Shown: piece by piece, positions 1-64,000 of the stretch | How the letters are laid out: each line of letters begins with the position of its first letter | Numbering within the stretch: the stretch's first letter is position 1 | Assembly (NCBI RefSeq): GCF_001921205.1 | Contig: NZ_MSIE01000008.1 | Location: forward strand, 1-64,000 | DNA from: Actinophytocola xanthii | GTDB taxonomy: Bacteria > Actinomycetota > Actinomycetes > Mycobacteriales > Pseudonocardiaceae | Direction: 5' to 3' | Length of the DNA: 64,000 nt | Position numbers and translations under genes: made by a program | Notes under the pieces: generated by a model | Seen by the model: the letters and a program-made list of their open reading frames with translations, nothing else | Told to the model about the DNA's origin: nothing | Databases searched by the model: none

Positions 1-627
1 GCCCGGGCCCGCCGGCGGCCGCCGGGCCCCCCGCGGCGGCCGGACGGCCGGCGCCGGGGTGACCGTGCGGCGGGATCGCCCCACCGGTCACCGGGGCCCA
101 CGGGTTCACCGAGCCGTTCGCGCTCCCAGCGACGGCCGCCGTGGTGGGAGCGGGGGCCTGTCGGGGGGCGGCGGGATGTCCCGGCGGTCGGGACGGTGGC
201 GCCTGCGGAGCTCGGGACGGCGCCGCGGTTCGGCCGAGTGGGTGAATCTGGCGCGTGGGCGCGACCGGTGGTGCCGGGGCCGCGAGCGGCGGAGAGGCCG
301 GCTGACCAGGGCCGGAGCTTGCACCATCCTCGGCGAACTCGAGGTCCAACAGAGCTGGAGGGGCAACGCCGGTGGGGGTTACCGCGTCTGGGCGCACGGC
401 GGACACGCTTTCATAACGCCCGCCTACCGTGTGAACCACTCCCCCGCATGTCGCCTGCGGCGCAGAAATTCACTACTCTTCGTAGCACTGGTTCGCACCA
501 ATGTGCCAGGAGCGCGACAACGGGTGAGATTCCGTCTAGTGTCCAGCCTGTCGGGGAACCGGTGGCGAGTAAAACAGCCGACGGCGTCGCACCCCGGACG
601 TCGAGAGGTGGAGTCTGTGTCCCGGCC
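1..627. other. Long 5' noncoding region before the flavohaemoprotein gene
   Basis: About 630 bases with no convincing gene: open frames on both strands are arginine/glycine/proline-rich low-complexity translations typical of GC-rich DNA. The first 300 bases are extremely GC-rich. From about 400 to 600 the GC falls and the sequence contains short complementary segments, which fits a promoter plus a long 5' leader for the gene at 628. An end of an upstream gene could lie outside the left edge. No known riboswitch consensus could be matched with confidence. Confidence 0.5.
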
Positions 628-1812
628 ATGACATCCAACGCAGTGGTGAGCCCGCTTTCCCAGTACCCGCACGGGAACGGCGCCGAGGCCTCGCCAGAAC
701 CCATCGTCACCATGGTGCGGCTGGTGCGGGAGAGCTTCGCCAGAGTCGCGCCGCAGGCCGACCGCGTCGCCGAGTACTTCTACGCCACCCTGTTCGCCAT
801 CGCGCCGGCGACCCGGGAGATGTTCCCGGTCAACATGCAGGTCCAGCGTTCCCGGCTGTTGCGCGCGCTGGTGCACTTCGTACAGATGGTGGACCGGCCC
901 GACGAGCTGGTCCCGTTCCTGCGCCAGCTCGGGCGCGACCACCGCAAGTTCGGCGTGGTCGCCAGCCACTACGAGGCCGTGGGGATGGCCCTGCTGGCCG
1001 CGGTCAAGCAGTTCGCCAAGGAGGCGTGGACCGACGAGGTCGAGCGGGCCTGGGCCGAGGCGTACACGATCATGGCTCGGGCGATGCTCGAGGCGGCCTC
1101 GGCCGACGACGACCCCGCCTGGTGGCCGGCCACCGTCCTCGACCGCCACCGCATCACCCGCGACCTGGCCGTCATCCGGGTCCGGACGGAGTTCCCGCTG
1201 GCCTACCACCCCGGCCAGTACGTCAGCGTCGAGACGCCCCAGCGGCCACGCATGTGGCGGTACCTGAGCCCGGCCACCGCTCCGCGCGAGGACGGGATGC
1301 TGGAGTTCCACGTCCGGTCCGTGGAGGGCGGCTGGGTGAGCCGCGCGATGGTCGGCTACTCCGAGCCGGGCGACCGGTGGCGGATCGGCCCGCCCATGGG
1401 GCGTCTGCGGGTGGACCGCCACTCGGGTCGCGACGTGCTGATGGTCGCCGGCGGTACCGGTATCGCGCCGATGCGCGCGATCATCGACCACCTGGCGAAG
1501 TGGGGGGAGAACCCCAGGGTCCAGCTGTTCTTCGGCGGCCGGGTTCGCTCGGACCTGTACGACCTGGAGAACCTGCACGCGCTCGCGGCGTCGAACCCGT
1601 GGTTGACCTTGGTCCCGGTCCTCGAGTCGGACCACGCGTACGGCGCGGAGCAGGGGACGCTGGCCGACGTGGTCACCCGGTACGGCGCGTGGGAGGACCA
1701 CGACGTGCTGGTGTCCGGTTCGCCGGCGATGGTGCGCTCGACGGTCTCCCGGATGCTGGTCGCGGGCACGCCGCTGGACCGGATCACCTACGACCCGTTC
1801 ACGTTGGACTGA
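628..1812 (+). CDS. Flavohaemoprotein-like globin-FAD/NAD reductase fusion
   Basis: The 394-aa product joins a globin domain (about residues 25-155) to a ferredoxin-reductase-like FAD/NAD(P)H module (about 170-394), the architecture of flavohaemoglobins that detoxify nitric oxide or act as haem-linked oxidoreductases. The likely proximal haem ligand is His105 in RDHRKFGV, with aromatic residues Tyr50/Tyr52 in helix B. The FAD side shows RYLS at 211-214 in place of the usual RxYS, and the NAD side shows GGTGIAPM at 275-282. The ATG at 628 is chosen because a GAGAGGTGGAG ribosome site sits just upstream; a longer in-frame extension is low-complexity. The gene ends 9 bases before the convergent hspR end. 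The family is clear; NO dioxygenase activity is inferred. Confidence 0.85.
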   Translation: MTSNAVVSPLSQYPHGNGAEASPEPIVTMVRLVRESFARVAPQADRVAEYFYATLFAIAPATREMFPVNMQVQRSRLLRALVHFVQMVDRPDELVPFLRQLGRDHRKFGVVASHYEAVGMALLAAVKQFAKEAWTDEVERAWAEAYTIMARAMLEAASADDDPAWWPATVLDRHRITRDLAVIRVRTEFPLAYHPGQYVSVETPQRPRMWRYLSPATAPREDGMLEFHVRSVEGGWVSRAMVGYSEPGDRWRIGPPMGRLRVDRHSGRDVLMVAGGTGIAPMRAIIDHLAKWGENPRVQLFFGGRVRSDLYDLENLHALAASNPWLTLVPVLESDHAYGAEQGTLADVVTRYGAWEDHDVLVSGSPAMVRSTVSRMLVAGTPLDRITYDPFTLD

Positions 1813-1821
1813 CCGGCCGCC

Positions 1822-2250
1822 TCAGCGCTTGCGCGGCTTCCAGACGACCAGCGCGGTCTGCTGCCGGACCGGCACCAGCTCATTGCGGTAGGAGCGGTGG
1901 ATCGCGGCCGCGGCCTGTTCGGCGGCGGCGTGCACGGCGGCGAGTTCCTCGGTCAGCTCGGCCAGGCGCGAGCGCAGGGCGCTCACCTCGTTCTCGAGCT
2001 CGATGATCCGCTTGACCCCGGCCAGGTTCACCCCCTGCTCCTGGGAGAGCCGCTGGATCTCCCGGAGCAGTGCGATGTCACGCATCGAGTACCGGCGGCC
2101 GCCGCCCGAGGTCCGGCCCGGCGAGACCAGACCCATGCGGTCGTAGCCGCGCAGGGTCTGGGCGTGCAGGCCGGACAACTCGGCGGCCACGGAGATCACG
2201 AAGACGGGGGTGTCCTCGTTGGCGCCGGGTGGGAACGGGATACCGGTCAT
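1822..2250 (-). CDS. hspR: Heat-shock repressor HspR (MerR-type)
   Basis: A 142-aa MerR-family repressor. The N-terminal winged helix contains VFVISVAAELSGLHAQTLR and YDRMGLVSPGRTSGGGRRY (about residues 16-54), followed by a leucine-rich coiled coil (about 80-120) and a basic end. HspR binds HAIR inverted repeats and represses the dnaK operon, using DnaK as co-repressor in the studied actinobacteria. Its ATG overlaps the dnaJ stop by four bases (ATGA), so it is the last gene of dnaK-grpE-dnaJ-hspR and should repress its own operon through the two HAIR sites at 6080 and 6135. Confidence 0.93.
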   Translation of the reverse strand: MTGIPFPPGANEDTPVFVISVAAELSGLHAQTLRGYDRMGLVSPGRTSGGGRRYSMRDIALLREIQRLSQEQGVNLAGVKRIIELENEVSALRSRLAELTEELAAVHAAAEQAAAAIHRSYRNELVPVRQQTALVVWKPRKR

Positions 2251-3434
2251 GACCCACTCCGTTTCTCCAGCATCGAAGTCAGCTCCGGCCGGGGGTCGTG
2301 CCCCGCGGTCGCGGCCAGGTAGTCGCGCAGCGCCGCCTTGGCCTTCTCGTCCATGTTCGACGGCACGGTGACCTGCAGGGTCACCAGCAGGTCGCCGACC
2401 TGGCCATCCCGGCGGTGGATGCCCTTGCCGCGCACGCGCAGCACCCGCCCGCTCGCCGTGCCCGGTGCCACCCGCAGCGACACCTTGTCCTCGAGCGTCG
2501 GCACGGTCAGCGTCGTGCCGAGCGCCAGCTCGGGGAACGTCACCGGGACCTTGACCGTCAGGTCGTTCCCGGACCGGCCGAAGACCGGGTGCGGGCTGAC
2601 GTGCACGAGCACGTACAGGTCGCCGGCGTGGGCCCCGTTCAAGCCGGGCTCGCCCTGCTCGGCCAGGCGGATCCGCTGCCCGTCGTCGACGCCGGCCGGG
2701 ATGCGGACGGTGAGCGTGCGGGTCTTGGTGCTTGTCCCGTCGCCGCCGCACTCCGGACACGGGTCGTCGACGATGCGCCCGGTGCCGCGGCAGTCCCGGC
2801 ACGGCTCGCTGAACGCGAACGCGCCCTGACTGCGGCTCACCAGCCCCGCGCCCGAACAGGTCGGACAGGTACGGGGGGTGGTGCCGGGCCGCGCGCCGGA
2901 GCCCTGGCAGGTCGAGCAGGTCGAGGGGCTGGACAGGCGCAACGGGACCGTCGCGCCCTTGACCGCCTCGACGAAGTCGATGCGGACCTCGGTCTCGACG
3001 TCCGCGCCGCGGCGTGGCCGGCTGGTGGTACCGGTGGCCCCGGCCCGCCGACCGAACAGGTTGCCGAGCAGGTCGCTGATGCCACCGCTGCCGGCCGCAC
3101 CGGCCTGCTGGCCACTGAAGATGTCGCCGAAGTCGAAGTTGGTCCCGCCGGTGCCGAACCCGCCGAACCCGCCGCCGCCCGGGCGGAACGCGCCGGATCC
3201 GAAGAGCCGGCGGGCCTCGTCGTACTGCTTGCGCTTCTCCGCGTCCCCGAGCACGCCGTAGGCCTCGGACACCGCCTTGAAGCGGGCCTCGGCCTGGGCG
3301 TTGCCCGGGTTCGCGTCGGGGTGCAGCTCACGCGCCAGCTTGCGGTACGCCTTCTTGATCTCGTTCTCGCTGGCGCCGGACGAGACGCCCAACTCGTGGT
3401 AGAAGTCCTTGTCGATCCAGTCCCTCGCACTCAC
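2247..3434 (-). CDS. dnaJ: Chaperone DnaJ (Hsp40)
   Basis: A 395-aa type I J-protein that delivers substrates to DnaK and stimulates its ATPase. The J-domain (residues 10-75) carries the HPD tripeptide in ARELHPDANPG. A Gly/Phe-rich stretch follows, then the zinc-binding domain with four CxxCxGxG-type repeats (CSTCQGSG, CPTCSGAG, CRDCRGTG, CPECGGDG) and the C-terminal substrate-binding beta domains. The product begins MSARDWIDKDFYHELG, typical of the actinobacterial DnaJ1 encoded in the dnaK operon. It lies 21 bases after grpE and overlaps hspR by four. Confidence 0.96.
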   Translation of the reverse strand: MSARDWIDKDFYHELGVSSGASENEIKKAYRKLARELHPDANPGNAQAEARFKAVSEAYGVLGDAEKRKQYDEARRLFGSGAFRPGGGGFGGFGTGGTNFDFGDIFSGQQAGAAGSGGISDLLGNLFGRRAGATGTTSRPRRGADVETEVRIDFVEAVKGATVPLRLSSPSTCSTCQGSGARPGTTPRTCPTCSGAGLVSRSQGAFAFSEPCRDCRGTGRIVDDPCPECGGDGTSTKTRTLTVRIPAGVDDGQRIRLAEQGEPGLNGAHAGDLYVLVHVSPHPVFGRSGNDLTVKVPVTFPELALGTTLTVPTLEDKVSLRVAPGTASGRVLRVRGKGIHRRDGQVGDLLVTLQVTVPSNMDEKAKAALRDYLAATAGHDPRPELTSMLEKRSGS

Positions 3435-3455
3435 CGGACGTCCCCTCCCTCCTCG

Positions 3456-4180
3456 TCAGTTCTGTTCGTCGGCCCGGCCGGCCGGAGGCGTGTCCGCCCC
3501 GGTCGGCTCGAACCAGTCGCCCGTGCCGCCGCCCTCGGCGGACGGCCCGGGCGCCGCCGGCGCCGCCGCCGGCTCGTGGTCGGTGACGCCGACCAGCGCC
3601 GCACGCACCACCCGGTCGCCGAAGCGGTAGCCGCGGCGCAGCACCGCGGTCACCGTCGGGCCGGGGACGTCGGGCGAGGTGTCGTGCTGGACCGCCTCGT
3701 GCACCGACGGGTCGAACGGCTCGCCGTCGTGCCCGAAGCCCTCGAGCCCGACGCGCTCCAGCGTGGCCGCGAGCTTGTCGGCCACCGCCTTGAACGCGCC
3801 GGTGAGGTCGCCGTGCTGGGCAGCCCGCTCGATGTCGTCGAGCACCGGCAGCAGCTCGCTCGCCACCGACGCCTTGGCCTGGGTGACCACGGCCTCCCGG
3901 TCGCGGTCGATCCGCTTGCGGTAGTTGGCGTACTCGGCCTGGAGGCGTTGCAGGTCGGCGGTGCGCTCGTCGAGCTGCGCCTTCAGCTCCGCCTCCTGGC
4001 TGGGCGCCTCGTCGGACACCTGGCCACCCTGGTCCGTGACCTGCTCGTGCCCCGGCTCGCCCGGCGCCGGTTCCTCCGACGCCGGGCGGACCTGCCCGGT
4101 CTGCGGGTCGATTCGACGGCGGTCGCGCACGACGACTCGCGGCTCCTCTCCGGAGTTCTCGTCGGTTCGGTGGTCGGAGG

Positions 4181-4184
<4 letters not shown>
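3456..4184 (-). CDS. grpE: Nucleotide exchange factor GrpE
   Basis: A 242-aa GrpE. The first 75 residues are acidic and disordered. A coiled coil follows ([20 protein letters not shown]), then the core with PVLDDIERA and a beta domain containing [20 protein letters not shown], which contacts DnaK to release ADP. The C-terminus is an Ala/Pro/Gly tail longer than in the E. coli protein, as is usual in actinobacteria. The start overlaps the dnaK stop by four bases, so translation is likely coupled. Confidence 0.95.
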
Positions 4185-6046
<1,862 letters not shown>

Positions 6047-6079
6047 TGGATTTCCTCCTGCTGCTCTTACCTGTGTGGG

Positions 6080-6098
6080 TTGAGTCCCTGCCGCTCAA
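6080..6098. promoter_or_regulatory. HAIR operator 1 (HspR binding site)
   Basis: TTGAGT-N7-GCTCAA, one mismatch from the core of the HspR inverted repeat CTTGAGT-N7-ACTCAAG. It lies 33 bases upstream of the dnaK ATG, so HspR bound here would block transcription into the operon. Confidence 0.88.
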
Positions 6099-6134
6099 GT
6101 TTGCCGACGAGGGAGCCGGCTCGTCAAACCAGAG

Positions 6135-6153
6135 TTGAGCCGGTCACACTCAA
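6135..6153. promoter_or_regulatory. HAIR operator 2 (HspR binding site)
   Basis: TTGAGC-N7-ACTCAA, a second HspR-type inverted repeat 55 bases from the first, measured start to start. Paired HAIR elements are usual at actinobacterial dnaK promoters. It also lies about 50 bases from the 3' end of the DUF4097 lipoprotein gene, which is read in the same direction as dnaK. Confidence 0.88.
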
Positions 6154-6204
6154 CCTTCCTGACTCCTTCAACGCGGGACGGCGCCGGATCGTTCCCGGAG
6201 GCGG

Positions 6205-6924
6205 TCAGGAGCGCCTGACCTCGATGTTTCCGCTGTCGGTGTGTAGATCGAGGTGGTGGGTGGCGCTCCGGTCGTCCTGGATGTCGCTGTCGAGGTGGCC
6301 GCCGCCGGCGTCGGCGTCGAGGCGGTAGGCGGCGTCGGGGACGGTCACCTCCACATTGCCGCTGGAGGCGTCGACCCGCACGTCGTGGGCGGCCGCGAGG
6401 CCGACGCTCACGTTGCCGGAGGCGGCCCGCACCTGGGCGGTGCCCGCGATCCGGTCCAGGGTGACGTTGCCCCTGCTCACCTCGACGTTCACCGGCGCCC
6501 GGACGTCCTCGACGGTCACGTCACCCGAGCTGGCCCGCAGGTTCACCTCCCCGGCACCGCGGATCTCGGCGTGGCCGGAGTCGACGGCGCCATCCACCCG
6601 GACCCCCTCGGGGACGACGAGCTCGTAGTCGATCCAGCAGCCGTCGTCGGGGCAGTCCTCGAGGACCAGGACCCCGTCCTCGACACGGTGGGTGGGACCG
6701 GGCCGCTCGTCCTCGTAGTGGATCTCCCGGTGCACCGACGAGGAGTCGCCCGGTCGGATCGTGATGTTGCCGGCGTCGTTGGCGAAGCGCACCGCGGTGA
6801 TCCGCTCGGTGACCTTCGTCTCGTCGGAAGCCCGCTCCTTGGTGATGTCCCACCCGCACGCGCCGAGCACTCCCAGCCCGGTCACGAGCGCCGCACCGGC
6901 CGCCACCCCTCGCCAGATCCGCAT
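6205..6924 (-). CDS. DUF4097-type beta-repeat lipoprotein
   Basis: A 239-aa predicted lipoprotein. The signal peptide ends in a lipobox, VLGACG at residues 19-24, so Cys23 should be lipidated and the protein anchored outside the membrane. The mature part is a run of short beta repeats of the form SGDVTVEDV, RGNVTLDRI, SGNVSVGLA, SGNVEVTVP and SGNIEVRRS, diagnostic of the DUF4097 (putative adhesin-like beta-strand repeat) family. The biochemical role is unknown. It is transcribed towards dnaK and divergently from the MFS gene at 7089. Confidence 0.8.
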   Translation of the reverse strand: MRIWRGVAAGAALVTGLGVLGACGWDITKERASDETKVTERITAVRFANDAGNITIRPGDSSSVHREIHYEDERPGPTHRVEDGVLVLEDCPDDGCWIDYELVVPEGVRVDGAVDSGHAEIRGAGEVNLRASSGDVTVEDVRAPVNVEVSRGNVTLDRIAGTAQVRAASGNVSVGLAAAHDVRVDASSGNVEVTVPDAAYRLDADAGGGHLDSDIQDDRSATHHLDLHTDSGNIEVRRS

Positions 6925-7088
6925 GTCAAGCCCCTCGTCGCAGGTTCAGTCGTCTCGACGCTAGGGATGCGGGCGGGTCGGTACATCGGGGAACGCCCCC
7001 GAGCCGACTCGGGGACGACCCCGGGCCGTCTGCTCAGAGTGTGGGAGCTCATTCCCATTGAGCGGGAACCAGCACTTACCGTTGGGCC

Positions 7089-8288
7089 ATGACCCGACGC
7101 TGGCTGGTCCTCGCCGCCGGGGTCGCGGCGCAGGCGACCACGTCGAGCTTCCTGTACGGGGTCGCGTTCCTGATCCCGGAGCTCAGGGCGTCGACCGGGG
7201 TGTCGCTGGCCCAGGCGGGGTTGCTGGTGTCGGCACCGCTGCTTGGTCTGTTGGCCGCGTTGATCGCGTGGGGAGCGGCAGCGGACCGGTACGGCGAGCG
7301 CGTGGTGATGGCGGCGGGGTTGGTCGGGACCGGGGCGCTGTTGCTGGGCAGCCTGTTCGTGCCCGGCCTGGTGCTGCTCGGGGTGGGCCTGCTGCTCGCC
7401 GGCGCCGCCGCGGCGTCGGTGAACGCGGCCAGCGGACGGGCGGTACTCGGCTGGTTCGGCGCCCGCGAGCGCGGGCTGGCGATGGGGCTGCGGCAGACCG
7501 CGCAGCCGATCGGCGTGGGCATCGCCGCGGCGACCCTGCCTCCGCTCGCGGACCGGTTCGGCTTCGTGCCCGCACTGGCTCTCCCGGCGGGTTTGTGCCT
7601 GCTGACCGCGGTGGTGGTACTGGTCGTCGTGGTCGACCCACCGCGACCGCCGCGCCCGGCGGTCACCGAGTCGCCCTACCGGGCGCTGACCGGCCGGACA
7701 CTGGTCCGCCTGCACGCCGCGAGCGCGCTGTTGGTCGGCCCGCAGTTCGTGGCGGCGACGTTCGCGGTGGCGTTCCTGGTGTCCGAGCGGGGCTGGAGCC
7801 CGGTCGCGGCGGGCCGGCTGGTGGCGGTCGTGCAGGTGGCCGGCGCGGTGGGCCGGATCGTGGCGGGCGTGTGGTCGGACCGGGTCGGCAACCGCCTGGG
7901 TCCGATGCGCGTGATTGCCGTGGTCGCGATGGTCACGATGGTGGGGTGGGCCCTGGGCGACGCGTTCGACTCGTGGCTGTCGGTGGTGGCGCTGGTGGCG
8001 GTGCTGATCGTGTCGGTGACCGACAACGGTCTGGGTTTCACCGCGACGGCGGAGCTGGCCGGCCCGTTCTGGGCCGGCCGGGCGCTCGGCGTGCAGAACA
8101 CCGCCCAGAACGCGGTGGCGATGGCCGCGGCCCCGCTGTTCGGCGCGCTGATCACCGCGTTCGGGTACCCCCTGGCACTGGCCGCCGGGGCGCTGTTCCC
8201 ACTGGCCGGCGCCCTGCTCACCCCGGTCCAGGGCGAGCGCCGCCTAGCGGCTGGTGTCGACGCGGTGGAAGTTGAGGTACGCCCGTGA
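7089..8288 (+). CDS. MFS transporter
   Basis: A 399-aa major facilitator with about 12 hydrophobic segments. The loop between TM2 and TM3 reads [13 protein letters not shown], the MFS A-motif region, and [11 protein letters not shown] marks the equivalent loop in the second half. The substrate cannot be predicted. The last 45 bases overlap the 3' end of the opposite-strand dcd gene. The ATG at 7089 has only a weak upstream ribosome site, but no better in-frame start exists. Confidence 0.85.
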
Positions 8289-8825
8289 GGGGGTCGGCCC
8301 CCGCTGCCCCTGGTACCGCGAGCCGGCGGCCGTGGAGCCGTAGGGGTTCTCGGCGGCGCTGGAGAGGCGGAAGAGGCAGAGCTGGCCGATCTTCATGCCC
8401 GGCCAGAGGGTGATCGGCAGGTTGGCGACGTTGGACAGCTCGAGCGTGATGTGACCCTCGAAGCCGGGGTCGATGAACCCCGCGGTCGAGTGGGTGAGCA
8501 GCCCCAACCGCCCCAGGCTCGACTTCCCTTCCAGTCGCCCCGCGAGATCGTCCGGCAGCCGCACGGCCTCGAACGTGGAGCCGAGCACGAACTCCCCCGG
8601 ATGCAGAACGAACGGCTCGTCGTCCACCGCCTCGACGAGCGTGGTGAGGTCGTCCTGCTGCTGCCGCGGGTCGATGTGGGTGTACCGGGTGTTGTTGAAC
8701 ACCCGGAAGAAGCGGTCCAGCCGCACGTCGACGCTGGATGGCTGCACCATGGCCTCGTCGAACGGGTCGAGCCCCAGCCGCCCGTCCGCGAGCTCCTTGC
8801 GCAGATCCCGATCGCTCAGCAACAC
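8244..8825 (-). CDS. dcd: dCTP deaminase (dUMP-forming or dUTP-forming)
   Basis: A 193-aa enzyme that deaminates dCTP in pyrimidine deoxynucleotide synthesis. It begins [23 protein letters not shown], with PSSVDVRLD, the nucleotide-binding [10 protein letters not shown] motif and [21 protein letters not shown] near the catalytic site. This matches the dUTPase/dCTP deaminase trimeric fold, and the length is normal. Mycobacterial Dcd is bifunctional (dUMP-forming), which is likely here but not proven. Its 3' end overlaps the convergent MFS gene by 45 bases, and its 5' end is 60 bases from the divergent tRNA-Gly. Confidence 0.95.
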
Positions 8826-8885
8826 CCGCTCACCCTAGCCGGCGGCCCCGTGTATCCTCAGCGATGCCCGGCTACACCGGGTGTT

Positions 8886-8959
8886 GCGGATGTAGTTCAA
8901 TGGTAGAACATCAGCTTCCCAAGCTGAGAACGCGGGTTCGATTCCCGTCATCCGCTCCA
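8886..8959 (+). tRNA. tRNA-Gly (anticodon CCC)
   Basis: A complete cloverleaf. The 7-bp acceptor stem GCGGATG/CATCCGC closes a D arm (GTTCAATGGTAGAAC), an anticodon stem TCAGC/GCTGA around loop TTCCCAA (anticodon CCC), and a T arm CGGGTTCGATTCCCG. The 3' CCA is encoded (8957-8959). The last 44 bases are duplicated at 11939-11982, so this gene is the apparent integration target of a mobile element. Confidence 0.96.
8916..8959 (+). repeat. 44-bp direct repeat, copy 1 (candidate attL inside tRNA-Gly)
   Basis: The sequence from the anticodon loop to the CCA end of tRNA-Gly. It is identical over 44 bases to 11939-11982, and the base 5' of the core differs between copies (C versus G). A tRNA 3' half duplicated in direct orientation is the classic outcome of tyrosine-integrase recombination. 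Confidence 0.85.
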
Positions 8960-8965
8960 AGCCAG

Positions 8966-9008
8966 AAGCCCCAGGTCACAGCATGTCTACTGTGGACCCG
9001 GGGGTTTG
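8966..9008 (+). terminator. Terminator-like hairpin after tRNA-Gly
   Basis: AAGCCCC and AGGTC pair imperfectly with GGACC and GGGGGTTT across a central loop. It resembles, with several changes, the perfect hairpin after the second tRNA fragment at 11989-12026, which implies common descent of the two tRNA-plus-terminator ends. Confidence 0.6.
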
Positions 9009-9099
9009 TCGTTTCTAGATCGCGAACCCTTGTCGTGCCCCCCGCGTGCCCCTAACCGGTCGATGCGAGCACTCCGGGAGGGTCGCACCTGGTTTGGCC

Positions 9100-9210
9100 A
9101 TGACAGTGCACGACCGCACGAGCCGCACGGAAAAGGGGATCCCCGTCCGGCACATGCGGTCGATTCTGCCCTCCGACCGCTGGACCGTGACCTACGAGGT
9201 CAAGTCGTGA
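9100..9210 (+). CDS. 36-aa small protein translationally coupled to a GNAT gene
   Basis: ATG at 9100, stop TGA at 9208-9210, product of 36 residues containing GIPVRHMRSILPSDRW and ending TYEVKS. The stop overlaps the GTG start of the acetyltransferase (GTGA), the usual sign of translational coupling. The codon choice is biased to G/C in third positions and the peptide is not the low-complexity type that out-of-frame GC-rich DNA gives. No ribosome site is obvious. I do not recognise the peptide; it could be a leader, a small partner of the acetyltransferase, or the tail of a lost gene. Confidence 0.45.
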   Translation: MTVHDRTSRTEKGIPVRHMRSILPSDRWTVTYEVKS

Positions 9211-9734
9211 CCAGGGGCTGGCTGCTGCGGCAGGCCGAGCCGGACGACCTTGACACAGTCTTGGAGATCCTCGGTCAACGGGTGGCCTGGCTGAGGCGAC
9301 GTGGGAGCGATCAGTGGTCGACGTTCCCCCGGTGGCCAGCGAAGCTGAAGGCATCAATCTCGCGGGGTGAAACATGGATCGCGGAGAGTCGGGAACATGA
9401 ACCGGTTGGAACGATCACGGTCTTTACCTCTGGGGACACGGACTTCTGGTCACCTGACGAACTTGCGATCCCCGCTCTGTACCTCGCCAAGCTAGCCACG
9501 CTGCCGCCAGACGCAGGCGCCCCGGATGTAGTGCACGGCCTCGGACAATTGATCCTGGAGTGGACTGTCGACTACGCGGCGAGAGCGCACCTGGCCGTGG
9601 TCAGGCTCGACGTCTGGCGGACGGCCCACGCACTGCACCGCTGGTACGAGCTGCATGGGTGGACGAAGGTGCGCACGATCGAGCTGCCGCACCGAAAGTC
9701 GGGCACGTTGTTCGAACGCCCCGCATCCCCCTGA
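9207..9734 (+). CDS. GNAT-family N-acetyltransferase
   Basis: A 175-aa protein starting VTRGWLLRQAEPDDLDTVLEI, the usual GNAT beta1-alpha1 opening. The middle contains WIAESREHEPVGTITVF (beta2-beta4), then LYLAKLATLPPDAGAPDVVHGLGQLILEW, the acetyl-CoA pyrophosphate-binding region. It ends with VVRLDVWRTAHALHRWYELHGW, typical of the C-terminal cofactor side. The substrate is unknown; small-molecule or drug acetylation is possible given the neighbouring MFS exporter. The GTG at 9207 overlaps the preceding 36-aa ORF stop. It lies within the tRNA-Gly island. Confidence 0.8.
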   Translation: MTRGWLLRQAEPDDLDTVLEILGQRVAWLRRRGSDQWSTFPRWPAKLKASISRGETWIAESREHEPVGTITVFTSGDTDFWSPDELAIPALYLAKLATLPPDAGAPDVVHGLGQLILEWTVDYAARAHLAVVRLDVWRTAHALHRWYELHGWTKVRTIELPHRKSGTLFERPASP

Positions 9735-10053
9735 CCGCCTCATCAGGCATCGTTCTGTTCCTCTTCGCAGCGGACACCGAACACCTACGAGAGTACCTAG
9801 GCGGCCCTGCCTGTAGGCGTTCCTCACCTGCGTGGGTGATCGGTCCGCAGCGGCAGAGCGGCGCCGGATCGAAACGGGGAGAGACTAGACGATCCGTCAG
9901 GGCTGTCACACCTGTCACACTGTCACTTGAGACCACTTGACCAGCGCATTTACCTGTGACAGCCAAGTGACAGCCGATCTCCGTAGGGCCTTCCCACACT
10001 CCTCCTCTGTCACAGCGTCCTTAGAGCGGGGCCGCACCGGATCCGCCGTCCGG
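9735..10053. other. Gene-free stretch inside the island with clustered TGTCAC hexamers
   Basis: About 320 bases between the acetyltransferase and the merR stop. No gene is supported. GC is lower than in the flanks, and the right half (9901-10013) carries the repeated hexamer described separately. Confidence 0.6.
9901..10013. repeat. Iteron-like TGTCAC/GTGACA cluster
   Basis: Six copies of TGTCAC in 110 bases: four forward (9904, 9913, 9921, 10008) and two inverted (9956, 9967). Three belong to a 9-mer GGCTGTCAC, forward at 9901 and inverted at 9956 and 9967. Spacing between the first three is 8-9 bases. This could be a protein-binding array such as replication iterons or a regulator operator set. 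Confidence 0.6.
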
Positions 10054-10440
10054 TCAGGACGACTGATCCGGTGCGGTGGAGTGCTCCGTCTCGGCGTTAG
10101 CGATGACGTCGTCGAGCACGTCCCGAGTTCGCCGCAGCTCGGCGATCTGCCGGTCGATGCGCGCGCGCTCGGCGCGCAGTCGGTCGACCAGCCGGGGTGT
10201 GGCGCGCTCGCTCGGCCGGCCGTCCACGTCGCGCATGCAGGGGAGGATGTCGAAGATCTTGGCGCTGTTGAGGCCGGCGGCGTACAGCTCCTGGATCCGG
10301 ATGACGCGGTCGAGCGCGGTCTCGGGGTAGGTGCGGTGCCCGCCGGCGGTTCGGGTCGGGACGAGTAGCCCCTGATCCTCGTAGTACCGGAGCGACCGGA
10401 CGCTCACGCCGGTCCGGTCAGCCAGCTCGCCGATCCGCAC
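10054..10440 (-). CDS. MerR-family regulator
   Basis: A 128-aa regulator with the MerR winged helix at the N-terminus (RIGELADRTGVSVRSLRYYE, then QGLLVPTRTAGGHRTY) and a long dimerisation helix (about 85-115). A single Cys sits in the effector-side segment DILPCMRD. It is not a metal-type MerR, because the paired C-terminal cysteines are absent; it more resembles MerR regulators of drug or small-molecule exporters. The GTG at 10440 is preferred because GGAGG lies five bases before it; another GTG is two codons upstream. It is divergent from the MFS gene at 10503 and probably controls it. Confidence 0.8.
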   Translation of the reverse strand: MRIGELADRTGVSVRSLRYYEDQGLLVPTRTAGGHRTYPETALDRVIRIQELYAAGLNSAKIFDILPCMRDVDGRPSERATPRLVDRLRAERARIDRQIAELRRTRDVLDDVIANAETEHSTAPDQSS

Positions 10441-10502
10441 ATCCACCTCCGCGCTGGATCGGACTTGATTCTAACATCGGTGTGAGGTTTCACCATTGCC
10501 CC

Positions 10503-11684
10503 GTGACTCGCACCGACCCCACCACGAACCGACTTGTCCTGTCGCCGCTCCTAGCGCTGGCGACAGCGGTGTTCATCACCAGCCTCACCGAGACCCTTCC
10601 CGCCGGTGTCCTCGTCGGGATGAGCGACGGCCTCGGCGTGTCCGACTCGACCATGGGCCAGGCCGTCACCGTCTACGCGGTGGGTACCGCCCTGACCGCG
10701 GTGCCGCTCAGCGCCGCCACGGCGCACTGGCGGCGCAAGCGCCTCCTGCTGACGGCGATGGCCGGTTTCCTCGCCGCCAACACGCTGACCGCTCTCGCCC
10801 CCACCTACGCGGTGGTCATGATCGCCCGGTTCCTCGCCGGAGCCGCGGCGGGCGTGGCGTGGTCCATGCTCGCCGGGTACGCAAGGCGGCTGGCCCCGCC
10901 CCGGCTGGCCGGACGGGCGACAGCCGTTGCCATGACTGGCGTTCCCCTCGCCCTCTCGCTCGGCGTCCCGGCCGGCACGTTCCTCGGTCACGTGCTGGAC
11001 TGGCGCGCCGCGTTCGGCGCTATGAGCCTGCTGACGATCGGCGTCCTCACCTGGATCGCCGTAGGCGTCGCGGATTTCCCCGGTGTGGCCCGCACGCGGG
11101 GCGACCGGAGGTCGATCCTGGTCGCGCTGGCGGTGCCGGGCGTCCCGGCGGTGCTGGCGGTCACGCTCGTCTTCGTGCTCGCGCACACGATCATCTACAC
11201 CTTCGTCGCCACCTACCTCGCCGACGCGGGTATGGCGGACCGGACCGACCTCGTTCTCCTGGTCTTCGGGATCGCGTGCCTGGTCAGCATCTGGCTCGTC
11301 GGGAAACGCGTCGACCGCGACCTCCGGCGACTCACCATCGCGAGCATCGGCCTCGTCGCCGCCGCGGCCATGGTGTTCGCCGTCACGCGGTCACCGTTCG
11401 CCGTCTACGTCGCGGCCGCGGCCTGGGGACTGGGCTGGGGAGGTGTTCCAACCCTGCTGCAGACGGCGGGCGCCGTCGCCGGCGGCCGGCACAGCGAGGC
11501 GGCGGCCGACGGAACCCAGTCCATGCTTGTCACCCTCTGGAACGCGGCGATGGCCTTCGGCGGCAGCGCGGGTGGGCTCGTCCTGGCCGTCGGCGGTGTG
11601 GTCGCCCTCCCCGCGGCGACGGCCCTGATGAGCCTCCCGGCGCTCCTCATCGTGGTCGCGGCCCGACGGCACGCGTTCCCGTGA
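10503..11684 (+). CDS. MFS exporter (AraJ/CmlA-like)
   Basis: A 393-aa, 12-segment major facilitator. TM1 reads LLALATAVFITSLTETLPAG, followed by GMSDGLGVSDSTMGQAVTVY, the pattern of the AraJ/chloramphenicol-exporter group. The A-motif region is ATAHWRRKRLLL, and a proline/glycine-rich TM5 (MTGVPLALSLGVPAGTFLG) matches the drug/H+ antiporter motif C. The GTG at 10503 is taken as start. The intergenic region of about 60 bases is shared with the divergent merR gene, so MerR control in response to an exported compound is the simplest reading. Confidence 0.83.
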   Translation: MTRTDPTTNRLVLSPLLALATAVFITSLTETLPAGVLVGMSDGLGVSDSTMGQAVTVYAVGTALTAVPLSAATAHWRRKRLLLTAMAGFLAANTLTALAPTYAVVMIARFLAGAAAGVAWSMLAGYARRLAPPRLAGRATAVAMTGVPLALSLGVPAGTFLGHVLDWRAAFGAMSLLTIGVLTWIAVGVADFPGVARTRGDRRSILVALAVPGVPAVLAVTLVFVLAHTIIYTFVATYLADAGMADRTDLVLLVFGIACLVSIWLVGKRVDRDLRRLTIASIGLVAAAAMVFAVTRSPFAVYVAAAAWGLGWGGVPTLLQTAGAVAGGRHSEAAADGTQSMLVTLWNAAMAFGGSAGGLVLAVGGVVALPAATALMSLPALLIVVAARRHAFP

Positions 11685-11938
11685 CGCGCGCGGACGACCA
11701 CGATCTCGGCCTTTCGGTCGATGGTGGCCGCCGCGTGTTCTCGCCGCTGGGAACCCAAACGTCGAAGGCTCAATGCCGGTCGTTTCGCTGCCCCGGAAGG
11801 CACCTATTGATCTTAAACATGCCTGTTTTCGCTGCTCGCCGACCGCGGGTTGATCTTCTGTCAGCAGCGGTAAACAACGGTCACCTGAAGTCCGACAAAG
11901 CAGCAGTTCAGGCTACCTTTTCAGCGGCGTTGGGCTGG
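11685..11938. other. Low-GC, gene-free right end of the island
   Basis: No gene is supported on either strand. Composition is clearly less GC-rich than the flanking genes, with stretches such as ATTGATCTTAAACATGCC. It is most likely decayed foreign DNA next to the attachment-site copy at 11939. Confidence 0.5.
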
Positions 11939-11982
11939 TTCCCAAGCTGAGAACGCGGGTTCGATTCCCGTCATCCGCTCCA
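11939..11982 (+). repeat. 44-bp direct repeat, copy 2 (displaced tRNA-Gly 3' half, candidate attR)
   Basis: Identical to the last 44 bases of the tRNA-Gly gene (8916-8959), including the CCA end. The preceding bases do not supply an acceptor, D or 5' anticodon strand, so this is a tRNA fragment. It is followed by a perfect terminator, which suggests this is the original 3' end pushed away by insertion. Confidence 0.85.
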
Positions 11983-11988
11983 CACACA

Positions 11989-12026
11989 AAACCCCAGGTC
12001 GTCGCACTGTGGACGCCCTGGGGTTT
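11989..12026 (+). terminator. Intrinsic terminator after the tRNA-Gly fragment
   Basis: A perfect 10-bp stem, AAACCCCAGG (11989-11998) with CCTGGGGTTT (12017-12026), around an 18-base loop. Its position directly after the duplicated tRNA end suggests it is the ancestral tRNA-Gly terminator. Confidence 0.8.
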
Positions 12027-12099
12027 GTCGTGTTGCAGGCGTGCTACCTGATCGCGCCAGGTGGTACTCCGGCCGGTTCGTGAGCACGGCGACCTGTCG

Positions 12100-12888
12100 T
12101 CAGAGACCCGCGAACCTTGTCAGCGCCGCGTCGTTTCCGAGTTCGGCTCGTGCGGCGGGATTCTCCAGGTAGAAGCGCACCGCGCGGTACAGCAGCGCGG
12201 GGTCCGCGGCCAGGAAACGCCCCTGTACGGCCAGGTGTGGCGCGAACGCCAGCTCTCCCTGCCGCCACGCCGACGAGGTGCGCCGCACCCACCCGGTCGT
12301 GTTCGCCGCCGCGATCACCTGTACGAGCGGCCCCCGAACGTCGGCCGGAACTACCTCCACCACGTCGTTCCAGGGTAGGTACGAGCGCATGGCCCACGAG
12401 CGGTGGTAGATCCCGCTCGGGGTCAGCGCAACGAGTCCCGTTTGGAGCCGCCCGCGGGCCAGGTCGATCACGCACCACAACAGGTAGCCGCACACCAGCA
12501 ACGCCGCCACCAGCAGTGCCACGCCCCCGCCGCCCCCAGCGGCCAACCCGCCGACCGCGATCAGCCCGAAGAACAGCAGACAGTAGACGCCCGCCACAAC
12601 GTATCCCCACCCGAGAGCGGCTGAGTACGGCAGGACGACCCCGCGCTCCGCCAGTTCAGCCACCTCGCGCACGGCCAGGCCGCCGGTGCCTTGCCGACGT
12701 GCCCGGGACAGGTACACCAGTGCGCCGGCGACGATCAGCAACGGGCTCCCCACCAGCAGGATGCCGACCCCGTCCGTGGAGACCGCGGCAACTCCCAGTA
12801 CGAGGCCGCCGGCACCGGCCGACCCGAGCAGCACCGCTGTCACGAGCCACGACGTCCGGCGTTGGACCGGCCACGGCTGAGTGGTCAC
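12100..12888 (-). CDS. Multi-pass membrane protein with cytoplasmic C-terminal domain, last gene of the T7SS-like cassette
   Basis: A 262-aa protein of unknown family. Hydrophobic segments at about 14-36 and 40-60 are followed by a soluble loop, then two more at about 93-115 and 122-145. The C-terminal half (about 150-262) alternates beta strands and could be PH-like: LVALTPSGIYHRSWAMRS, then YLPWNDVVEVVPAD. It starts with GTG two bases after the stop of the type VII effector-like gene, so the two are surely cotranscribed. Its position after an effector with a hydrophobic C-terminus makes an immunity function possible, though this is inference. Confidence 0.6.
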   Translation of the reverse strand: MTTQPWPVQRRTSWLVTAVLLGSAGAGGLVLGVAAVSTDGVGILLVGSPLLIVAGALVYLSRARRQGTGGLAVREVAELAERGVVLPYSAALGWGYVVAGVYCLLFFGLIAVGGLAAGGGGGVALLVAALLVCGYLLWCVIDLARGRLQTGLVALTPSGIYHRSWAMRSYLPWNDVVEVVPADVRGPLVQVIAAANTTGWVRRTSSAWRQGELAFAPHLAVQGRFLAADPALLYRAVRFYLENPAARAELGNDAALTRFAGL

Positions 12889-12890
12889 AG

Positions 12891-14165
12891 CTAGAAGATA
12901 GAGTCCCAGACCTTCTTGGCTCCGTCCGCCACCGCTTCCGCACCGTCACCGACCGCATCGCCCACCGCGGACACGCCTTGCTCGAACGGCTTGGTGATGC
13001 TGTCGGGCAACGCGTCGTAGGCAGCGTCGGCGACCCCGCTCGCTACCAGCCCGACGCCGATTCCGACGACCGCGCCGACTGGTCCCCCGATCGCCGCACC
13101 GACGGCGACCGACGCCCCGAACCCGGCCAGTCCGGACACGATGGCCTTTCCGGCCGGCTTGCCGGTGTGGATGTCGTAGCCGACTCCGGCGGCGGTGATG
13201 GCGAGACCCACGACTGGCACGTGCCGCAGTACGGGTGCGGAACGGCTGAGCATGGGGTTCAGCATCCGCGAGACGCCGCCGGCGCGCTTTGCCGCTGCCT
13301 CGGCGGCTTCGGTGGACAGCGCGTTGTTGTACATCTGGCCGGAGATCCGGAGTCGTTCGGCCTGCATCGCGCGCAGGGCGCCGGCGTTCGATCCGCCAGC
13401 GAGATCGTCGGTGGATCCCATGCCCCGTTGGGCGAGCCAGCGCGCCACGTCCGCGGAGCGGGTCTCCGCGCCGACCGACACATATCGCTGCGCCAGCGTC
13501 TCGCCGTACGCGGCAAGCGCTTGCGCCTGGCCGCGCAATGCACTGGCGTTCGCCGCCGCGAGGGCACCCGCGACGCCGGTGCCCAGGTCCGCGGCCTGGA
13601 ATGCGGCCTTACCGGTCAGGTCGGCCCACATGTTCTGAGCGACCTGCTTGCCGAAGTCGAGTATCGAGCGCGCGGCGCTGGCCTCGGTCTGCGCCTCGTC
13701 GTAGGCGACGACCTGACGCGCATGAGCGTTCTGCGCCTGCACCGCGGACCGGTGGGCGGCGGCCTCCTCAGCAGACGCGTCCGGCGCGAGCGTGCCCGGG
13801 TCGGCCGGTGCTGGGCCGGGGTCGAGAATCTGGGTGCTGGTCAGCGTCAGCCCACCGGCAGCGGCGATCTCGCGGGCGCGGGCCATGCGGGTCAGCGCGG
13901 TCTGTAAGTCGTCGGCGAAGACCTCCATCGACTGGCCAGCCGCGTCTGCGTCGGCGGCCAAGGTGTCGGCCTTGCCGCCGCCGCTGGTCATCCTCGCCCG
14001 GAACTTGTCGCCCGCCTCGCCGAGCCAGTCCGCTTCGGAGTTGGTGCGAGCGGCGTAGATCTGTGTCGTGCAGTTGTGGATGCCGGGGGACAGCGTGCCG
14101 CGCATCCAGCGGGCAGCACCGCGAATGCTCTCCGGGTCACCGTCGATCTTGGTGTCGATGGGCAT
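12891..14165 (-). CDS. Putative type VII-secreted effector with WXG-like N-terminus and glycine-zipper C-terminus
   Basis: A 424-aa protein. The N-terminal 100 residues are helical and carry the WxG turn as WLG at 47-49 in SEADWLGEAGDKFRARM, as in proteins with a predicted T7SS secretion-signal domain. A long Ala/Gln-rich helical middle (about 100-300) follows. The C-terminal third has a proline-hinged hydrophobic run, VPVVGLAITAAGVGYD, then glycine-zipper stretches GFGASVAVGAAIGGPVGAVV (about 345-375) and a short amphipathic end. That composition fits membrane insertion. The gene sits between a small ESX-like protein and a membrane protein in a four-gene operon. No catalytic toxin domain is recognisable. 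Confidence 0.65.
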   Translation of the reverse strand: MPIDTKIDGDPESIRGAARWMRGTLSPGIHNCTTQIYAARTNSEADWLGEAGDKFRARMTSGGGKADTLAADADAAGQSMEVFADDLQTALTRMARAREIAAAGGLTLTSTQILDPGPAPADPGTLAPDASAEEAAAHRSAVQAQNAHARQVVAYDEAQTEASAARSILDFGKQVAQNMWADLTGKAAFQAADLGTGVAGALAAANASALRGQAQALAAYGETLAQRYVSVGAETRSADVARWLAQRGMGSTDDLAGGSNAGALRAMQAERLRISGQMYNNALSTEAAEAAAKRAGGVSRMLNPMLSRSAPVLRHVPVVGLAITAAGVGYDIHTGKPAGKAIVSGLAGFGASVAVGAAIGGPVGAVVGIGVGLVASGVADAAYDALPDSITKPFEQGVSAVGDAVGDGAEAVADGAKKVWDSIF

Positions 14166-14190
14166 GAGTTCCTCAGGTACGGGATAGCTG

Positions 14191-14466
14191 CTACTGGACG
14201 ATGGGCAGGCCCTGCCGGGCCGAGTCCTCCAGGTTCAGATAGGTCTCGGAGCCGGCGGCAACGTTGTCTCCCGCGATGCCCACACCGAGGACGACTTCCG
14301 CCGCGCTGTCGGTGAAGCCGACGATCATCATGGTCAGAGCGCCGGTGAGGTCGCCCGCGTCGGGAGCGGGTGGCGGGGCCCCGATGCCGCCGAGGTTGGA
14401 GCCGGCGGAGCGCAGGGTGCTCGCGATACCCTCGAGCCCGCCGTCGACGCTGTAGCCGTCGGTCAT
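14191..14466 (-). CDS. Small ESX/WXG100-like partner protein
   Basis: A 91-aa protein without a signal peptide, starting MTDGYSVDGGLEGIASTL and containing a central Gly/Pro linker and the helix VGFTDSAAEVVLGVGIAGDN. Size, operon position and lack of Cys fit the small helical partners that pair with T7SS effectors in actinobacteria. The canonical WxG turn is not obvious, so assignment is by context. It overlaps the upstream gene by four bases and lies 25 bases before the effector-like gene. Confidence 0.5.
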   Translation of the reverse strand: MTDGYSVDGGLEGIASTLRSAGSNLGGIGAPPPAPDAGDLTGALTMMIVGFTDSAAEVVLGVGIAGDNVAAGSETYLNLEDSARQGLPIVQ

Positions 14467-14759
14467 CGCGCAGCCGCCGCCTTCCTGCGGTGTTCCTCCG
14501 GTACCTCCAGATCAAGCAAGATCATGTCGAAACGCACTCGCTCGGCGATCTTGTCCAGGTCGACGGTCGGCATCACAACCCATGGCTGGTTGGGTCCGCA
14601 GCAGCTCACCAGCCGGTCGAGTGCGGAGTAGACAAGCAACGCGACGCGGCCGTCGCGGGTCGGGCGGAGGTCGACGGCCAGCTCACCACCCTGGATGTCG
14701 TCCGAACACGGCACGTACACCACGGGCGGAAGTTGGGCCTGGTGTCCGTTCATGTCCAT
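14463..14759 (-). CDS. SAV_915-like small protein, first gene of the T7SS-like cassette
   Basis: A 98-aa soluble protein with PPVVYVPCSDDIQGGELAV, LRPTRDGRVALLVYSALDRL, SCCGPNQPWVVMPT and DMILLDLEVPEEHR. This pattern of a VYVPC opening, an ALLVYSALDRL strand and a CCG-QPW segment resembles the actinobacterial SAV_915 family, often found next to WXG-type secreted proteins; no biochemical role is established. The ATG at 14759 is chosen (another ATG is two codons in). The end overlaps the next gene by ATGA. Confidence 0.55.
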   Translation of the reverse strand: MDMNGHQAQLPPVVYVPCSDDIQGGELAVDLRPTRDGRVALLVYSALDRLVSCCGPNQPWVVMPTVDLDKIAERVRFDMILLDLEVPEEHRRKAAAAR

Positions 14760-15000
14760 CTGACACCGCCTAGGACAACGGGTGACGGCACGGTGACCGC
14801 CACGCCGTCGTTCGCAGGACAATTCGGTCCCACATGCCCTCCTTGAATGACACTTGGCTCATCGCCGCAGCGGCTGCCGCCACCATATATATCTCGCGAC
14901 GAAAGGACCGCCTCACGTTGCCGCGTGGCTACGTGCTGCCACTGCATAGCCGCGCGGGCCGCACGGGAAACCCGGGGCTGTCCGGACGACAGACGCGCGC

Positions 15001-15034
15001 AGCCCGATCGGGGTCCCGGTACCCCGATCGGGCT
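15001..15034. terminator. Perfect hairpin between the T7SS cassette and the CU044_5270 gene
   Basis: A 14-bp perfect inverted repeat, AGCCCGATCGGGGT with ACCCCGATCGGGCT, around a 6-base loop. It lies just after the stop at 15049 in the minus direction and should end transcription of the sigma-factor operon. Symmetry makes it bidirectional. Confidence 0.75.
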
Positions 15035-15048
15035 GTCCTCGTTCGACG

Positions 15049-16092
15049 TCAGCGGGCGGGTAGTGCGCCCAGCTCGCCCACGACCGATGTGGACAGCGCG
15101 CTGTAGCTGATGACCGTGCCGGCCGGTAGCTCGCCGCCGGCCAGCACCGTCGTGCGGCCGCCGATGTACTGGCCCGTCTTCGAATCGATGATCACTTCTT
15201 CGCGCTTGCCGTTCCGGTCGATGCCGAAGCTGATGCCGATTCGACCGTCGAGGTTGGCGTTCCTGTCCTTGATCTTCAGGTCGGGGACGAACGCCAGCGC
15301 CCGGTAGAGGTTGGCACGCAGGGCGGCCGGCATCAGCCCGCGCTGGATCGCGTCGTCCACGAACTCCAGGACCGCTGCCGCAGGATCGTCGCCATCCTCC
15401 TCGGCCTCGTCCAGGATCTCCTCGTAGAGCTCCTCGGGGTCGGTGGGAAGCTCGGCCACGAACTCCGGGGTCGGCTCCTGCCAGCTGCCCTCTCGCTCGC
15501 AGGGTCGCATGCCGCCTTCCGGGTAGAAGTCGCCGCACTTCGCGCGGCGCACTTCCGGGCTCGGGGCATCGGGGTCGACGCCCGCTGCCCGTAGCTCCGC
15601 TTCGGTGCCCTGCAACCACTCGCGCTTCCCGGTTGCGTAACTGCGCTGCATCCACTCCTGGTTCCGGTCGTAGGGAACCCAGGTCTGGATGACGTTCTCC
15701 TGAAGGTAGGACACCGTGCGCCCGCTCTCCGACATGCGGCGCTCGGCCTCCGACATGCCGTCCTTGGCCAGAACGTAGCTACCCATGTCCCACCTGTGGG
15801 ATTCCACGTACAGGTACTGACCCGGCGCCACGACGGGGTCGGCGGAGCCGATCTTGTCCGCGGCGCTGTTCAACGCCTCCGCGACTGCGGCGGAGGCGAC
15901 TGGGGTTTCGCCGAACGGGGCCTGCGCCACCACGACTCCCGCGGCCACCGCCGCGACGGTGCCGACCGCGGCCACCCATCGCGCCCGGTGGCGTTTCGGG
16001 GCCGTGGCGGTAGCGGCCGGGTGCTCCGCCGCCAACAGGTGTCCGTGCTGGGTCAGCAGCCGGTCAAGCAGCTGATCTTCGAACTTACCCAT
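15049..16092 (-). CDS. CU044_5270-family protein (sigma-factor partner)
   Basis: A 347-aa protein with a cytoplasmic N-terminus (MGKFEDQLLDRLLTQHG), one transmembrane segment (about 40-62, WVAAVGTVAAVAAGVVVAQA) and a large extracytoplasmic domain. It shows GQYLYVESHRWDMGSY near the start of that domain and TGQYIGGRTTVLAGG towards the end. Such proteins are regularly encoded after ECF sigma factors and are thought to be anti-sigma or sensing partners; direct proof is limited. The ATG at 16092 has a GGTGAG ribosome site and overlaps the sigma gene by eight bases. Confidence 0.75.
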   Translation of the reverse strand: MGKFEDQLLDRLLTQHGHLLAAEHPAATATAPKRHRARWVAAVGTVAAVAAGVVVAQAPFGETPVASAAVAEALNSAADKIGSADPVVAPGQYLYVESHRWDMGSYVLAKDGMSEAERRMSESGRTVSYLQENVIQTWVPYDRNQEWMQRSYATGKREWLQGTEAELRAAGVDPDAPSPEVRRAKCGDFYPEGGMRPCEREGSWQEPTPEFVAELPTDPEELYEEILDEAEEDGDDPAAAVLEFVDDAIQRGLMPAALRANLYRALAFVPDLKIKDRNANLDGRIGISFGIDRNGKREEVIIDSKTGQYIGGRTTVLAGGELPAGTVISYSALSTSVVGELGALPAR

Positions 16093-16648
16093 GGTTCTCA
16101 CCCACGACCTTCCTCAACCTGCCACGCGCCCGGAACAGCCTGATCCGCATCGCGCCCGGCGAGATGCCGAGCGCGACAGCTGCCTCCCCCCGGTCCATTC
16201 CGGCGATGTCCACCAGCTCGATGACGTCACGATCCGCCTGGGACAGCTCAGCCATCCCGTCGAGCAGCGCCCGCCCCGACCGTTCCGCGTCGATCCGGAC
16301 GACCAGTTCCGCGGCCTCGTCGACGTCCAGCTCCCGCCATCCGGCGAGCCGGGCCGCGGCATCCCTGCCCCGGCTCACTCCCTCGCAGTACCGGGCGAAG
16401 ACGTGCCGGGCAATGCCGAGCAGCCAGCCGCGTGGACTTCCACGAGCGGGGTCGAATGCCGCGAACGAGGTGATCGCCCGTACGAAGGTGTCCGCGGTGA
16501 GGTCAGCGACGTTCTGCGGGTCACGGGTTCGCCGGGCGAAGTACGCGGTCACGTCTCGCACGTGTGCGCGGTACACCTGCTCGAACTCGGCGATCCGCCC
16601 CCCTGGCGGGGCCTCGGCGCGGTGGGGCCTGGCCATGATCTCGTTCAC
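16085..16648 (-). CDS. ECF-type RNA polymerase sigma factor
   Basis: A 187-aa sigma factor. Region 2 contains FEQVYRAHVRDVTAYFARRT, DLTADTFVRAITSFAAFD and RGWLLGIARHVFARY. Region 4 contains MAELSQADRDVIELVDIAGM and AAVALGISPGAMRIRLFRAR, the -35-recognition helix-turn-helix. It is followed by its overlapping membrane partner, the usual regulatory pair layout. Target promoters are not evident here. Confidence 0.88.
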   Translation of the reverse strand: MNEIMARPHRAEAPPGGRIAEFEQVYRAHVRDVTAYFARRTRDPQNVADLTADTFVRAITSFAAFDPARGSPRGWLLGIARHVFARYCEGVSRGRDAAARLAGWRELDVDEAAELVVRIDAERSGRALLDGMAELSQADRDVIELVDIAGMDRGEAAVALGISPGAMRIRLFRARGRLRKVVGENHG

Positions 16649-16705
16649 GGTAACTGGTTGCCGTGGCGCGAACAGGCCGTTACACGAGCGGCTACGGCCG
16701 TCGCA

Positions 16706-17461
16706 CTACGACGAGGTCGTGGGCTTCACGGCGCGGATGATCGCCGAGTGCATGCCGTCGGCGACCTGGTGGGTGGGGGTGACAGCCACCTCGGTGAAGC
16801 CGGCTGACTCGAGGCCCTGGCGGTACTCGCTGATCGAGAGCGCCCCGGCGATGCAGCCGACGTAGGAGCCGCGCTCGGCCCGCTGGTCGGGAGTCACCGT
16901 GTCCTCGGCGACCACGTCGGACACGCCCATCCGGCCGCCGGGGGTGAGAACGCGGAAGATCTCGGCGAAGACGGCTGGCTTGTCCACCGACAGGTTGATC
17001 ACGCAGTTGGAGATCACCACGTCCACCGCCTCGGCGGGGAGTGGGACGTTCTCGATGTCTCCCTTGAGGAACTCGACGTTCTCCGCCCCGGCCTTCGCCG
17101 CGTTGGTGCGGGCCAGCGACAGCATCTCCTCGGTCATGTCCACGCCGTAGGCCTTGCCGGTCGGGCCGACGCGGCGGGCCGACAGCAGCACGTCGATCCC
17201 GCCGCCGGAACCGAGGTCGAGGACGACCTCACCGGGGCGCAGGTCGGCCACCGCCGTGGGGTTGCCGCAGCCCAGGGACGCGGCCACCGCTTCGACGGGA
17301 AGCTCGACCCGCTCGTCGGCCGGATACCGGGCGGCGCCGAACCTCTCGTCCACCTCGACGGCTTGGGGACCGCAGCATCCGCCGCCGGCACTGACGGCTG
17401 TCGCCGCCGCAGCGTAGCGAGCCCGGACCGTCTCGCGCAGATCTTCGGTGTGCTCGGTCAT
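16706..17461 (-). CDS. arsM: Arsenite S-adenosylmethionine methyltransferase
   Basis: A 251-aa class I methyltransferase that methylates As(III). The SAM site is DLGSGGGID at 82-90. Arsenite-binding cysteines are present: Cys29-Cys30 in GGGCCG, Cys153 in SNCVINLS and Cys203 in YVGCIAGAL; the last two match the conserved catalytic pair. Cys65 lies in SLGCGNP. ArsM-type length and order are normal. It is divergent from arsR-arsC over an 86-base intergenic region, so ArsR control by arsenite is expected. Confidence 0.92.
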
Positions 17462-17547
17462 GAAAAGGACTCCTTTCGACGCTGCATAGATGGATGTCCA
17501 ATCACCTTGCCCGTTGGATCGAAGGGTGTCAATATAGAAAGGTGTCG
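17462..17547. promoter_or_regulatory. Shared arsM/arsR promoter region
   Basis: An AT-richer 86-base region between arsM and arsR. On the plus strand TTGCCC (about 17507) and AATATA (17531-17536) could be -35 and -10 boxes for arsR, with GAAAGG (17537-17542) as ribosome site. On the minus strand TTGACA faces arsM. A precise ArsR operator could not be fixed by eye. Confidence 0.5.
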
Positions 17548-17880
17548 ATGTCTTCCTGTTGCGCCGAGCTCACGACGGCTCCGCTGTCCGAGGAGCGCGC
17601 CGCCGAGATCGCGCCCGTGTTCAAGGCGTTGGGCGACCCGGTGCGGTTGCGGCTCCTGTCGATGATCGGGTCGGGCGCCGGGGGCGAGGTCTGCGTCTGC
17701 GAGCTGACGCCGGCCTTCGACCTCTCCCAGCCGACCATCTCCCACCACCTGAAGCTCCTGCGCCAGGCCGGGCTGATCGACTCCGAGCGTCGCGGCACCT
17801 GGGTCTACTACCGGCTCCGTCCCGAGACGACCGACATGCTCGCGTCGTTGCTCCGCCGACCTGCCGAGGTGACGGCGTGA
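17548..17880 (+). CDS. arsR: Arsenic-responsive repressor ArsR
   Basis: A 110-aa ArsR/SmtB winged-helix repressor. FKALGDPVRLRLLSMI (25-40) precedes the metal site EVCVCELT with Cys49 and Cys51, the ELCVCDL-type arsenite/antimonite sensor at the start of helix alpha-3. The recognition helix is DLSQPTISHHLKLLRQAGL (58-76), and the wing is RRGTWVYYRL. A further Cys pair (4-5) near the N-terminus may also bind metalloid. The ATG at 17548 is chosen for its GAAAGG ribosome site; an upstream ATG would start within the promoter. It overlaps arsC by four bases. Confidence 0.9.
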   Translation: MSSCCAELTTAPLSEERAAEIAPVFKALGDPVRLRLLSMIGSGAGGEVCVCELTPAFDLSQPTISHHLKLLRQAGLIDSERRGTWVYYRLRPETTDMLASLLRRPAEVTA

Positions 17881-18283
17881 GCGCGGACCTGCCTTCGGTT
17901 CTCTTCGTCTGCGTGCACAACGCCGGCCGGTCGCAGATGGCGGCCGCGTTTCTCACCCACCTGGCGCGGGGGCGGGTCGAGGTTCGCTCGGCGGGCTCCC
18001 AACCCGCGGACGCGGTCAACCCGGTGGTCGTCGAGGCCATGTCCGAGGTGGGCATCGACATCGCCGCCGAAGTGCCGAAGGTGCTGACCGTCGACGCCGT
18101 GCAGGCCAGCGACGTGGTCATCACGATGGGGTGCGGCGACGCCTGCCCGATCTTTCCGGGCAGGCGGTACCTCGACTGGCAGCTCGACGACCCGGCCGGC
18201 CGTGAGCTGGCAGCGGTGCGGTCGGTTCGCGACGACATCGAGCGGCGGGTCCGCGACCTGCTGCCGACGCTGGTCGAGCGCTC

Positions 18284-18302
<19 letters not shown>
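17877..18302 (+). CDS. arsC: Arsenate reductase (LMW-PTP type, probably mycothiol/thioredoxin-linked)
   Basis: A 141-aa low-molecular-weight phosphatase-like arsenate reductase. The P-loop is CVHNAGRS with nucleophile Cys12 and Arg18. A second thiol motif, TMGCGDACP with Cys86 and Cys90, resembles ArsC enzymes that resolve through intramolecular cysteines or mycothiol. DWQLDDP contains the general-acid Asp region. The GTG start overlaps arsR by four bases. Its last 19 bases overlap the convergent uvrA-like gene. No ArsB or Acr3 pump gene follows. Confidence 0.9.
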
Positions 18303-20680
<2,378 letters not shown>

Positions 20681-20709
20681 CGTGTCTCCATCTGTTGGGC
20701 CGGAACGGC

Positions 20710-21120
20710 TCAGCGCGCCTCGTTGATGCGGACCGTGTTGCCGGCGGGGTCCCGGAAGGCGCAGTCGCGGACCCCGTACGGCTGCTCGGTCGGCTCCTGG
20801 ACGACCTCGGCGCCACCGGCCTGCACCTGTTCGAAGGTGCCGTCGAGGTCCTTCGTGGACAGAATGATGCTGCTGTAGGTGCCCTTGGCCATCATCTCGG
20901 CGATCATGCGGCGCTCGTCGTCGGTGATGCCCGGGTCGGCGCCGGGCGGATACAGGACGATGGACGTGCCAGGCTGCCCGGTCGGGCCGACCGTGATCCA
21001 GCGGTGCTCGCCGTACCCGACGTCGTTGCGCACCTCGAAGCCGAGGACGTCGCGGTAGAAGGCCAGGGACGCCTCGGCGTCCTCGTGCGGGAGGAACGTG
21101 GCGTTGATGGTGATGTCCAT
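20710..21120 (-). CDS. VOC-family (glyoxalase/bleomycin-resistance-like) protein
   Basis: A 136-aa vicinal-oxygen-chelate fold protein starting MDITINATFLPHEDAEASLAFYRDVLGFEVR. It has the second-repeat ending PYGVRDCAFRDPAGNTVRI. The group includes glyoxalase I, dioxygenases and drug-binding resistance proteins; the substrate cannot be told. It sits between an AraC-type regulator (10 bases upstream) and the uvrA-like gene (29 bases downstream), probably one operon. The ATG at 21120 fits the family start; a GTG lies three codons upstream. Confidence 0.82.
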   Translation of the reverse strand: MDITINATFLPHEDAEASLAFYRDVLGFEVRNDVGYGEHRWITVGPTGQPGTSIVLYPPGADPGITDDERRMIAEMMAKGTYSSIILSTKDLDGTFEQVQAGGAEVVQEPTEQPYGVRDCAFRDPAGNTVRINEAR

Positions 21121-21130
21121 GGCGGCCACG

Positions 21131-21571
<441 letters not shown>

Positions 21572-21628
21572 CCGCGCGATGCTGCCACATCGGACCGACA
21601 AACGGGCGAGCGATGACGTCCATGGTTC

Positions 21629-22219
21629 GTGGGGGGGTGTCCGTTGCCGGATGACGGGCTGGCGGATGACGCGCTGACGGATGACGCGCTGGAGCGGGTG
21701 CTCGTCACCGGGCCGCGGCCGGTGGTGGTCGAGCTGGCCGAGTACGACCCGGGGTGGCCGGCGCGGTTCGAGCGGCGGGCGCGTGAGGTGCGTCGGCTGC
21801 TCGGAGAGCGGGCTCGGCTGGTTGAACACGTGGGGTCGACGTCGGTCCCCGGGCTCGCGGCCAAGCCGATCATCGACATCGTCGTGGGGATCGACGATCC
21901 GGAGGACGAGGGTGCCTACCTCCACGACCTCCAGGCGGCCGGTTACGAGCTGCGGGTGCGGGAGCCGGCGCACCGCTGCCTGCGCGCCGGCGAACCCGAC
22001 GAGCCGGTGAACCTGCACTGCTATCCCCCGGACCACCCCGAGGTCCGCAAGGTCCTCCTGTTCCGCGACCGGCTGCGCGACGACGACGCCGACCGGCGGC
22101 TGTACGAGGACGTGAAACGAGGGCTCGCCGGCCGGCGGTGGCCGGACGTCAACTACTACGCCGAGGCGAAGGGTCCGGTGATCGAGGCGATCCTCGCCCG
22201 GGCGGGCTGGCGGGCGTGA
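21629..22219 (+). CDS. GrpB-family protein (UPF0157 nucleotidyltransferase-like)
   Basis: A 196-aa GrpB/UPF0157 protein: VELAEYDPGWPARFERRA, LVEHVGSTSVPGLAAKPIIDIVVGI and NLHCYPPDHPEVRK are the family hallmarks, and HVGSTSVPG with the following D-x-D resembles a minimal nucleotidyltransferase site. The function is unknown; members are sometimes fused to CoaE. The N-terminal 25 residues are encoded by imperfect tandem repeats of about 15 bases (21648-21690), so the true start may be a later GTG near 21695. Confidence 0.82.
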   Translation: MGGCPLPDDGLADDALTDDALERVLVTGPRPVVVELAEYDPGWPARFERRAREVRRLLGERARLVEHVGSTSVPGLAAKPIIDIVVGIDDPEDEGAYLHDLQAAGYELRVREPAHRCLRAGEPDEPVNLHCYPPDHPEVRKVLLFRDRLRDDDADRRLYEDVKRGLAGRRWPDVNYYAEAKGPVIEAILARAGWRA

Positions 22220-22273
22220 CCGCGCACCGACCCGGGAGACTGGCCGAAACGCCGTGGGGAACGGGGGCATGGG

Positions 22274-23842
22274 GTGGCAGCGGTGCGGGCCCGGGGTTTC
22301 CGGGCGGTGGGTGTCGACGCGGCGTACTCCGCCTTTCCGAGCATCTGCCGGTTCGAGTCGGGGGACTACCGACTGGTCTGGCGGCAGGGCAGCGACCATG
22401 TCGCCTCCCGGGACGGCGTGGTCCGGACGTCGGTCTCCACCGACGGGGGCCTGAGCTGGGGGGCGGCCTCGACGGCCGTCGCCGGGCCGGCCGGCCGTGA
22501 CCTGCGGGACCCGTGCATCGCCACCTCGAACGGAACCACCTGGCTGACCTACTTCGCCGGAACGACCAGCGATCCGGCGATGGGCGCGTTCGTTCGGATC
22601 TCCCAGGACCAGGGCGCTTTCTGGGGTGATGAGATCCGGATCGACCCGGAGCAGCCGTACGCGGCGATCTCCGCGCCCGTCGTGGCGCTGGGCGACGGGC
22701 GGCTCCTCGCCGCCTACTACGGCAGGGACACCGGCCACCCGTCCGACTCGTGCTGGCTCGCCACCTCGGCCGACGGCGGGCTCAGCTGGACCCGCACGCC
22801 GGTCGCGGACGGTCCGGCCGCGGGTACGCACTTCCAGGAACCCTGGCTCGTCACGCGCGGCGCCGAGGTGTGGATGCTCTTCCGCCACGGCAACCGCTCC
22901 GGCATCGGCGCCGCCGTCTCCACCGACGGCGGCGTGAGCTGGTCGAAGCCGGTGGAGCTGTTCCGGGACGCGACGGGACGCCCGGCCGCCGCCTGGCTGG
23001 AGTCCGGCGCGCTGGCCGTGGTCGTGCGGCGGATCTCCGACCGCCAGCCGGTCGTGCGCACCAGAGAGGCCGCCGGTGGATGGCTGCCCGCCAAACGCAC
23101 GCTGAACCAGCCGGCGGCCGGCCCGCTGGGCATGCAGTACGCGCACCCGCTGGTCGTCCCGGGCGGCGTGGTCTGCCCGATCGGCATCGAGCACGACCCG
23201 ACCTCCGCCAGCCTGCACGTCGGCTGGCTCGCCGACTCCGCTGGCCGGTCCCCGCTCGGTGACGTCTTCCCGGACGAGCAGCTCGCCGTCGCGGCCGACC
23301 TGGACCACCTGCTGGTCGCCGACGCCTTCACCCGGGTCGACGGTCCGCTGACCTGGCCGTGGCAGGTCGGCGCGGGGGACCTCGCAGTCGCCGACGGCTA
23401 CGTCGTGTCCCCGTTCGCCGACGACACCCCCGGCCTGGCCTGGCAGGACGTCGGCACTCCCGACGTCGACCTCAGCGGGGACTTCTGGTGGACGGGGCAG
23501 GCCGGGTACGGGCTCCTCGGCCGCGTCGCCGGACCCGGCGCCTACCTGCTGCTGACCGTGGAGACCGGCGGCACCGCCCTGCGGCTCTACCGGGTCAACG
23601 CCGGTACCGCCACCCAGCTCGCCGCCGCCGCGGTTGCCGTTCCCCCGGCGACCTGGACCCGGCTGCGCCTGGAGCTGCGCGGCAACCGACTTCAGGGGTT
23701 CCTCAACGGGGCGGCGCTGGTGGCCCACAGCCTCACCGGGTCCGAGCAGGCCGACTTCCTGGGCCGCGGCGGGCACGGGATCAAGCTGAACGCCCAGGGC
23801 GACGGGGTGCACCGCTGTCGGCTGTGCACCGTCCGCGCCTGA
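22274..23842 (+). CDS. BNR/Asp-box sialidase-fold protein
   Basis: A 522-aa protein with four Asp-box motifs, STDGGLSWG, DQGAFWG, ADGGLSWT and STDGGVSWS, in the first 250 residues. These mark a sialidase-like beta-propeller. The C-terminal part (about 350-522) reads like a concanavalin-type laminin-G/lectin domain (TWTRLRLELRGNRLQGFLNG). No clear signal peptide is seen with the GTG start at 22274, so export is uncertain. A glycoside hydrolase or sugar-binding role is possible, but the substrate is unknown. It converges on the DUF4304 gene 13 bases away. Confidence 0.72.
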   Translation: MAAVRARGFRAVGVDAAYSAFPSICRFESGDYRLVWRQGSDHVASRDGVVRTSVSTDGGLSWGAASTAVAGPAGRDLRDPCIATSNGTTWLTYFAGTTSDPAMGAFVRISQDQGAFWGDEIRIDPEQPYAAISAPVVALGDGRLLAAYYGRDTGHPSDSCWLATSADGGLSWTRTPVADGPAAGTHFQEPWLVTRGAEVWMLFRHGNRSGIGAAVSTDGGVSWSKPVELFRDATGRPAAAWLESGALAVVVRRISDRQPVVRTREAAGGWLPAKRTLNQPAAGPLGMQYAHPLVVPGGVVCPIGIEHDPTSASLHVGWLADSAGRSPLGDVFPDEQLAVAADLDHLLVADAFTRVDGPLTWPWQVGAGDLAVADGYVVSPFADDTPGLAWQDVGTPDVDLSGDFWWTGQAGYGLLGRVAGPGAYLLLTVETGGTALRLYRVNAGTATQLAAAAVAVPPATWTRLRLELRGNRLQGFLNGAALVAHSLTGSEQADFLGRGGHGIKLNAQGDGVHRCRLCTVRA

Positions 23843-23855
23843 CGCGCGAGCGGCG

Positions 23856-24314
23856 TCAGCCCTGCTGCCGCATGCGGGTCTGCATCGCGGGCAGCGCGAA
23901 CTCCCGAACGGCCGTGAGGACCTCGCCGGAGAGCGAGTCGAACGGGCGACCCACCTCCAGCTCCCACCACAGCTCGCCGATCGGGTATCCGGCGACCATG
24001 ACCAGCGCGCCGATCGGGCTCTGCCAGCCCATATGTCCCCTGGCGCCGTCGCTGGCCGGGTAGTACGGGCGGACCCGCAACTGCTCCGCCCACTCGTCCC
24101 GCGAGATCACTCCGACGTGGACCGTGAAGCGCACGGCACGCGCGGTGAACGAGCGGGCCTGCTCCACGAGTATCTCGCCCCAGTGCCGCGCGCCCTCGAT
24201 GCGGAACCGGCGGCCGACGCCGAAGAACCCGAGCGCGCGTAACCCCGGGGCCAGGTTGGTGTCCACCATAAACCTGAACCAGTCTTGCGCGTTGCGCTCG
24301 ATATCGGACTCCAC
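23856..24314 (-). CDS. DUF4304-like protein
   Basis: A 152-aa soluble protein: LAPGLRALGFFGVGRRFRIEG, VEQARSFTARAVRFTVHVGV and GELWWELEVGRP. The pattern of a GF-x-x-x-GR-x-F opening followed by a FTV-x-GV strand resembles DUF4304. No catalytic residue can be named. It starts with GTG and diverges from the LuxR-type gene. Confidence 0.6.
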   Translation of the reverse strand: MESDIERNAQDWFRFMVDTNLAPGLRALGFFGVGRRFRIEGARHWGEILVEQARSFTARAVRFTVHVGVISRDEWAEQLRVRPYYPASDGARGHMGWQSPIGALVMVAGYPIGELWWELEVGRPFDSLSGEVLTAVREFALPAMQTRMRQQG

Positions 24315-24456
24315 AGTGACACCAACAGTAGCGGGACGAACCCAGCCGGTGCTAAGTGTTCGTTATCGCCCGTCTCCAAATTCTCCTCCGCCGACGCGTC
24401 ACGCCCCGAGGCTGTCCGCGTCCCAGATCTGGGACATGACCAGCGAGGAGGGCAGG

Positions 24457-25182
24457 ATGCCGGTGCGCACGAATGACAGACCCCCGATGACGGCCGCGGC
24501 GACGATCGGTGTGGCGCTCATCGACGGCACGCCGCTGGTCCGGGAGGGCCTGTCCGCACTGATCCACCGCACACCGGGACTGCGCTGGATCGGGGCAGCC
24601 GAGTCCGCGGCGCTGGGTCAACGCCTGTGCGAACGCCTGCGACCCAACGTGGTCGTGGTCGACGCCGCGCTCGACCCGCGCGGGCACCTGTCGCAGACCA
24701 TCACCGCCGGCAACCGGGAGATCGCGGTGATCGTGCTGGTCGACCAGGCGCACCGGACCAGCCCGTACATCTCGGGTGCGTTCACCGCCGGGGTACGGGC
24801 GGTCATCCGGCGCTCGGCGCAGCCCTCCGAGCTGCTCCGGGCCATCCAGGCGGCCCACTTCGACGGTCGCTACCTGGACCCCGCCCTGGCCGCGGCGCTG
24901 AACACCCGCGCCGCGCACCGGCGGCGGCCCCAGCAGCAGCTGTCCCGCCGCGAGCACCAGGTCCTCCAGCTCATCGCCGACGGGCTGGAGAACCAGGCGA
25001 TCGCCGACCTGCTGTTCGTCTCGGTCGAGACCGTCCGCACCCACGTCAAGAGCATCCTGCGCAAGCTCTCCTCCCGGGACCGCACGCACGCGGTCGCCGT
25101 GGCGTTCCGGTCCGGTGTACTCGTCGTCGACGAGCCGGATCGACAGCCACCCGTTCCCGAGTCGAGACCTGCTCGCGACTAG
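24457..25182 (+). CDS. LuxR/NarL-type response regulator with atypical receiver
   Basis: A 241-aa two-domain regulator. The receiver-like domain (about 18-130) has IGVALIDGTPLVREGLSAL and VVVVDAALD, retaining the candidate phospho-acceptor Asp but replacing the usual acidic pair (DD) with DG. The C-terminal NarL/LuxR helix-turn-helix is LSRREHQVLQLIADGLENQAI with VSVETVRTHVKSILRKL. The ATG at 24457 follows GAGGAGGG at an ideal distance; an upstream in-frame ATG at 24436 is possible. No histidine kinase is adjacent, so it is an orphan. Confidence 0.82.
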   Translation: MPVRTNDRPPMTAAATIGVALIDGTPLVREGLSALIHRTPGLRWIGAAESAALGQRLCERLRPNVVVVDAALDPRGHLSQTITAGNREIAVIVLVDQAHRTSPYISGAFTAGVRAVIRRSAQPSELLRAIQAAHFDGRYLDPALAAALNTRAAHRRRPQQQLSRREHQVLQLIADGLENQAIADLLFVSVETVRTHVKSILRKLSSRDRTHAVAVAFRSGVLVVDEPDRQPPVPESRPARD

Positions 25183-25238
25183 TCCAGGCCTTGCTCGCCG
25201 CGGGGTCCAATGTGTGGTGCGCGTTTCCTTGCCCAACG

Positions 25239-25278
25239 CTACCGGCTAGTAATATCCTTTAAGTTACCGCCGAGTAGG
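25239..25278. promoter_or_regulatory. fadE5 promoter with two TetR-type operator candidates
   Basis: Two imperfect palindromes, CTACCGGCTAGTAA at 25239-25252 and TTACCGCCGAGTAG at 25265-25278, match CTACTCGCGAGTAG (46087) at 10 of 14 positions each. The first overlaps a plausible -10 box TAATAT (25250-25255); the second lies between it and the ATG at 25305. This is the layout of a repressible promoter. Confidence 0.55.
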
Positions 25279-25304
25279 GGACCGTCGAACCACGGGGAGC
25301 CACC

Positions 25305-27137
25305 ATGGGCCACTACCAGAGCAACGTCCGCGATCTCGAGTTCAACCTCTTCGAGGTGTTCGAGGTCCAGCAGCGCCTGGGCAAGGGCGTGCTGGCCGAG
25401 TCCGACGAGGAGACCGTGCGCGGCGTGCTCGGCGAGCTCAACAAGCTCGCCACCGGTCCGCTCGCCGAGGCCTTCACCGACGGCGACCGGAACCCGCCCG
25501 TCTTCGACCCGACGACCCACTCGGTCACCCTGCCGGCGTCGTTCCGCAAGTCCTACCAGCAGCTCTGGGACGGCGAGTGGTGGCGGATGGGCCTGATCAA
25601 CGAGCTCGGCGGCCTCGGCCTGCCCCCGTCGGTGCAGTGGGCCGCGGCGGAGCTCCTGCTCGGCTCCAACCCCCCGCTGTTCATGTACCTCTCCGGACCG
25701 AACATGGCCCAGGTGCTGCACCGCAACGGCACCGACGAGCAGAAGCGCTGGGCCGAGATCATGCTCGAGCGCGGCTGGGGCGCCACGATGGTGCTCACCG
25801 AGCCCGACGCCGGTTCCGACGTCGGCGCCGGCCGCACCAAGGCGGTCCGCCAGGACGACGGGTCCTGGCACATCGACGGCGTCAAGCGGTTCATCACCTC
25901 CGCCGAGCACGACCTGACCGAGAACATCGTCCACCTGGTGCTGGCCCGCCCCGAGGGCGCTGGCCCGGGCACCAAGGGCCTGTCGCTGTTCTTCGTGCCC
26001 AAGTTCCACTTCGACCACGAGACCGGTGAGCTGGGCGAGCGCAACGGCGTCTTCGTCACCGGCGTCGAGCACAAGATGGGCATCAAGGCCTCCACGACCT
26101 GTGAGCTCTCCTTCGGCCAGCACGACGTCCCGGCCAAGGGCTGGCTGGTCGGCGAGGTGCACAACGGCATCGCGCAGATGTTCCAGGTCATCGAGTACGC
26201 CAGGATGATGGTCGGCACCAAGGCGATCGCGACGCTGTCCACCGGCTACCTCAACGCGTTGAACTACGCCAAGGAGCGGGTGCAGGGCGCCGACATGACC
26301 CAGATGCTCGACAAGAGCGCGCCGCGGGTCACCATCACCCACCATCCCGACGTGCGCCGCAGCCTGATGCTGCAGAAGGCCTACGCCGAGGGCCTGCGCG
26401 CGGTCTACCTCTACACGGCCACGATGCAGGACCAGGTGTGGACCGGTGAGGGCGACGAGACCTCCCTCGACCTGGCCGAGCGGGTGAACGACCTGCTGCT
26501 GCCGATCGTCAAGGGCGTGGGTTCTGAGCGGGCCTACGAGCAGCTCGCCCAGTCCCTGCAGACCCTCGGCGGCTCCGGGTTCCTGCAGGACTACCCGATC
26601 GAGCAGTACATCCGCGACTCGAAGATCGACTCCCTGTACGAGGGCACCACCGCCATCCAGTCGCTCGACTTCTTCTTCCGGAAGATCGTCCGCGACAAGG
26701 GCGTCGCGCTGACCCACCTGGCCGGTCAGATCTCCGCGTTCATCGAGGCGGAGAGCGGCAACGGGCGCCTCAAGGAGGAGCGGGCCCTGCTCAAGCAGGC
26801 CCTCGAGGACGTGCAGGGCATGCTCGGGGCGATGTTCGGCTACGCGAGCGGCTCGCAGGAGGACTCGAAGAACATCTACAAGGTCGGCCAGCACAGCGTC
26901 CGGCTGCTGATGGCCACCGGCGACCTCCTCATCGGCTGGCTGCTGCAACGCCAGGCCGAGGTGGCGATCGCCCGCCTGGACGCCGGCGTCACCGGTCGCG
27001 ACCAGGCCTTCTACGAGGGCAAGATCGCCGTGGCCTCGTTCTTCGCCCGCAACGTGCTGCCCGAACTCTCGGCCGGCCGGAAGATCGTCGAGGCCGCGGA
27101 CAACTCGCTCATGGATCTTGACGAATCCGCGTTCTGA
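25305..27137 (+). CDS. fadE5: Acyl-CoA dehydrogenase, FadE5-like
   Basis: A 610-aa flavoenzyme catalysing the first step of fatty acyl-CoA beta-oxidation. It opens [19 protein letters not shown], very close to mycobacterial FadE5 in start and length (about 611), which accepts a broad chain range. FAD-binding features include [15 protein letters not shown] and the middle-domain RFITSAEHD. The catalytic Glu is probably in LYEGTTAIQ near residue 445. A long C-terminal domain past 480 is typical of this subgroup. In M. tuberculosis fadE5 is next to fadA2-fabG4-htdX; here those are 19 kb away but share operator-like palindromes. Confidence 0.92.
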
Positions 27138-27215
27138 TCGTGACGATCACACGGGTGTGAGTTCAGCCGATCGGTGGTACCTCCGGTGCACATTCGATTG
27201 TGCTGAGGAGCAGCT

Positions 27216-27494
27216 ATGTGGTCAGTGAGCGCAATTATCGGCCTGCTCATCGCCGGGATCATCCTGGGCATCCTGGGGCGGCTTCTCGCCCCAGGGCGGC
27301 AGGCGATTCCCTTCTGGTTGACCATCGTCGCCGGCATCGTCGGCGCCCTGGTCGGCAACCTGGTAGCCGGCTGGACCGGCGTGGCCACCACCGACGGTTT
27401 CGACTGGTGGCGGCACATCTTCCAGGTCATCGCCGCGGTGATCGCCGTGATTCTCGCGGCATCGCTGTACCCGAAGGCACGCAGCCACGCCTGA
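27216..27494 (+). CDS. GlsB/YeaQ/YmgE-family small membrane protein
   Basis: A 92-aa membrane protein with three helices, SAIIGLLIAGIILGILGRLL, then PFWLTIVAGIVGALVGNLVA and HIFQVIAAVIAVILAASLY. The first helix followed by APGRQ is the hallmark of the transglycosylase-associated/GlsB stress family. Members respond to general stress; the mechanism is unknown. GAGGAG precedes the ATG. A strong terminator follows. Confidence 0.85.
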   Translation: MWSVSAIIGLLIAGIILGILGRLLAPGRQAIPFWLTIVAGIVGALVGNLVAGWTGVATTDGFDWWRHIFQVIAAVIAVILAASLYPKARSHA

Positions 27495-27510
27495 GTCACC
27501 CGCGGTGACC

Positions 27511-27546
27511 GAGAAGGGCCCCGGCCATCCGGCCGGGGCCCTTCTC
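27511..27546. terminator. Bidirectional terminator between glsB-like and VanW genes
   Basis: A perfect 16-bp stem, GAGAAGGGCCCCGGCC with GGCCGGGGCCCTTCTC, around loop ATCC. It lies between convergent genes and can end both transcripts. Confidence 0.88.
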
Positions 27547-27556
27547 GGGGTTCGGG

Positions 27557-29557
27557 TCAGCGTTCGGCCGGCGGTGGCTTGCAGACGATCTTCGGCTGCG
27601 GGTTGTACCGGACCGACCGGGTCTTGCGGCTGATCTCCGCGCCGGTCGCCGCGTCGCGGATGATCCGCGTGTCCGTGGTGGTGAAGCCGGGAGCCCCGTC
27701 ACTCGGGTGGCAGTTCTCCTCCGGCCCCTCCTTCTCCTGCGGCTGGGTGAAGTCGGTCCGACCGCCGGTGACCGACTCGACCTCGTACTTCTTGGTTCCC
27801 CAGATCCGCACGGTGATCGAGCCGGGAGTCCAGACGGTCTGGATGGCGACGCCGGTCTCGGTGTCGTTGGTGAACCTGAGGTCGATCACGCTGCTGCCGT
27901 CGTGGTTCTGGAAGACCGTCGCCTCGCGCGCGGCCGGGTACCGGCTGATGTAGTAGCTGTGCTCCTTGTGACCGGCATCGGTCATCGCGGCGAAGTACGC
28001 GGCGTTGTAGAGGGTGGTGGCGAACTGGGAGATGCCGCCGCCGGTCTCCCGGCCGGGGGCGCCGTCCTTGATCACGCCGGCCTCGACGTAGCCCTGGGCA
28101 GCAGTGCGCGGGCCGGTGAACTCGTTGAGGCTGAACGTCTCGCCCGGCTTGACGATCGCGCCGTTGACCTCCTCGGCCACCGTGCGGATGTTGATGCCCG
28201 AGTCGTACTTGAAGCCACCGGTGGTGAACTCGCCGATGACCTCCTTGATGCCGAGGTTGTTCGCGGCCTCGGTGGTCACCTTGGCCCGCTTCGGCACATA
28301 GGTCGCGGTGAGCTCCCGGCCCTCGGGCTTCTTGAGGACCTCCATCAGGGGCGTGAGGCTCTTCTTCCAGTCGATGCCCTTGCCGTCGACGCTCGGCGTG
28401 ACCGTCGGCGCGCCGCCGCTGAAGACGATCTCCGCGTCCTTGCCCTCGACCTCGGTCTCGGCGAGCTGGGGCTTGCAGGCCGCGAGGACCTTCTTCTCGT
28501 CGAGCTTGACGGTCAGGCCGCCGCCCTTCTCCGCCGGCGTGAACACCAGCGCGGAGGCGATGTGGGTCGGGGTGAGCGTTGCGTCCTTGCCCTCGCCGTG
28601 CACGACGACCGGGGCGGAGACAGCCGGCTTCGCGATCTCCTCGAGGGCCTGCTGGACGCCTTCGGAGGTGGTCTTGACCGGCGTCGTGTCGACCGGGAGC
28701 TGCACGGTCTTCCCGGTGGCCCAGCCGTCGACCAGCGCCTGCCGGGCACCCTCGGCGTCCAGGCGCTGGCCCTGCTTGGGCTCCACGGCGACCGGCGTCG
28801 CACCCTCGAACTTGATCCCGCCCTCGGCCGGGTCCCGGTCGGTCTTGCCGCGGAGGCCCTCGACGGCCGCGGCGAGCCGGCCGTTGTCGGTCGTGGTCGT
28901 GATGCCCACCTCTTCGGTGGTGAAGAACGAGGTGAGCCGGGTGATGGGGTTCAGCGGCTGGTCGCCGGCCTCGTCGAGGGTGGCCTTCCAGTCGATGGTG
29001 AGGCCTGCCTTGTCCGGCTCGACGGCGGTCTTCACGTCGCCGGCGACGACCTCCACGGGTTGGGTCAGCCGCGGCTCGATCTGCCGACGCAGCATCGCCT
29101 CGGCGTCCAACCTGCTCTCCCCGCCCACGTCGACGCCGACGACCGTGACGCCGCGCGGCACCTCGCCGGTGGTGAGCGCGAGGTCGACCCCGTAGAGGAC
29201 CGCGAGCGCGCCGAAGACGGCCCCGCCGATCAGGGCCGCCTTGCGCTTGCCCGACCTCTTCGTCGCCCCGTCCTCACCCGGCGGGGTCCCCGGCACGGCC
29301 GACGCCGGCGGGTGCAGCCGGACCGTCGGCTCCTCACCGGTGGGTGGGCCGACGGGAGGCCACGCGGGACCGGCTGGCTGGCCGCCCGGCAGCTGGGTCG
29401 TGGGTTGCGAACTTGCCGGCCCCGGTGTGGTAGGCGCCGAGGTGTCAGGGCTCGCGGGATGGGGTATCTGGGTGGTACCGCCCTGGGTGTCGGGTTTCTG
29501 CACGGGCGCGAGCACGTCGGTCTGCTCAGCGTGTGACTTCGGCCACTGTGGCTCCAC
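27557..29557 (-). CDS. VanW-domain cell-wall protein with peptidoglycan-binding-like repeats
   Basis: A 666-aa membrane-anchored protein. The cytoplasmic N-terminus (about 1-90) is Pro/Thr-rich, followed by one transmembrane helix (AALIGGAVFGALAVLYGVDLA, about 107-125). Two to four PG_binding_4/YoaR-like repeats follow (VVGVDVGGESRLDAEAMLR is the first). The VanW domain (about 430-600) shows KPGETFSLNEFTGPRTAAQG, then GGGISQFATTLYNAAYFA and GVAIQTVW. VanW proteins occur in glycopeptide-resistance clusters but are common in actinobacteria without resistance; the activity is undefined. It starts with GTG nine bases after the GroES-like gene. Confidence 0.85.
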   Translation of the reverse strand: MEPQWPKSHAEQTDVLAPVQKPDTQGGTTQIPHPASPDTSAPTTPGPASSQPTTQLPGGQPAGPAWPPVGPPTGEEPTVRLHPPASAVPGTPPGEDGATKRSGKRKAALIGGAVFGALAVLYGVDLALTTGEVPRGVTVVGVDVGGESRLDAEAMLRRQIEPRLTQPVEVVAGDVKTAVEPDKAGLTIDWKATLDEAGDQPLNPITRLTSFFTTEEVGITTTTDNGRLAAAVEGLRGKTDRDPAEGGIKFEGATPVAVEPKQGQRLDAEGARQALVDGWATGKTVQLPVDTTPVKTTSEGVQQALEEIAKPAVSAPVVVHGEGKDATLTPTHIASALVFTPAEKGGGLTVKLDEKKVLAACKPQLAETEVEGKDAEIVFSGGAPTVTPSVDGKGIDWKKSLTPLMEVLKKPEGRELTATYVPKRAKVTTEAANNLGIKEVIGEFTTGGFKYDSGINIRTVAEEVNGAIVKPGETFSLNEFTGPRTAAQGYVEAGVIKDGAPGRETGGGISQFATTLYNAAYFAAMTDAGHKEHSYYISRYPAAREATVFQNHDGSSVIDLRFTNDTETGVAIQTVWTPGSITVRIWGTKKYEVESVTGGRTDFTQPQEKEGPEENCHPSDGAPGFTTTDTRIIRDAATGAEISRKTRSVRYNPQPKIVCKPPPAER

Positions 29558-29566
29558 GACTGCTCC

Positions 29567-29887
29567 TCAGAGATATAAACCCGTGCCGTGCTCGGTGCGT
29601 TCGGTGGCGATCGCGTGAATGTCCCGCTCCCGCATCACCAGGTAGGTCTGCCCGTGGACCTCGACTTCTAGCTGGTCGTCCGGGTTGAACAGCACCCGAT
29701 CGCCGACCTTCACGTTCCGTACGTTCGTGCCGGCACCGAGCACGTCACCCCAGGCCAGTCGTCGGGCCATCTGGGCCGTGGCCGGGATGACGATGCCACC
29801 GGAGCTGCGCCGTTCCCCTTCCTCGGGAGTGAGCCGCACCAGCACCCTGTCGTGCAGCATCTGGATCTCGAGTTTGAGCTCAGGCAC
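29567..29887 (-). CDS. Orphan GroES-like co-chaperonin
   Basis: A 106-aa Cpn10-fold protein with LHDRVLVRLTPEEGERRSSG, GIVIPATAQ, VLGAGTNVRNVKVGDRVLF and YLVMRERDIHAI. The mobile-loop region (ERRSSGGIVIP) and the final strand match GroES, but no groEL is adjacent and the C-terminal 12 residues extend past the normal end. It starts with GTG at 29887; a Met ten codons in is the alternative. It may serve a specialised chaperonin. Confidence 0.8.
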   Translation of the reverse strand: MPELKLEIQMLHDRVLVRLTPEEGERRSSGGIVIPATAQMARRLAWGDVLGAGTNVRNVKVGDRVLFNPDDQLEVEVHGQTYLVMRERDIHAIATERTEHGTGLYL

Positions 29888-29928
29888 CGAGGCATGATAA
29901 CTACCGCCTGGCTGTTCGGTGTGAGGTG

Positions 29929-30399
29929 CTAGGCGGTCTTCTCCGCGACGTCCTTGAGCTGCCTCAGCGTGGCGGCGATGTTGCGCCGGTTCCTCTCGGT
30001 GCGGTTGCGGACGCCGGTGGCCAGGTTGGCGAACGGGACGAACCAGGACGGCCGCCGGTCCCAGGTGCTCTCCTCGACCAGGCAGCCCCGGTTGCCGGCG
30101 GCCACGATGTCGTAGCGCCAGCGGGAGACGGGGATGCCGTGGAAGGCGACGTCGAAGGCGAAGCACTTGTCGGGCTCGACGTCGGTGACGGTCGCGGTCG
30201 TCGACCAGCGGTACCAGCCACGCCGGTTCCGGCCGCGGAACCGGGCCCCGACCCTCGCCTCGGTGACCCCGTCGAGCCAGCTGCCCCGCTCGAGCTCTGC
30301 CGCGAACGCCGACATCCGGGGAAGGTCGCTGACCAGGGCGAAGACCTCGCCAGGCGGGGCGGCGACATCGATCCGGGCGGACGCGGTGGGTGCCTTCAT
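29929..30399 (-). CDS. SRPBCC (START-like) family protein
   Basis: A 156-aa helix-grip protein: ASARIDVAAPPGEVFALVSDL opens the fold, followed by GARFRGRNRRGWYRWSTTATVTDVEPDKCFAFDV and a long C-terminal helix with NRRNIAATLRQLKDVA. The family binds hydrophobic ligands; specific function is unknown. Confidence 0.75.
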   Translation of the reverse strand: MKAPTASARIDVAAPPGEVFALVSDLPRMSAFAAELERGSWLDGVTEARVGARFRGRNRRGWYRWSTTATVTDVEPDKCFAFDVAFHGIPVSRWRYDIVAAGNRGCLVEESTWDRRPSWFVPFANLATGVRNRTERNRRNIAATLRQLKDVAEKTA

Positions 30400-30438
30400 G
30401 GCCGCATATCTAACCAGCGCGCCCGCTCGGCCCCCGTC

Positions 30439-32655
30439 TCAGTTGGACCGTCGCAGCATCCGGGTCAGACCGGCGGCGACCGTGGTCGCCAGGATCCAGC
30501 CGCAGGCGATCAGGGCGGCGGAGAACCACTGCAGGCCGCTGTTGAAGTGCCACTTGTTCTTGTGCCCGAAGTCGACGATGGGCACCAGGTGGTCCAGGGT
30601 GTACAGGAACGGGTTCCACACCAGGTTGTCGTCGGCGTTGGCCTCGGTCGGCTCGGGCATGACCGAGAAGACCAGGGTTCCGGCGAACAGCAGCACGGCC
30701 AGGCAGAGCAGCGCGCGCATCGGCTTGTAGCCGTAGCCGACGACCGCCCGCTGCAGCAGGCTCCAGAAGCGCACGCCCGGTCCGAGGAAGGTGTGGCCCT
30801 CGGCGAGCGCGACGTAGCGCCACTTCTGCTTGGCGATGAGCACCTCGGCGGCGTGCTCCTCGTTCCCGCTCGCCCGCAGCATCGCCGCGAACTGGTCGTA
30901 GGGGCCCGGCCGGTAGCTGCCGCCCATGGCCTTGCGCAGCAGCCGCAGCCGCCGCTTGATCTGGGCGTCGTCGTCCAGCTCGATCGGGACCGCCAACGCC
31001 TCGTAGCGGAAGTCGTCCAGTTCGATGTGACCGGTCGCGTCCCAGAACCGGTCGTTGTCGTTGAGCGAGGCACACCGCGCGTGCCGCAGGTTCACCCGCC
31101 CCCTGGGCGCGACACCCACGTCCAGCCGCAGGTCCTGGGTGATCAGACCGAAGGCGTTGACCGCCGTTCCGCTCAGGCTCGAGCCGAGCTCGGCGCCCTG
31201 GAAGTTGGTCTGCCGCCCGACCTCGGTCCGCCGGATGCGGATCTCGCCGTGTGCGGAGAAGGACTGGGCCTCCCGCTCGCCCCTGGCACACACGAGGTCC
31301 CGGCCGATCTGGGCGACCCGCAGGTCGATCGAGGGCTTGCGCGAGCGGTCGCGGCGGTAGCGGCCGGGGTTGACGAACCGGCTGGCCCGCAGGTCCAGGT
31401 TCGCCCCGATGTGCGCCTCGGGCAGCAGCACCGAGCCGAACACCGTGACCCCGCGGGCGTCGAGGTTGCCGCCGGTGGTGAACCGCCGACCCTCCAGCAC
31501 GTCGCCGTTGCGGTTGCTCAGCGTCGCCCCGTCCAGCAGGACGCTGCCCCTGGCCCGGACGTCCACCACCCGGACCTGCCCGGCGATCCGCGCCCCGCGG
31601 GCGTCGATGCCGCCGTCGATCTCCGAGCCGTCCAGGTGGACCGCGCGGTACCCGTACGGGCCGGGCGCCGTGCTCCCGGGCAGCTCCGCGAAGGGCTCCT
31701 GGCCGCCGGACAGGTCGATCGTGGCGCCGCTGAGCCGGACCGACCCGCCGATCCGGACGTTCACCATCCGCAGCGTGCCGGTGCTCTCGAACCCGCGGTC
31801 GAGATCGACGTTGCCCGATACCTGCATCCGGTCGGCGATCAGCGCGGCGCGGGGGTCGAAGAAGCGGTCCTGGTCGCCGACCAGGTCCCGGTCCTCGGTG
31901 GCGGGCACCAGCTGGGCGCCGCGCAGGGAGAAGTCGCTGTCGATCCTGGCGCTGGGCAGGAACACCATGCCCGTCGAGCGGAACCGGCGTTCGCTCGTCG
32001 GCACGCACTGCAGGTTCCCGCCGACGTGCAGCCCGTTGCCGTCCACCGAGTAGCCGTCGGGATTGTGCAGCCGCGCGCCGGCCAGGTTGACGTTGCCGCC
32101 CGTGCGCAGGCCCGGGATCCGCAGCTCGCCGTTGACCTCGAGGTTCGCCGCGAGCAGCGCCCCGGCGAGCGTGAGCCGGTCGGCGTGCAGGGCGTAGCGA
32201 CCGGGGTTGTCCAACAGGCTGCCGGTCAGCTCGAGCGACCCGCTGATGTCACCGTCGGTGAGGTCCACCCGGCCGTACACGCGGGTGCCGCCGATGAGCC
32301 GGATGTCGTTGTCGCTGTAGAGGTTGCGCCCTTCCAGGCCGGGCAGCTGACACCGGTTGAACTCACAGCCGGCGAGCTTGGCCTGGCGCAGGTCCGGCGG
32401 GGTGTCGAACCGGCAGCGCACGAACTCCAGCAGGTGCGGGAACTCCACCGCCCGCAGGTCGAGCGCGCCGACGATCCACCGGTCGGCGAACCGCAGCACC
32501 GGCGGTGTGGTTGCCCGGCGCCGGATCCGCCCGCCGGTACCCGGTTCGAACTCGACGACCTGCCGCACGATGTCGACCGCCCGCACCCGTGCCCACTCGG
32601 GCGGCTTCTGGTCGAACGGGTCGAGCCTGCGCCCGCTCACGTCCTGTTCGGTCAT
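30439..32655 (-). CDS. Large beta-solenoid-like repeat protein with C-terminal membrane segments
   Basis: A 738-aa protein. Residues about 50-520 are a run of short beta repeats such as GRVDLTDGDISGSLELTGS, GNVNLAGARLHN and GSVLLDGATLSNRNGD. These recall pentapeptide or bactofilin-like right-handed solenoids, with repeat turns at roughly 20 residues. A helical region with KQKWRYVALAEGHTFLGPG follows, then hydrophobic segments (about 630-652 and 705-730) around FLYTLDHLVPIVDFG. Similar actinobacterial proteins are sometimes labelled membrane-associated oxidoreductase, but no redox motif is visible. The ATG at 32655 is preceded by GGGGGCGAC. Confidence 0.6.
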   Translation of the reverse strand: MTEQDVSGRRLDPFDQKPPEWARVRAVDIVRQVVEFEPGTGGRIRRRATTPPVLRFADRWIVGALDLRAVEFPHLLEFVRCRFDTPPDLRQAKLAGCEFNRCQLPGLEGRNLYSDNDIRLIGGTRVYGRVDLTDGDISGSLELTGSLLDNPGRYALHADRLTLAGALLAANLEVNGELRIPGLRTGGNVNLAGARLHNPDGYSVDGNGLHVGGNLQCVPTSERRFRSTGMVFLPSARIDSDFSLRGAQLVPATEDRDLVGDQDRFFDPRAALIADRMQVSGNVDLDRGFESTGTLRMVNVRIGGSVRLSGATIDLSGGQEPFAELPGSTAPGPYGYRAVHLDGSEIDGGIDARGARIAGQVRVVDVRARGSVLLDGATLSNRNGDVLEGRRFTTGGNLDARGVTVFGSVLLPEAHIGANLDLRASRFVNPGRYRRDRSRKPSIDLRVAQIGRDLVCARGEREAQSFSAHGEIRIRRTEVGRQTNFQGAELGSSLSGTAVNAFGLITQDLRLDVGVAPRGRVNLRHARCASLNDNDRFWDATGHIELDDFRYEALAVPIELDDDAQIKRRLRLLRKAMGGSYRPGPYDQFAAMLRASGNEEHAAEVLIAKQKWRYVALAEGHTFLGPGVRFWSLLQRAVVGYGYKPMRALLCLAVLLFAGTLVFSVMPEPTEANADDNLVWNPFLYTLDHLVPIVDFGHKNKWHFNSGLQWFSAALIACGWILATTVAAGLTRMLRRSN

Positions 32656-32889
32656 GTCGCCCCCAGCGCCGAGCCACGGATCGCCCACAGTAGGGCGCGT
32701 TTGGTGGATCTTGGTCGATGCGGTTCGTGATCCGGATGGTTCCTGGCAAGGCGGAGCGTCGGCCTCGTACCGGGTTGTACTCGGTCGATGCGACAACGCC
32801 GCCAGGGGCCATCCGGGCGCGGACCGCGCGGCCGGAGATCCACCAGACGTGCCCTAGGACGAACCGTGGCGGTGGACGGTTCCTCCGCG

Positions 32890-33663
32890 CTACTGGTCGA
32901 CGTGGGTGGGGTTGAGCACGCGGGACAGGAACGTGCGCGTGCGCTCCTCGCGCGGCTTGCCGATGACCTGCTCCGGGGGACCCTCCTCGACCACGACGCC
33001 GGCGTCCATGAACAGGACCTTGTCGGCGACCTCGCGGGCGAACTGCATCTCGTGGGTGACCACGAGCATGGTCATGCCCTCGTCGGCCAGCCGGCGCATG
33101 ACGCCGAGCACGTCGCCGACGAGTTCGGGGTCCAGGGCCGAGGTCGGCTCGTCGAACAGCATCACGTCGGGGTCCATCGACAGCGCCCGCGCGATCGCCA
33201 CGCGCTGCTGCTGGCCTCCGGAGAGCTGCGCCGGCATCGCGTTCTCGCGACCGGCCAGGCCCACCCGCTCCAGGTTCGCCAGGCCGGTCTTCTCCGCGTC
33301 CTCACGGCTCCGCTTGAGCACCTTGCGCTGGGCGACGGTGAGGTTGTTCATCACGTTCAGGTGCGAGAACAGGTTGAACGACTGGAAGACCATGCCGATC
33401 TTCCGCCGTGCCGCGTCGATGTCGACGTCGGGATCGGTCAGCTCGACGCCGTCCACGACGACCGTGCCGGCGGTGGGCTCCTCGAGCACGTTGACACACC
33501 GGAGCAGCGTGGACTTCCCGGACCCGGAGGGACCGATGATGCAGACCACCTCGCCGCGGCGGACCTTGAGGTCGATCCCGCGCAGCACCTCGACCGGGCC
33601 GAACGACTTGTGCAGGTCGGTGACCTGGACCGCGATGTCGGATTCCGCAGCGGCCGTGCTCAT
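32890..33663 (-). CDS. Polar amino-acid ABC transporter ATPase (GlnQ/GluA-like)
   Basis: A 257-aa ABC ATPase: Walker [10 protein letters not shown], signature [15 protein letters not shown], Walker [15 protein letters not shown] and switch His in VVTHEM. Its start overlaps the permease stop by four bases. Sequence style ([20 protein letters not shown]) places it in the polar amino-acid uptake family. Confidence 0.92.
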
Positions 33664-34478
33664 GCCTTCACCTCGGTCGACTCGGGCGTACTGATCTTCT
33701 TACCACCGGTGCGCCGCTCGAGGTACCGGGACAGGTAGGACAGCGGGATGGTGATGATCAGGTAGCAGATGCCGGCGACCAGGACCGGCGTGAGGCTGCG
33801 GGACTCGTTCAGCTCGACCCGGCCGAACTGGGTCAGCTCGTACTCGGAGACCGACGCACCGAGGAACAGCGCGAGCGAGGAGTCCTTGGTGAGCAGGATC
33901 AGCTCGTTGGTCAGCGGTGGCAGGATGATCTTGAACGCCTGCGGGATGACGATCGTCATCATCGTCCTGGCCGGGGACATGCCCAGCGAGCGCGCCGCCT
34001 CGACCTGCCCCTTGGGCACGGCCTGGATCCCCGCCCGGAGGGTCTCGGCCATGTACGCGGCGCCGACGATACCGAGGGCGATCATCAGCGCGACGTACTT
34101 GTCGAGGAACGTGTTGAACGCCAGGGGGATGCCGGTGCCCACGGCGAGGATGACCATCAGCGCCGGCAGGCCGCGGAAGAACTCGATGTAGATGCCGGAG
34201 ATCCACCGGTAGACGCGGACGGTCGACAGCCGCATCAGCGCGATCACGAGCGCCAGCGCGAGGCCGAACCCGAAGCCCAGCGTGGTGTAGATGACCGTGT
34301 TCACCAGGGCCACCGTGATGACCTCGGGGAACATGTTCCTGGCGACCTCGAGGTCGAAGAACGTGGTCCGGATCTTGCCCCAGTTCGCGGTGAACGCCAC
34401 GACCAGGACGACCGCGACGAGGATCGCGTACTGGACCCAGCGGATGACTTGCGCTCGCTTGCGCTTGGACATGGCCAT
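33660..34478 (-). CDS. Polar amino-acid ABC transporter permease (HisMQ family)
   Basis: A 272-aa permease with about five membrane segments. The cytoplasmic EAA loop is [29 protein letters not shown], which contacts the ATPase. A single permease gene suggests a homodimeric channel. It lies between the binding-protein gene and the ATPase gene. Confidence 0.92.
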
Positions 34479-34516
34479 CGGTCGAAGACTCCTCGAGAAG
34501 GACCCGTGATGAGCAA

Positions 34517-34545
34517 GGGGGCCCGCGCGGGTCGCGCGAGCCCCC
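34517..34545. terminator. Intercistronic hairpin between binding-protein and permease genes
   Basis: GGGGGC and GCCCCC flank a GC-rich inner stem with one mismatch. Located between the first gene and the rest of the operon, it may act as a partial terminator or 3' stabiliser and give more binding protein than permease. Confidence 0.55.
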
Positions 34546-34556
34546 GGCCCGGTCAG

Positions 34557-35372
34557 CTAGTTGTCGGCGGGCTTGGTGCCGAACCACTTCTCGTAGATGG
34601 TGTCGTACTCACCGCTCGACTTGGCATCGGCCAGCACCTTGTTCACGACGTCGAGCAGGGCGGTGTTGCCCTTGCGGACACCCATGCCGTACTGCTCGCC
34701 GGTCTCGAACTCCTTGACGACCTCGAAGTCGGTCTTGTCCTTGACCCAGTCGAAGAGCACGCCGTTGTCGTTGATGCCCGCGTCTACCTGACCGGACTCG
34801 ACCGCGGTCAGCAGCAGGCCGAGGTCCTCGAAGTTGACGATGTTGGCACCCTTGGCGTTCTCGTTCGCGTAGTCGAAACCCGTCGTCGAGTTCTGCACGC
34901 CGAGGTTCTTGCCGTCCAGGTCGGTGATGTCGGAGATCCCGGAGCCCTTCTTCGTGACCAGCGCCTGGGTGGCGTCGAAGTAGGGGTCGGAGAAGTCGAT
35001 GTTCTGCTTGCGCTCGTCGGTGATCGTCATACCGGCCGAGGAGATGTCGCACTTGCCGGAGTTGAAGTCCGCACCGGACTGGATGCCGTCGAACGGGGTG
35101 TCGACGACCTCCTGCTCGACGCCCAGCTCCTTGGCGATCAGATCGACGAGGTCGATGTCGAAGCCGATCACCTCACCGTTCTCCTCGTACTCGAACGGCT
35201 TGTACGGCAGCCCGGTGCAGTTGGTCAGCTTGCCCTCGTTCACCAGCTCGGGGCCGCCGCTACCGGCGTCGCCGCCGTCTCCGGAGCTGCCCCCGTCCTC
35301 GCCGCAGCCCGCGAGCACGATGGCCAGCGCGGGCACCAGGGCCCAGACCTTCAGCGTTGGTCGACGCGTCAC
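34557..35372 (-). CDS. Polar amino-acid ABC transporter substrate-binding lipoprotein
   Basis: A 271-aa lipoprotein. The signal peptide ends AIVLAGCGED (lipobox LAGC), followed by a Gly/Ser/Asp linker and the SBP_bac_3 fold: GFDIDLVDLIAKELGVE, GKCDISSAGMTITDERKQNIDFSDPYF and NDNGVLFDW. The glutamine/glutamate/polar group is likely. The GTG at 35372 follows GAGGAG by seven bases; another GTG lies six codons upstream. Confidence 0.9.
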   Translation of the reverse strand: MTRRPTLKVWALVPALAIVLAGCGEDGGSSGDGGDAGSGGPELVNEGKLTNCTGLPYKPFEYEENGEVIGFDIDLVDLIAKELGVEQEVVDTPFDGIQSGADFNSGKCDISSAGMTITDERKQNIDFSDPYFDATQALVTKKGSGISDITDLDGKNLGVQNSTTGFDYANENAKGANIVNFEDLGLLLTAVESGQVDAGINDNGVLFDWVKDKTDFEVVKEFETGEQYGMGVRKGNTALLDVVNKVLADAKSSGEYDTIYEKWFGTKPADN

Positions 35373-35550
35373 GGTGTAACTCCTCGTCACTCAGATCGAT
35401 TCGAGTGAGGGGCATCCTGCCACCCCCCGCCAACCCGACCCAACACCAGCGGTCATTGTTGCCTGCTCTTAACCGTTCACCTGCCGCTCCACCAGCGACC
35501 AGGGCCCCTCACCGACAGTGACGTGGTCGGCCCACAGCGGAGAGTCGCGG

Positions 35551-36651
35551 TCACCGGGCCGCCGCCGCGAACACCACCGCGATGACCAGGTAGATCAGCA
35601 TCGCGGCGCTCATGCCCTGGTGGTCGGCGAGCAGGCCGACCACCACCGGGGTCAGGACCCCGAGCTGGCCGACCGCCTCGACGACCGCGGCCGTGGTGCC
35701 GGCCTGGCCGGGGCGCAGCGTCAGGTATCTCGCCTCGAGCAGGATCCAGGCGAGGTTGACCGCGGCGCCCACGGCCGCGGTACCCAGTGCGGCGGCCAGC
35801 ACGTGTGGGACCACCAACACCACCACGACACCGGCCAGCAGGAGCACCGCACAGGGCCGCAGGCCGACCCGTCGGCGGCGGGTGCGCCCGGCCCACGCCG
35901 TGGCGACGATGCCGCCGACCATGCCGGCCCCCGCGACGAGGGTGGCGACGGCCGGCGAGAGCCCTCGGTCGGTGGTGAGGAACGCGACGGCGAAACCCAC
36001 GAACGTGTCGTCGAAGGCCCCGACGACCGCGACGAGCAGGCCGGCGACGAGCACCCGCCGGTCCCTGACCACCTCGACCAGCCCGCGCCACGGCCGGCGG
36101 GCCTCCTCCCGCGCCGTGGGCGGCGGCAGCGGCTGGCTCGCGAGTACCACCCCGTAGGCGAGCATCAGGGCACCCGCGGCCCAGAAGGCGGCACGCCAGC
36201 CGAGCCCGGTACCCAGCGCGGCGAACAGGAGCAGCGGACCGAACAGGTCGCCGACCGCGGCCAGCAGCGCGGACCGGGCGAGCGCCGGTTCGATCCGGTC
36301 GCCGACGACGTCGACCAGCGCCACGTCGACGGCGCGGACCATGGCGTCCCCGGCCACCCCCATCACCACGACCGCGGCGAACAGCGTCCAGAAGTCGCCG
36401 GCCAGGGCGAACAGGCAGAGGCCGAGCCCGTACCCGAGGCCACCCACCGCCGCCATCACCCGCCGGCTGGTGTGGTCGGCGAGCACCCCGAGCGGCGTGG
36501 CCAGCAGGCCGATCCCGGGGTAGAGCGCGAGCAGGAACCCGGCCTCGACGTAGGTCAGGCCGATGTCCTGCCGGATCGACTCCACGGCGCCGTAGGGCTG
36601 GAACGCCACGGTCTCCTCGGCGAAGCCGACGAGCAGCAGCGAGGCGACCAA
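35551..36651 (-). CDS. MFS transporter (5' end uncertain: in-frame TGA upstream)
   Basis: A 366-aa major facilitator of about 11-12 segments. The first helix is SLLLVGFAEETVAFQPYG, and LGVLADHTSRRVM is the A-motif loop. The start used is TTG at 36651, which lacks a ribosome site. In the same frame an ATG at 36705 opens MRAWFRW and is cut by TGA (36682-36684) at codon 8, after which TDLAPRFPATL runs into the transporter. The natural start may therefore be the ATG with a nonsense change, or translation may use TTG. Confidence 0.7.
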   Translation of the reverse strand: MVASLLLVGFAEETVAFQPYGAVESIRQDIGLTYVEAGFLLALYPGIGLLATPLGVLADHTSRRVMAAVGGLGYGLGLCLFALAGDFWTLFAAVVVMGVAGDAMVRAVDVALVDVVGDRIEPALARSALLAAVGDLFGPLLLFAALGTGLGWRAAFWAAGALMLAYGVVLASQPLPPPTAREEARRPWRGLVEVVRDRRVLVAGLLVAVVGAFDDTFVGFAVAFLTTDRGLSPAVATLVAGAGMVGGIVATAWAGRTRRRRVGLRPCAVLLLAGVVVVLVVPHVLAAALGTAAVGAAVNLAWILLEARYLTLRPGQAGTTAAVVEAVGQLGVLTPVVVGLLADHQGMSAAMLIYLVIAVVFAAAAR

Positions 36652-36756
36652 CGTCGCCGGAAACCGGGGAGCTAGGTCAGTTCACCATCGAAACCAGGCA
36701 CGCATGGCCCCGAGGTTAGGTCGGGAGCCAGCCAAGGGACAACGGGGTTTTCGCCC

Positions 36757-38214
36757 TCAGCCCTTGGCGTGCGCGGCCAGGATCAGGGCCACTGCCTCGG
36801 TGACCCGCTTCGCCTGGGCGACGTTGAGCCACTCGTCGGGGACGTGCGGGTTGCTGTCGTTCGCCAGCGCGCCGGTGACCACGAACTGGGCGTCCGGGTA
36901 GGACTCCACCAGGTTGCCCATGAACGGGATCGAGCCGCCGAGCAGCATGGGGCGCCACTCGTTGCCGCCGAAGACTCGCTCGCTCGCCACGTCGAGCGCG
37001 GCCCGCAGCCAGGGCGCGGTCGGTGGCATGTTCCAGCCAGGCCCTTCCTCGGACCGGCTCAGCGTCACCTCGGCGCCGTAGGGGACGTCGGTGGTGAGCA
37101 CGCGGTGCAGCGCCTCGAGCGCGGCCTTCGGGTCCGCCGTCGGCGGCAGCCGGAAGCTCAGCGTCAGCGTCGTCTCGGTGCGCAGGACGTTGCCGGCCTC
37201 GGCCGGCAACGGGAGGCCGGCTCCGCCGATCACCGAGAGGGTGGGGCGCCAGGAATTGTTCAGGATGAGCTCGGCGTCGTCGTCGGAGGCCAGGCTCATG
37301 CCCTCGAGGATGGGGAACGCCCGCCTGGGCGCGCCGGGGTTGGCCGCCGCGGCGGCCCTCGCCTCGGCGAGTCGCTCGGGAGGGATCTCGCCGTGCATCT
37401 CGGGGATGAGGATCTCCCCGGTCGCCGCGTCCTCGATCCGGTCCAGCAGCGAGCGCAGCACCCGGAACGAGCTCGGCACGATGCCGCTCGCCATGCCCGA
37501 GTGCTGGCCGGACTCGAGCACCCGCACGGTCACGGTCGTGGACACCAGACCGCGCAGCGAGGTGGTCAGCCAGAGCCGCTCGTAGTCCTGACCGCCGGAG
37601 TCGAGGCACACGACCAGCGACACCTCGCCCAGCCGGGAGCGGAACTCGGTCAGGTACGCGGGCAGGTCGGGGCTGCCGGACTCCTCGCTGGTCTCCAGCA
37701 GCAAGATGCACCGCCCGTGGGCGCCACCGGCGGCCCGCACCGCCTCGATCGCGGCGGCTGCCGCGTAGCCGGAGTATCCGTCGTCCGCCGCTCCCCGGCC
37801 GTAGAGCCTGCCGTCACGCAGCACCGGGCTCCACGGACCGAGCCCCTCCGACCAGCCCCCGACCGGGGGTTGCTTGTCCAGGTGGCCGTAGAGCAGGACC
37901 GTGCCGGCGTCGGGGCGCGCGGACTCGCCGGCGGGAACCTCGAACAGCAGGACCGGGGTGCGGCCGGGCAACCGCAGGATCTCGGCGCTGGCGCCCTCGA
38001 TACCCCGGCCGACCAGCCAGCGGCGAACGTGTTCGACGGCGGCGTCGAGGTGACCGGAGCCGGCCCAGTTCTCGTCGAAGACCGGTGACAGGGCGGGGAT
38101 CGTGACGAACTCGGACAGGCTGGTCAGGACCGCGTCCTCCCAGACCCGCTCGACCGTCTCGCGTACCAGTGTGGTGTCCACTCGTTCGATACTGCCACGC
38201 ACGTCACCACGCAT
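36757..38214 (-). CDS. M20-family metallopeptidase (dipeptidase/deacylase-like)
   Basis: A 485-aa M20 zinc peptidase. Metal-site motifs are VLLYGHLDKQPP (first His), GRGAADDGYSGY (bridging Asp) and LLLETSEESGS (catalytic and ligand Glu pair). The second Asp/His side shows CLDSGGQDY and SIPFMGNL near the C-terminus. The insertion domain lies between about 210 and 340. The substrate (peptide or N-acylated amino acid) is unknown. The start may be ATG at 38214, which overlaps the upstream small gene by 11 bases, or GTG at 38181. Confidence 0.87.
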   Translation of the reverse strand: MRGDVRGSIERVDTTLVRETVERVWEDAVLTSLSEFVTIPALSPVFDENWAGSGHLDAAVEHVRRWLVGRGIEGASAEILRLPGRTPVLLFEVPAGESARPDAGTVLLYGHLDKQPPVGGWSEGLGPWSPVLRDGRLYGRGAADDGYSGYAAAAAIEAVRAAGGAHGRCILLLETSEESGSPDLPAYLTEFRSRLGEVSLVVCLDSGGQDYERLWLTTSLRGLVSTTVTVRVLESGQHSGMASGIVPSSFRVLRSLLDRIEDAATGEILIPEMHGEIPPERLAEARAAAAANPGAPRRAFPILEGMSLASDDDAELILNNSWRPTLSVIGGAGLPLPAEAGNVLRTETTLTLSFRLPPTADPKAALEALHRVLTTDVPYGAEVTLSRSEEGPGWNMPPTAPWLRAALDVASERVFGGNEWRPMLLGGSIPFMGNLVESYPDAQFVVTGALANDSNPHVPDEWLNVAQAKRVTEAVALILAAHAKG

Positions 38215-38413
38215 CACGCAAGATCGACTGCGGGAGGTCCGGCGGCTCGTCGGAGTGCGCCAGGACCGGTGCCTCGCGCTCGGCGGTCGCCCTCGTGCTG
38301 GCAGCGGCCTCGGCCACGGCGTCGGCGATGATCTCGTCCGCGGTGCGCACGGCGGAGGCCAAGGCCTCCTCGGCCCGCCGCACCCGCGCGTCCCGCCAGT
38401 CCTCACCCGCCAC
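38204..38413 (-). CDS. Small helical protein (69 aa) upstream of the M20 peptidase
   Basis: GTG start at 38413, product VAGEDWRDARVRRAEEALAS followed by an Ala/Glu-rich helix and a short Pro tail. The coding style and its 11-base overlap with the peptidase gene suggest a real gene, but I do not recognise it. Confidence 0.5.
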   Translation of the reverse strand: MAGEDWRDARVRRAEEALASAVRTADEIIADAVAEAAASTRATAEREAPVLAHSDEPPDLPQSILRDAW

Positions 38414-38867
38414 CGGGCCAGAGTAGGGACTCTGGCGGCCGTGGAGCGATCGCCGAGCGGCACTCACTAAACTTCCTGTGACGTAGATCACGCTCGAGCC
38501 GCTGATCGTCGTCGGGTGGCCGCGCCGTGCCCCGTGGGGGCCCGGCTCCGCCTTCCTCGGCGGCCGGACACGGCCGCGTTGAACTGCCGCGTTCACTGCT
38601 CGCCAGGAGGTGGTTACCCGTTGCCCCGAGGTCCCCGCTGACGCCCAACTGTCGGTGATCCTATCGTTTCCGCAGCTCAGCGACCCGAATAGGGGCACAT
38701 ACCGACGTTCGGACGTCACCGCGGCCAAGCCACGCATGCCAGGATGAACCGAAACCGTCAGCGCCATCGGCTGCCTGGACCGACCCTTACCCGGGCAGGC
38801 GACAGCCAATGGCGCGCCGTCAGCGCTCGTCACGAGCGAACGCCCGGCGCCGACACGAGGAGAACGC
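38414..38867. other. Intergenic region upstream of the branched-chain dehydrogenase operon
   Basis: About 450 bases without a supported gene. It carries the divergent promoters of the small gene at 38413 and of the E1alpha gene at 38868, and a Crp-type palindrome at 38477. Confidence 0.6.
38477..38492. promoter_or_regulatory. Crp/GlxR-type site
   Basis: TGTGACGTAGATCACG matches TGTGA-N6-TCACA at 9 of 10 conserved positions. It lies 64 bases upstream of the small helical gene and about 375 bases upstream of the E1alpha gene. Confidence 0.6.
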
Positions 38868-40073
38868 ATGTCGTCCCCAGAACAGTGGACGCACCCGGAA
38901 CCGGGGGTTGGCCCGGCCGCCACCGCGGCCACGCCGACCGCAGAGCAGGTGATCGCGGGTTTGCGCGCAACTAGCGAGGGCGGTCCGGAGCTCGTGCAGC
39001 TCCTGACCCCCGAGGGTGAGCGAGTACCGGACTCCCGGTGGGATCCGTACGTCGCGGACATCACGGCCGAGGACCTGCGCGGGCTCTACCGCGACATGGT
39101 CCTGACCCGTCGTGTCGACCGTGAGGCCAACGCGCTGCAGCGCCAGGGCCAGCTGGGCATCTGGGTCCCGCTGCTCGGGCAGGAGGCCGCGCAGGTCGGC
39201 GCGGGCCGGGCGCTCAAGCCGCAGGACATGGTGTTCCCCAGCTACCGCGAGCACGGCGTCGCCTGGTGCCGGGACGTGCACCCGACCGAGCTGCTCGGGA
39301 TCTTCCGGGGCACCGACCACGGCAGCTGGGACCCGCTGGCCAAGCGCTTCCACCTCTACACCATCGTGATCGGCAACCAGGTGCTCAACGCGGCCGGGTA
39401 CGCCATGGGCCAGCGCTTCGAGGGCAAGGTGGGCGACGACGACGGCGAGGCCACGATGGTCTTCTTCGGCGACGGCGCCACCAGCCAGGGCGACGTGCAC
39501 GAGGGCTTCGTCTGGGCCTCGGTCTACGACGCCCCGCTCGTGTTCTTCTGCCAGAACAACCAGTGGGCCATCTCCGAGCCCACCGAGCGCCAGAGCCGGC
39601 TGCCGCTCTACCAGCGTGCCCGTGGCTACGGCTTCCCCGGCGTGCGCGTCGACGGCAACGACGTGCTCGCCTCGCTCGCGGTCTCCCGGTGGGCGCTGGA
39701 CGAGTGCCGCCACGGCAACGGCCCCGTGCTCATCGAGGCGTTCACCTACCGGATGGACGCCCACACCACGACCGACGACCCGACCCGCTACCGGCTCGCC
39801 GACGAGTTGGAGGCGTGGAAGCTCAAGGACCCGATCGAGCGCGTGCGGGTCAACCTGGTGCGCCACGAGAACGCCGACCACGCCTTCTTCGACGAGGTGC
39901 AGGCCGAGGCCGACCAGCTCGCCGCCGAGCTGCGCGAGTTCTGCGTCAACATGCCGGACCCGCCCAAGGAGCGGATGTTCGCCCACGTCTACGAGGACGG
40001 CAACCCCGTGCTGGCCGCCCAGCGCGACGCCTACCTCGCCTACGCCAGCGGCTTCGAGGGAGGCGGGCACTGA
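38868..40073 (+). CDS. bkdA: Branched-chain 2-oxoacid dehydrogenase E1 alpha
   Basis: A 401-aa TPP-binding subunit that decarboxylates branched-chain (or pyruvate-like) 2-oxoacids. The cofactor motif is GDGATSQGDVHEG through FFCQNN, the GDG-N30-NN signature. RMDAHTTTDDPTRYR contains the conserved phosphorylation-loop region. It is followed by E1 beta and E2, with no E3 in the cluster. AGGAGA precedes the ATG. The substrate could also be pyruvate; branched chain is favoured by the separate E1alpha/E1beta layout and the lipid neighbourhood. Confidence 0.9.
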   Translation: MSSPEQWTHPEPGVGPAATAATPTAEQVIAGLRATSEGGPELVQLLTPEGERVPDSRWDPYVADITAEDLRGLYRDMVLTRRVDREANALQRQGQLGIWVPLLGQEAAQVGAGRALKPQDMVFPSYREHGVAWCRDVHPTELLGIFRGTDHGSWDPLAKRFHLYTIVIGNQVLNAAGYAMGQRFEGKVGDDDGEATMVFFGDGATSQGDVHEGFVWASVYDAPLVFFCQNNQWAISEPTERQSRLPLYQRARGYGFPGVRVDGNDVLASLAVSRWALDECRHGNGPVLIEAFTYRMDAHTTTDDPTRYRLADELEAWKLKDPIERVRVNLVRHENADHAFFDEVQAEADQLAAELREFCVNMPDPPKERMFAHVYEDGNPVLAAQRDAYLAYASGFEGGGH

Positions 40074-41095
40074 TGGCCACCCCTGTCATGAACCAGGCGG
40101 CCGACCAGGCCGCCGCGAGCACCCGCACGGTCACCCTCGGCAAGAGCCTGAATCTGGGCCTGCGCGCGGCGATGGAGGCCGACCCCAAGGTCATCGTCAT
40201 GGGTGAGGACGTCGGCAAGCTCGGCGGCGTCTTCCGGATCACCGACGGGCTGCAGAAGGACTTCGGCGAGCAGCGCGTGCTCGACACCCCGCTCGCCGAG
40301 TCGGGCATCATCGGCACCGCCGTCGGCCTCGCCATCCGCGGCTTCCGGCCGGTGTGCGAGATCCAGTTCGACGGCTTCATCTTCCCGGCGTTCGACCAGA
40401 TCGTCAGCCAGGTCGCCAAGCTGCACTACCGCAGCCAGGGCAGGGTCACGCTGCCGATGGTCATCCGGGTTCCGTTCGGCGGCGGCATCGGCGCGGTCGA
40501 GCACCACTCGGAGTCGCCCGAGTCCTACTTCGCCCACACCGCCGGGCTCAAGGTGGTCTCCTGCTCCAACGCGGTCGACGCCTACTGGATGATCCAGCAG
40601 GCCATCCGCTGCGACGACCCGGTGCTGTTCTTCGAGCCCAAGCGGCGTTACTACGAGAAGGGCGAGCTGGACGTCGGCGCGACGCCCGACCCGCTGTTCT
40701 CCTCGCGCGTGCTGCGCACGGGCACGGCCGCGACGCTGGTCAGCTATGGCCCTTCGGTGAAGACCTGTCTGGAGTCCGCGGCGGCCGCCGCGGAGGAGGG
40801 CACCGAGCTCGAGGTCATCGACCTGCGCGCGCTCTCGCCGATGGACCTGACCCCTGTCTTCGAGTCGGTGCGCAAGACCGGGCACCTGGTCGTGGTCAGC
40901 GAGGCGCCGGAGGAGGCGTCGCTCGCCTCGGAGATCGCCGCCCGGGTGCAGCAGGAGTGCTTCTACTCGCTGGAGGCGCCGGTGCTGCGGGTGACCGGGT
41001 TCGACACGCCGTACCCGCCCTCGAAGCTCGAGGAGGACTTCCTCCCCGACCTCGACCGGGTGCTGGACGCCGTCGACCGCTCGCTGGGCTGGTGA
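40073..41095 (+). CDS. bkdB: Branched-chain 2-oxoacid dehydrogenase E1 beta
   Basis: A 340-aa transketolase-type beta subunit: MGEDVGKLGGVFRIT, DTPLAESGIIGTAVGLA, EIQFDGFIFPAFDQIVSQ and RVPFGGGIGAVEHHSESPES. It supplies the second half of the TPP pocket. The start overlaps the E1alpha stop by one base (TGATG). Confidence 0.93.
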   Translation: MATPVMNQAADQAAASTRTVTLGKSLNLGLRAAMEADPKVIVMGEDVGKLGGVFRITDGLQKDFGEQRVLDTPLAESGIIGTAVGLAIRGFRPVCEIQFDGFIFPAFDQIVSQVAKLHYRSQGRVTLPMVIRVPFGGGIGAVEHHSESPESYFAHTAGLKVVSCSNAVDAYWMIQQAIRCDDPVLFFEPKRRYYEKGELDVGATPDPLFSSRVLRTGTAATLVSYGPSVKTCLESAAAAAEEGTELEVIDLRALSPMDLTPVFESVRKTGHLVVVSEAPEEASLASEIAARVQQECFYSLEAPVLRVTGFDTPYPPSKLEEDFLPDLDRVLDAVDRSLGW

Positions 41096-41098
41096 GGC

Positions 41099-42472
41099 AT
41101 GCCTGACTTCAAGGTCTTCCCCCTGCCCGACACGGCGGAGGGCCTGGTCGACGCGGAGATCCTGACCTGGCACATCAAGCCGGGTGACGAGGTCACGGTC
41201 AACCAGATCATCGTGGAGATCGAGACCGCGAAGGCCGCGGTCGAGCTGCCCTGCCCCTGGGCGGGCGTGGTCACCGAGCTGCACGCCCAGCCGGGCGAGA
41301 CGGTCAACGTGGGTGCGCCAATCGTGACGATCGACGTGGACCCGGGTGGCGCGGCGGCACCGGCCGCCACCGCACCGGCGCCCGCCGCGGCCGCCGAGCA
41401 GAACGGCCAGGCGATGCTCGTCGGCTACGGCCCGAAGGCCGCCACGACCAAGCGCCGCCCGCGCAAGGCGGCGTCCGCCCCGGCCGCGGCGACCGCGACG
41501 GTCCCCGTCGCGCCACCCCCGTCGAACGCCGCCCCGTCGAACGCCACCCCGTCAGCGGCTCCGCCCGTCGCAGCGACGCCGGTCGTCCCGGACACTCCGG
41601 CGGAGCTCCTCGCTCTCGTCCCGCTGGCCAAGCCGCCGGTGCGGAAGCTGGCCAAGGAGCTGGGCGTCGACCTGCGGTCGCTGGTGGGCACCGGCGAGGG
41701 CGGCGTGATCACCCGTGAGGACGTCCAACGCGCGTCCGCCCCGGAGCCGGTCTCCGCACTGGCACCGGGCCCGGTGGGCTCGCGGGAACGTCGGGTGCCG
41801 GTCCGTGGGGTGCGGAAGATGACCGCGCAGGCCATGGTGGACAGCGCGTTCACCGCACCGCACGTCACGGAGTTCCTCACCGTCGACGTCACGCCGATGA
41901 TGGAGTTCCGGGCGAAGCTCCGGTCCCACCCGGAGTTCCGCGACGTGAAGGTCACGCCGCTGACCTTCGCCGCCAAGGCGGTGTGCCTTGCCGTGCGGCG
42001 GACACCGGACGTCAACGCCGCGTGGGCGGGCGAGGAGATCGTCTTCAAGGACTACGTGCACCTCGGCATCGCGGCGGCAACCCCCCGCGGCCTGGTCGTG
42101 CCGAAGATTCGCGACGCCGACGCGATGTCGCTGCGCGAGCTGGCGGTGGCCCTGGAGGCGCTGACCGCCACCGCGCGCGACGGCAGGACGCCGCCCGGCG
42201 ACATGGTGGGCGGAACGTTCACGATCACCAACGTCGGCGTGTTCGGTGTGGACACCGGAACGCCGATCATCAATCCCGGCGAGTCCGCGATCCTGGCCCT
42301 CGGCGCGATCAGGGACATGCCGTGGGTGGTGGACGGCGAGCTCGCGGTGCGCAAGGTCTGCCAGCTCGCGCTGAGCTTCGACCACCGGGTGATCGACGGC
42401 CAGCAGGGCAGCCAGTTCCTCGCCGACGTCGGCGCACTGCTCGCCGACCCGGCGATGGCGATCGCCTACTGA
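41099..42472 (+). CDS. bkdC: Branched-chain 2-oxoacid dehydrogenase E2 (lipoamide acyltransferase)
   Basis: A 457-aa E2. The lipoyl domain carries the modified Lys near residue 44 in EIETAKAAVELP. An Ala/Pro linker leads to the peripheral-subunit-binding domain (KLAKELGVDLRSLVGTG, about 180-210). The acyltransferase core ends with catalytic FDHRVIDGQQG near residue 428. It begins three bases after the E1beta stop. E3 must be encoded elsewhere. Confidence 0.93.
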   Translation: MPDFKVFPLPDTAEGLVDAEILTWHIKPGDEVTVNQIIVEIETAKAAVELPCPWAGVVTELHAQPGETVNVGAPIVTIDVDPGGAAAPAATAPAPAAAAEQNGQAMLVGYGPKAATTKRRPRKAASAPAAATATVPVAPPPSNAAPSNATPSAAPPVAATPVVPDTPAELLALVPLAKPPVRKLAKELGVDLRSLVGTGEGGVITREDVQRASAPEPVSALAPGPVGSRERRVPVRGVRKMTAQAMVDSAFTAPHVTEFLTVDVTPMMEFRAKLRSHPEFRDVKVTPLTFAAKAVCLAVRRTPDVNAAWAGEEIVFKDYVHLGIAAATPRGLVVPKIRDADAMSLRELAVALEALTATARDGRTPPGDMVGGTFTITNVGVFGVDTGTPIINPGESAILALGAIRDMPWVVDGELAVRKVCQLALSFDHRVIDGQQGSQFLADVGALLADPAMAIAY

Positions 42473-42483
42473 GCGACCGGTCC

Positions 42484-42520
42484 GCTCGGGGGCGAGCGCG
42501 TTCACCGCTCTCGCCCTCGG
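42484..42520. terminator. Hairpin between E2 and SCP2-like genes
   Basis: An imperfect inverted repeat (CTCGGGGGCGAGCG with CGCTCTCGCCCTCGG) between convergent genes, suited to bidirectional termination. Confidence 0.5.
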
Positions 42521-42530
42521 GCATCCGCGC

Positions 42531-43121
42531 TCACGGCGTGGGCAGGTCGAAGTAGCCGATCAGGCCGGCGGCGAAAGCGAGGTCGCCGCGGACCTTCACC
42601 CCGCCCCGGACGAAGAGCAGGGGCAGCGTGACCGCACCGGTGACCGCGCGGAGGAAGTCGGTCGGGGAGAGCGTGATCGTGACCCGCGGGTCGGCCGTCG
42701 GCTCCCGACCGGTCGTGCAGGCGCCGCCGTCGATCCGCGTCTCGAACCGGTCCTCACCGGCGGCGTCGACGAAACGCCAGTGCACCACCGCGTGCAGCGT
42801 CGCCGCGCGGACCGGGTCGAGGTGCTGGCTCATCCGGGTGAAGACCTCGTCGAACACCACCTGGCGCAGGTGTGGGTCGGCCATCAGCCGGTCGAGCTGG
42901 CCGGTGCTCGCCCGGGAGACGAACCAGGCGAACGTCTCGGTGCGCATCCCCGCCAGCTCGATCCCGGTGCCGACCCGGCCGAGCATGTCGAGGACCTCGA
43001 CCAGGCGCACGAACTGGACCTCGTCCAGCAGCCGCGGGTCGACAGCCCTGGCGAACGCGTCGATGTCGACACCGGAGCCGGCGCGGACCGCGACCGTGTC
43101 CGCTTTCCGGCGAAATCGCAT
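42531..43121 (-). CDS. SCP2-like sterol/lipid-binding protein
   Basis: A 196-aa protein. The C-terminal half has TRIDGGACTTGREPTADPRVTITLSPTDFLRAVTGA and FVRGGVKVRGDLAFAAGL, a pattern of the SCP2 sterol-carrier fold. The N-terminal half is helical. It diverges from the tetR gene and probably shares its operators. Confidence 0.7.
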   Translation of the reverse strand: MRFRRKADTVAVRAGSGVDIDAFARAVDPRLLDEVQFVRLVEVLDMLGRVGTGIELAGMRTETFAWFVSRASTGQLDRLMADPHLRQVVFDEVFTRMSQHLDPVRAATLHAVVHWRFVDAAGEDRFETRIDGGACTTGREPTADPRVTITLSPTDFLRAVTGAVTLPLLFVRGGVKVRGDLAFAAGLIGYFDLPTP

Positions 43122-43135
43122 GCCGAAGCGTATAT

Positions 43136-43165
43136 CTACTTGCAGGTAAGGCTACGGTCGAGTAG
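43136..43165. promoter_or_regulatory. Tandem TetR-type operators between SCP2-like and tetR genes
   Basis: Two 14-bp palindrome-like sites, CTACTTGCAGGTAA at 43136-43149 and CTACGGTCGAGTAG at 43152-43165, 16 bases apart. They match CTACTCGCGAGTAG at 10 and 11 of 14 positions. They end 10 bases before the tetR ATG, a good autoregulatory position. Confidence 0.6.
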
Positions 43166-43175
43166 TCACGGGGGC

Positions 43176-43823
43176 ATGAGCGTGGACGAACGGCGTCGGG
43201 TCAAGCGGCTCCCCCGCGAGGTCCGGGAGCGACAGATCCTCGACGCCGCCGTCCAGGTGTTCTCCGAACGCGGCTACCACAACGCGTCGATGGACGAGAT
43301 CTCCGACGTGGCCGGCGTGTCCAAGCCGATGATCTACGCCTACCTGGGGTCCAAGGAGGACCTGTTCGCCGCGTGCGTCCAGCGCGAGTCGGCCAACCTG
43401 CTGGAGGCGGTGGCCGGCGGGGTGGACGTCGACCTGGCCCCGGACATGCAGCTCTGGGACGGGCTGCGGGCGTTCTTCGACTACGTCGGGGAGCAGCGCG
43501 CGGGCTGGCGGGTGCTGCACCGGCAGGCGATCTCGCAGGGCGGTCCGTACAGCGACGAGCTGGTCGCCATGCGGCGGCGGGCCATCGGCCTCGTCGACAC
43601 GCTGCTGGTGCGGACCGCGACCAAGCAGGGGTTGGACGAGCACGCCACCAGCGCGACCGAGGCCCTGGCCGCCGCCGTCGTCGGGGCGGCGGAGTCGCTG
43701 GCCGACTGGTGGCTGGACCACCCCGAGGTGCCGAGCAGGATCGTGGCCGCCCGCCTGATGAACCTGGCCTGGATGGGCTTCGGCGACCTCGTCGAGGGCA
43801 ACACCTGGAGCCCGCGCGGTTAG
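43176..43823 (+). CDS. TetR-family regulator of the lipid block
   Basis: A 215-aa TetR. The N-terminal HTH is QILDAAVQVFSERGYHNASM with ISDVAGVSKPMIYAYLGSKEDLFAAC (about residues 19-63), followed by a helical ligand domain. M. tuberculosis has a TetR gene (Rv0238) near htdX-fabG4-fadA2-fadE5, so this may be the equivalent. Five matching palindromes at its own, fadE5 and fabG4/fadA2 promoters support it as their repressor; an acyl-CoA ligand is a guess. Its stop overlaps the convergent MaoC gene by four bases. Confidence 0.85.
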   Translation: MSVDERRRVKRLPREVRERQILDAAVQVFSERGYHNASMDEISDVAGVSKPMIYAYLGSKEDLFAACVQRESANLLEAVAGGVDVDLAPDMQLWDGLRAFFDYVGEQRAGWRVLHRQAISQGGPYSDELVAMRRRAIGLVDTLLVRTATKQGLDEHATSATEALAAAVVGAAESLADWWLDHPEVPSRIVAARLMNLAWMGFGDLVEGNTWSPRG

Positions 43824-44707
43824 CCCTCGGTGATCGTGCCGGTGAGGTGCGGTCTGCCCTTCTTCGCGTCGCGCAGCGTGAACCGCCACCCCTGGCCGTC
43901 CTGTTCGGCGTGGAACGCCACGGTCGCCGGGAGCAGGACGGGCAGCTTGAACCGTGTGTCCACCGTGTACGCGGCCGGGAGGCGGCCCTCGAACGCGGCG
44001 AGGCATCGGGCCTTGGTCCACATGCCGTGCGCGATGGCCCTGGGGTAGCCGAACATCCGGGCGGTCAGCCGGGACACGTGGATGGGGTTGCGGTCGCCGG
44101 ACACCTGGCCGTATCGGCGCCCGATGTCCTGGCTCACCCGCCACCCCGCGGTCGCCGGCGCCGGCCGGTCCTCCCGCCCACTCTCGCTCGTGTCACCAGA
44201 GGCACCACCGCGGCGGAGGTAGGTGCTGATGTCGGTCCAGACGACGTCGCCGCCGAGCAGCGCCTTGGACACCATGTCGAACTGCCTGCCCCGGGGGTGC
44301 GGCCGCAGGTTGGTGACGTGGACGCGGAGGTCGAGCCGGTCGCTCAGCCGCAGCGGCCGGGTCTGGGTGATCCGGTTCGCCACGTGGACCGAGCCGACCA
44401 GCGGGAACGGGAACTCGGCCGCGGTCATCAGCGCGATCTGCAGGGGGAAGGTCAGCACGTGCGGGTAGGTGGCGGGGAGCTCGTCGGTCAGCCTGAAGCC
44501 GCAGACCCGGTTGTAGGCGGCCAGGTGCTCGCGGTCGACGGTCACCCCGGACAGGGCGTAGGTGGTGTCGGGCAGCTCGCCGCCCTTGCGGCGGAAGCCG
44601 GTGAGCACGGCCTTCGGGTACAGCCTGGCCAGGCGGGGCGACGAGGCCAGCTGGGCTGTGGTCCTGTCGGCGGTGGTCCTGTCAGCGGTGGTCCTGTCGT
44701 TGGTCAT
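43820..44707 (-). CDS. htdX: MaoC-type 3-hydroxyacyl dehydratase (HtdX-like)
   Basis: A 295-aa hotdog hydratase. The C-terminal MaoC domain has the catalytic motif VSGDRNPIHVSRLTARMFG (Asp and His), then YPRAIAHGMWTKA. The N-terminal half is a degenerate hotdog, as in mycobacterial HtdX. It dehydrates 3-hydroxyacyl thioesters. The N-terminus carries a tandem TTADRTTADRTTA encoded by 15-bp repeats at about 44656-44700. It follows fabG4 by one base, the same order as in M. tuberculosis. Confidence 0.87.
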   Translation of the reverse strand: MTNDRTTADRTTADRTTAQLASSPRLARLYPKAVLTGFRRKGGELPDTTYALSGVTVDREHLAAYNRVCGFRLTDELPATYPHVLTFPLQIALMTAAEFPFPLVGSVHVANRITQTRPLRLSDRLDLRVHVTNLRPHPRGRQFDMVSKALLGGDVVWTDISTYLRRGGASGDTSESGREDRPAPATAGWRVSQDIGRRYGQVSGDRNPIHVSRLTARMFGYPRAIAHGMWTKARCLAAFEGRLPAAYTVDTRFKLPVLLPATVAFHAEQDGQGWRFTLRDAKKGRPHLTGTITEG

Positions 44708-44708
44708 C

Positions 44709-46043
44709 TCATGCCCCCAGCAGGCTCTGCCCGCACACCCGGACCACGTTGCCGTTCACCGCGCCGGAGCCGGGGCTCGCGAGCCAGGCGATGGTCTCGG
44801 CGACGTCCATCGGTTGGCCGCCCTGGGACATGCTGTTCATCCGCCGGCCGGCCTCCCGGACGAACAGCGGGACGGCCGCGGTCATCCTGGTCTCGATGAA
44901 CCCGGGGGCGACGGCGTTGATCGTGGCGCCGCGCTCGGCGAGCACCGGCGCGAACGTGCTGACCATGCCGATGACCCCGGCCTTGCTGGTCGCGTAGTTG
45001 GTCTGGCCGACGTTGCCGGCGATCCCGGCGATCGAGGAGACGCCGATGATCCGCCCGCCCGCGTTCAGGGCGTCCGCCTCGAGGAGGGCGTCGTTGGCCG
45101 CGAGCTGGCTCGCCAGGTTCACCGACAGCACCGCGTCCCAGGCGGCGTCGGTCATCTTGCCCAGGGTCTTGTCGCGGGTGATGCCCGCGTTGTGCACGAC
45201 GATGTCGACGCCGTCGTGGCGCTCCACGAGGTGCTCGACGAGCTGCGCCGGCGCGTCGGAGCTGGTGATGTCGAGCTGTAGCGCGGTGCCGCTGATCCGG
45301 TTGGCGACCGCGGAGAGCTCGTCGCCCTGCGCGGGGATGTCCAGCGCGACCACGTGTGCGCCGTCCCGGGCGAGCACCTCGGCGATGGCCGCGCCGATAC
45401 CCCGGGCCGCACCGGTGACCAGCGCGACCCTGCCGGTCAGCGGCCGCTCCCAGTCCTCCGGCTCGGCGGTCGAGGTGGAGTGCGTGCCGACCCGGATGAC
45501 CTGCGCGTCCACATAGGCCGAGCGGGCGGAGAGCAGGAACCGCAGGGTCGACTCGACGGCCGCCTCGGCACCCGGGGCGACCTGGACCAGCTGCACCGTC
45601 GCGCCGCGCCTGAGCTCCTTGCCCACCGACCGGGTGAAACCCTCGAGCGCCCGCTGGACGACCGCGGCGCGCGGGTCGAGCCCGTCCAGGGTGGAGCCCA
45701 GCACGACCACGCGCCCGCACGGGCCGACCGTGCGGATCAGCGGATGGAAGAAGTCGTAGACCTCCCGCAGCCGGGCCACGTCGTCGATGCCGGTCGCGTC
45801 GAACACCAGCGCCGCATGCCGGTCCTGCGCGGGTTCGGTGAGTACCTCGATACCCGCGGACCTGAGGATGGCCGGCACCGCGTCCAGCCGGCCGCCGTCG
45901 GCCGAGCCGAAGACGGCTGGCCCCTCCAGCGCGGGCTCGCCCGGCCGGTAGCGGCGCAGCGGGGTCGGGTTGGGCAGCCCGAGCCGGCGGACGACCAGCC
46001 GACCGAAGCCGGACCGGGCAAACTGCTGATAGCGGTCGGTCAT
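44709..46043 (-). CDS. fabG4: High-molecular-weight 3-oxoacyl-ACP/CoA reductase FabG4
   Basis: A 444-aa SDR with an extra N-terminal flavodoxin-like domain (residues 1-200), the FabG4 architecture of about 454 aa. The catalytic SDR domain has TGAARGIGAAIAEVL (NAD(P) loop), NAGITRD, Ser in GVSSIAG and Tyr-Lys in YATSKAG. It reduces 3-oxoacyl-CoA/ACP, and in mycobacteria it works with FadA2 and HtdX. It is transcribed with htdX and diverges from fadA2 over a promoter with a perfect palindrome. Confidence 0.93.
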   Translation of the reverse strand: MTDRYQQFARSGFGRLVVRRLGLPNPTPLRRYRPGEPALEGPAVFGSADGGRLDAVPAILRSAGIEVLTEPAQDRHAALVFDATGIDDVARLREVYDFFHPLIRTVGPCGRVVVLGSTLDGLDPRAAVVQRALEGFTRSVGKELRRGATVQLVQVAPGAEAAVESTLRFLLSARSAYVDAQVIRVGTHSTSTAEPEDWERPLTGRVALVTGAARGIGAAIAEVLARDGAHVVALDIPAQGDELSAVANRISGTALQLDITSSDAPAQLVEHLVERHDGVDIVVHNAGITRDKTLGKMTDAAWDAVLSVNLASQLAANDALLEADALNAGGRIIGVSSIAGIAGNVGQTNYATSKAGVIGMVSTFAPVLAERGATINAVAPGFIETRMTAAVPLFVREAGRRMNSMSQGGQPMDVAETIAWLASPGSGAVNGNVVRVCGQSLLGA

Positions 46044-46085
46044 GCTGCTCCGCTTTCCGTGTTCTGGACCTCGCTCGACGTCGAG

Positions 46086-46101
46086 CCTACTCGCGAGTAG
46101 G
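46086..46101. promoter_or_regulatory. Perfect TetR-type palindrome between fabG4 and fadA2
   Basis: CCTACTCGCGAGTAGG, a perfect 16-bp palindrome, ends just before TAGGAT (46103-46108), a plausible -10 box for fadA2. It is the best match of the five related sites. Confidence 0.75.
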
Positions 46102-46147
46102 TTAGGATCACCAGCCGGGAGTCGTCAGCGTGGGGATGTGAGTCGAG

Positions 46148-47434
46148 ATGGACCAGGTGCGCAGGGTCGCGATCGTCGGTGGCAACCGGATCCCGTTCGC
46201 GCGGTCCAACAGCCACTACGCGACGGCGTCGAACCAGGACATGTTCACCGCCGCGCTCGACGGCCTGGTAAGCCGGTTCGGGCTGCAGGACGAGCGGCTC
46301 GGCGAGGTCGCGGCGGGCGCGGTGCTCAAGCACAGCCGCGACTTCAACCTGGCGCGGGAGAGCGTGCTCGGCTCCCGGCTGTCCCCGCGGACGCCGGCCA
46401 ACGACGTACAGCAGGCCTGCGGGACGGGGTTGCAGGCCGTGCTCCAGGTGGCCAACAAGATCGCTCTGGGGCAGATCGAGGTCGGCGTCGCCGGCGGTGT
46501 CGACACCACGAGCGACGCGCCGCTCGGCCTGAACGAGGACCTCCGCCAGGTCTTCCTGCGGCTGAACCGGGCCAGGACGATCGGCGGGCGACTCAAGGCG
46601 CTGGCGGGACTGCGGCCGACCCAGATCGTGCCCGACATCCCGCGCAACGCCGAGCCGCGCACGGGCCTGTCGATGGGCGAGCACGCCGCGCTCACGGCCG
46701 CGGAGTGGGGCATCAGCCGGGAGGCCCAGGACGAGTTCGCGGCCGCCTCGCACCAGAAGCTGGCGGCGGCCTACGAGCGCGGGTTCTTCGGCGACCTACT
46801 CACCCCCTACCTGGGCCTCACCCGCGACCAGAACCTGCGCCCGGACTCGACGGCGGAGAAGCTCGCGAAGCTCAAGCCGGTGTTCGGCGGCGCCGAGGGC
46901 ACGATGACCGCGGGCAACTCGACGCCGCTGACCGACGGCGCCTCGACGGTGCTGCTGGCGACACCGGAATGGGCGAAGGAGCGGCGGCTGCCGGTGCTCG
47001 CCTACCTGACGTACTCGGAGACCGCGGCTGTCGACTACGTGCACGGCGACGAGGGGCTGTTGATGGCGCCGGCGTACGCGGTGCCGAGGATGCTGGCGCG
47101 GGCCGGACTGTCGTTGCAGAACTTCGACTTCTACGAGATCCACGAGGCGTTCGCGTCCCAGGTGCTGGCGACGCTGGCCGCGTGGGAGAGCGTGGACTTC
47201 GCCAAGGAGCGACTGGGCCTCGACGAGCCGCTCGGCGCGATCGACCGGTCCCGGCTCAACGTCAACGGCTCCTCGCTGGCCGCCGGCCACCCGTTCGCCG
47301 CGACCGGCGGCCGGATCGTGGCGACGCTGGCGAAGCTGCTGCACCAGAAGGGGTCGGGCCGAGGGCTGATCTCCATCTGCGCCGCGGGCGGCCAGGGCGT
47401 CACCGCGATCCTCGAGACTTCTTCGCCTGTATAG
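46148..47434 (+). CDS. fadA2: Acetyl-CoA acyltransferase (thiolase) FadA2
   Basis: A 428-aa thiolase that cleaves or condenses 3-oxoacyl-CoA. The nucleophilic Cys is in VQQACGTGLQ, the catalytic His in NEH-type EIHEAFASQ and AAGHPFAATG, and the second Cys in CAAGGQG. Length and order match FadA2 of M. tuberculosis, divergent from fabG4-htdX. Confidence 0.94.
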   Translation: MDQVRRVAIVGGNRIPFARSNSHYATASNQDMFTAALDGLVSRFGLQDERLGEVAAGAVLKHSRDFNLARESVLGSRLSPRTPANDVQQACGTGLQAVLQVANKIALGQIEVGVAGGVDTTSDAPLGLNEDLRQVFLRLNRARTIGGRLKALAGLRPTQIVPDIPRNAEPRTGLSMGEHAALTAAEWGISREAQDEFAAASHQKLAAAYERGFFGDLLTPYLGLTRDQNLRPDSTAEKLAKLKPVFGGAEGTMTAGNSTPLTDGASTVLLATPEWAKERRLPVLAYLTYSETAAVDYVHGDEGLLMAPAYAVPRMLARAGLSLQNFDFYEIHEAFASQVLATLAAWESVDFAKERLGLDEPLGAIDRSRLNVNGSSLAAGHPFAATGGRIVATLAKLLHQKGSGRGLISICAAGGQGVTAILETSSPV

Positions 47435-47531
47435 GAAGATCACTAGAAATCGGGATACTCCTCGAGCACGACACGCCCTCGGGCTTTCTGGCCGAATATC
47501 GGGATCCAGCTAGAGATCTCGATACGGTTCG

Positions 47532-48731
47532 ATGGTGGATCCCGTGCGCAACCCGTTCGCCCCGGGTGCTGGACAACGCCCTCCCGAGCTGGCCGGCCGG
47601 GAGAAGGAGGTCCAGGCCTTCGACGTGGTGCTCGAGCGGGTCGCGCGGGGGCGCCCGGAACGCAGCCTGGTGCTGACCGGCCTGCGCGGCGTCGGCAAGA
47701 CGGTGTTGCTTGGCGAGCTGCGGTCGATGGCCGTGCGGCGGGGCTGGGGCGCAGGGAAGATCGAGGCCCGGCCGGACGCGGGACTGCGCCGCCCGCTGTC
47801 CGCGGCCCTGCACCGGGCCGTGCGCGATCTCGCGGTGCGCCACCGCGCGCCGGACCGGGTCGAGCACGTGCTCGGCGTGCTCAAGGCGTTCGCCCTGCGT
47901 GCCTCGCCGAGCGACTCGAAGCTGCGGGACCGGTGGCAGCCGGGGATCGACGTGCCGCCCACCCAGGGGCGGGCCGACTCCGGCGACATCGAGATCGACC
48001 TGGTCGAGCTGTTCACCGACGTGGCCGAGCTGGCGCAGGACGTGGGCACCGGGGTCGCGCTGCTGATCGACGAGATGCAGGACGTACTGGCGGAGGACAT
48101 CTCCGCGCTGTGTGCGGCCTGCCACGAGCTGTCCCAGTCCGGAGCGCCGTTCGTCGTCGTGGGCGCCGGACTCCCACACCTGCCGGCCGTGCTGTCGGCG
48201 AGCAAGTCCTACTCCGAACGCCTGTTCCGCTACGTGCGGATCGACCGCCTGGACCGCGCCGACGCCGACCGGGCCGTGCTGGCCCCCGTCGCCCGGGAGG
48301 ACGCCGGGATCACGGACGAGGCCCTGGACGCCCTGTACGACGCCGCCGGTGGGTACCCGTACTTCATCCAGGCGTACGGCAAAGCGGCCTGGGACGCCGC
48401 GGCGAGCGACCCGATCACGGCGGAGGACGTGGCGGTGGCGGCGCCGGAGGCGGAGGGTGAGCTGGCCGTGGGGTTCTTCGGGTCGCGCTACGAGCGGGCA
48501 ACACCGGCCGAGCGCGAGTACCTCAGGGCGATGGCCGAGCTGACGAAGGGAAAGAGCGACGAGGGCGCGGCGACGGCGGAGATCGCGACGCACCTGGGGC
48601 GCAAGCCGTCGTCGCTGTCGCCGGCGAGGGACTCGTTGATCAAGAAGGGGCTCATCTACTCGGCCGAGCGGGGGCGGATCGCCTTCACCGTGCCGCACTT
48701 CGGCCGCTACCTGCTCACGATGGACGACTAG
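47532..48731 (+). CDS. AAA ATPase with C-terminal winged helix (DUF/STAND-like)
   Basis: A 399-aa P-loop ATPase. Walker A is LTGLRGVGKT and Walker B is ALLIDEMQD. The middle shows an ORC/Cdc6- or STAND-like order with a GGYPYFIQAYGKAAWD segment after the core. The C-terminal 90 residues contain GRKPSSLSPARDSLIKKGLIYSAERGR, a winged helix. Members of this group occur alone in actinobacteria; some act in stress or toxin modules, but no partner is assigned. The start is ATG or the following GTG. Confidence 0.8.
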   Translation: MVDPVRNPFAPGAGQRPPELAGREKEVQAFDVVLERVARGRPERSLVLTGLRGVGKTVLLGELRSMAVRRGWGAGKIEARPDAGLRRPLSAALHRAVRDLAVRHRAPDRVEHVLGVLKAFALRASPSDSKLRDRWQPGIDVPPTQGRADSGDIEIDLVELFTDVAELAQDVGTGVALLIDEMQDVLAEDISALCAACHELSQSGAPFVVVGAGLPHLPAVLSASKSYSERLFRYVRIDRLDRADADRAVLAPVAREDAGITDEALDALYDAAGGYPYFIQAYGKAAWDAAASDPITAEDVAVAAPEAEGELAVGFFGSRYERATPAEREYLRAMAELTKGKSDEGAATAEIATHLGRKPSSLSPARDSLIKKGLIYSAERGRIAFTVPHFGRYLLTMDD

Positions 48732-48754
48732 CGCTTCTGCGGCTTTCTCGAGCT

Positions 48755-48774
48755 GTCTAGCTGCAGAGCTAGAC
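48755..48774. repeat. Perfect 8-bp inverted repeat after the ATPase gene
   Basis: GTCTAGCT-GCAG-AGCTAGAC. It may be a weak terminator of the ATPase gene or an operator; no T-rich tract follows. Confidence 0.5.
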
Positions 48775-48951
48775 GTGTGCATACACCCGAATCGTGCTCG
48801 TTCAGTCACGTCCTGTTCAACCCGTCGTTGGCCGATGATTCCCCGGCTTGTGCGCCAGTTCACCGAATAATCGGGTGCAATCTGCCGACAGGAGGGGCAT
48901 AATAGTCAGTGCTGGGAGTGCCAGCAGAGTCGTAGAAGGAGTGGAAGGCAG

Positions 48952-49098
48952 ATGAACATCGCCGCGAAGATCCGAGCCCGCCGCGTCGAGGCCCGCAATC
49001 GGCGAGCGGTGAACCACGCGATCGCCACCGCCGCGACGCCGGCCATGCGGGACGAGATCCTGATCATGGCGCAGCGGCAGAACCTGATGTCGCGCTAA
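48952..49098 (+). CDS. 48-aa basic small protein
   Basis: ATG at 48952, stop TAA at 49096-49098. The product begins MNIAAKIRARRVEARNRRAV and ends MAQRQNLMSR, and is Arg/Ala-rich with two predicted helices. A GGAAGG ribosome site precedes the ATG, and a strong terminator follows at 49162. I do not recognise the family. The clean RBS-ORF-terminator layout supports a real gene. Confidence 0.65.
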   Translation: MNIAAKIRARRVEARNRRAVNHAIATAATPAMRDEILIMAQRQNLMSR

Positions 49099-49161
49099 GA
49101 CGTCCAAAAAATTTTCGTGACCGTGTAACGCCCTAGGCGGCCATCACGATGAACCGGTTGA

Positions 49162-49204
49162 CCCCGTAGTGCTGGCGGACCCCCGACCTGGCAGCACTGC
49201 GGGG
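49162..49204 (+). terminator. Terminator after the 48-aa gene
   Basis: CCCCGTAGTGCTG (49162-49174) pairs with CAGCACTGCGGGG (49192-49204) with one mismatch, followed by CTTCCTT. Confidence 0.8.
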
Positions 49205-49385
49205 CTTCCTTATCCCTGCTCGCCGCTGGGCGGCTTCGCAGGGGGCCCCTTCGTCATTGGGCTGGGGGGCCGAGCCCCCCATACCCCCCACGGCGCGAGC
49301 TCCTGCTGAACCAGCGTGGTCGCCTTGGGGAGGGACCAGCTAGTTGGGTGGGGTCAACCCTCAGGTCTGATCGGGTCGCCTTCGA

Positions 49386-49470
49386 GCGCTGGTCACTTTC
49401 GGTCGCTGGTCACTTTCGGTCGCTGGCCACTTTCGGTCGCTGGTCACCTTCGGTCTGAGGTCACCTTTGG
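49386..49470. repeat. 17-bp tandem array, five copies
   Basis: Five consecutive 17-bp units of TCGCTGGTCACTTTCGG type with up to five substitutions per unit (the last copy is most diverged), then a partial sixth. No coding frame is favoured. Confidence 0.85.
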
Positions 49471-49506
49471 TCGCTGCCGGGTCGATCGTTTCCCCGTCGC
49501 TTCGGG

Positions 49507-49557
49507 CCGGGGATTGTCGGGGGTCGTCGGTAGCCTGGTGATCGGGGGCCGGAGGCC
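49507..49557 (-). repeat. 51-bp interspersed repeat, copy D (inverted)
   Basis: On the minus strand this begins GGCCTCCGGCCCCCGATCACC and aligns over 51 bases with the three direct copies at 53914, 53972 and 54055. It is inverted relative to them and lies upstream of the mannosidase gene. Confidence 0.8.
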
Positions 49558-49570
49558 AAGCCTTCTTGCT

Positions 49571-49648
49571 GCGCCGCCTCACCGCGCCGCCTCACCGCGC
49601 CGCCTCACCGCGCCGCCTCACCGCGCCGCCTCACCGCGCCGCCTCACC
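49571..49648. repeat. 13-bp perfect tandem array, six copies
   Basis: GCGCCGCCTCACC repeated six times without change. A 13-base period rules out an in-frame repeat. Confidence 0.9.
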
Positions 49649-49738
49649 GGCCCTTACTGGGCTGGGTGGGTTGGCGTGGAGTGGACAAGTTCTGTGCGCA
49701 TGGTTGTGTGGGGGTGAGCTGGCAAGCACAGTGCGTGC

Positions 49739-52700
49739 ATGGGCGCTGTGGTGGTTGACGTGACCGAGTTGTTCGTTGGGTCGGTGGGGGCTCCGCTTCA
49801 GGTGGTTCGGGTGGGGTTTGCGGGGGCTGGGGCGGCTCGGGTTCATGTGGAGGGGGAAGGGGTCAGCACACCTGCGCCGGTTGAGGTGGATGTGGCGGGG
49901 GAGGTGGTGGTTGAGGTTGGGGTCGACACCGGTGGGGCCGCGGTGGGGCGGGAGTTGGCCGCTCGGGCCGTGGTGGTTTCCGGGACTGATCGGGTGGAGG
50001 AGGAGTTCACGCTTCGGGTGGCCGAGACCGGGTGGACCATGCACATGGTCAGCCACTTCCACTACGACCCGGTCTGGTGGAACACGCAGGCCGCCTACAC
50101 CGTCGCGTGGGACACCTTGGACTTTCCGGGGTCTCAGCGGGGTGCTCGACAGCTCGCCGGGTTCGATCTGGTGCGGGCGCACCTCGACCTCGCCCTCGCG
50201 GAGCCCGAGTACCGGTTCGTGTTGGCCGAGGTGGACTACCTGAAGCCGTACTGGGACACCTTTCCCGGGGATCGGGAGGTGTTGCGGCGACTCATCCACG
50301 AGGGGCGGATCGAGGTGTTGGGGGGCACGTACAACGAGCCCAACACCAACCTCACCGATCCGGAGACCACCGTGCGCAACCTGGTGCACGGGATGGGCTT
50401 CCAGCGGGACGTCCTCGGGGCGGCGCCGGCCACGGCGTGGCAGCTCGACGTGTTCGGGCACGACCCCGCGTTCCCCGGGCTGGCCGCCGACGCCGGGCTG
50501 ACCTCCAGCTCGTGGGCGCGGGGACCGTTCCACCAGTGGGGGCCGATGGAGGTGACCGAGGCCGGCCGGGGCGATCCGCGGCGGATGCAGTTCACCAGTG
50601 AGTTCGAGTGGATCTCGCCCTCCGGTCGGGGGCTGCTGACCTCCTACATGGCCGACCACTACGGGTCGGGGTGGGCGATGGACTCGGCGGTCAGGCTCGA
50701 GGACGCGTGTGCCGCCGCCTACTCGACCTTCCTCCAGCTGAAGCAGGTCGCGTCGACGCGCGAGGTTCTGCTGCCGGTGGGCGGCGACTACACGCCGCCG
50801 AACAAGTGGGTCACGCAGGTGCACCGGCGGTTCGCCGAGCGGTACGTGTGGCCGCGGTTCGTGTGCTCGTTGCCGAGGGACTTCTTCGCGGCGGTTCGGA
50901 CCGGGCTCGCCGAGCGGGGCGAGCAGGCCTCGCCGCAGACGCGCGACATGAACCCGATCTACACCGGCAAGGACGTGTCCTACATCGACACCAAGCAGGC
51001 GCAGCGGGCGGCTGAGACGGCGGTGCTCGAAGCCGAGGCCTACGCGGTGTTCGCCCGGCTGCTCGGTGGGTCGCCCTACCCGGACGCCGCGCTCGCCAAG
51101 GCGTGGGTGCAGCTCGCCTACGGCGCGCACCATGACGGGATAACCGGGTCCGAGTCCGACCAGGTCTACCTTGACCTGCTCACCAGCTGGCGCGACGCCC
51201 ACGACCTCGCCGTCGACGTTCGGGAGCGGGCACTCACCGTCCTGTCGGGACTGGTCACCCCGGCCGGCGGAGACGGGGTGCCGGTGGTGGTGTGGAACTC
51301 GCTCAACCACTCCAGAACGGATGTGGTCACCGTCCTTCTGGAACCTGCGGTGTCCGGCGTGGAGGTCATGGACGCCGCCGGGGTTATGCTGCCGGCGCTG
51401 ATCGAGCACGGCGGGCGCTCGGTCACCTTCCTCGCCTCGGACGTGCCTGCGTTGGGTTGGCGGGCGTACCGGCTGCGCGCGGGCGGCGAAGAACTGGGGG
51501 GGTGGGTTCCGGTGGAGGGCCTCACGGCCGACTCCGACCGGTTCCGGGTGACCGTCGACCCGGAGCGCGGAGGCGGGGTGTCGAGTCTGCTGGACAACGG
51601 GCACGAGCTCGTCGAGCAGGGACGCGTCGGCAACGAGCTGGCCGTGTACGAGGAGTACCCGCAGCACCCGCGGTTCAGCGAGGGACCGTGGCATCTGCTG
51701 CCCCGAGGGCCGGTCACGACCTCCGCCGCCTCGTCCGCGGACGTACGGGTGGAACGCTGTCCGATCGGGGAGCGGATCACCGTACGCGGAAACGTCGGCC
51801 CGGTGCGCTTCACCCAGACGATCACGCTGTGGCGCGGCGTTGGCCGGGTCGACTGCCTGACCAGGGTGGACGAGTTCACCGGCGCCGACCAGCTGCTCCG
51901 GGTGCGCTGGCCCTGCCCAGTCCCGGGGGCGCTGCCGGTCAGCGAGGTCGGGAACGCGGTCGTGGGGCGCGGTTTCGGGTTGATCGACGTCGACTCCGCG
52001 GTGCACCCGTGGACGCTGGACAATCCCGCGCACACCTGGTTCGGGCTCTCCTCCGCCGCGGCGCTGAGGCTCGGGGACGGGGCGCTGCGGCCGATCGGCG
52101 TCGCGGAGATCATCGTTCCCGCGACGGCGGACGCGGCTCCGCTGGCGCGGCCGTTGGCGGTGGCCCTCGCGCGGTGCGGGGTCACCGCGACCGTCTCCAC
52201 CGCGGCCGGGGCGCGGTACGGCGACCTGGGAGTGGACTCCAACCTGCCCGACGTGCGCATCGCCCTGGGTGGACCCGAGGCCAACGGGTTCACCGCGGAG
52301 CTGCTGTCGCGCTGCGGGCTGGACGACGCGGGCGGGACCTACTGGGTGGCCCCGGAGAAACCGCTGACCGAGGTGTGGCGGCCGAGCGCCGACCTGCGGG
52401 ACTGCCGCGCGCTCGGAGTGCTGGTCGTGTCCGGGAAGGACGGTGCGGAGCTCGAGGTGGCCGTTCGGTCCCTCGTGGACGACCTCGCCGACAACGTGAT
52501 CGAGGTCGGCGCCGGCGACCCCGCTCAGCCGTCCTATGTAGAGCGCACGGTGGCACTGGTCAACCGCGGGCTGCCTGGGTTCGCCGTCGACTCGGGCGGA
52601 ACGCTGCACGCGTCGCTGTTGCGCTCGTGCACCGGATGGCCCTCCGGGGTGTGGATCGACCCTCCCCGTCGGACCGTGCCGGACGGGTCCGGGTTCCAGC

Positions 52701-53908
52701 TGCAGCACTGGACCCACGAGTTCGAGTACGCGCTCGCCGCGGGCTCCGGGGACTGGCGCGCGGCGGGCATCGCCGCCACCAGCGCCGAGTTCAGCCGTCC
52801 GCTGCACGCAGTGGCGGGGCAGGCCGGCAGCGCGCTGCCCTGCGCCGGGTCGCTGCTGCGGGTCGAGCCGGCCGACCGGGTGCGGGTCGCGGCGGTGAAG
52901 GCGGCCGGGAACCCCCTGGTCCGCGGTTCGGCGGCGGTCGCCGACCCGCTCGCGGAGGTCGCGGTTCGGCTGGTCGCCCACACCGGGGAGCCCGTCCTCG
53001 CGCGGATCGACTCCGACGTGGTCACCTTCGCCGACGCCGCCGTGGCCAACCTGCTCGAGGAACGTCGCGAGCCGCTGTCCTCGCTCGAGGTCGAGGTCGG
53101 TGGCTGCGACGCGGTGACCGTGCTGGCCCGGGCCACCCCGCCCGTGGCTGCGGTGACCGGTCCGGCGATCGGGACCGAGGCAGAGCCCGTGCAGCCGCTG
53201 TTCGCGAAGTACTGGCTGCACAACCGGGGGCCGGCGCCGCTGGGCGGGCTGCCGCTCGCGGTGCACCTGCATCCGGCTGCCGTCGACGGGCCGGAGGCGA
53301 CCCTCGAGCTGACCGTGGCCTCCGACAGCACCGACGTGGACCTGCCGGGAGTCGTCCGGTTCGCCCTGCCGCGGGGGTGGCGTGCGGATCCGGACGAGGT
53401 CCCGTTCGGACTGCCGCCCGGTGGGCACCTCGCGACAACCGTGACGGTCACCGCGCCGCCGGGCACTCGGGCGGGGCGGTACCCGGTTCGGGCCGCGGTG
53501 TCGCCGGCCGGGGACGAGCTGCCGGCGAGTTGGCGGCAGGTGGTGGAGGACGTGGCGCTCGTGAACGTCGGGGCGCCGACTGGGGAGGAGCTGCTCCGAC
53601 TGCTCGGCGGGCCGGAACCGGTGCGGGTGCGGGCGGGCGAGACGGCACGGCTCGCGGTGCGGGTCGCCTCGACGGCCGGGGCGGCGATCGCGCTGGAGGC
53701 GGCGTTGGTGAGCCCGTGGGGAACCTGGGACCTGGCCGGCCCGCGGCTGGTGGGGGCAGAGGTGCCGGCGGAGGGCGAGGTCGAGGTCGGTTTCGACATC
53801 GCGCCGGCGGTGGGGAGGCCGGCCGGGCGGTGGTGGGCGCTGGTGCGGGTCGCCGGGGCGGGAAAGCTGCTGTACTCGCCGGCGGTGCCGTTGGAGGTGT
53901 TGGGATGA
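49739..53908 (+). CDS. GH38 alpha-mannosidase
   Basis: A 1389-aa glycoside hydrolase family 38 enzyme. The zinc site starts HFHYDPVWW (about residues 106-114), and the catalytic Asp is in WQLDVFGHDP (about 238-247) with YNEPNTN before it. The GH38 middle helical domain has GAHHDGITGSESDQVYLDLL. The rest is beta-rich, and the C-terminus (about 1230-1389) resembles NEW3-type carbohydrate-associated domains. No signal peptide is apparent, so intracellular mannan or glycan turnover is possible. The gene is bracketed by 51-bp repeats. Length is long but normal for actinobacterial members. Confidence 0.92.
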   Translation: MGAVVVDVTELFVGSVGAPLQVVRVGFAGAGAARVHVEGEGVSTPAPVEVDVAGEVVVEVGVDTGGAAVGRELAARAVVVSGTDRVEEEFTLRVAETGWTMHMVSHFHYDPVWWNTQAAYTVAWDTLDFPGSQRGARQLAGFDLVRAHLDLALAEPEYRFVLAEVDYLKPYWDTFPGDREVLRRLIHEGRIEVLGGTYNEPNTNLTDPETTVRNLVHGMGFQRDVLGAAPATAWQLDVFGHDPAFPGLAADAGLTSSSWARGPFHQWGPMEVTEAGRGDPRRMQFTSEFEWISPSGRGLLTSYMADHYGSGWAMDSAVRLEDACAAAYSTFLQLKQVASTREVLLPVGGDYTPPNKWVTQVHRRFAERYVWPRFVCSLPRDFFAAVRTGLAERGEQASPQTRDMNPIYTGKDVSYIDTKQAQRAAETAVLEAEAYAVFARLLGGSPYPDAALAKAWVQLAYGAHHDGITGSESDQVYLDLLTSWRDAHDLAVDVRERALTVLSGLVTPAGGDGVPVVVWNSLNHSRTDVVTVLLEPAVSGVEVMDAAGVMLPALIEHGGRSVTFLASDVPALGWRAYRLRAGGEELGGWVPVEGLTADSDRFRVTVDPERGGGVSSLLDNGHELVEQGRVGNELAVYEEYPQHPRFSEGPWHLLPRGPVTTSAASSADVRVERCPIGERITVRGNVGPVRFTQTITLWRGVGRVDCLTRVDEFTGADQLLRVRWPCPVPGALPVSEVGNAVVGRGFGLIDVDSAVHPWTLDNPAHTWFGLSSAAALRLGDGALRPIGVAEIIVPATADAAPLARPLAVALARCGVTATVSTAAGARYGDLGVDSNLPDVRIALGGPEANGFTAELLSRCGLDDAGGTYWVAPEKPLTEVWRPSADLRDCRALGVLVVSGKDGAELEVAVRSLVDDLADNVIEVGAGDPAQPSYVERTVALVNRGLPGFAVDSGGTLHASLLRSCTGWPSGVWIDPPRRTVPDGSGFQLQHWTHEFEYALAAGSGDWRAAGIAATSAEFSRPLHAVAGQAGSALPCAGSLLRVEPADRVRVAAVKAAGNPLVRGSAAVADPLAEVAVRLVAHTGEPVLARIDSDVVTFADAAVANLLEERREPLSSLEVEVGGCDAVTVLARATPPVAAVTGPAIGTEAEPVQPLFAKYWLHNRGPAPLGGLPLAVHLHPAAVDGPEATLELTVASDSTDVDLPGVVRFALPRGWRADPDEVPFGLPPGGHLATTVTVTAPPGTRAGRYPVRAAVSPAGDELPASWRQVVEDVALVNVGAPTGEELLRLLGGPEPVRVRAGETARLAVRVASTAGAAIALEAALVSPWGTWDLAGPRLVGAEVPAEGEVEVGFDIAPAVGRPAGRWWALVRVAGAGKLLYSPAVPLEVLG

Positions 53909-53913
53909 GGGTT

Positions 53914-54105
53914 GGCCTCCGGCCCCCGGTCACCACGGTAGCGGGGAGGGCGGACATTTTCGGGAGAGGGCGGCCTCCGGCCCCCGGTCACCAGGCTAGC
54001 GAGGGGGGCCGACATTTTCGGGCGGGCGGCGGGGAGTGGCTGCCGTGAGGGGGTGGCCTCCGGCCCCCGATCACCAGGGTAGCGGGCGGCACCGACATCT
54101 TCGGG
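53914..54105 (+). repeat. 51-bp interspersed repeat, copies A, B and C
   Basis: Three direct copies, each exactly 51 bases: 53914-53964, 53972-54022 and 54055-54105. They share GGCCTCCGGCCCCCGRTCACC and end with a CGGACATTTTCGGG/CCGACATYTTCGGG box. Copy A begins six bases after the mannosidase stop; copy C ends 11 bases before the start chosen for the PpiC-like gene. Confidence 0.88.
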
Positions 54106-54116
54106 CCGCTGAGGAC

Positions 54117-54881
54117 GTGGTGGCCTGGGTGGGACGGGCACCCGTGGGGCTCGCGGAGGTGGAGCGGCGGGAGGCCGAGCTGCGCGACGGGCCGATCGCC
54201 GCCGTGTTGCCCCGGGCCGGGACGAGTGAGGGGCGACAGCTGCGGCGGTGGCTGGTCCAGGTGCTGGTGACCGAGCGGGTGGTGCGGGAGGAGGCGGCCG
54301 CTCGGATGTTGTACGCCGAGCGGCCGCCCGCGCTTGCCGCGCTGGCTCCCGACAGCGCCGCCCTGCTTGGCCTCGGCAGCGTCGCGGCCGACGTGTTGAC
54401 CCGATACCCCTTGGCACGCAAGGTCTTCGCGGCGATCACCGCTGACGTCGCGGTGAGCGAAGAGGACGTGGCCCGTTACTGGGCCGCCAACCCCGAGGCG
54501 TTCCGCGAGCCCGAACGGCGGGTGGTGCGGCACGCGCTGGGAGACGTCCCGCTCGACAGCCGGCCGGCTCGGGTGGTGCGTCGGGGGGAGCTGAGCGGGG
54601 CGCTGGGGGAGGCGGTCTTCGCCGCGGCGCCTGGAGAGACCGTCGGACCGCTGTCGGACGCGATCGGGCGGCACACGGTGCTGGTGCTCGAGGTCCGGCC
54701 GGCGCGGGTTCGAGGGCTCGACGAGGCCGGGGCGGAGATCGGGCGGCGGCTGCTGCTGGGCGCCCGGCGGCGGGCGTTCACCGCCTGGTTGGACCGGCGG
54801 CTGGCCGATCGGGTCACGTTGGTCGAGGGGTTCGAGCACCCGGGGGACCCGAGGCAGCCGGACAACACCCATCGCCACTGA
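54117..54881 (+). CDS. PpiC/parvulin-like peptidyl-prolyl isomerase
   Basis: A 254-aa protein. The N-terminus has VVAWVGRAPVGLAEVERREA, and the C-terminal half reads like a parvulin/SurA module: VSEEDVARYWAANPEAF, GELSGALGEAVFAAAPGETVGPLSD, then HTVLVLEVRPAR. No signal peptide is visible. The GTG at 54117 follows GCTGAGGA; an earlier in-frame GTG at 54036 would read through repeat copy C. It is probably cotranscribed with the mannosidase gene. Confidence 0.68.
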   Translation: MVAWVGRAPVGLAEVERREAELRDGPIAAVLPRAGTSEGRQLRRWLVQVLVTERVVREEAAARMLYAERPPALAALAPDSAALLGLGSVAADVLTRYPLARKVFAAITADVAVSEEDVARYWAANPEAFREPERRVVRHALGDVPLDSRPARVVRRGELSGALGEAVFAAAPGETVGPLSDAIGRHTVLVLEVRPARVRGLDEAGAEIGRRLLLGARRRAFTAWLDRRLADRVTLVEGFEHPGDPRQPDNTHRH

Positions 54882-54886
54882 TAAGG

Positions 54887-54919
54887 TTGACACCGTCAAG
54901 TAATTGTTTCACGGGAAAC
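54887..54919. promoter_or_regulatory. Two dyads before the MarR-GNAT gene
   Basis: TTGAC-ACC-GTCAA (54887-54899) and GTTTC-ACGG-GAAAC (54906-54919). The second overlaps the ribosome-binding region two bases from the ATG at 54921. TTGACA in the first may also be the -35 box. Autoregulation by the MarR domain is likely. Confidence 0.55.
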
Positions 54920-54920
54920 G

Positions 54921-55868
54921 ATGGGTGTCGCGATGGCCAACACTGTCCCCGATGATCGGGTCGCCGCTGTTCGAGCGTTTAGCAGGAGCTACACGAAGTT
55001 CCTCGGCGTACTGAACGAACATCTACTCGACACGAGCTATTCATTGACAGAGGCAAGGATCCTGTTCGAGCTGGGTCAGCGGGACGCCACCGAGGTCGCC
55101 GAGCTCCGCCGGCTGACCGGACTGGACGCGGGGTACCTGAGCCGGCTGCTCGCCCGGTTCGAGGACAGCGGCCTGCTCCGGCGCGAGCGTTCCTCCGCCG
55201 ACGCCCGACGACAGGTCATCCGGCTCTCCGAGCAGGGCCGGGAGGGCGTGCGAGTGCTGGACGAGAAGTCCGCGCGCCAGATCCGGGACCTGCTCTCCCG
55301 ACTCACCGACGACGAGCAGCGCCAGCTCGTCGAGGCCATGGACATGATCCGGCAACGGCTGGCCGAGGCCGAGGCCGGACCTCGGGTCCGGCTGCGCGCC
55401 CCCGAGCCCGGGGACTTCGGCTGGGTCGTCCAGCGCAACGGCGCCTCCTACGCCACCGAGCACGGCTGGGACTCCTCCTATGAGGCCCTCGCCGCCCGCA
55501 TCGTGGCGGACTACCTCGACAAGCACGACCCCGCTCGCGAACGGGCGTGGATCGCCGAGCTGCACGGTGAACGCGTCGGTGCGATCTTCTGCATGCGCGA
55601 CGACGACACCACGGCACGACTCCGACTGCTGCACGTGGAGGCGAGCGCGCGAGGAGCGGGCATCGGAACCATGCTCGTCGAGGAGTGCATCCGGTTCGCC
55701 CGGGAGGTCGGCTACCAGACGATGCGCCTGTGGACGGTGTCGGTGCTCGCGCCCGCACGCCGCATCTACCAGCGGGCGGGGTTCACCCTCGTCCAGGAGG
55801 ACACCGCGGAGCACTTCGGACACCGGCTCACCGGCCAGACCTGGAGCCTGGACCTAACCTCGCGGTAG
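54921..55868 (+). CDS. MarR-GNAT fusion protein
   Basis: A 315-aa fusion. Residues 15-155 are a MarR winged helix (LRRLTGLDAGYLSRLLARFEDSGLLRRERSSADARRQVI). Residues 160-315 are a GNAT acetyltransferase with LHVEASARGAGIGTMLVEECIRFARE, the acetyl-CoA loop R-G-x-G-I-G-T. Such fusions are known in actinobacteria; whether the regulator acetylates a ligand or protein is open. An ATG at 54933 is an alternative start. Its 3' end overlaps the AhpD-like gene by 15 bases. Confidence 0.88.
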   Translation: MGVAMANTVPDDRVAAVRAFSRSYTKFLGVLNEHLLDTSYSLTEARILFELGQRDATEVAELRRLTGLDAGYLSRLLARFEDSGLLRRERSSADARRQVIRLSEQGREGVRVLDEKSARQIRDLLSRLTDDEQRQLVEAMDMIRQRLAEAEAGPRVRLRAPEPGDFGWVVQRNGASYATEHGWDSSYEALAARIVADYLDKHDPARERAWIAELHGERVGAIFCMRDDDTTARLRLLHVEASARGAGIGTMLVEECIRFAREVGYQTMRLWTVSVLAPARRIYQRAGFTLVQEDTAEHFGHRLTGQTWSLDLTSR

Positions 55869-56432
55869 CCGCCCCATCAGGTAGAACTCGTCGTTGGGCC
55901 GCAGCGACGTCAGGTGCGCGATGCGGTTGGACAGGGCGAACAGCGCGGTGATCGCACCGACGTCCCAGATCTCCTCCTCGGTGAGCCCGCCGTACCGGGC
56001 GTTGTCCAGGTCCTCGGAGGTGAACGTGGACGGGTCGACGGCGAGCGCCAGGGCCAGGTCGACGATCGCGCGCTGCCGGTCGGTCAGCTCGACCGTCCAC
56101 GGGTTCGTGGCCACGCGGTCGGCGAGCTGCGGGTCCTTGGCCCGGATCCGCAGGATCGCCCCGTGGGCCACCACGCAGTAGGTACAGCTGTTGGCTCCGG
56201 AGGTGGCCACCACGACCAGCTCGCGCTCCGCCCTGGACAGGCCGGACTCCCGCTCCATGACCGCGTCGTGGTAGTCCATGAACGCCCGCAGCTCGGCCGG
56301 CCGGTGCCCGAGCGCGAGGAAGACGTTGGGCACGAAACCCGACTTGTCCGCCACCGCCGCGACACGTCGCCGCAGGTCCTCGGGGAGGTCCTCGAGCCCG
56401 ACCACCGGAAACCTGCTTACCTCGTCCGCCAC
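55854..56432 (-). CDS. AhpD-like carboxymuconolactone-decarboxylase-fold protein
   Basis: A 192-aa alkylhydroperoxidase-D-type protein. The redox CxxC motif is NSCTYCVVAH with Cys83, Cys86 and His90. The remainder is helical (DRQRAIVDLALALAVDPS and GGLTEEEIWDVGAITALFALSNRIAHL). A peroxide-reducing role is likely. It starts with GTG at 56432. Confidence 0.85.
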   Translation of the reverse strand: MADEVSRFPVVGLEDLPEDLRRRVAAVADKSGFVPNVFLALGHRPAELRAFMDYHDAVMERESGLSRAERELVVVATSGANSCTYCVVAHGAILRIRAKDPQLADRVATNPWTVELTDRQRAIVDLALALAVDPSTFTSEDLDNARYGGLTEEEIWDVGAITALFALSNRIAHLTSLRPNDEFYLMGRLPRG

Positions 56433-56516
56433 GAAACCACGGTAACGCGTGTCGATTTCCGAGGGGCCTGGCCGTCTAGGGAGAGTCCGACGACGATGGA
56501 CACCAAGGAGGAGAGC

Positions 56517-56873
56517 ATGCCGAAGTACGTCGGCTTCCTGCGCGGCGGTGACGAGGCGCAGAGCCAGCTGAGCCCCGACGAGGCGCAGCGCACCCTCGAG
56601 CGATACCTGGCCTGGAGCGACGACCTGGACCGCACCGGCAACACGACCGGGGGCGGCGGACTGTCCCGCGGCGGTCGAGTGCTGCCGCGCAACGGCGGAG
56701 GGCTCGGCGTCACCGACGGGCCGTTCGTCGAGGGCACCGAGATCCTCGGCGGTTTCATCACCCTGGAGGCCGCCGACCTCGACGAGGCGGAGAAGCTCTT
56801 CTCCAGCCATCCACACCTCGACTTCGGCGTCATCGAGGTGCGCAAGATCGGTGAGCAGGGGTGCGAGCCCTGA
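56517..56873 (+). CDS. DGPF/YCII-domain protein
   Basis: A 118-aa DGPF-family protein: TDGPFVEGTEILGGFITLEA carries the namesake motif. DGPF proteins are encoded with ECF42 sigma factors and are thought to act with them. AAGGAGGAG precedes the ATG. Its end overlaps the sigma gene by 13 bases. Confidence 0.88.
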   Translation: MPKYVGFLRGGDEAQSQLSPDEAQRTLERYLAWSDDLDRTGNTTGGGGLSRGGRVLPRNGGGLGVTDGPFVEGTEILGGFITLEAADLDEAEKLFSSHPHLDFGVIEVRKIGEQGCEP

Positions 56874-58201
56874 CGGCCGAGGGGGAAGGCCCGGGCCAGG
56901 TCGTCGAGCGGCTCTTCCGGCACAGCGCCGGGCGGCTGACCTCGACCCTGGCCAGGGCGCTCGGTCCGGCCCGCATCGACCTCGTCGAGGAGGCGGTCCA
57001 GGAGGCCCTGCTGCGGGCGCTGCGGCGCTGGCCGTTCACCGGCGTCCCGGACAACCCGCTGGGCTGGCTCTACCAGGTCGCCCGCAACACCGCCCTCGAC
57101 CTGGTGCGCCACGACGAGGTCGTGCGCGCCAAGCTGCCCCTGCTGGTCGAGGACCGGCCGGCCGGCCGGGACGAGCCCGCCGAGCTGGCCGACGACGAGC
57201 TGGCCATGGTGTTCCTCTGCTGCCACCCGGGATTGCCGCTGGCCTCCCAGGTGGCGCTGACCCTGCGGACGGTGGGCGGCCTGGGCGTGGACGAGGTAGC
57301 CGCCGCCCTGCTCACCCGGCCGGCGGCGGTGGCCCAGCGGTTGGTGCGGGCGAAGCGGTGGCTGCGGGACCACGCGGAGGCGATCGAGGTCCCCGGCGTC
57401 GACGAGCTCGGTTCCCGGGTGGACAGCGTGCTGACCGTGCTGTACCTGCTGTTCGACGCGGGGTACGACGCGGCGGTCGGGGAGTCCGCGGTACGCGGCG
57501 AGCTGTGTGCCGAGGCGATCCGGCTGACCCGGCTGCTGTGCCGGGACCCGAGGACCGACCTCCCCAGGGTCCGTGCCCTGCTGGCGCTGATGCTGCTGCA
57601 GGCGAGCCGGCTCGCCGCACGCACCGACGAGGACGGTGACCTGCGCCTGCTCGCCGACCAGGACAGGGGGCGCTGGGATCAGGCGATGATCACCGAGGGC
57701 GTCCGGGTGTTCGCCAGTTCCTGTGTCGGCGAGGAGCGGTCCACCTACCACGTGGAGGCCGCTATCGCGCTGTGCCACGCGATGGCGCCCGACATCGAGG
57801 GCACGGACTGGGCACGGGTCGTCGCGCTCTACGACGACCTGCTCGCGACGCGCTACTCGCCGGTCGCCGCCCTGAACCGGGCCATTGCCTCGGCCATGGC
57901 GCTGGGCCCGGCTGCCACCGCGACCGCCGCCGCCGAGCTCGACCGGCTCCGTGAGGAGCCGGCGCTGCGGGACTACCACCTGCTGCCCGCCGCGCTCGGG
58001 GCGCTCTGGCTGCGCGCCGGCCGTCCCGACCTCGCCGCCCGGTACTACCGCGAGGCCCTCGGCAAGCCCTGTTCCGCACCGGCCAGGAGGTTCCTGCTCG
58101 ACCGGCTCGAGCACTGCGCGGGTCGCTGTCCACATACCACTGTGGACAAACCTGACGTCCCGGCCCGATCGCCGGACGGGGAGGGTCGGACGGCGACGTG
58201 A
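56861..58201 (+). CDS. ECF42-type sigma factor with long C-terminal extension
   Basis: A 446-aa sigma factor. Region 2 includes IDLVEEAVQEALLRALRRWP and NPLGWLYQVARNTALDLVR. Region 4 includes LRTVGGLGVDEVAAALL and RPAAVAQRLVRAKRWLRD. The large C-terminal part (about 190-446, with VLYLLFDAGYDAAVGE and YHVEAAIALCHA) is the TPR-like domain of the ECF42 group, thought to replace an anti-sigma factor. The upstream DGPF gene is the standard partner. It starts with GTG at 56861. Confidence 0.88.
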   Translation: MRALTAEGEGPGQVVERLFRHSAGRLTSTLARALGPARIDLVEEAVQEALLRALRRWPFTGVPDNPLGWLYQVARNTALDLVRHDEVVRAKLPLLVEDRPAGRDEPAELADDELAMVFLCCHPGLPLASQVALTLRTVGGLGVDEVAAALLTRPAAVAQRLVRAKRWLRDHAEAIEVPGVDELGSRVDSVLTVLYLLFDAGYDAAVGESAVRGELCAEAIRLTRLLCRDPRTDLPRVRALLALMLLQASRLAARTDEDGDLRLLADQDRGRWDQAMITEGVRVFASSCVGEERSTYHVEAAIALCHAMAPDIEGTDWARVVALYDDLLATRYSPVAALNRAIASAMALGPAATATAAAELDRLREEPALRDYHLLPAALGALWLRAGRPDLAARYYREALGKPCSAPARRFLLDRLEHCAGRCPHTTVDKPDVPARSPDGEGRTAT

Positions 58202-58334
58202 CGTCGGTCTGCGGCGGGCAGCGAGCTCCACAGGCTGTGCACAGCTTCATCCACAGCCTGGGGACAACTCCGGTGGACAGCTCCGCTGGCGGCCACTCAT
58301 GGCCACCCTGAGGCGATCGATGACGCAGAACGCA

Positions 58335-58370
58335 GCGGCGGGGGCCACCCGGTCCGGTGGCCCCCGCCGC
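58335..58370. terminator. Bidirectional terminator between the sigma gene and pckG
   Basis: A perfect 15-bp stem, GCGGCGGGGGCCACC with GGTGGCCCCCGCCGC, around a 6-base loop, between convergent genes. Confidence 0.9.
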
Positions 58371-58384
58371 TTCGGCCGGCTGGC

Positions 58385-60208
58385 TCAGCCGAGCCGCTGC
58401 TTGAGCACCTCCAGCTCCTCGCGGAGCAGGGTCGGGAGCTTCTCGCCAATCGTGTCGAACCACTCCTCGATCATCGGCACCTCGGCCCGCCACTCCTCGA
58501 CGTCGACCTCGAGCGCGGCCTCGATGTCCTCGCGGGCGGCGTCCAGCTCCGCCAGGTCGAGGTCGTCGGCGGTGGGCACGTAGCCGATCGGGGTCTCCTG
58601 GGCGGCCGCGGTGCCCTCGATCCGCTCGACCGCCCACTTCAGCACGCGGGAGTTCTCCCCGAACCCGGGCCACAGGAAGCGCTTGTCCTCGCCCCTGCGG
58701 AACCAGTTGACGTAGAAGATCTTCGGCAGCTTCGTGGCGTCGGCCCGCTTGCCGGTGTCGATCCAGTGCTGGAAGTAGTCACCAACGTGGTAGCCGATGA
58801 ACGGCAGCATGGCCATCGGGTCCCGGCGCACCACACCGACCTTGCCCTTGGCCGCGGCCGTGGTCTCCGAGGAGAGCGTGGCGCCCATGAACGTGCCGTG
58901 CTGCCAGTCGCGGGACTCGGTGATCAGCGGGATCGTCGTGGCCCGGCGCCCACCGAAGAAGATCGCCGAGATCGGCACGCCCTTCGGGTCGTCCCACTCC
59001 GGGGCGAGGATCGGGCACTGCGCCATCGGCGTGCAGTACCGCGAGTTCGGGTGCGAGGACGGCTCGTCGCTGTCCGGGGTCCAGTCCCGCTTCTTCCACG
59101 AGGTCAGGTGGGCCGGCGGCTCCCCCATGCCCTCCCACCAGATGTCACCGTCGTCGGTCAGGGCGACGTTGGTGAACAGCGAGTTGCCCCGCTCGATCGT
59201 GCGCATCGCGTTCGGGTTGGTGTGGTAGTCGGTTCCCGGCGCCACGCCGAAGAACCCGGCCTCCGGGTTCACCGCGTAGAGCCGGCCGTCCTCACCGAAG
59301 CGCATCCAGGCGATGTCGTCGCCGAGCGTCTCGACCTTCCAGCCGGGGATGGTCGGCTCGAGCATCGCGAGGTTGGTCTTGCCGCAGGCGCTCGGGAAGG
59401 CGGCGGCGACGTAGTACACCTTCTGCTCGGGCGAGATCAGCTTGAGGATCAGCATGTGCTCGGCCAGCCAGCCCTCGTCGCGGCCGATGGTCGAGGCGAT
59501 GCGCAGCGAGTAGCACTTCTTGCCGAGCAGGGCGTTGCCGCCGTAGCCGGAACCGTAGCTCCAGATCTCCCGCGTCTCCGGGAAGTGCGAGATGTACTTG
59601 GTGTCGCTGCACGGCCACGGAACGTCCTGCTCACCCGGCTCCAGCGGCGCCCCGACCGAGTGCAGGGCCGGCACGAAGTCGCGCTCGTTGCCCTCCGCGT
59701 CGAAGAACTTCTCCAGCACGCCGGTGCCCATCCGCGTCATGATCTTCATCGAGGTCACGACGTAGGCGGAGTCGGTGATCTCGACGCCCAGCATCGGCTT
59801 CTCCGCCGACAGCGGCCCCATGCAGAACGGGATCACGTACATCGTGCGACCACGCATGCAGCCCCGGTAGAGCTCGGTCATGGTCGCCTTCATCTCCGCC
59901 GGGTCCACCCAGTTGTTCGTCGGACCGGCGTCGGCGGCGTCGACCGAGCAGATGAAGGTCCGCTCCTCGACCCTGGCCACGTCGTCCGGGTCCGAGGCGG
60001 CCCAGAACGAGTTCGGCTTCTTCGCCAGGCGCGTGAGGGTGCCGGTCTCGACGAGCCGGTCGGTCAGGCGGGTCCATTCCTCGTCGGAGCCGTCGACCCA
60101 GACCACCTCGTCCGGCGTGGTCAGCTCAGCCACCTCACGAACCCAAGACAGAAGCTGCTGGTGCGTCGTCGGTGCGTTGTCCACACCCGGGATTGCCACT
60201 GCCGTCAT
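58385..60208 (-). CDS. pckG: Phosphoenolpyruvate carboxykinase (GTP)
   Basis: A 607-aa GTP-type PEPCK linking oxaloacetate and PEP in gluconeogenesis or anaplerosis. The kinase loop is [15 protein letters not shown] with the active-site Cys. Other features are [32 protein letters not shown] and [14 protein letters not shown]. Actinobacteria use this GTP form. The ATG at 60208 is preceded by AGGAGACGAAG. A structured leader lies about 90 bases upstream. Confidence 0.96.
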
Positions 60209-60298
60209 CTCGCTTCGTCTCCTGACTGACGCCGAAAGCCAAACAGGACCCCGTTGTCCCATGCGCTGTCGCGCCGGACGTCGGCGTCCTGCATGAAA

Positions 60299-60336
60299 CG
60301 GCAAAGCCCCCGCCCGAGGCTCGGACGGGTTTGCCG
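60299..60336 (-). promoter_or_regulatory. Long hairpin in the pckG leader
   Basis: CGGCAAA (60299-60305) pairs with TTTGCCG (60330-60336), with further inner pairing CCCG...CGGG. It lies about 90 bases upstream of the pckG ATG in the likely 5' leader and may be an attenuator or a remnant terminator. Confidence 0.5.
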
Positions 60337-60521
60337 CATTGGGGATGTAGTGAGGTTAACCAGATGTTCGGCGTCTAACCGGTTTCAAGCCTGTCTGGTG
60401 GCTCACAAGACCGATTCGGGAATCGATTCAGCACTCAGATGTACGAGTCGATGCGCTCTGGCCTGCGTGTTCTTCGGCACTCGACAGCGCCCTGAACAAG
60501 ATTTACGGTGGCTGGAAAACG

Positions 60522-60554
60522 ACGATCCCGGCACCCGAAGGCTGCCGGGATCGT
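60522..60554. terminator. Terminator hairpin downstream of the acidic repeat gene
   Basis: A perfect 12-bp stem, ACGATCCCGGCA with TGCCGGGATCGT, around a 9-base loop, 37 bases downstream of the stop of the gene at 60592 on the minus strand. Confidence 0.75.
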
Positions 60555-60591
60555 TCTGACGGGTGTTTTCACCCAGGCATAAGCGATCTGA

Positions 60592-61410
60592 TCAGCGCTC
60601 TGCCCACACGGCGTCCGAGCCGCTGGAAGCCTCGGGGGCGTAGGTGCCGTCGGTGCCGAGGGTGCCTTCCTCGGTGACGGTCCACTCGTCCTCACCGGTG
60701 TGCTCGGCAACCGTCACGGTGCCGTCCTGCTCCATCTTGACGGCGACATCGGCCTCGCCGTCGCCGTCGACGTCGGTGAAGGCGTAGGTGGTGCCGTCCG
60801 AGTCGGTGACGACCGCGGTGTCGTTCTGGCCGTCGCCGTCGGTGTCGTAGGTGGCCGGCCCGGCGTTGATGTCCTCGCCGGGGACGTCGACCGAGATGCT
60901 CTCGCCGCTGGTGTCGGTGCCGCTGGTGTCCGTGCCCGTGGTGTCCGTGCCCGTCGTGTCCGTGCCCGTGGTGTCGACACCGGCGTCGGTGCCCGTGTCA
61001 GTTCCGGTGTCAGTGCCGGTGTCCGTGTCCGAGCCGGTGTCGGTTCCCGTGTCGCCACCACCGGTCGCGTCGTCCGCACCGTCGCCGCTCGGGGTGGGCA
61101 GGGTCTCGACGCTCTCGTCCCGCCACTCACCGGTGGACTCGTCGTACTCGGCCCCCGCCACGACGTTGCCCTCGCTGTCGTACTGCACCGCGACGTCGGC
61201 CGTGCCGTCGCTGTCGGTGTCCGCGAACGCCACGAAGCTGCCGTCCTCGGTCTGGACCACGGCGGTGTCGTTCTGGCCGTCGCCGTCCATGTCGTAGTTC
61301 TCCTCGACCGAGTACTCCTCACCATCGACCTCGACAGTGAGCGCGTCCTGCCCCGCGTCGGTCTCGGTCGCGGTGGTGTCCTCGGTGGTCGTGTCGTCGT
61401 CCACGTACAC
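60592..61410 (-). CDS. Acidic repeat protein with EF-hand-like Asp repeats (DUF6802-like)
   Basis: A 272-aa very acidic protein. Two copies of DMDGDGQNDTAVV-type segments, at about 40-90 and 190-240, contain D-x-D-G-D-G loops that resemble calcium-binding repeats. They are separated by a low-complexity Gly/Thr/Asp region with TGTDTTGTDTTGTDTSGTDT. No signal peptide is seen. The closest remembered family is DUF6802 of Pseudonocardiales. It starts with GTG at 61410. Confidence 0.65.
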   Translation of the reverse strand: MYVDDDTTTEDTTATETDAGQDALTVEVDGEEYSVEENYDMDGDGQNDTAVVQTEDGSFVAFADTDSDGTADVAVQYDSEGNVVAGAEYDESTGEWRDESVETLPTPSGDGADDATGGGDTGTDTGSDTDTGTDTGTDTGTDAGVDTTGTDTTGTDTTGTDTSGTDTSGESISVDVPGEDINAGPATYDTDGDGQNDTAVVTDSDGTTYAFTDVDGDGEADVAVKMEQDGTVTVAEHTGEDEWTVTEEGTLGTDGTYAPEASSGSDAVWAER

Positions 61411-61489
61411 GGGTCGCCCCCTCTTTCGCGGTCTCTGGTGCGTTGTGCGCGGGTATGACTGTCGACGGGCTCCGCCGGTTCCGCGTTTC

Positions 61490-63325
61490 TCAGGCGCGGT
61501 CGCGAACCGACCGGATGCTGGCCAGCAGCTTCTCCGCCCGCTCGCGGCCCGAGCTCACCTCTGCCAGGCGCTTGTCTACCACGGCCAGCCGCTTGGAGCG
61601 CTCGGCCGTGTCAAGCCGTAACGCCTTGTCGACCTCGCGTAGCTCTTCCTCGATGCCGGTGATCCGCTTGCCGAGGGCCTCGTCGAGCGCGAGGGCGAGC
61701 TGGGACTCGGCCTCGATCAGCTGCTCGGCCACCAGCTGGTCGAGGGTGGAGCGGGCGTCGGCGATCGACTCGGACAGCCACTGCTTCATGTGCTGCTTGT
61801 CCGCGGTGTGGCGGCGCGTCTTGGCCAGCCACCACCCCGCGCCGAGCCCGATCATGATCGTCGGGACCAGCAGGATGGGGGCGGCGACGGCGCCGGCGAG
61901 CGGCAGCAGCGCCATCTTGCCCGCGCTGAACCCACCGGTGACCCCCATGAACACCAGCAGCTTGTCCTCGGCCGTGGGTGGGCGCTTGTCCGCCGGCCGC
62001 ACGATGATCGGCGACCCGCCGGCCCTGGCGAACTGGCCGCGGATGACCTCCAGCTCGTCCGGCCGGAACAGCTCACCGAGCACGGTCTCGGTGACCTGGT
62101 TGAGTCGGTAGGACACCGACATGCTGATCCGGCCGGAGACCATCTGCAGCGCCGCGTCCACCTGGGCGGGGAGCTCGCGCAGCCGGTCCTTGTCGGCTGC
62201 GTCGATGGCCTGCCGGAACCAGGACTGGACGTCGCGCATCTGGCGGGCGACCTCGTGGTTGTTCTCCACCCGGGTGCGCTGGATCTCGCTGCGCATCCGC
62301 ACCTGCCAGCCCTTGGTGGACGAGCGGCGCTCGGTGGTCAGCTCGTCCTTGCGCGCCCGCAGTGACTCGGCCTCCTCCTCGCCTGTCGACAGGGCGCGGC
62401 GCTCGTTGTCCAGCTTGACCCCGAGCGTGCCGAGGGCGCTGGACAGCGCACGCAGGGTGTTGGCCTCACCCAGCATCACCGACCGGCCGACCAGCAGGTC
62501 GGTCAGCGCGGTGCGCAGCTCCACGACGCCCGAGCGCTCCTCCAGCATGGCCGCGGCCTCCGCGCTCGGTGCCTTGCCGGCCATCTCGTACATGCGCGCG
62601 GAGACCGGGTAGAACCGCGCGCCGGCGAAGCGGGGCGCGTACTCGGCGAGCAGCGCCTGGTCGGACTCCAGCACCTGACGCCAACCGCGGTAGGCATCCA
62701 CTTTGGACAGAGCGAACACCACGGTCTCCACACGCTCGCCGATGTTGGCGAGAAAGTTGAGCTCTCCCAACGTGAACGGTGCCGAGGCGTCCACCACGAA
62801 CAGGAGCGCGGTCGCCGAGGAGGCAGCCTCGGCGGCGAGCTCGCCGTGCACCGAGTCCAGCCCGCCCACCCCTGGGGTGTCCACAAGGGTCATCTTGTCC
62901 AGCAGCTCGAGCGGACCGTCGACCTCGACGTACCGCGGCGGGAGCTCGCCGGCGGGCAGCTGGTGCGACGCGGAGACCCAGTGGTTCAGCTCGGCGAGCT
63001 CCACCGGCACCGGCGCGAGCTGGCCGGGGTAGCAGGCGCGGGCCTGCCAGCTCTCCGCGTGCCCGAACACCAGGTAGGTCGCCGTCGCCACGTCGGCGTC
63101 GACCGGGGACAGCGACGGCTGCCCGAGCAGCGCGTTGACCAGCGAGCTCTTGCCCCGGTTGGTCTCGCCGACGACCACCGCCGACGGCTTCCCCCTGCGC
63201 TTGGCCCGGATCTCCTCGACCCACCGCGCCGCGTCGGGGTCGCTCTCGCGCAGCAGCGTGAGCAGCTTCTCCCGGGCCTGGGCGACCTGCTTGGGCAGGG
63301 ACATGGGCTGAGCCGGGGCGCTCAT
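61490..63325 (-). CDS. Bacterial dynamin-like GTPase
   Basis: A 611-aa dynamin-family protein. G1 is GETNRGKSS (about 53-61), G3 is LVDTPGVGG and G4 is LSKVD. The stalk helices run over about 290-440. A hydrophobic paddle (MALLPLAGAVAAPILLVPT, then IMIGLGAGWWLA) at about 470-500 inserts in the membrane. C-terminal helices close the stalk. Such proteins remodel membranes, for example in division or envelope stress. Its start overlaps the GrpE-like gene by four bases. Confidence 0.87.
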   Translation of the reverse strand: MSAPAQPMSLPKQVAQAREKLLTLLRESDPDAARWVEEIRAKRRGKPSAVVVGETNRGKSSLVNALLGQPSLSPVDADVATATYLVFGHAESWQARACYPGQLAPVPVELAELNHWVSASHQLPAGELPPRYVEVDGPLELLDKMTLVDTPGVGGLDSVHGELAAEAASSATALLFVVDASAPFTLGELNFLANIGERVETVVFALSKVDAYRGWRQVLESDQALLAEYAPRFAGARFYPVSARMYEMAGKAPSAEAAAMLEERSGVVELRTALTDLLVGRSVMLGEANTLRALSSALGTLGVKLDNERRALSTGEEEAESLRARKDELTTERRSSTKGWQVRMRSEIQRTRVENNHEVARQMRDVQSWFRQAIDAADKDRLRELPAQVDAALQMVSGRISMSVSYRLNQVTETVLGELFRPDELEVIRGQFARAGGSPIIVRPADKRPPTAEDKLLVFMGVTGGFSAGKMALLPLAGAVAAPILLVPTIMIGLGAGWWLAKTRRHTADKQHMKQWLSESIADARSTLDQLVAEQLIEAESQLALALDEALGKRITGIEEELREVDKALRLDTAERSKRLAVVDKRLAEVSSGRERAEKLLASIRSVRDRA

Positions 63326-63831
63326 CGCCCTGCCTTGCTGTAGACAGTGACGACGGGTGCGCGGAGCAGCTCGCCCCGGTCGGAGAAGCCGACCACCTCG
63401 GTCTCCGCGACGAGGCCGTCCAGCGAGTCGTCGGCGGTGGCGACGGTACCGCCCGCCTCGTGGTGGGCCGGGTCGAACCGGACGCCGTCCGGCCGCACCG
63501 CGGACACCCCGACCCCGGCCAGGCCCTCCTCGATCCGCTCGGCGACGCCGGCACTGCGGGCGCGGTCGAGCGCGTAGAGGCACAGCTGCACCAGCGAGCG
63601 GCGCTCGGCGAGTGCCGCCTCGAGCGCTCCGTCCACCGCGGGCCCTGCCTCCGGTGGCCCCTCGGCGGGCGCCTCTCCGGCGTCGGTCGGCCGGGGGCTC
63701 GGTGGGGTCGGAGGGCTCGGCGGGTCGCCGGCGCCACGGGCCGCGTCCGCGATCACCGAGGCCTTCACCTCGATCGTCGACTCCGACCCGTCCTCGGTCT
63801 CGTCCTTGCCGCGCCTGAACCAGGAAGCCAT
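63322..63831 (-). CDS. GrpE-like protein partner of the dynamin
   Basis: A 169-aa protein starting MASWFRRGKDETEDG, with a Pro/Ala-rich disordered stretch (about 35-70), a helix ALERRSLVQLCLYALDRARS-like segment (about 75-95) and a GrpE-type beta domain (VRFDPAHHEAGGTVAT with VVGFSDRGELLRAPVVTVY). Streptomyces and relatives encode similar GrpE-like proteins next to Hsp70-like and dynamin genes. It overlaps the dynamin by ATGA and lies seven bases after the next upstream gene. Confidence 0.65.
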   Translation of the reverse strand: MASWFRRGKDETEDGSESTIEVKASVIADAARGAGDPPSPPTPPSPRPTDAGEAPAEGPPEAGPAVDGALEAALAERRSLVQLCLYALDRARSAGVAERIEEGLAGVGVSAVRPDGVRFDPAHHEAGGTVATADDSLDGLVAETEVVGFSDRGELLRAPVVTVYSKAGR

Positions 63832-63838
63832 GTCCTAC

Positions 63839-64000
63839 TCACCCCGCCTGCTCGCGAAGTTGTTGCCAGATGAGGAAATATGCGCGGTGCACCACATGCG
63901 CGACGCGGCTCTGCGCCGGCGTCGCACCGAAGGAGGCGAAGGAGCGCCACCAGCCGGCCCGTTCCAGCGCGTAGGCCGAGAGCTCCTTGACCGGACGGCC
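63839..64000 (-). CDS. 3' end of an unknown gene upstream of the GrpE-like gene (partial)
   Basis: The last 53 residues of a gene entering from the right edge: VKELSAYALERAGWWRSFAS, then VAHVVHRAYFLIWQQLREQ, stop TGA at 63839-63841. The residue pattern and the seven-base spacing show it belongs to the dynamin operon. Hsp70-like identity is suggested only by the usual gene order. Confidence 0.6.
   Translation of the reverse strand, partial: GRPVKELSAYALERAGWWRSFASFGATPAQSRVAHVVHRAYFLIWQQLREQAG

Follow-up and report, generated by a model that had tools for sequence, protein, structure and literature searches.

A 3-kb interval at tRNA-Gly(CCC) of Actinophytocola xanthii, probably what is left of a larger mobile element

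Cis-mobilizable elements and AICEs

Examples of cis-mobilizable elements (CIMEs) in the portions of PMC8369830 and PMC5704250 available to us are mainly streptococcal, with the addition of TR1 from Streptomyces. This toxicogenic region is described in the same portions of PMC8369830 as a CIME beside the ICE TR2, and as dependent on another element for its transfer. A second group of relevance is that of the AICEs (actinomycete integrative and conjugative elements, pSAM2-like), which according to the accessible part of PMC3218068 integrate at the 3' end of a tRNA gene. In a survey of the literature judged mostly by title, no title was noticed on elements of the kind described below at tRNA-Gly(CCC).

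The DNA analysed here, referred to as the window, comprises positions 1-64,000 of contig NZ_MSIE01000008.1 of A. xanthii (Pseudonocardiaceae; GCF_001921205.1, a draft genome of 204 contigs). It includes an interval that belongs to a known kind of element, of which it is a well preserved case, and whose sequence agrees with the published definition of a CIME. Both attL and attR are retained as identical cores with family-type ends; the integration gene is missing from 8960-24500 except for a stub; no match to the transfer genes (RepSA/FtsK) lies between the cores; and decay from an integrative element is indicated by the family-type ends and by the stub and truncated gntR gene that meet at about 9078/9079. 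As in CIMEs, att copies on both sides and the remains of an integrative element are accompanied by retained cargo, with no detectable integrase, RepSA or FtsK. The interval differs from the CIME examples in that its parent would be an AICE at tRNA-Gly(CCC), and its mobilization in cis following accretion with an ICE, a further trait of CIMEs, would be a prediction.

Integrative mobilizable elements (IMEs) require an integrase of their own, and none was detected in the interval. With AICEs it shares integration at the 3' end of a tRNA, and its complete relatives also share with them the integrase, RepSA (PF20199) and FtsK/SpoIIIE (PF01580). However, none of the genes that define an AICE (integrase, Rep and an FtsK-type transfer gene) was found in the interval, which is consequently not a member of that group. 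TR1 resembles it as an actinobacterial interval between att sites, but in the passages of PMC8369830 at hand TR1 uses the site aviX1, spans 20 kb and adjoins its mobilizing ICE, whereas beside the interval in the window a search of 8960-24500 revealed no integrase.

The tRNA target and the two ends of the interval

ARAGORN detected a single tRNA in the 64-kb window, the tRNA-Gly(CCC) at 8886-8959 on the forward strand, which encodes its CCA and is the target of integration. Its segment from base 31 to the CCA end (8916-8959) constitutes the left core copy, on the attL side, and the sequence-only reading was right that these last 44 bases recur exactly (44/44) at 11939-11982, also on the forward strand. 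The latter copy is the right core (attR), that is, the displaced 3' end of the tRNA. The bases directly before and directly after the repeat differ between the two copies, and no further site on either strand of the window matches the core at 34/44 or more. An exact 44-mer repeat within 64 kb is far beyond chance, and the core copies of other elements likewise start at about tRNA base 31. Related hairpin terminators had been proposed behind both copies, and they are indeed similar in style: from tRNA base 31 on, the two sequences are 81.8% identical over 99 aligned columns, core included, while the identity of the tails alone is 0.55.

The left end starts with a tail that holds a hairpin terminator (8960-9012, forward). 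With nhmmer, a profile built from the left ends of 10 other loci, genus mates excluded, matches the window at 8961-9054 (E=1.3e-12); eight of these loci have two cores, and in the other two (L069 and L204) the second core is absent from the stretch. Two GTGCC repeats with 11-bp spacing follow at 9035-9054 on the forward strand, and may represent arm-type sites of the integrase. The pair occurs at the same place in 16 of the 24 other loci examined, and with a 28-bp repeat profile from six other loci the 9035 block scores best in the window (6.0 bits, the next reaching 4.28). In the integrase register, a stop codon (9052-9054) and about seven to eight codons form a 3' stub of an integrase gene on the reverse strand (9052-9078). 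The stop is found at +95 and the first repeat at +78, compared with +94 and +77 in 14 of the 24 loci. Against this reading, eight of the 24 lack the repeat pair by the pattern used, and two (L038 and L069) have the pair with no stop within the positions scanned. The in-register stop is a better reading of the left end than one that took 9018-9059 as an integrase C-terminus (RGTRGARQ...), comparable to the tRNA-Gly(TCC) integrase of G183; this candidate was dropped because the likeness stems from GGGGCAC repeats.

When 10 other right ends were combined into a profile, the right end of the interval (11839-11938, forward) outscored all other window positions on both strands (7.6 versus -17.9 bits for the next, a 25-bit margin). 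Model R1, which combines right end and tRNA core and was built with the window left out, gives 74.9 bits over 11859-11980 versus 48.2 for the tRNA itself. This end exhibits CGGTAA/CGGTCA repeats 10 bp apart (11868 and 11878) and a GCAGTTCAGG box at 11903-11912, and CTGG precedes the core. On the other side, the repeat block alone ranks 12th of 127,930 positions, the strong score requiring the whole 100 bp, and inspection by eye of the window's right end revealed none of the GTGCC/GGGCC repeats located near -95 in many relatives.

Behind the displaced core, a tail with a hairpin terminator extends over 11986-12059 (forward). A second element starting at 11983 is unsupported, given that this tail lacks repeats like those at 9035 and matches the left-end profile weakly, through its terminator (10.3 bits, E=0.02; repeat-block score rank 1708).

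Comparison with genus mates provided an unoccupied tRNA-Gly(CCC) site, in G001. In G004, whose contig continues for only 1.6 kb after the tRNA, a displaced and mutated tRNA end is followed by a G001-like tail. At none of the loci used for this comparison, which come from five genus mates, does 9060-11938 adjoin the tRNA. The sequence-only reading had predicted an empty site joining 8959 directly to 11983; since no genome joining these two positions exactly was found, we infer the insertion from its architecture. As to the sequence-only view of a displaced ancestral tRNA end, the tail after 11982 need not be ancestral. More probably it goes back to a previous element at the site, because the unoccupied G001 has a different tail and no encoded CCA. 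The G001 sequence after the tRNA has no match in window 8-25 kb (E<0.05) except the tRNA copies and a DUF4304 gene, and therefore the oldest displaced end would be lost or too decayed. A tie between an encoded CCA and past integration was considered and not upheld, as tRNAs without encoded CCA (L088 and L212) also carry elements.

Cargo genes and the edge of the deletion

From 9079 on, the sequence reads as the 3'-terminal 43 codons of a gene for a GntR-type (UTRA) regulator (9079-9210, forward) that lacks its 5' part. This remnant matches positions 220-261 of 269 (E=3.5e-14) of a profile made from seven genes located upstream of homologues of the gene at 9207-9734; the three of these seven that were tested all match PF00392 and PF07702, and for the 43-aa piece on its own Pfam gave nothing at E<=0.01. 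The gene at 9207-9734 (forward, 175 aa from a GTG) has matches in 45 of 200 genomes of the family, its own genome counted (E<=1e-10). It had been called a GNAT: homologues do exist, but no Pfam (E<=0.001) or NCBIfam (E<=0.01) match was obtained, so that the name rests on that earlier proposal. The MerR/MFS pair also proposed was confirmed by Pfam, with a MerR-family regulator at 10054-10446 on the reverse strand (PF13411, E=5.7e-18) and an MFS transporter at 10482-11684 on the forward strand (PF07690, E=3.3e-34). The nearest NCBIfam models for the transporter fall far under their cut-offs (e.g., Cmx/CmrA, 118.5 of 400 bits).

A scan of named genomes with the MFS protein returned 35 loci in other genera with relatives of it. 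Separately, the plasmid and phage matches listed (20 of 184 and 20 of 776 records) cover the MFS region or the tRNA, and one listed plasmid match also spans part of merR.

That no recombinase is visible in the interval, as had been noticed, agrees with a six-frame profile search of 8960-24500 (five related integrase sequences), which gave nothing credible (best E=1.3), and with the lack of integrase, RepSA or FtsK matches between the core copies (phmmer with L088 proteins, E<=1e-4). The missing recombinase is accounted for: beside the GTGCC repeats an integrase stop and about seven codons are left, after which the sequence jumps into the 3' part of gntR; the core of the element, from the last codons of the integrase into gntR, seems to have been deleted. 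The draft genome has 14 PF00589 matches (12 above cut-off). Of these 14 loci, five resemble the L088 integrase at E<=1e-10; the closest one, next to tRNA-Gly(TCC), shares 43-45% identity with three integrases of tRNA-Gly(CCC), compared with 57-66% among those three, and two further ones show 23-25% identity. The draft yielded no integrase of the same type.

Origin and meaning of the interval

Both ends of the interval match those of elements that occupy this tRNA in other genomes and carry an integrase, and this supports the earlier view of an integrase-type insertion with attL and attR. Larger elements that combine this core with an integrase, which had been suggested for a search, do exist at this tRNA; what relatives carry there extends from complete AICEs down to intervals about 1 kb long. 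The right-end-plus-core model selected 20 loci, 18 of them with the tRNA within the stretch; all 18 have a second core, 10 have integrase, RepSA and FtsK matches, and seven, like the interval in the window, lack a full integrase. One complete element (L088, in G219) encodes PF00589, RepSA (E=5.1e-98) and FtsK, and another (L212) carries a gntR gene (PF00392, PF07702) between its FtsK-type gene and the right core. An undeleted parent with the same cargo was not found.

The core copies, the two family-type ends, the lack of a detectable integrase, RepSA or FtsK gene, the gntR remnant and the complete relatives at this tRNA are direct observations, and the interval most likely represents the shrunken remains of a mobile element that formerly had its own integrase. 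Very probably, an AICE-derived integration was followed by an internal deletion, giving a CIME without its own integrase that kept ends and cargo. The tyrosine integrase of the element would have recombined the 44-bp core common to element and tRNA, so that the tRNA was rebuilt with the element's copy and the resident end pushed to 11939-11982. A later internal deletion, presumably a single step with its edge at about 9078/9079, would have removed all but about seven terminal codons of the integrase, together with the genes for replication and transfer and the 5' part of gntR. What stayed behind would be the cargo and the two termini with their putative Int/Xis binding repeats, and excision by a related integrase may still be possible.

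An unlikely alternative is that the left and right ends come from two tandem elements, with a deletion between them that left a hybrid; this would differ from the preferred reading in having two parents. Tandem arrays are present at the same tRNA, with integrase remnants behind two core copies in L125 and with two large integrases and three cores (the tRNA's own included) in L308, and a comparable situation is on record in the available part of PMC3218068, where Frankia AICEs stand in tandem or have several att sites. However, one deletion in one element suffices, as the position of gntR in L212 illustrates. Less probable still is a satellite origin, in which the interval would have lacked an integrase from the start and always relied on an AICE integrase acting in trans, in the manner of phage satellites with helper functions. 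The lack of a full integrase is common among intervals at this tRNA (the seven mentioned above), and L292 (0.86 kb) and L299 (1.25 kb) hold GTGCC/GGGCC repeats and little else; yet the in-register integrase stop with its last codons and the 5'-cut gntR point to loss rather than original absence, and L209, L292 and L311 retain longer integrase stubs (69, 52 and 97 aa, respectively). An origin of the second tRNA end by segmental duplication or gene conversion, with no site-specific recombination involved, would account for the like-style terminators, but has next to no likelihood: elements that carry an integrase have their repeat stop at roughly this point of the tRNA too, and the 100 bp that precede the second copy resemble the right ends of elements. 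An assembly artefact in this draft, with unrelated contigs joined at the 44-bp repeat, is just as implausible, considering that both ends have the order and orientation of a single element and that in genus mate G002 window 18.3-20.6 kb is likewise found on this side of the tRNA.

Under the preferred reading, integration of an AICE followed by internal deletion, the change that turns a mobile element into apparently fixed cargo can be placed to within a few bases. The model of right end plus tRNA core offers a way to find integrase-less remnants, and the range at one tRNA, with complete AICEs at one extreme and roughly 1-kb intervals at the other, makes element decay and possible re-use testable. 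Much more tentatively, the AICEs at tRNA-Gly(CCC) of this bacterial family might repeatedly collapse to short cargo-only satellites in which the two termini and the Int/Xis sites survive, and incoming AICEs of the same specificity might excise or extend them, in trans or in cis. If such a class of satellites is real, this tRNA would be a reloadable cargo slot.

The tRNA-Gly(CCC) site and its repeated 3' end

The gene for tRNA-Gly(CCC) (8886-8959, plus strand), from which dcd (8244-8825, minus strand) diverges, had been described from the sequence alone as having its 3' end repeated exactly, and this holds: the 44-bp core at 8916-8959 recurs at 11939-11982 with zero differences. The sequence flanking the two copies differs on either side, and no further place in the window matches the core in at least 34 of its 44 positions.

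The window comes from a draft genome of 8.34 Mb, in which it belongs to a 235-kb contig; five genus mates served for comparison. In G001 the tRNA-Gly(CCC) does not encode CCA, and a DUF4304 homologue lies about 250 bp past this tRNA (the window counterpart is at 23856-24314); the site is read as unoccupied. In G004, where the tRNA is 1.6 kb from a contig end, a separate contig holds a core copy with mutations (93%), and the sequence after it resembles the G001 tail (81% over 158 bp, core included); the DUF4304 neighbourhood lies 1.6 kb further on. This copy is read as a displaced tRNA end. The window copy is identical to the tRNA (44/44) and that of G004 is mutated, which suggests that the event was recent or that the window copy underwent conversion with the tRNA. 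A truncated tyrosine integrase is located close to the tRNA in G002, and an integrase C-terminal remnant adjoins it in G003. None of the loci compared from these five genomes has the segment 9060-11938 next to its tRNA (for G004 this covers the 1.6 kb present on its contig). Pieces of the interval between the cores match other places in G001, G003, G004 and G005, and G002 shows no match anywhere at E<=1e-10.

Next to their tRNA, G001 and G005 also lack the stretch from the displaced end to the DUF4304 gene (11983-23855). Its first 4.7 kb has weak genus-mate matches only, near 15.1-15.7 kb, and its UvrA-like gene (18284-20680) is common at this locus only to G002 among the loci compared; the whole resembles earlier layers of this hotspot. 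Displaced ends resembling tRNA-Gly(TCC) occur in the own genome (L041, G000:C124) and in G004 (L042, G004:C157); some 2.7 kb separate the G004 end from a homologue of the 9207-9734 gene, and this homologue carries an internal stop.

Element ends and the probable deletion junction

A profile of 10 other left ends, excluding the window and its genus mates, found 8961-9054 at E=1.3e-12. In 16 of 24 other loci a pair of GTGCC-like repeats with 11 bp spacing appears at +77 or +78, followed in 14 of them by a stop codon on the integrase strand at +94; in the window the repeats are at +78 and the stop at +95. L038 and L069 have the repeats, with no stop codon found in the positions scanned. The pattern used did not find the pair in L305, L309, L311, L300, L310, L208, L210 or L205, and a variant was seen by eye in L309 and L300. 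The residues preceding the stop (...GVLASTG in the window vs ...GALVPAT, ...GTLVPVS or ...QPVPVG elsewhere) show slight likeness.

This integrase stub abuts, at about 9078/9079, a gntR remnant: the plus strand reads, from position 9079 on, as the C-terminal 43 residues of a GntR-type regulator (E=3.5e-14, profile positions 220-261 of 269). The profile comprised seven genes located immediately 5' of homologues of the 9207-9734 gene, in seven of nine loci examined; all three genes tested match PF00392 and PF07702, and at E<=0.01 the 43-residue piece by itself had no Pfam match. The complete element L212 has a gntR gene far to the right of the integrase, RepSA and FtsK genes, so that a single deletion could take out all three together. 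Several TGTCAC/GTGACA motifs occur at 9900-10010, between the 9207-9734 gene and merR, a possible operator or promoter region.

For the right end, 10 other elements supplied a profile of the 100 bp that precede the second core; its best position in the window was 11839-11938 (7.6 bits vs -17.9 for the next), the repeat block by itself being weaker (rank 12 of 127,930). A sequence model covering both the right end and the core, built on 14 elements excluding the window, gave 74.9 bits at 11859-11980 vs 48.2 for the tRNA itself. The window was row 78 when this model was searched against 390 family genomes, 389 of which gave some match because it also detects bare tRNA genes.

Related elements with and without an integrase

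In 60 family genomes the sequence following the tRNA was compared over as much as 20 kb (about 10 kb in two); the genomes were taken in match-list order, omitting rows that fell short of the tRNA or lay near a contig end. Four had a clear second copy of the tRNA end (L088, L107, L125, L126) and another four a weaker one (68-81%; L087, L108, L116, L117). Larger elements with core and integrase, for which the sequence-only reading had proposed a search, do exist: L088 (G219) is a complete element, with an integrase (PF00589) adjoining the tRNA, RepSA (E=5.1e-98), FtsK/SpoIIIE (E=3.2e-12) and a second core 9978 bp on. Its genus mates G235, G243 and G250 (L073, L086, L090) have very similar tails, with neither second core nor integrase match within the stretch. 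Searching with the window tail yielded more elements in genera g4 and g16; they span 1 to 11 kb, and some have an integrase and others have none.

Two of the two-core loci at this tRNA, in which no integrase was found, carry genes for a DNA methylase and Vsr (L107, G134) or a DNA methylase and AAA protein (L126, G099), possibly defence cargo. The repeat GGGGCACGCGGGGGGCACG occurs near tRNA-Gly(TCC) or tRNA-Ala genes in L203 (G183), L200 (G372) and L201 (G387), falling within an integrase gene in L203; it is perhaps an integrase arm-site motif common to several tRNA targets.

How often the integrase is lacking was estimated from 20 loci taken by rank from the model search regardless of integrase, omitting loci already collected and one at a contig start; this selection is biased towards elements whose right end is intact. 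The tRNA was within the stretch in 18, all with a second core, and 11 of these 18 had an integrase reading frame 370 aa or longer. RepSA and FtsK matches accompanied it in 10 of the 11 (in pieces in L301), and L307 has the integrase alone. The frame was missing in seven (L292, L294, L299, L300, L303, L310, L311). Among 15 earlier two-core loci found by other routes, excluding L204 and L216 (no second core in the stretch) and L217 (a duplicate of L088), it was present in seven and missing in eight.

Mobility and classification

None of the 14 PF00589 matches in the own draft genome resembled the tRNA-Gly(CCC)-type integrase, the nearest being 43-45% identical, and the element is probably fixed at present unless a related AICE (actinomycete integrative and conjugative element) enters. 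The interval is most likely a collapsed AICE that, apart from mobility, agrees with the definition of a cis-mobilizable element (CIME) as printed in PMC5704250. It is a fresh example of an already known kind, and the part most worth following is the recurrence of collapsed intervals at one tRNA.
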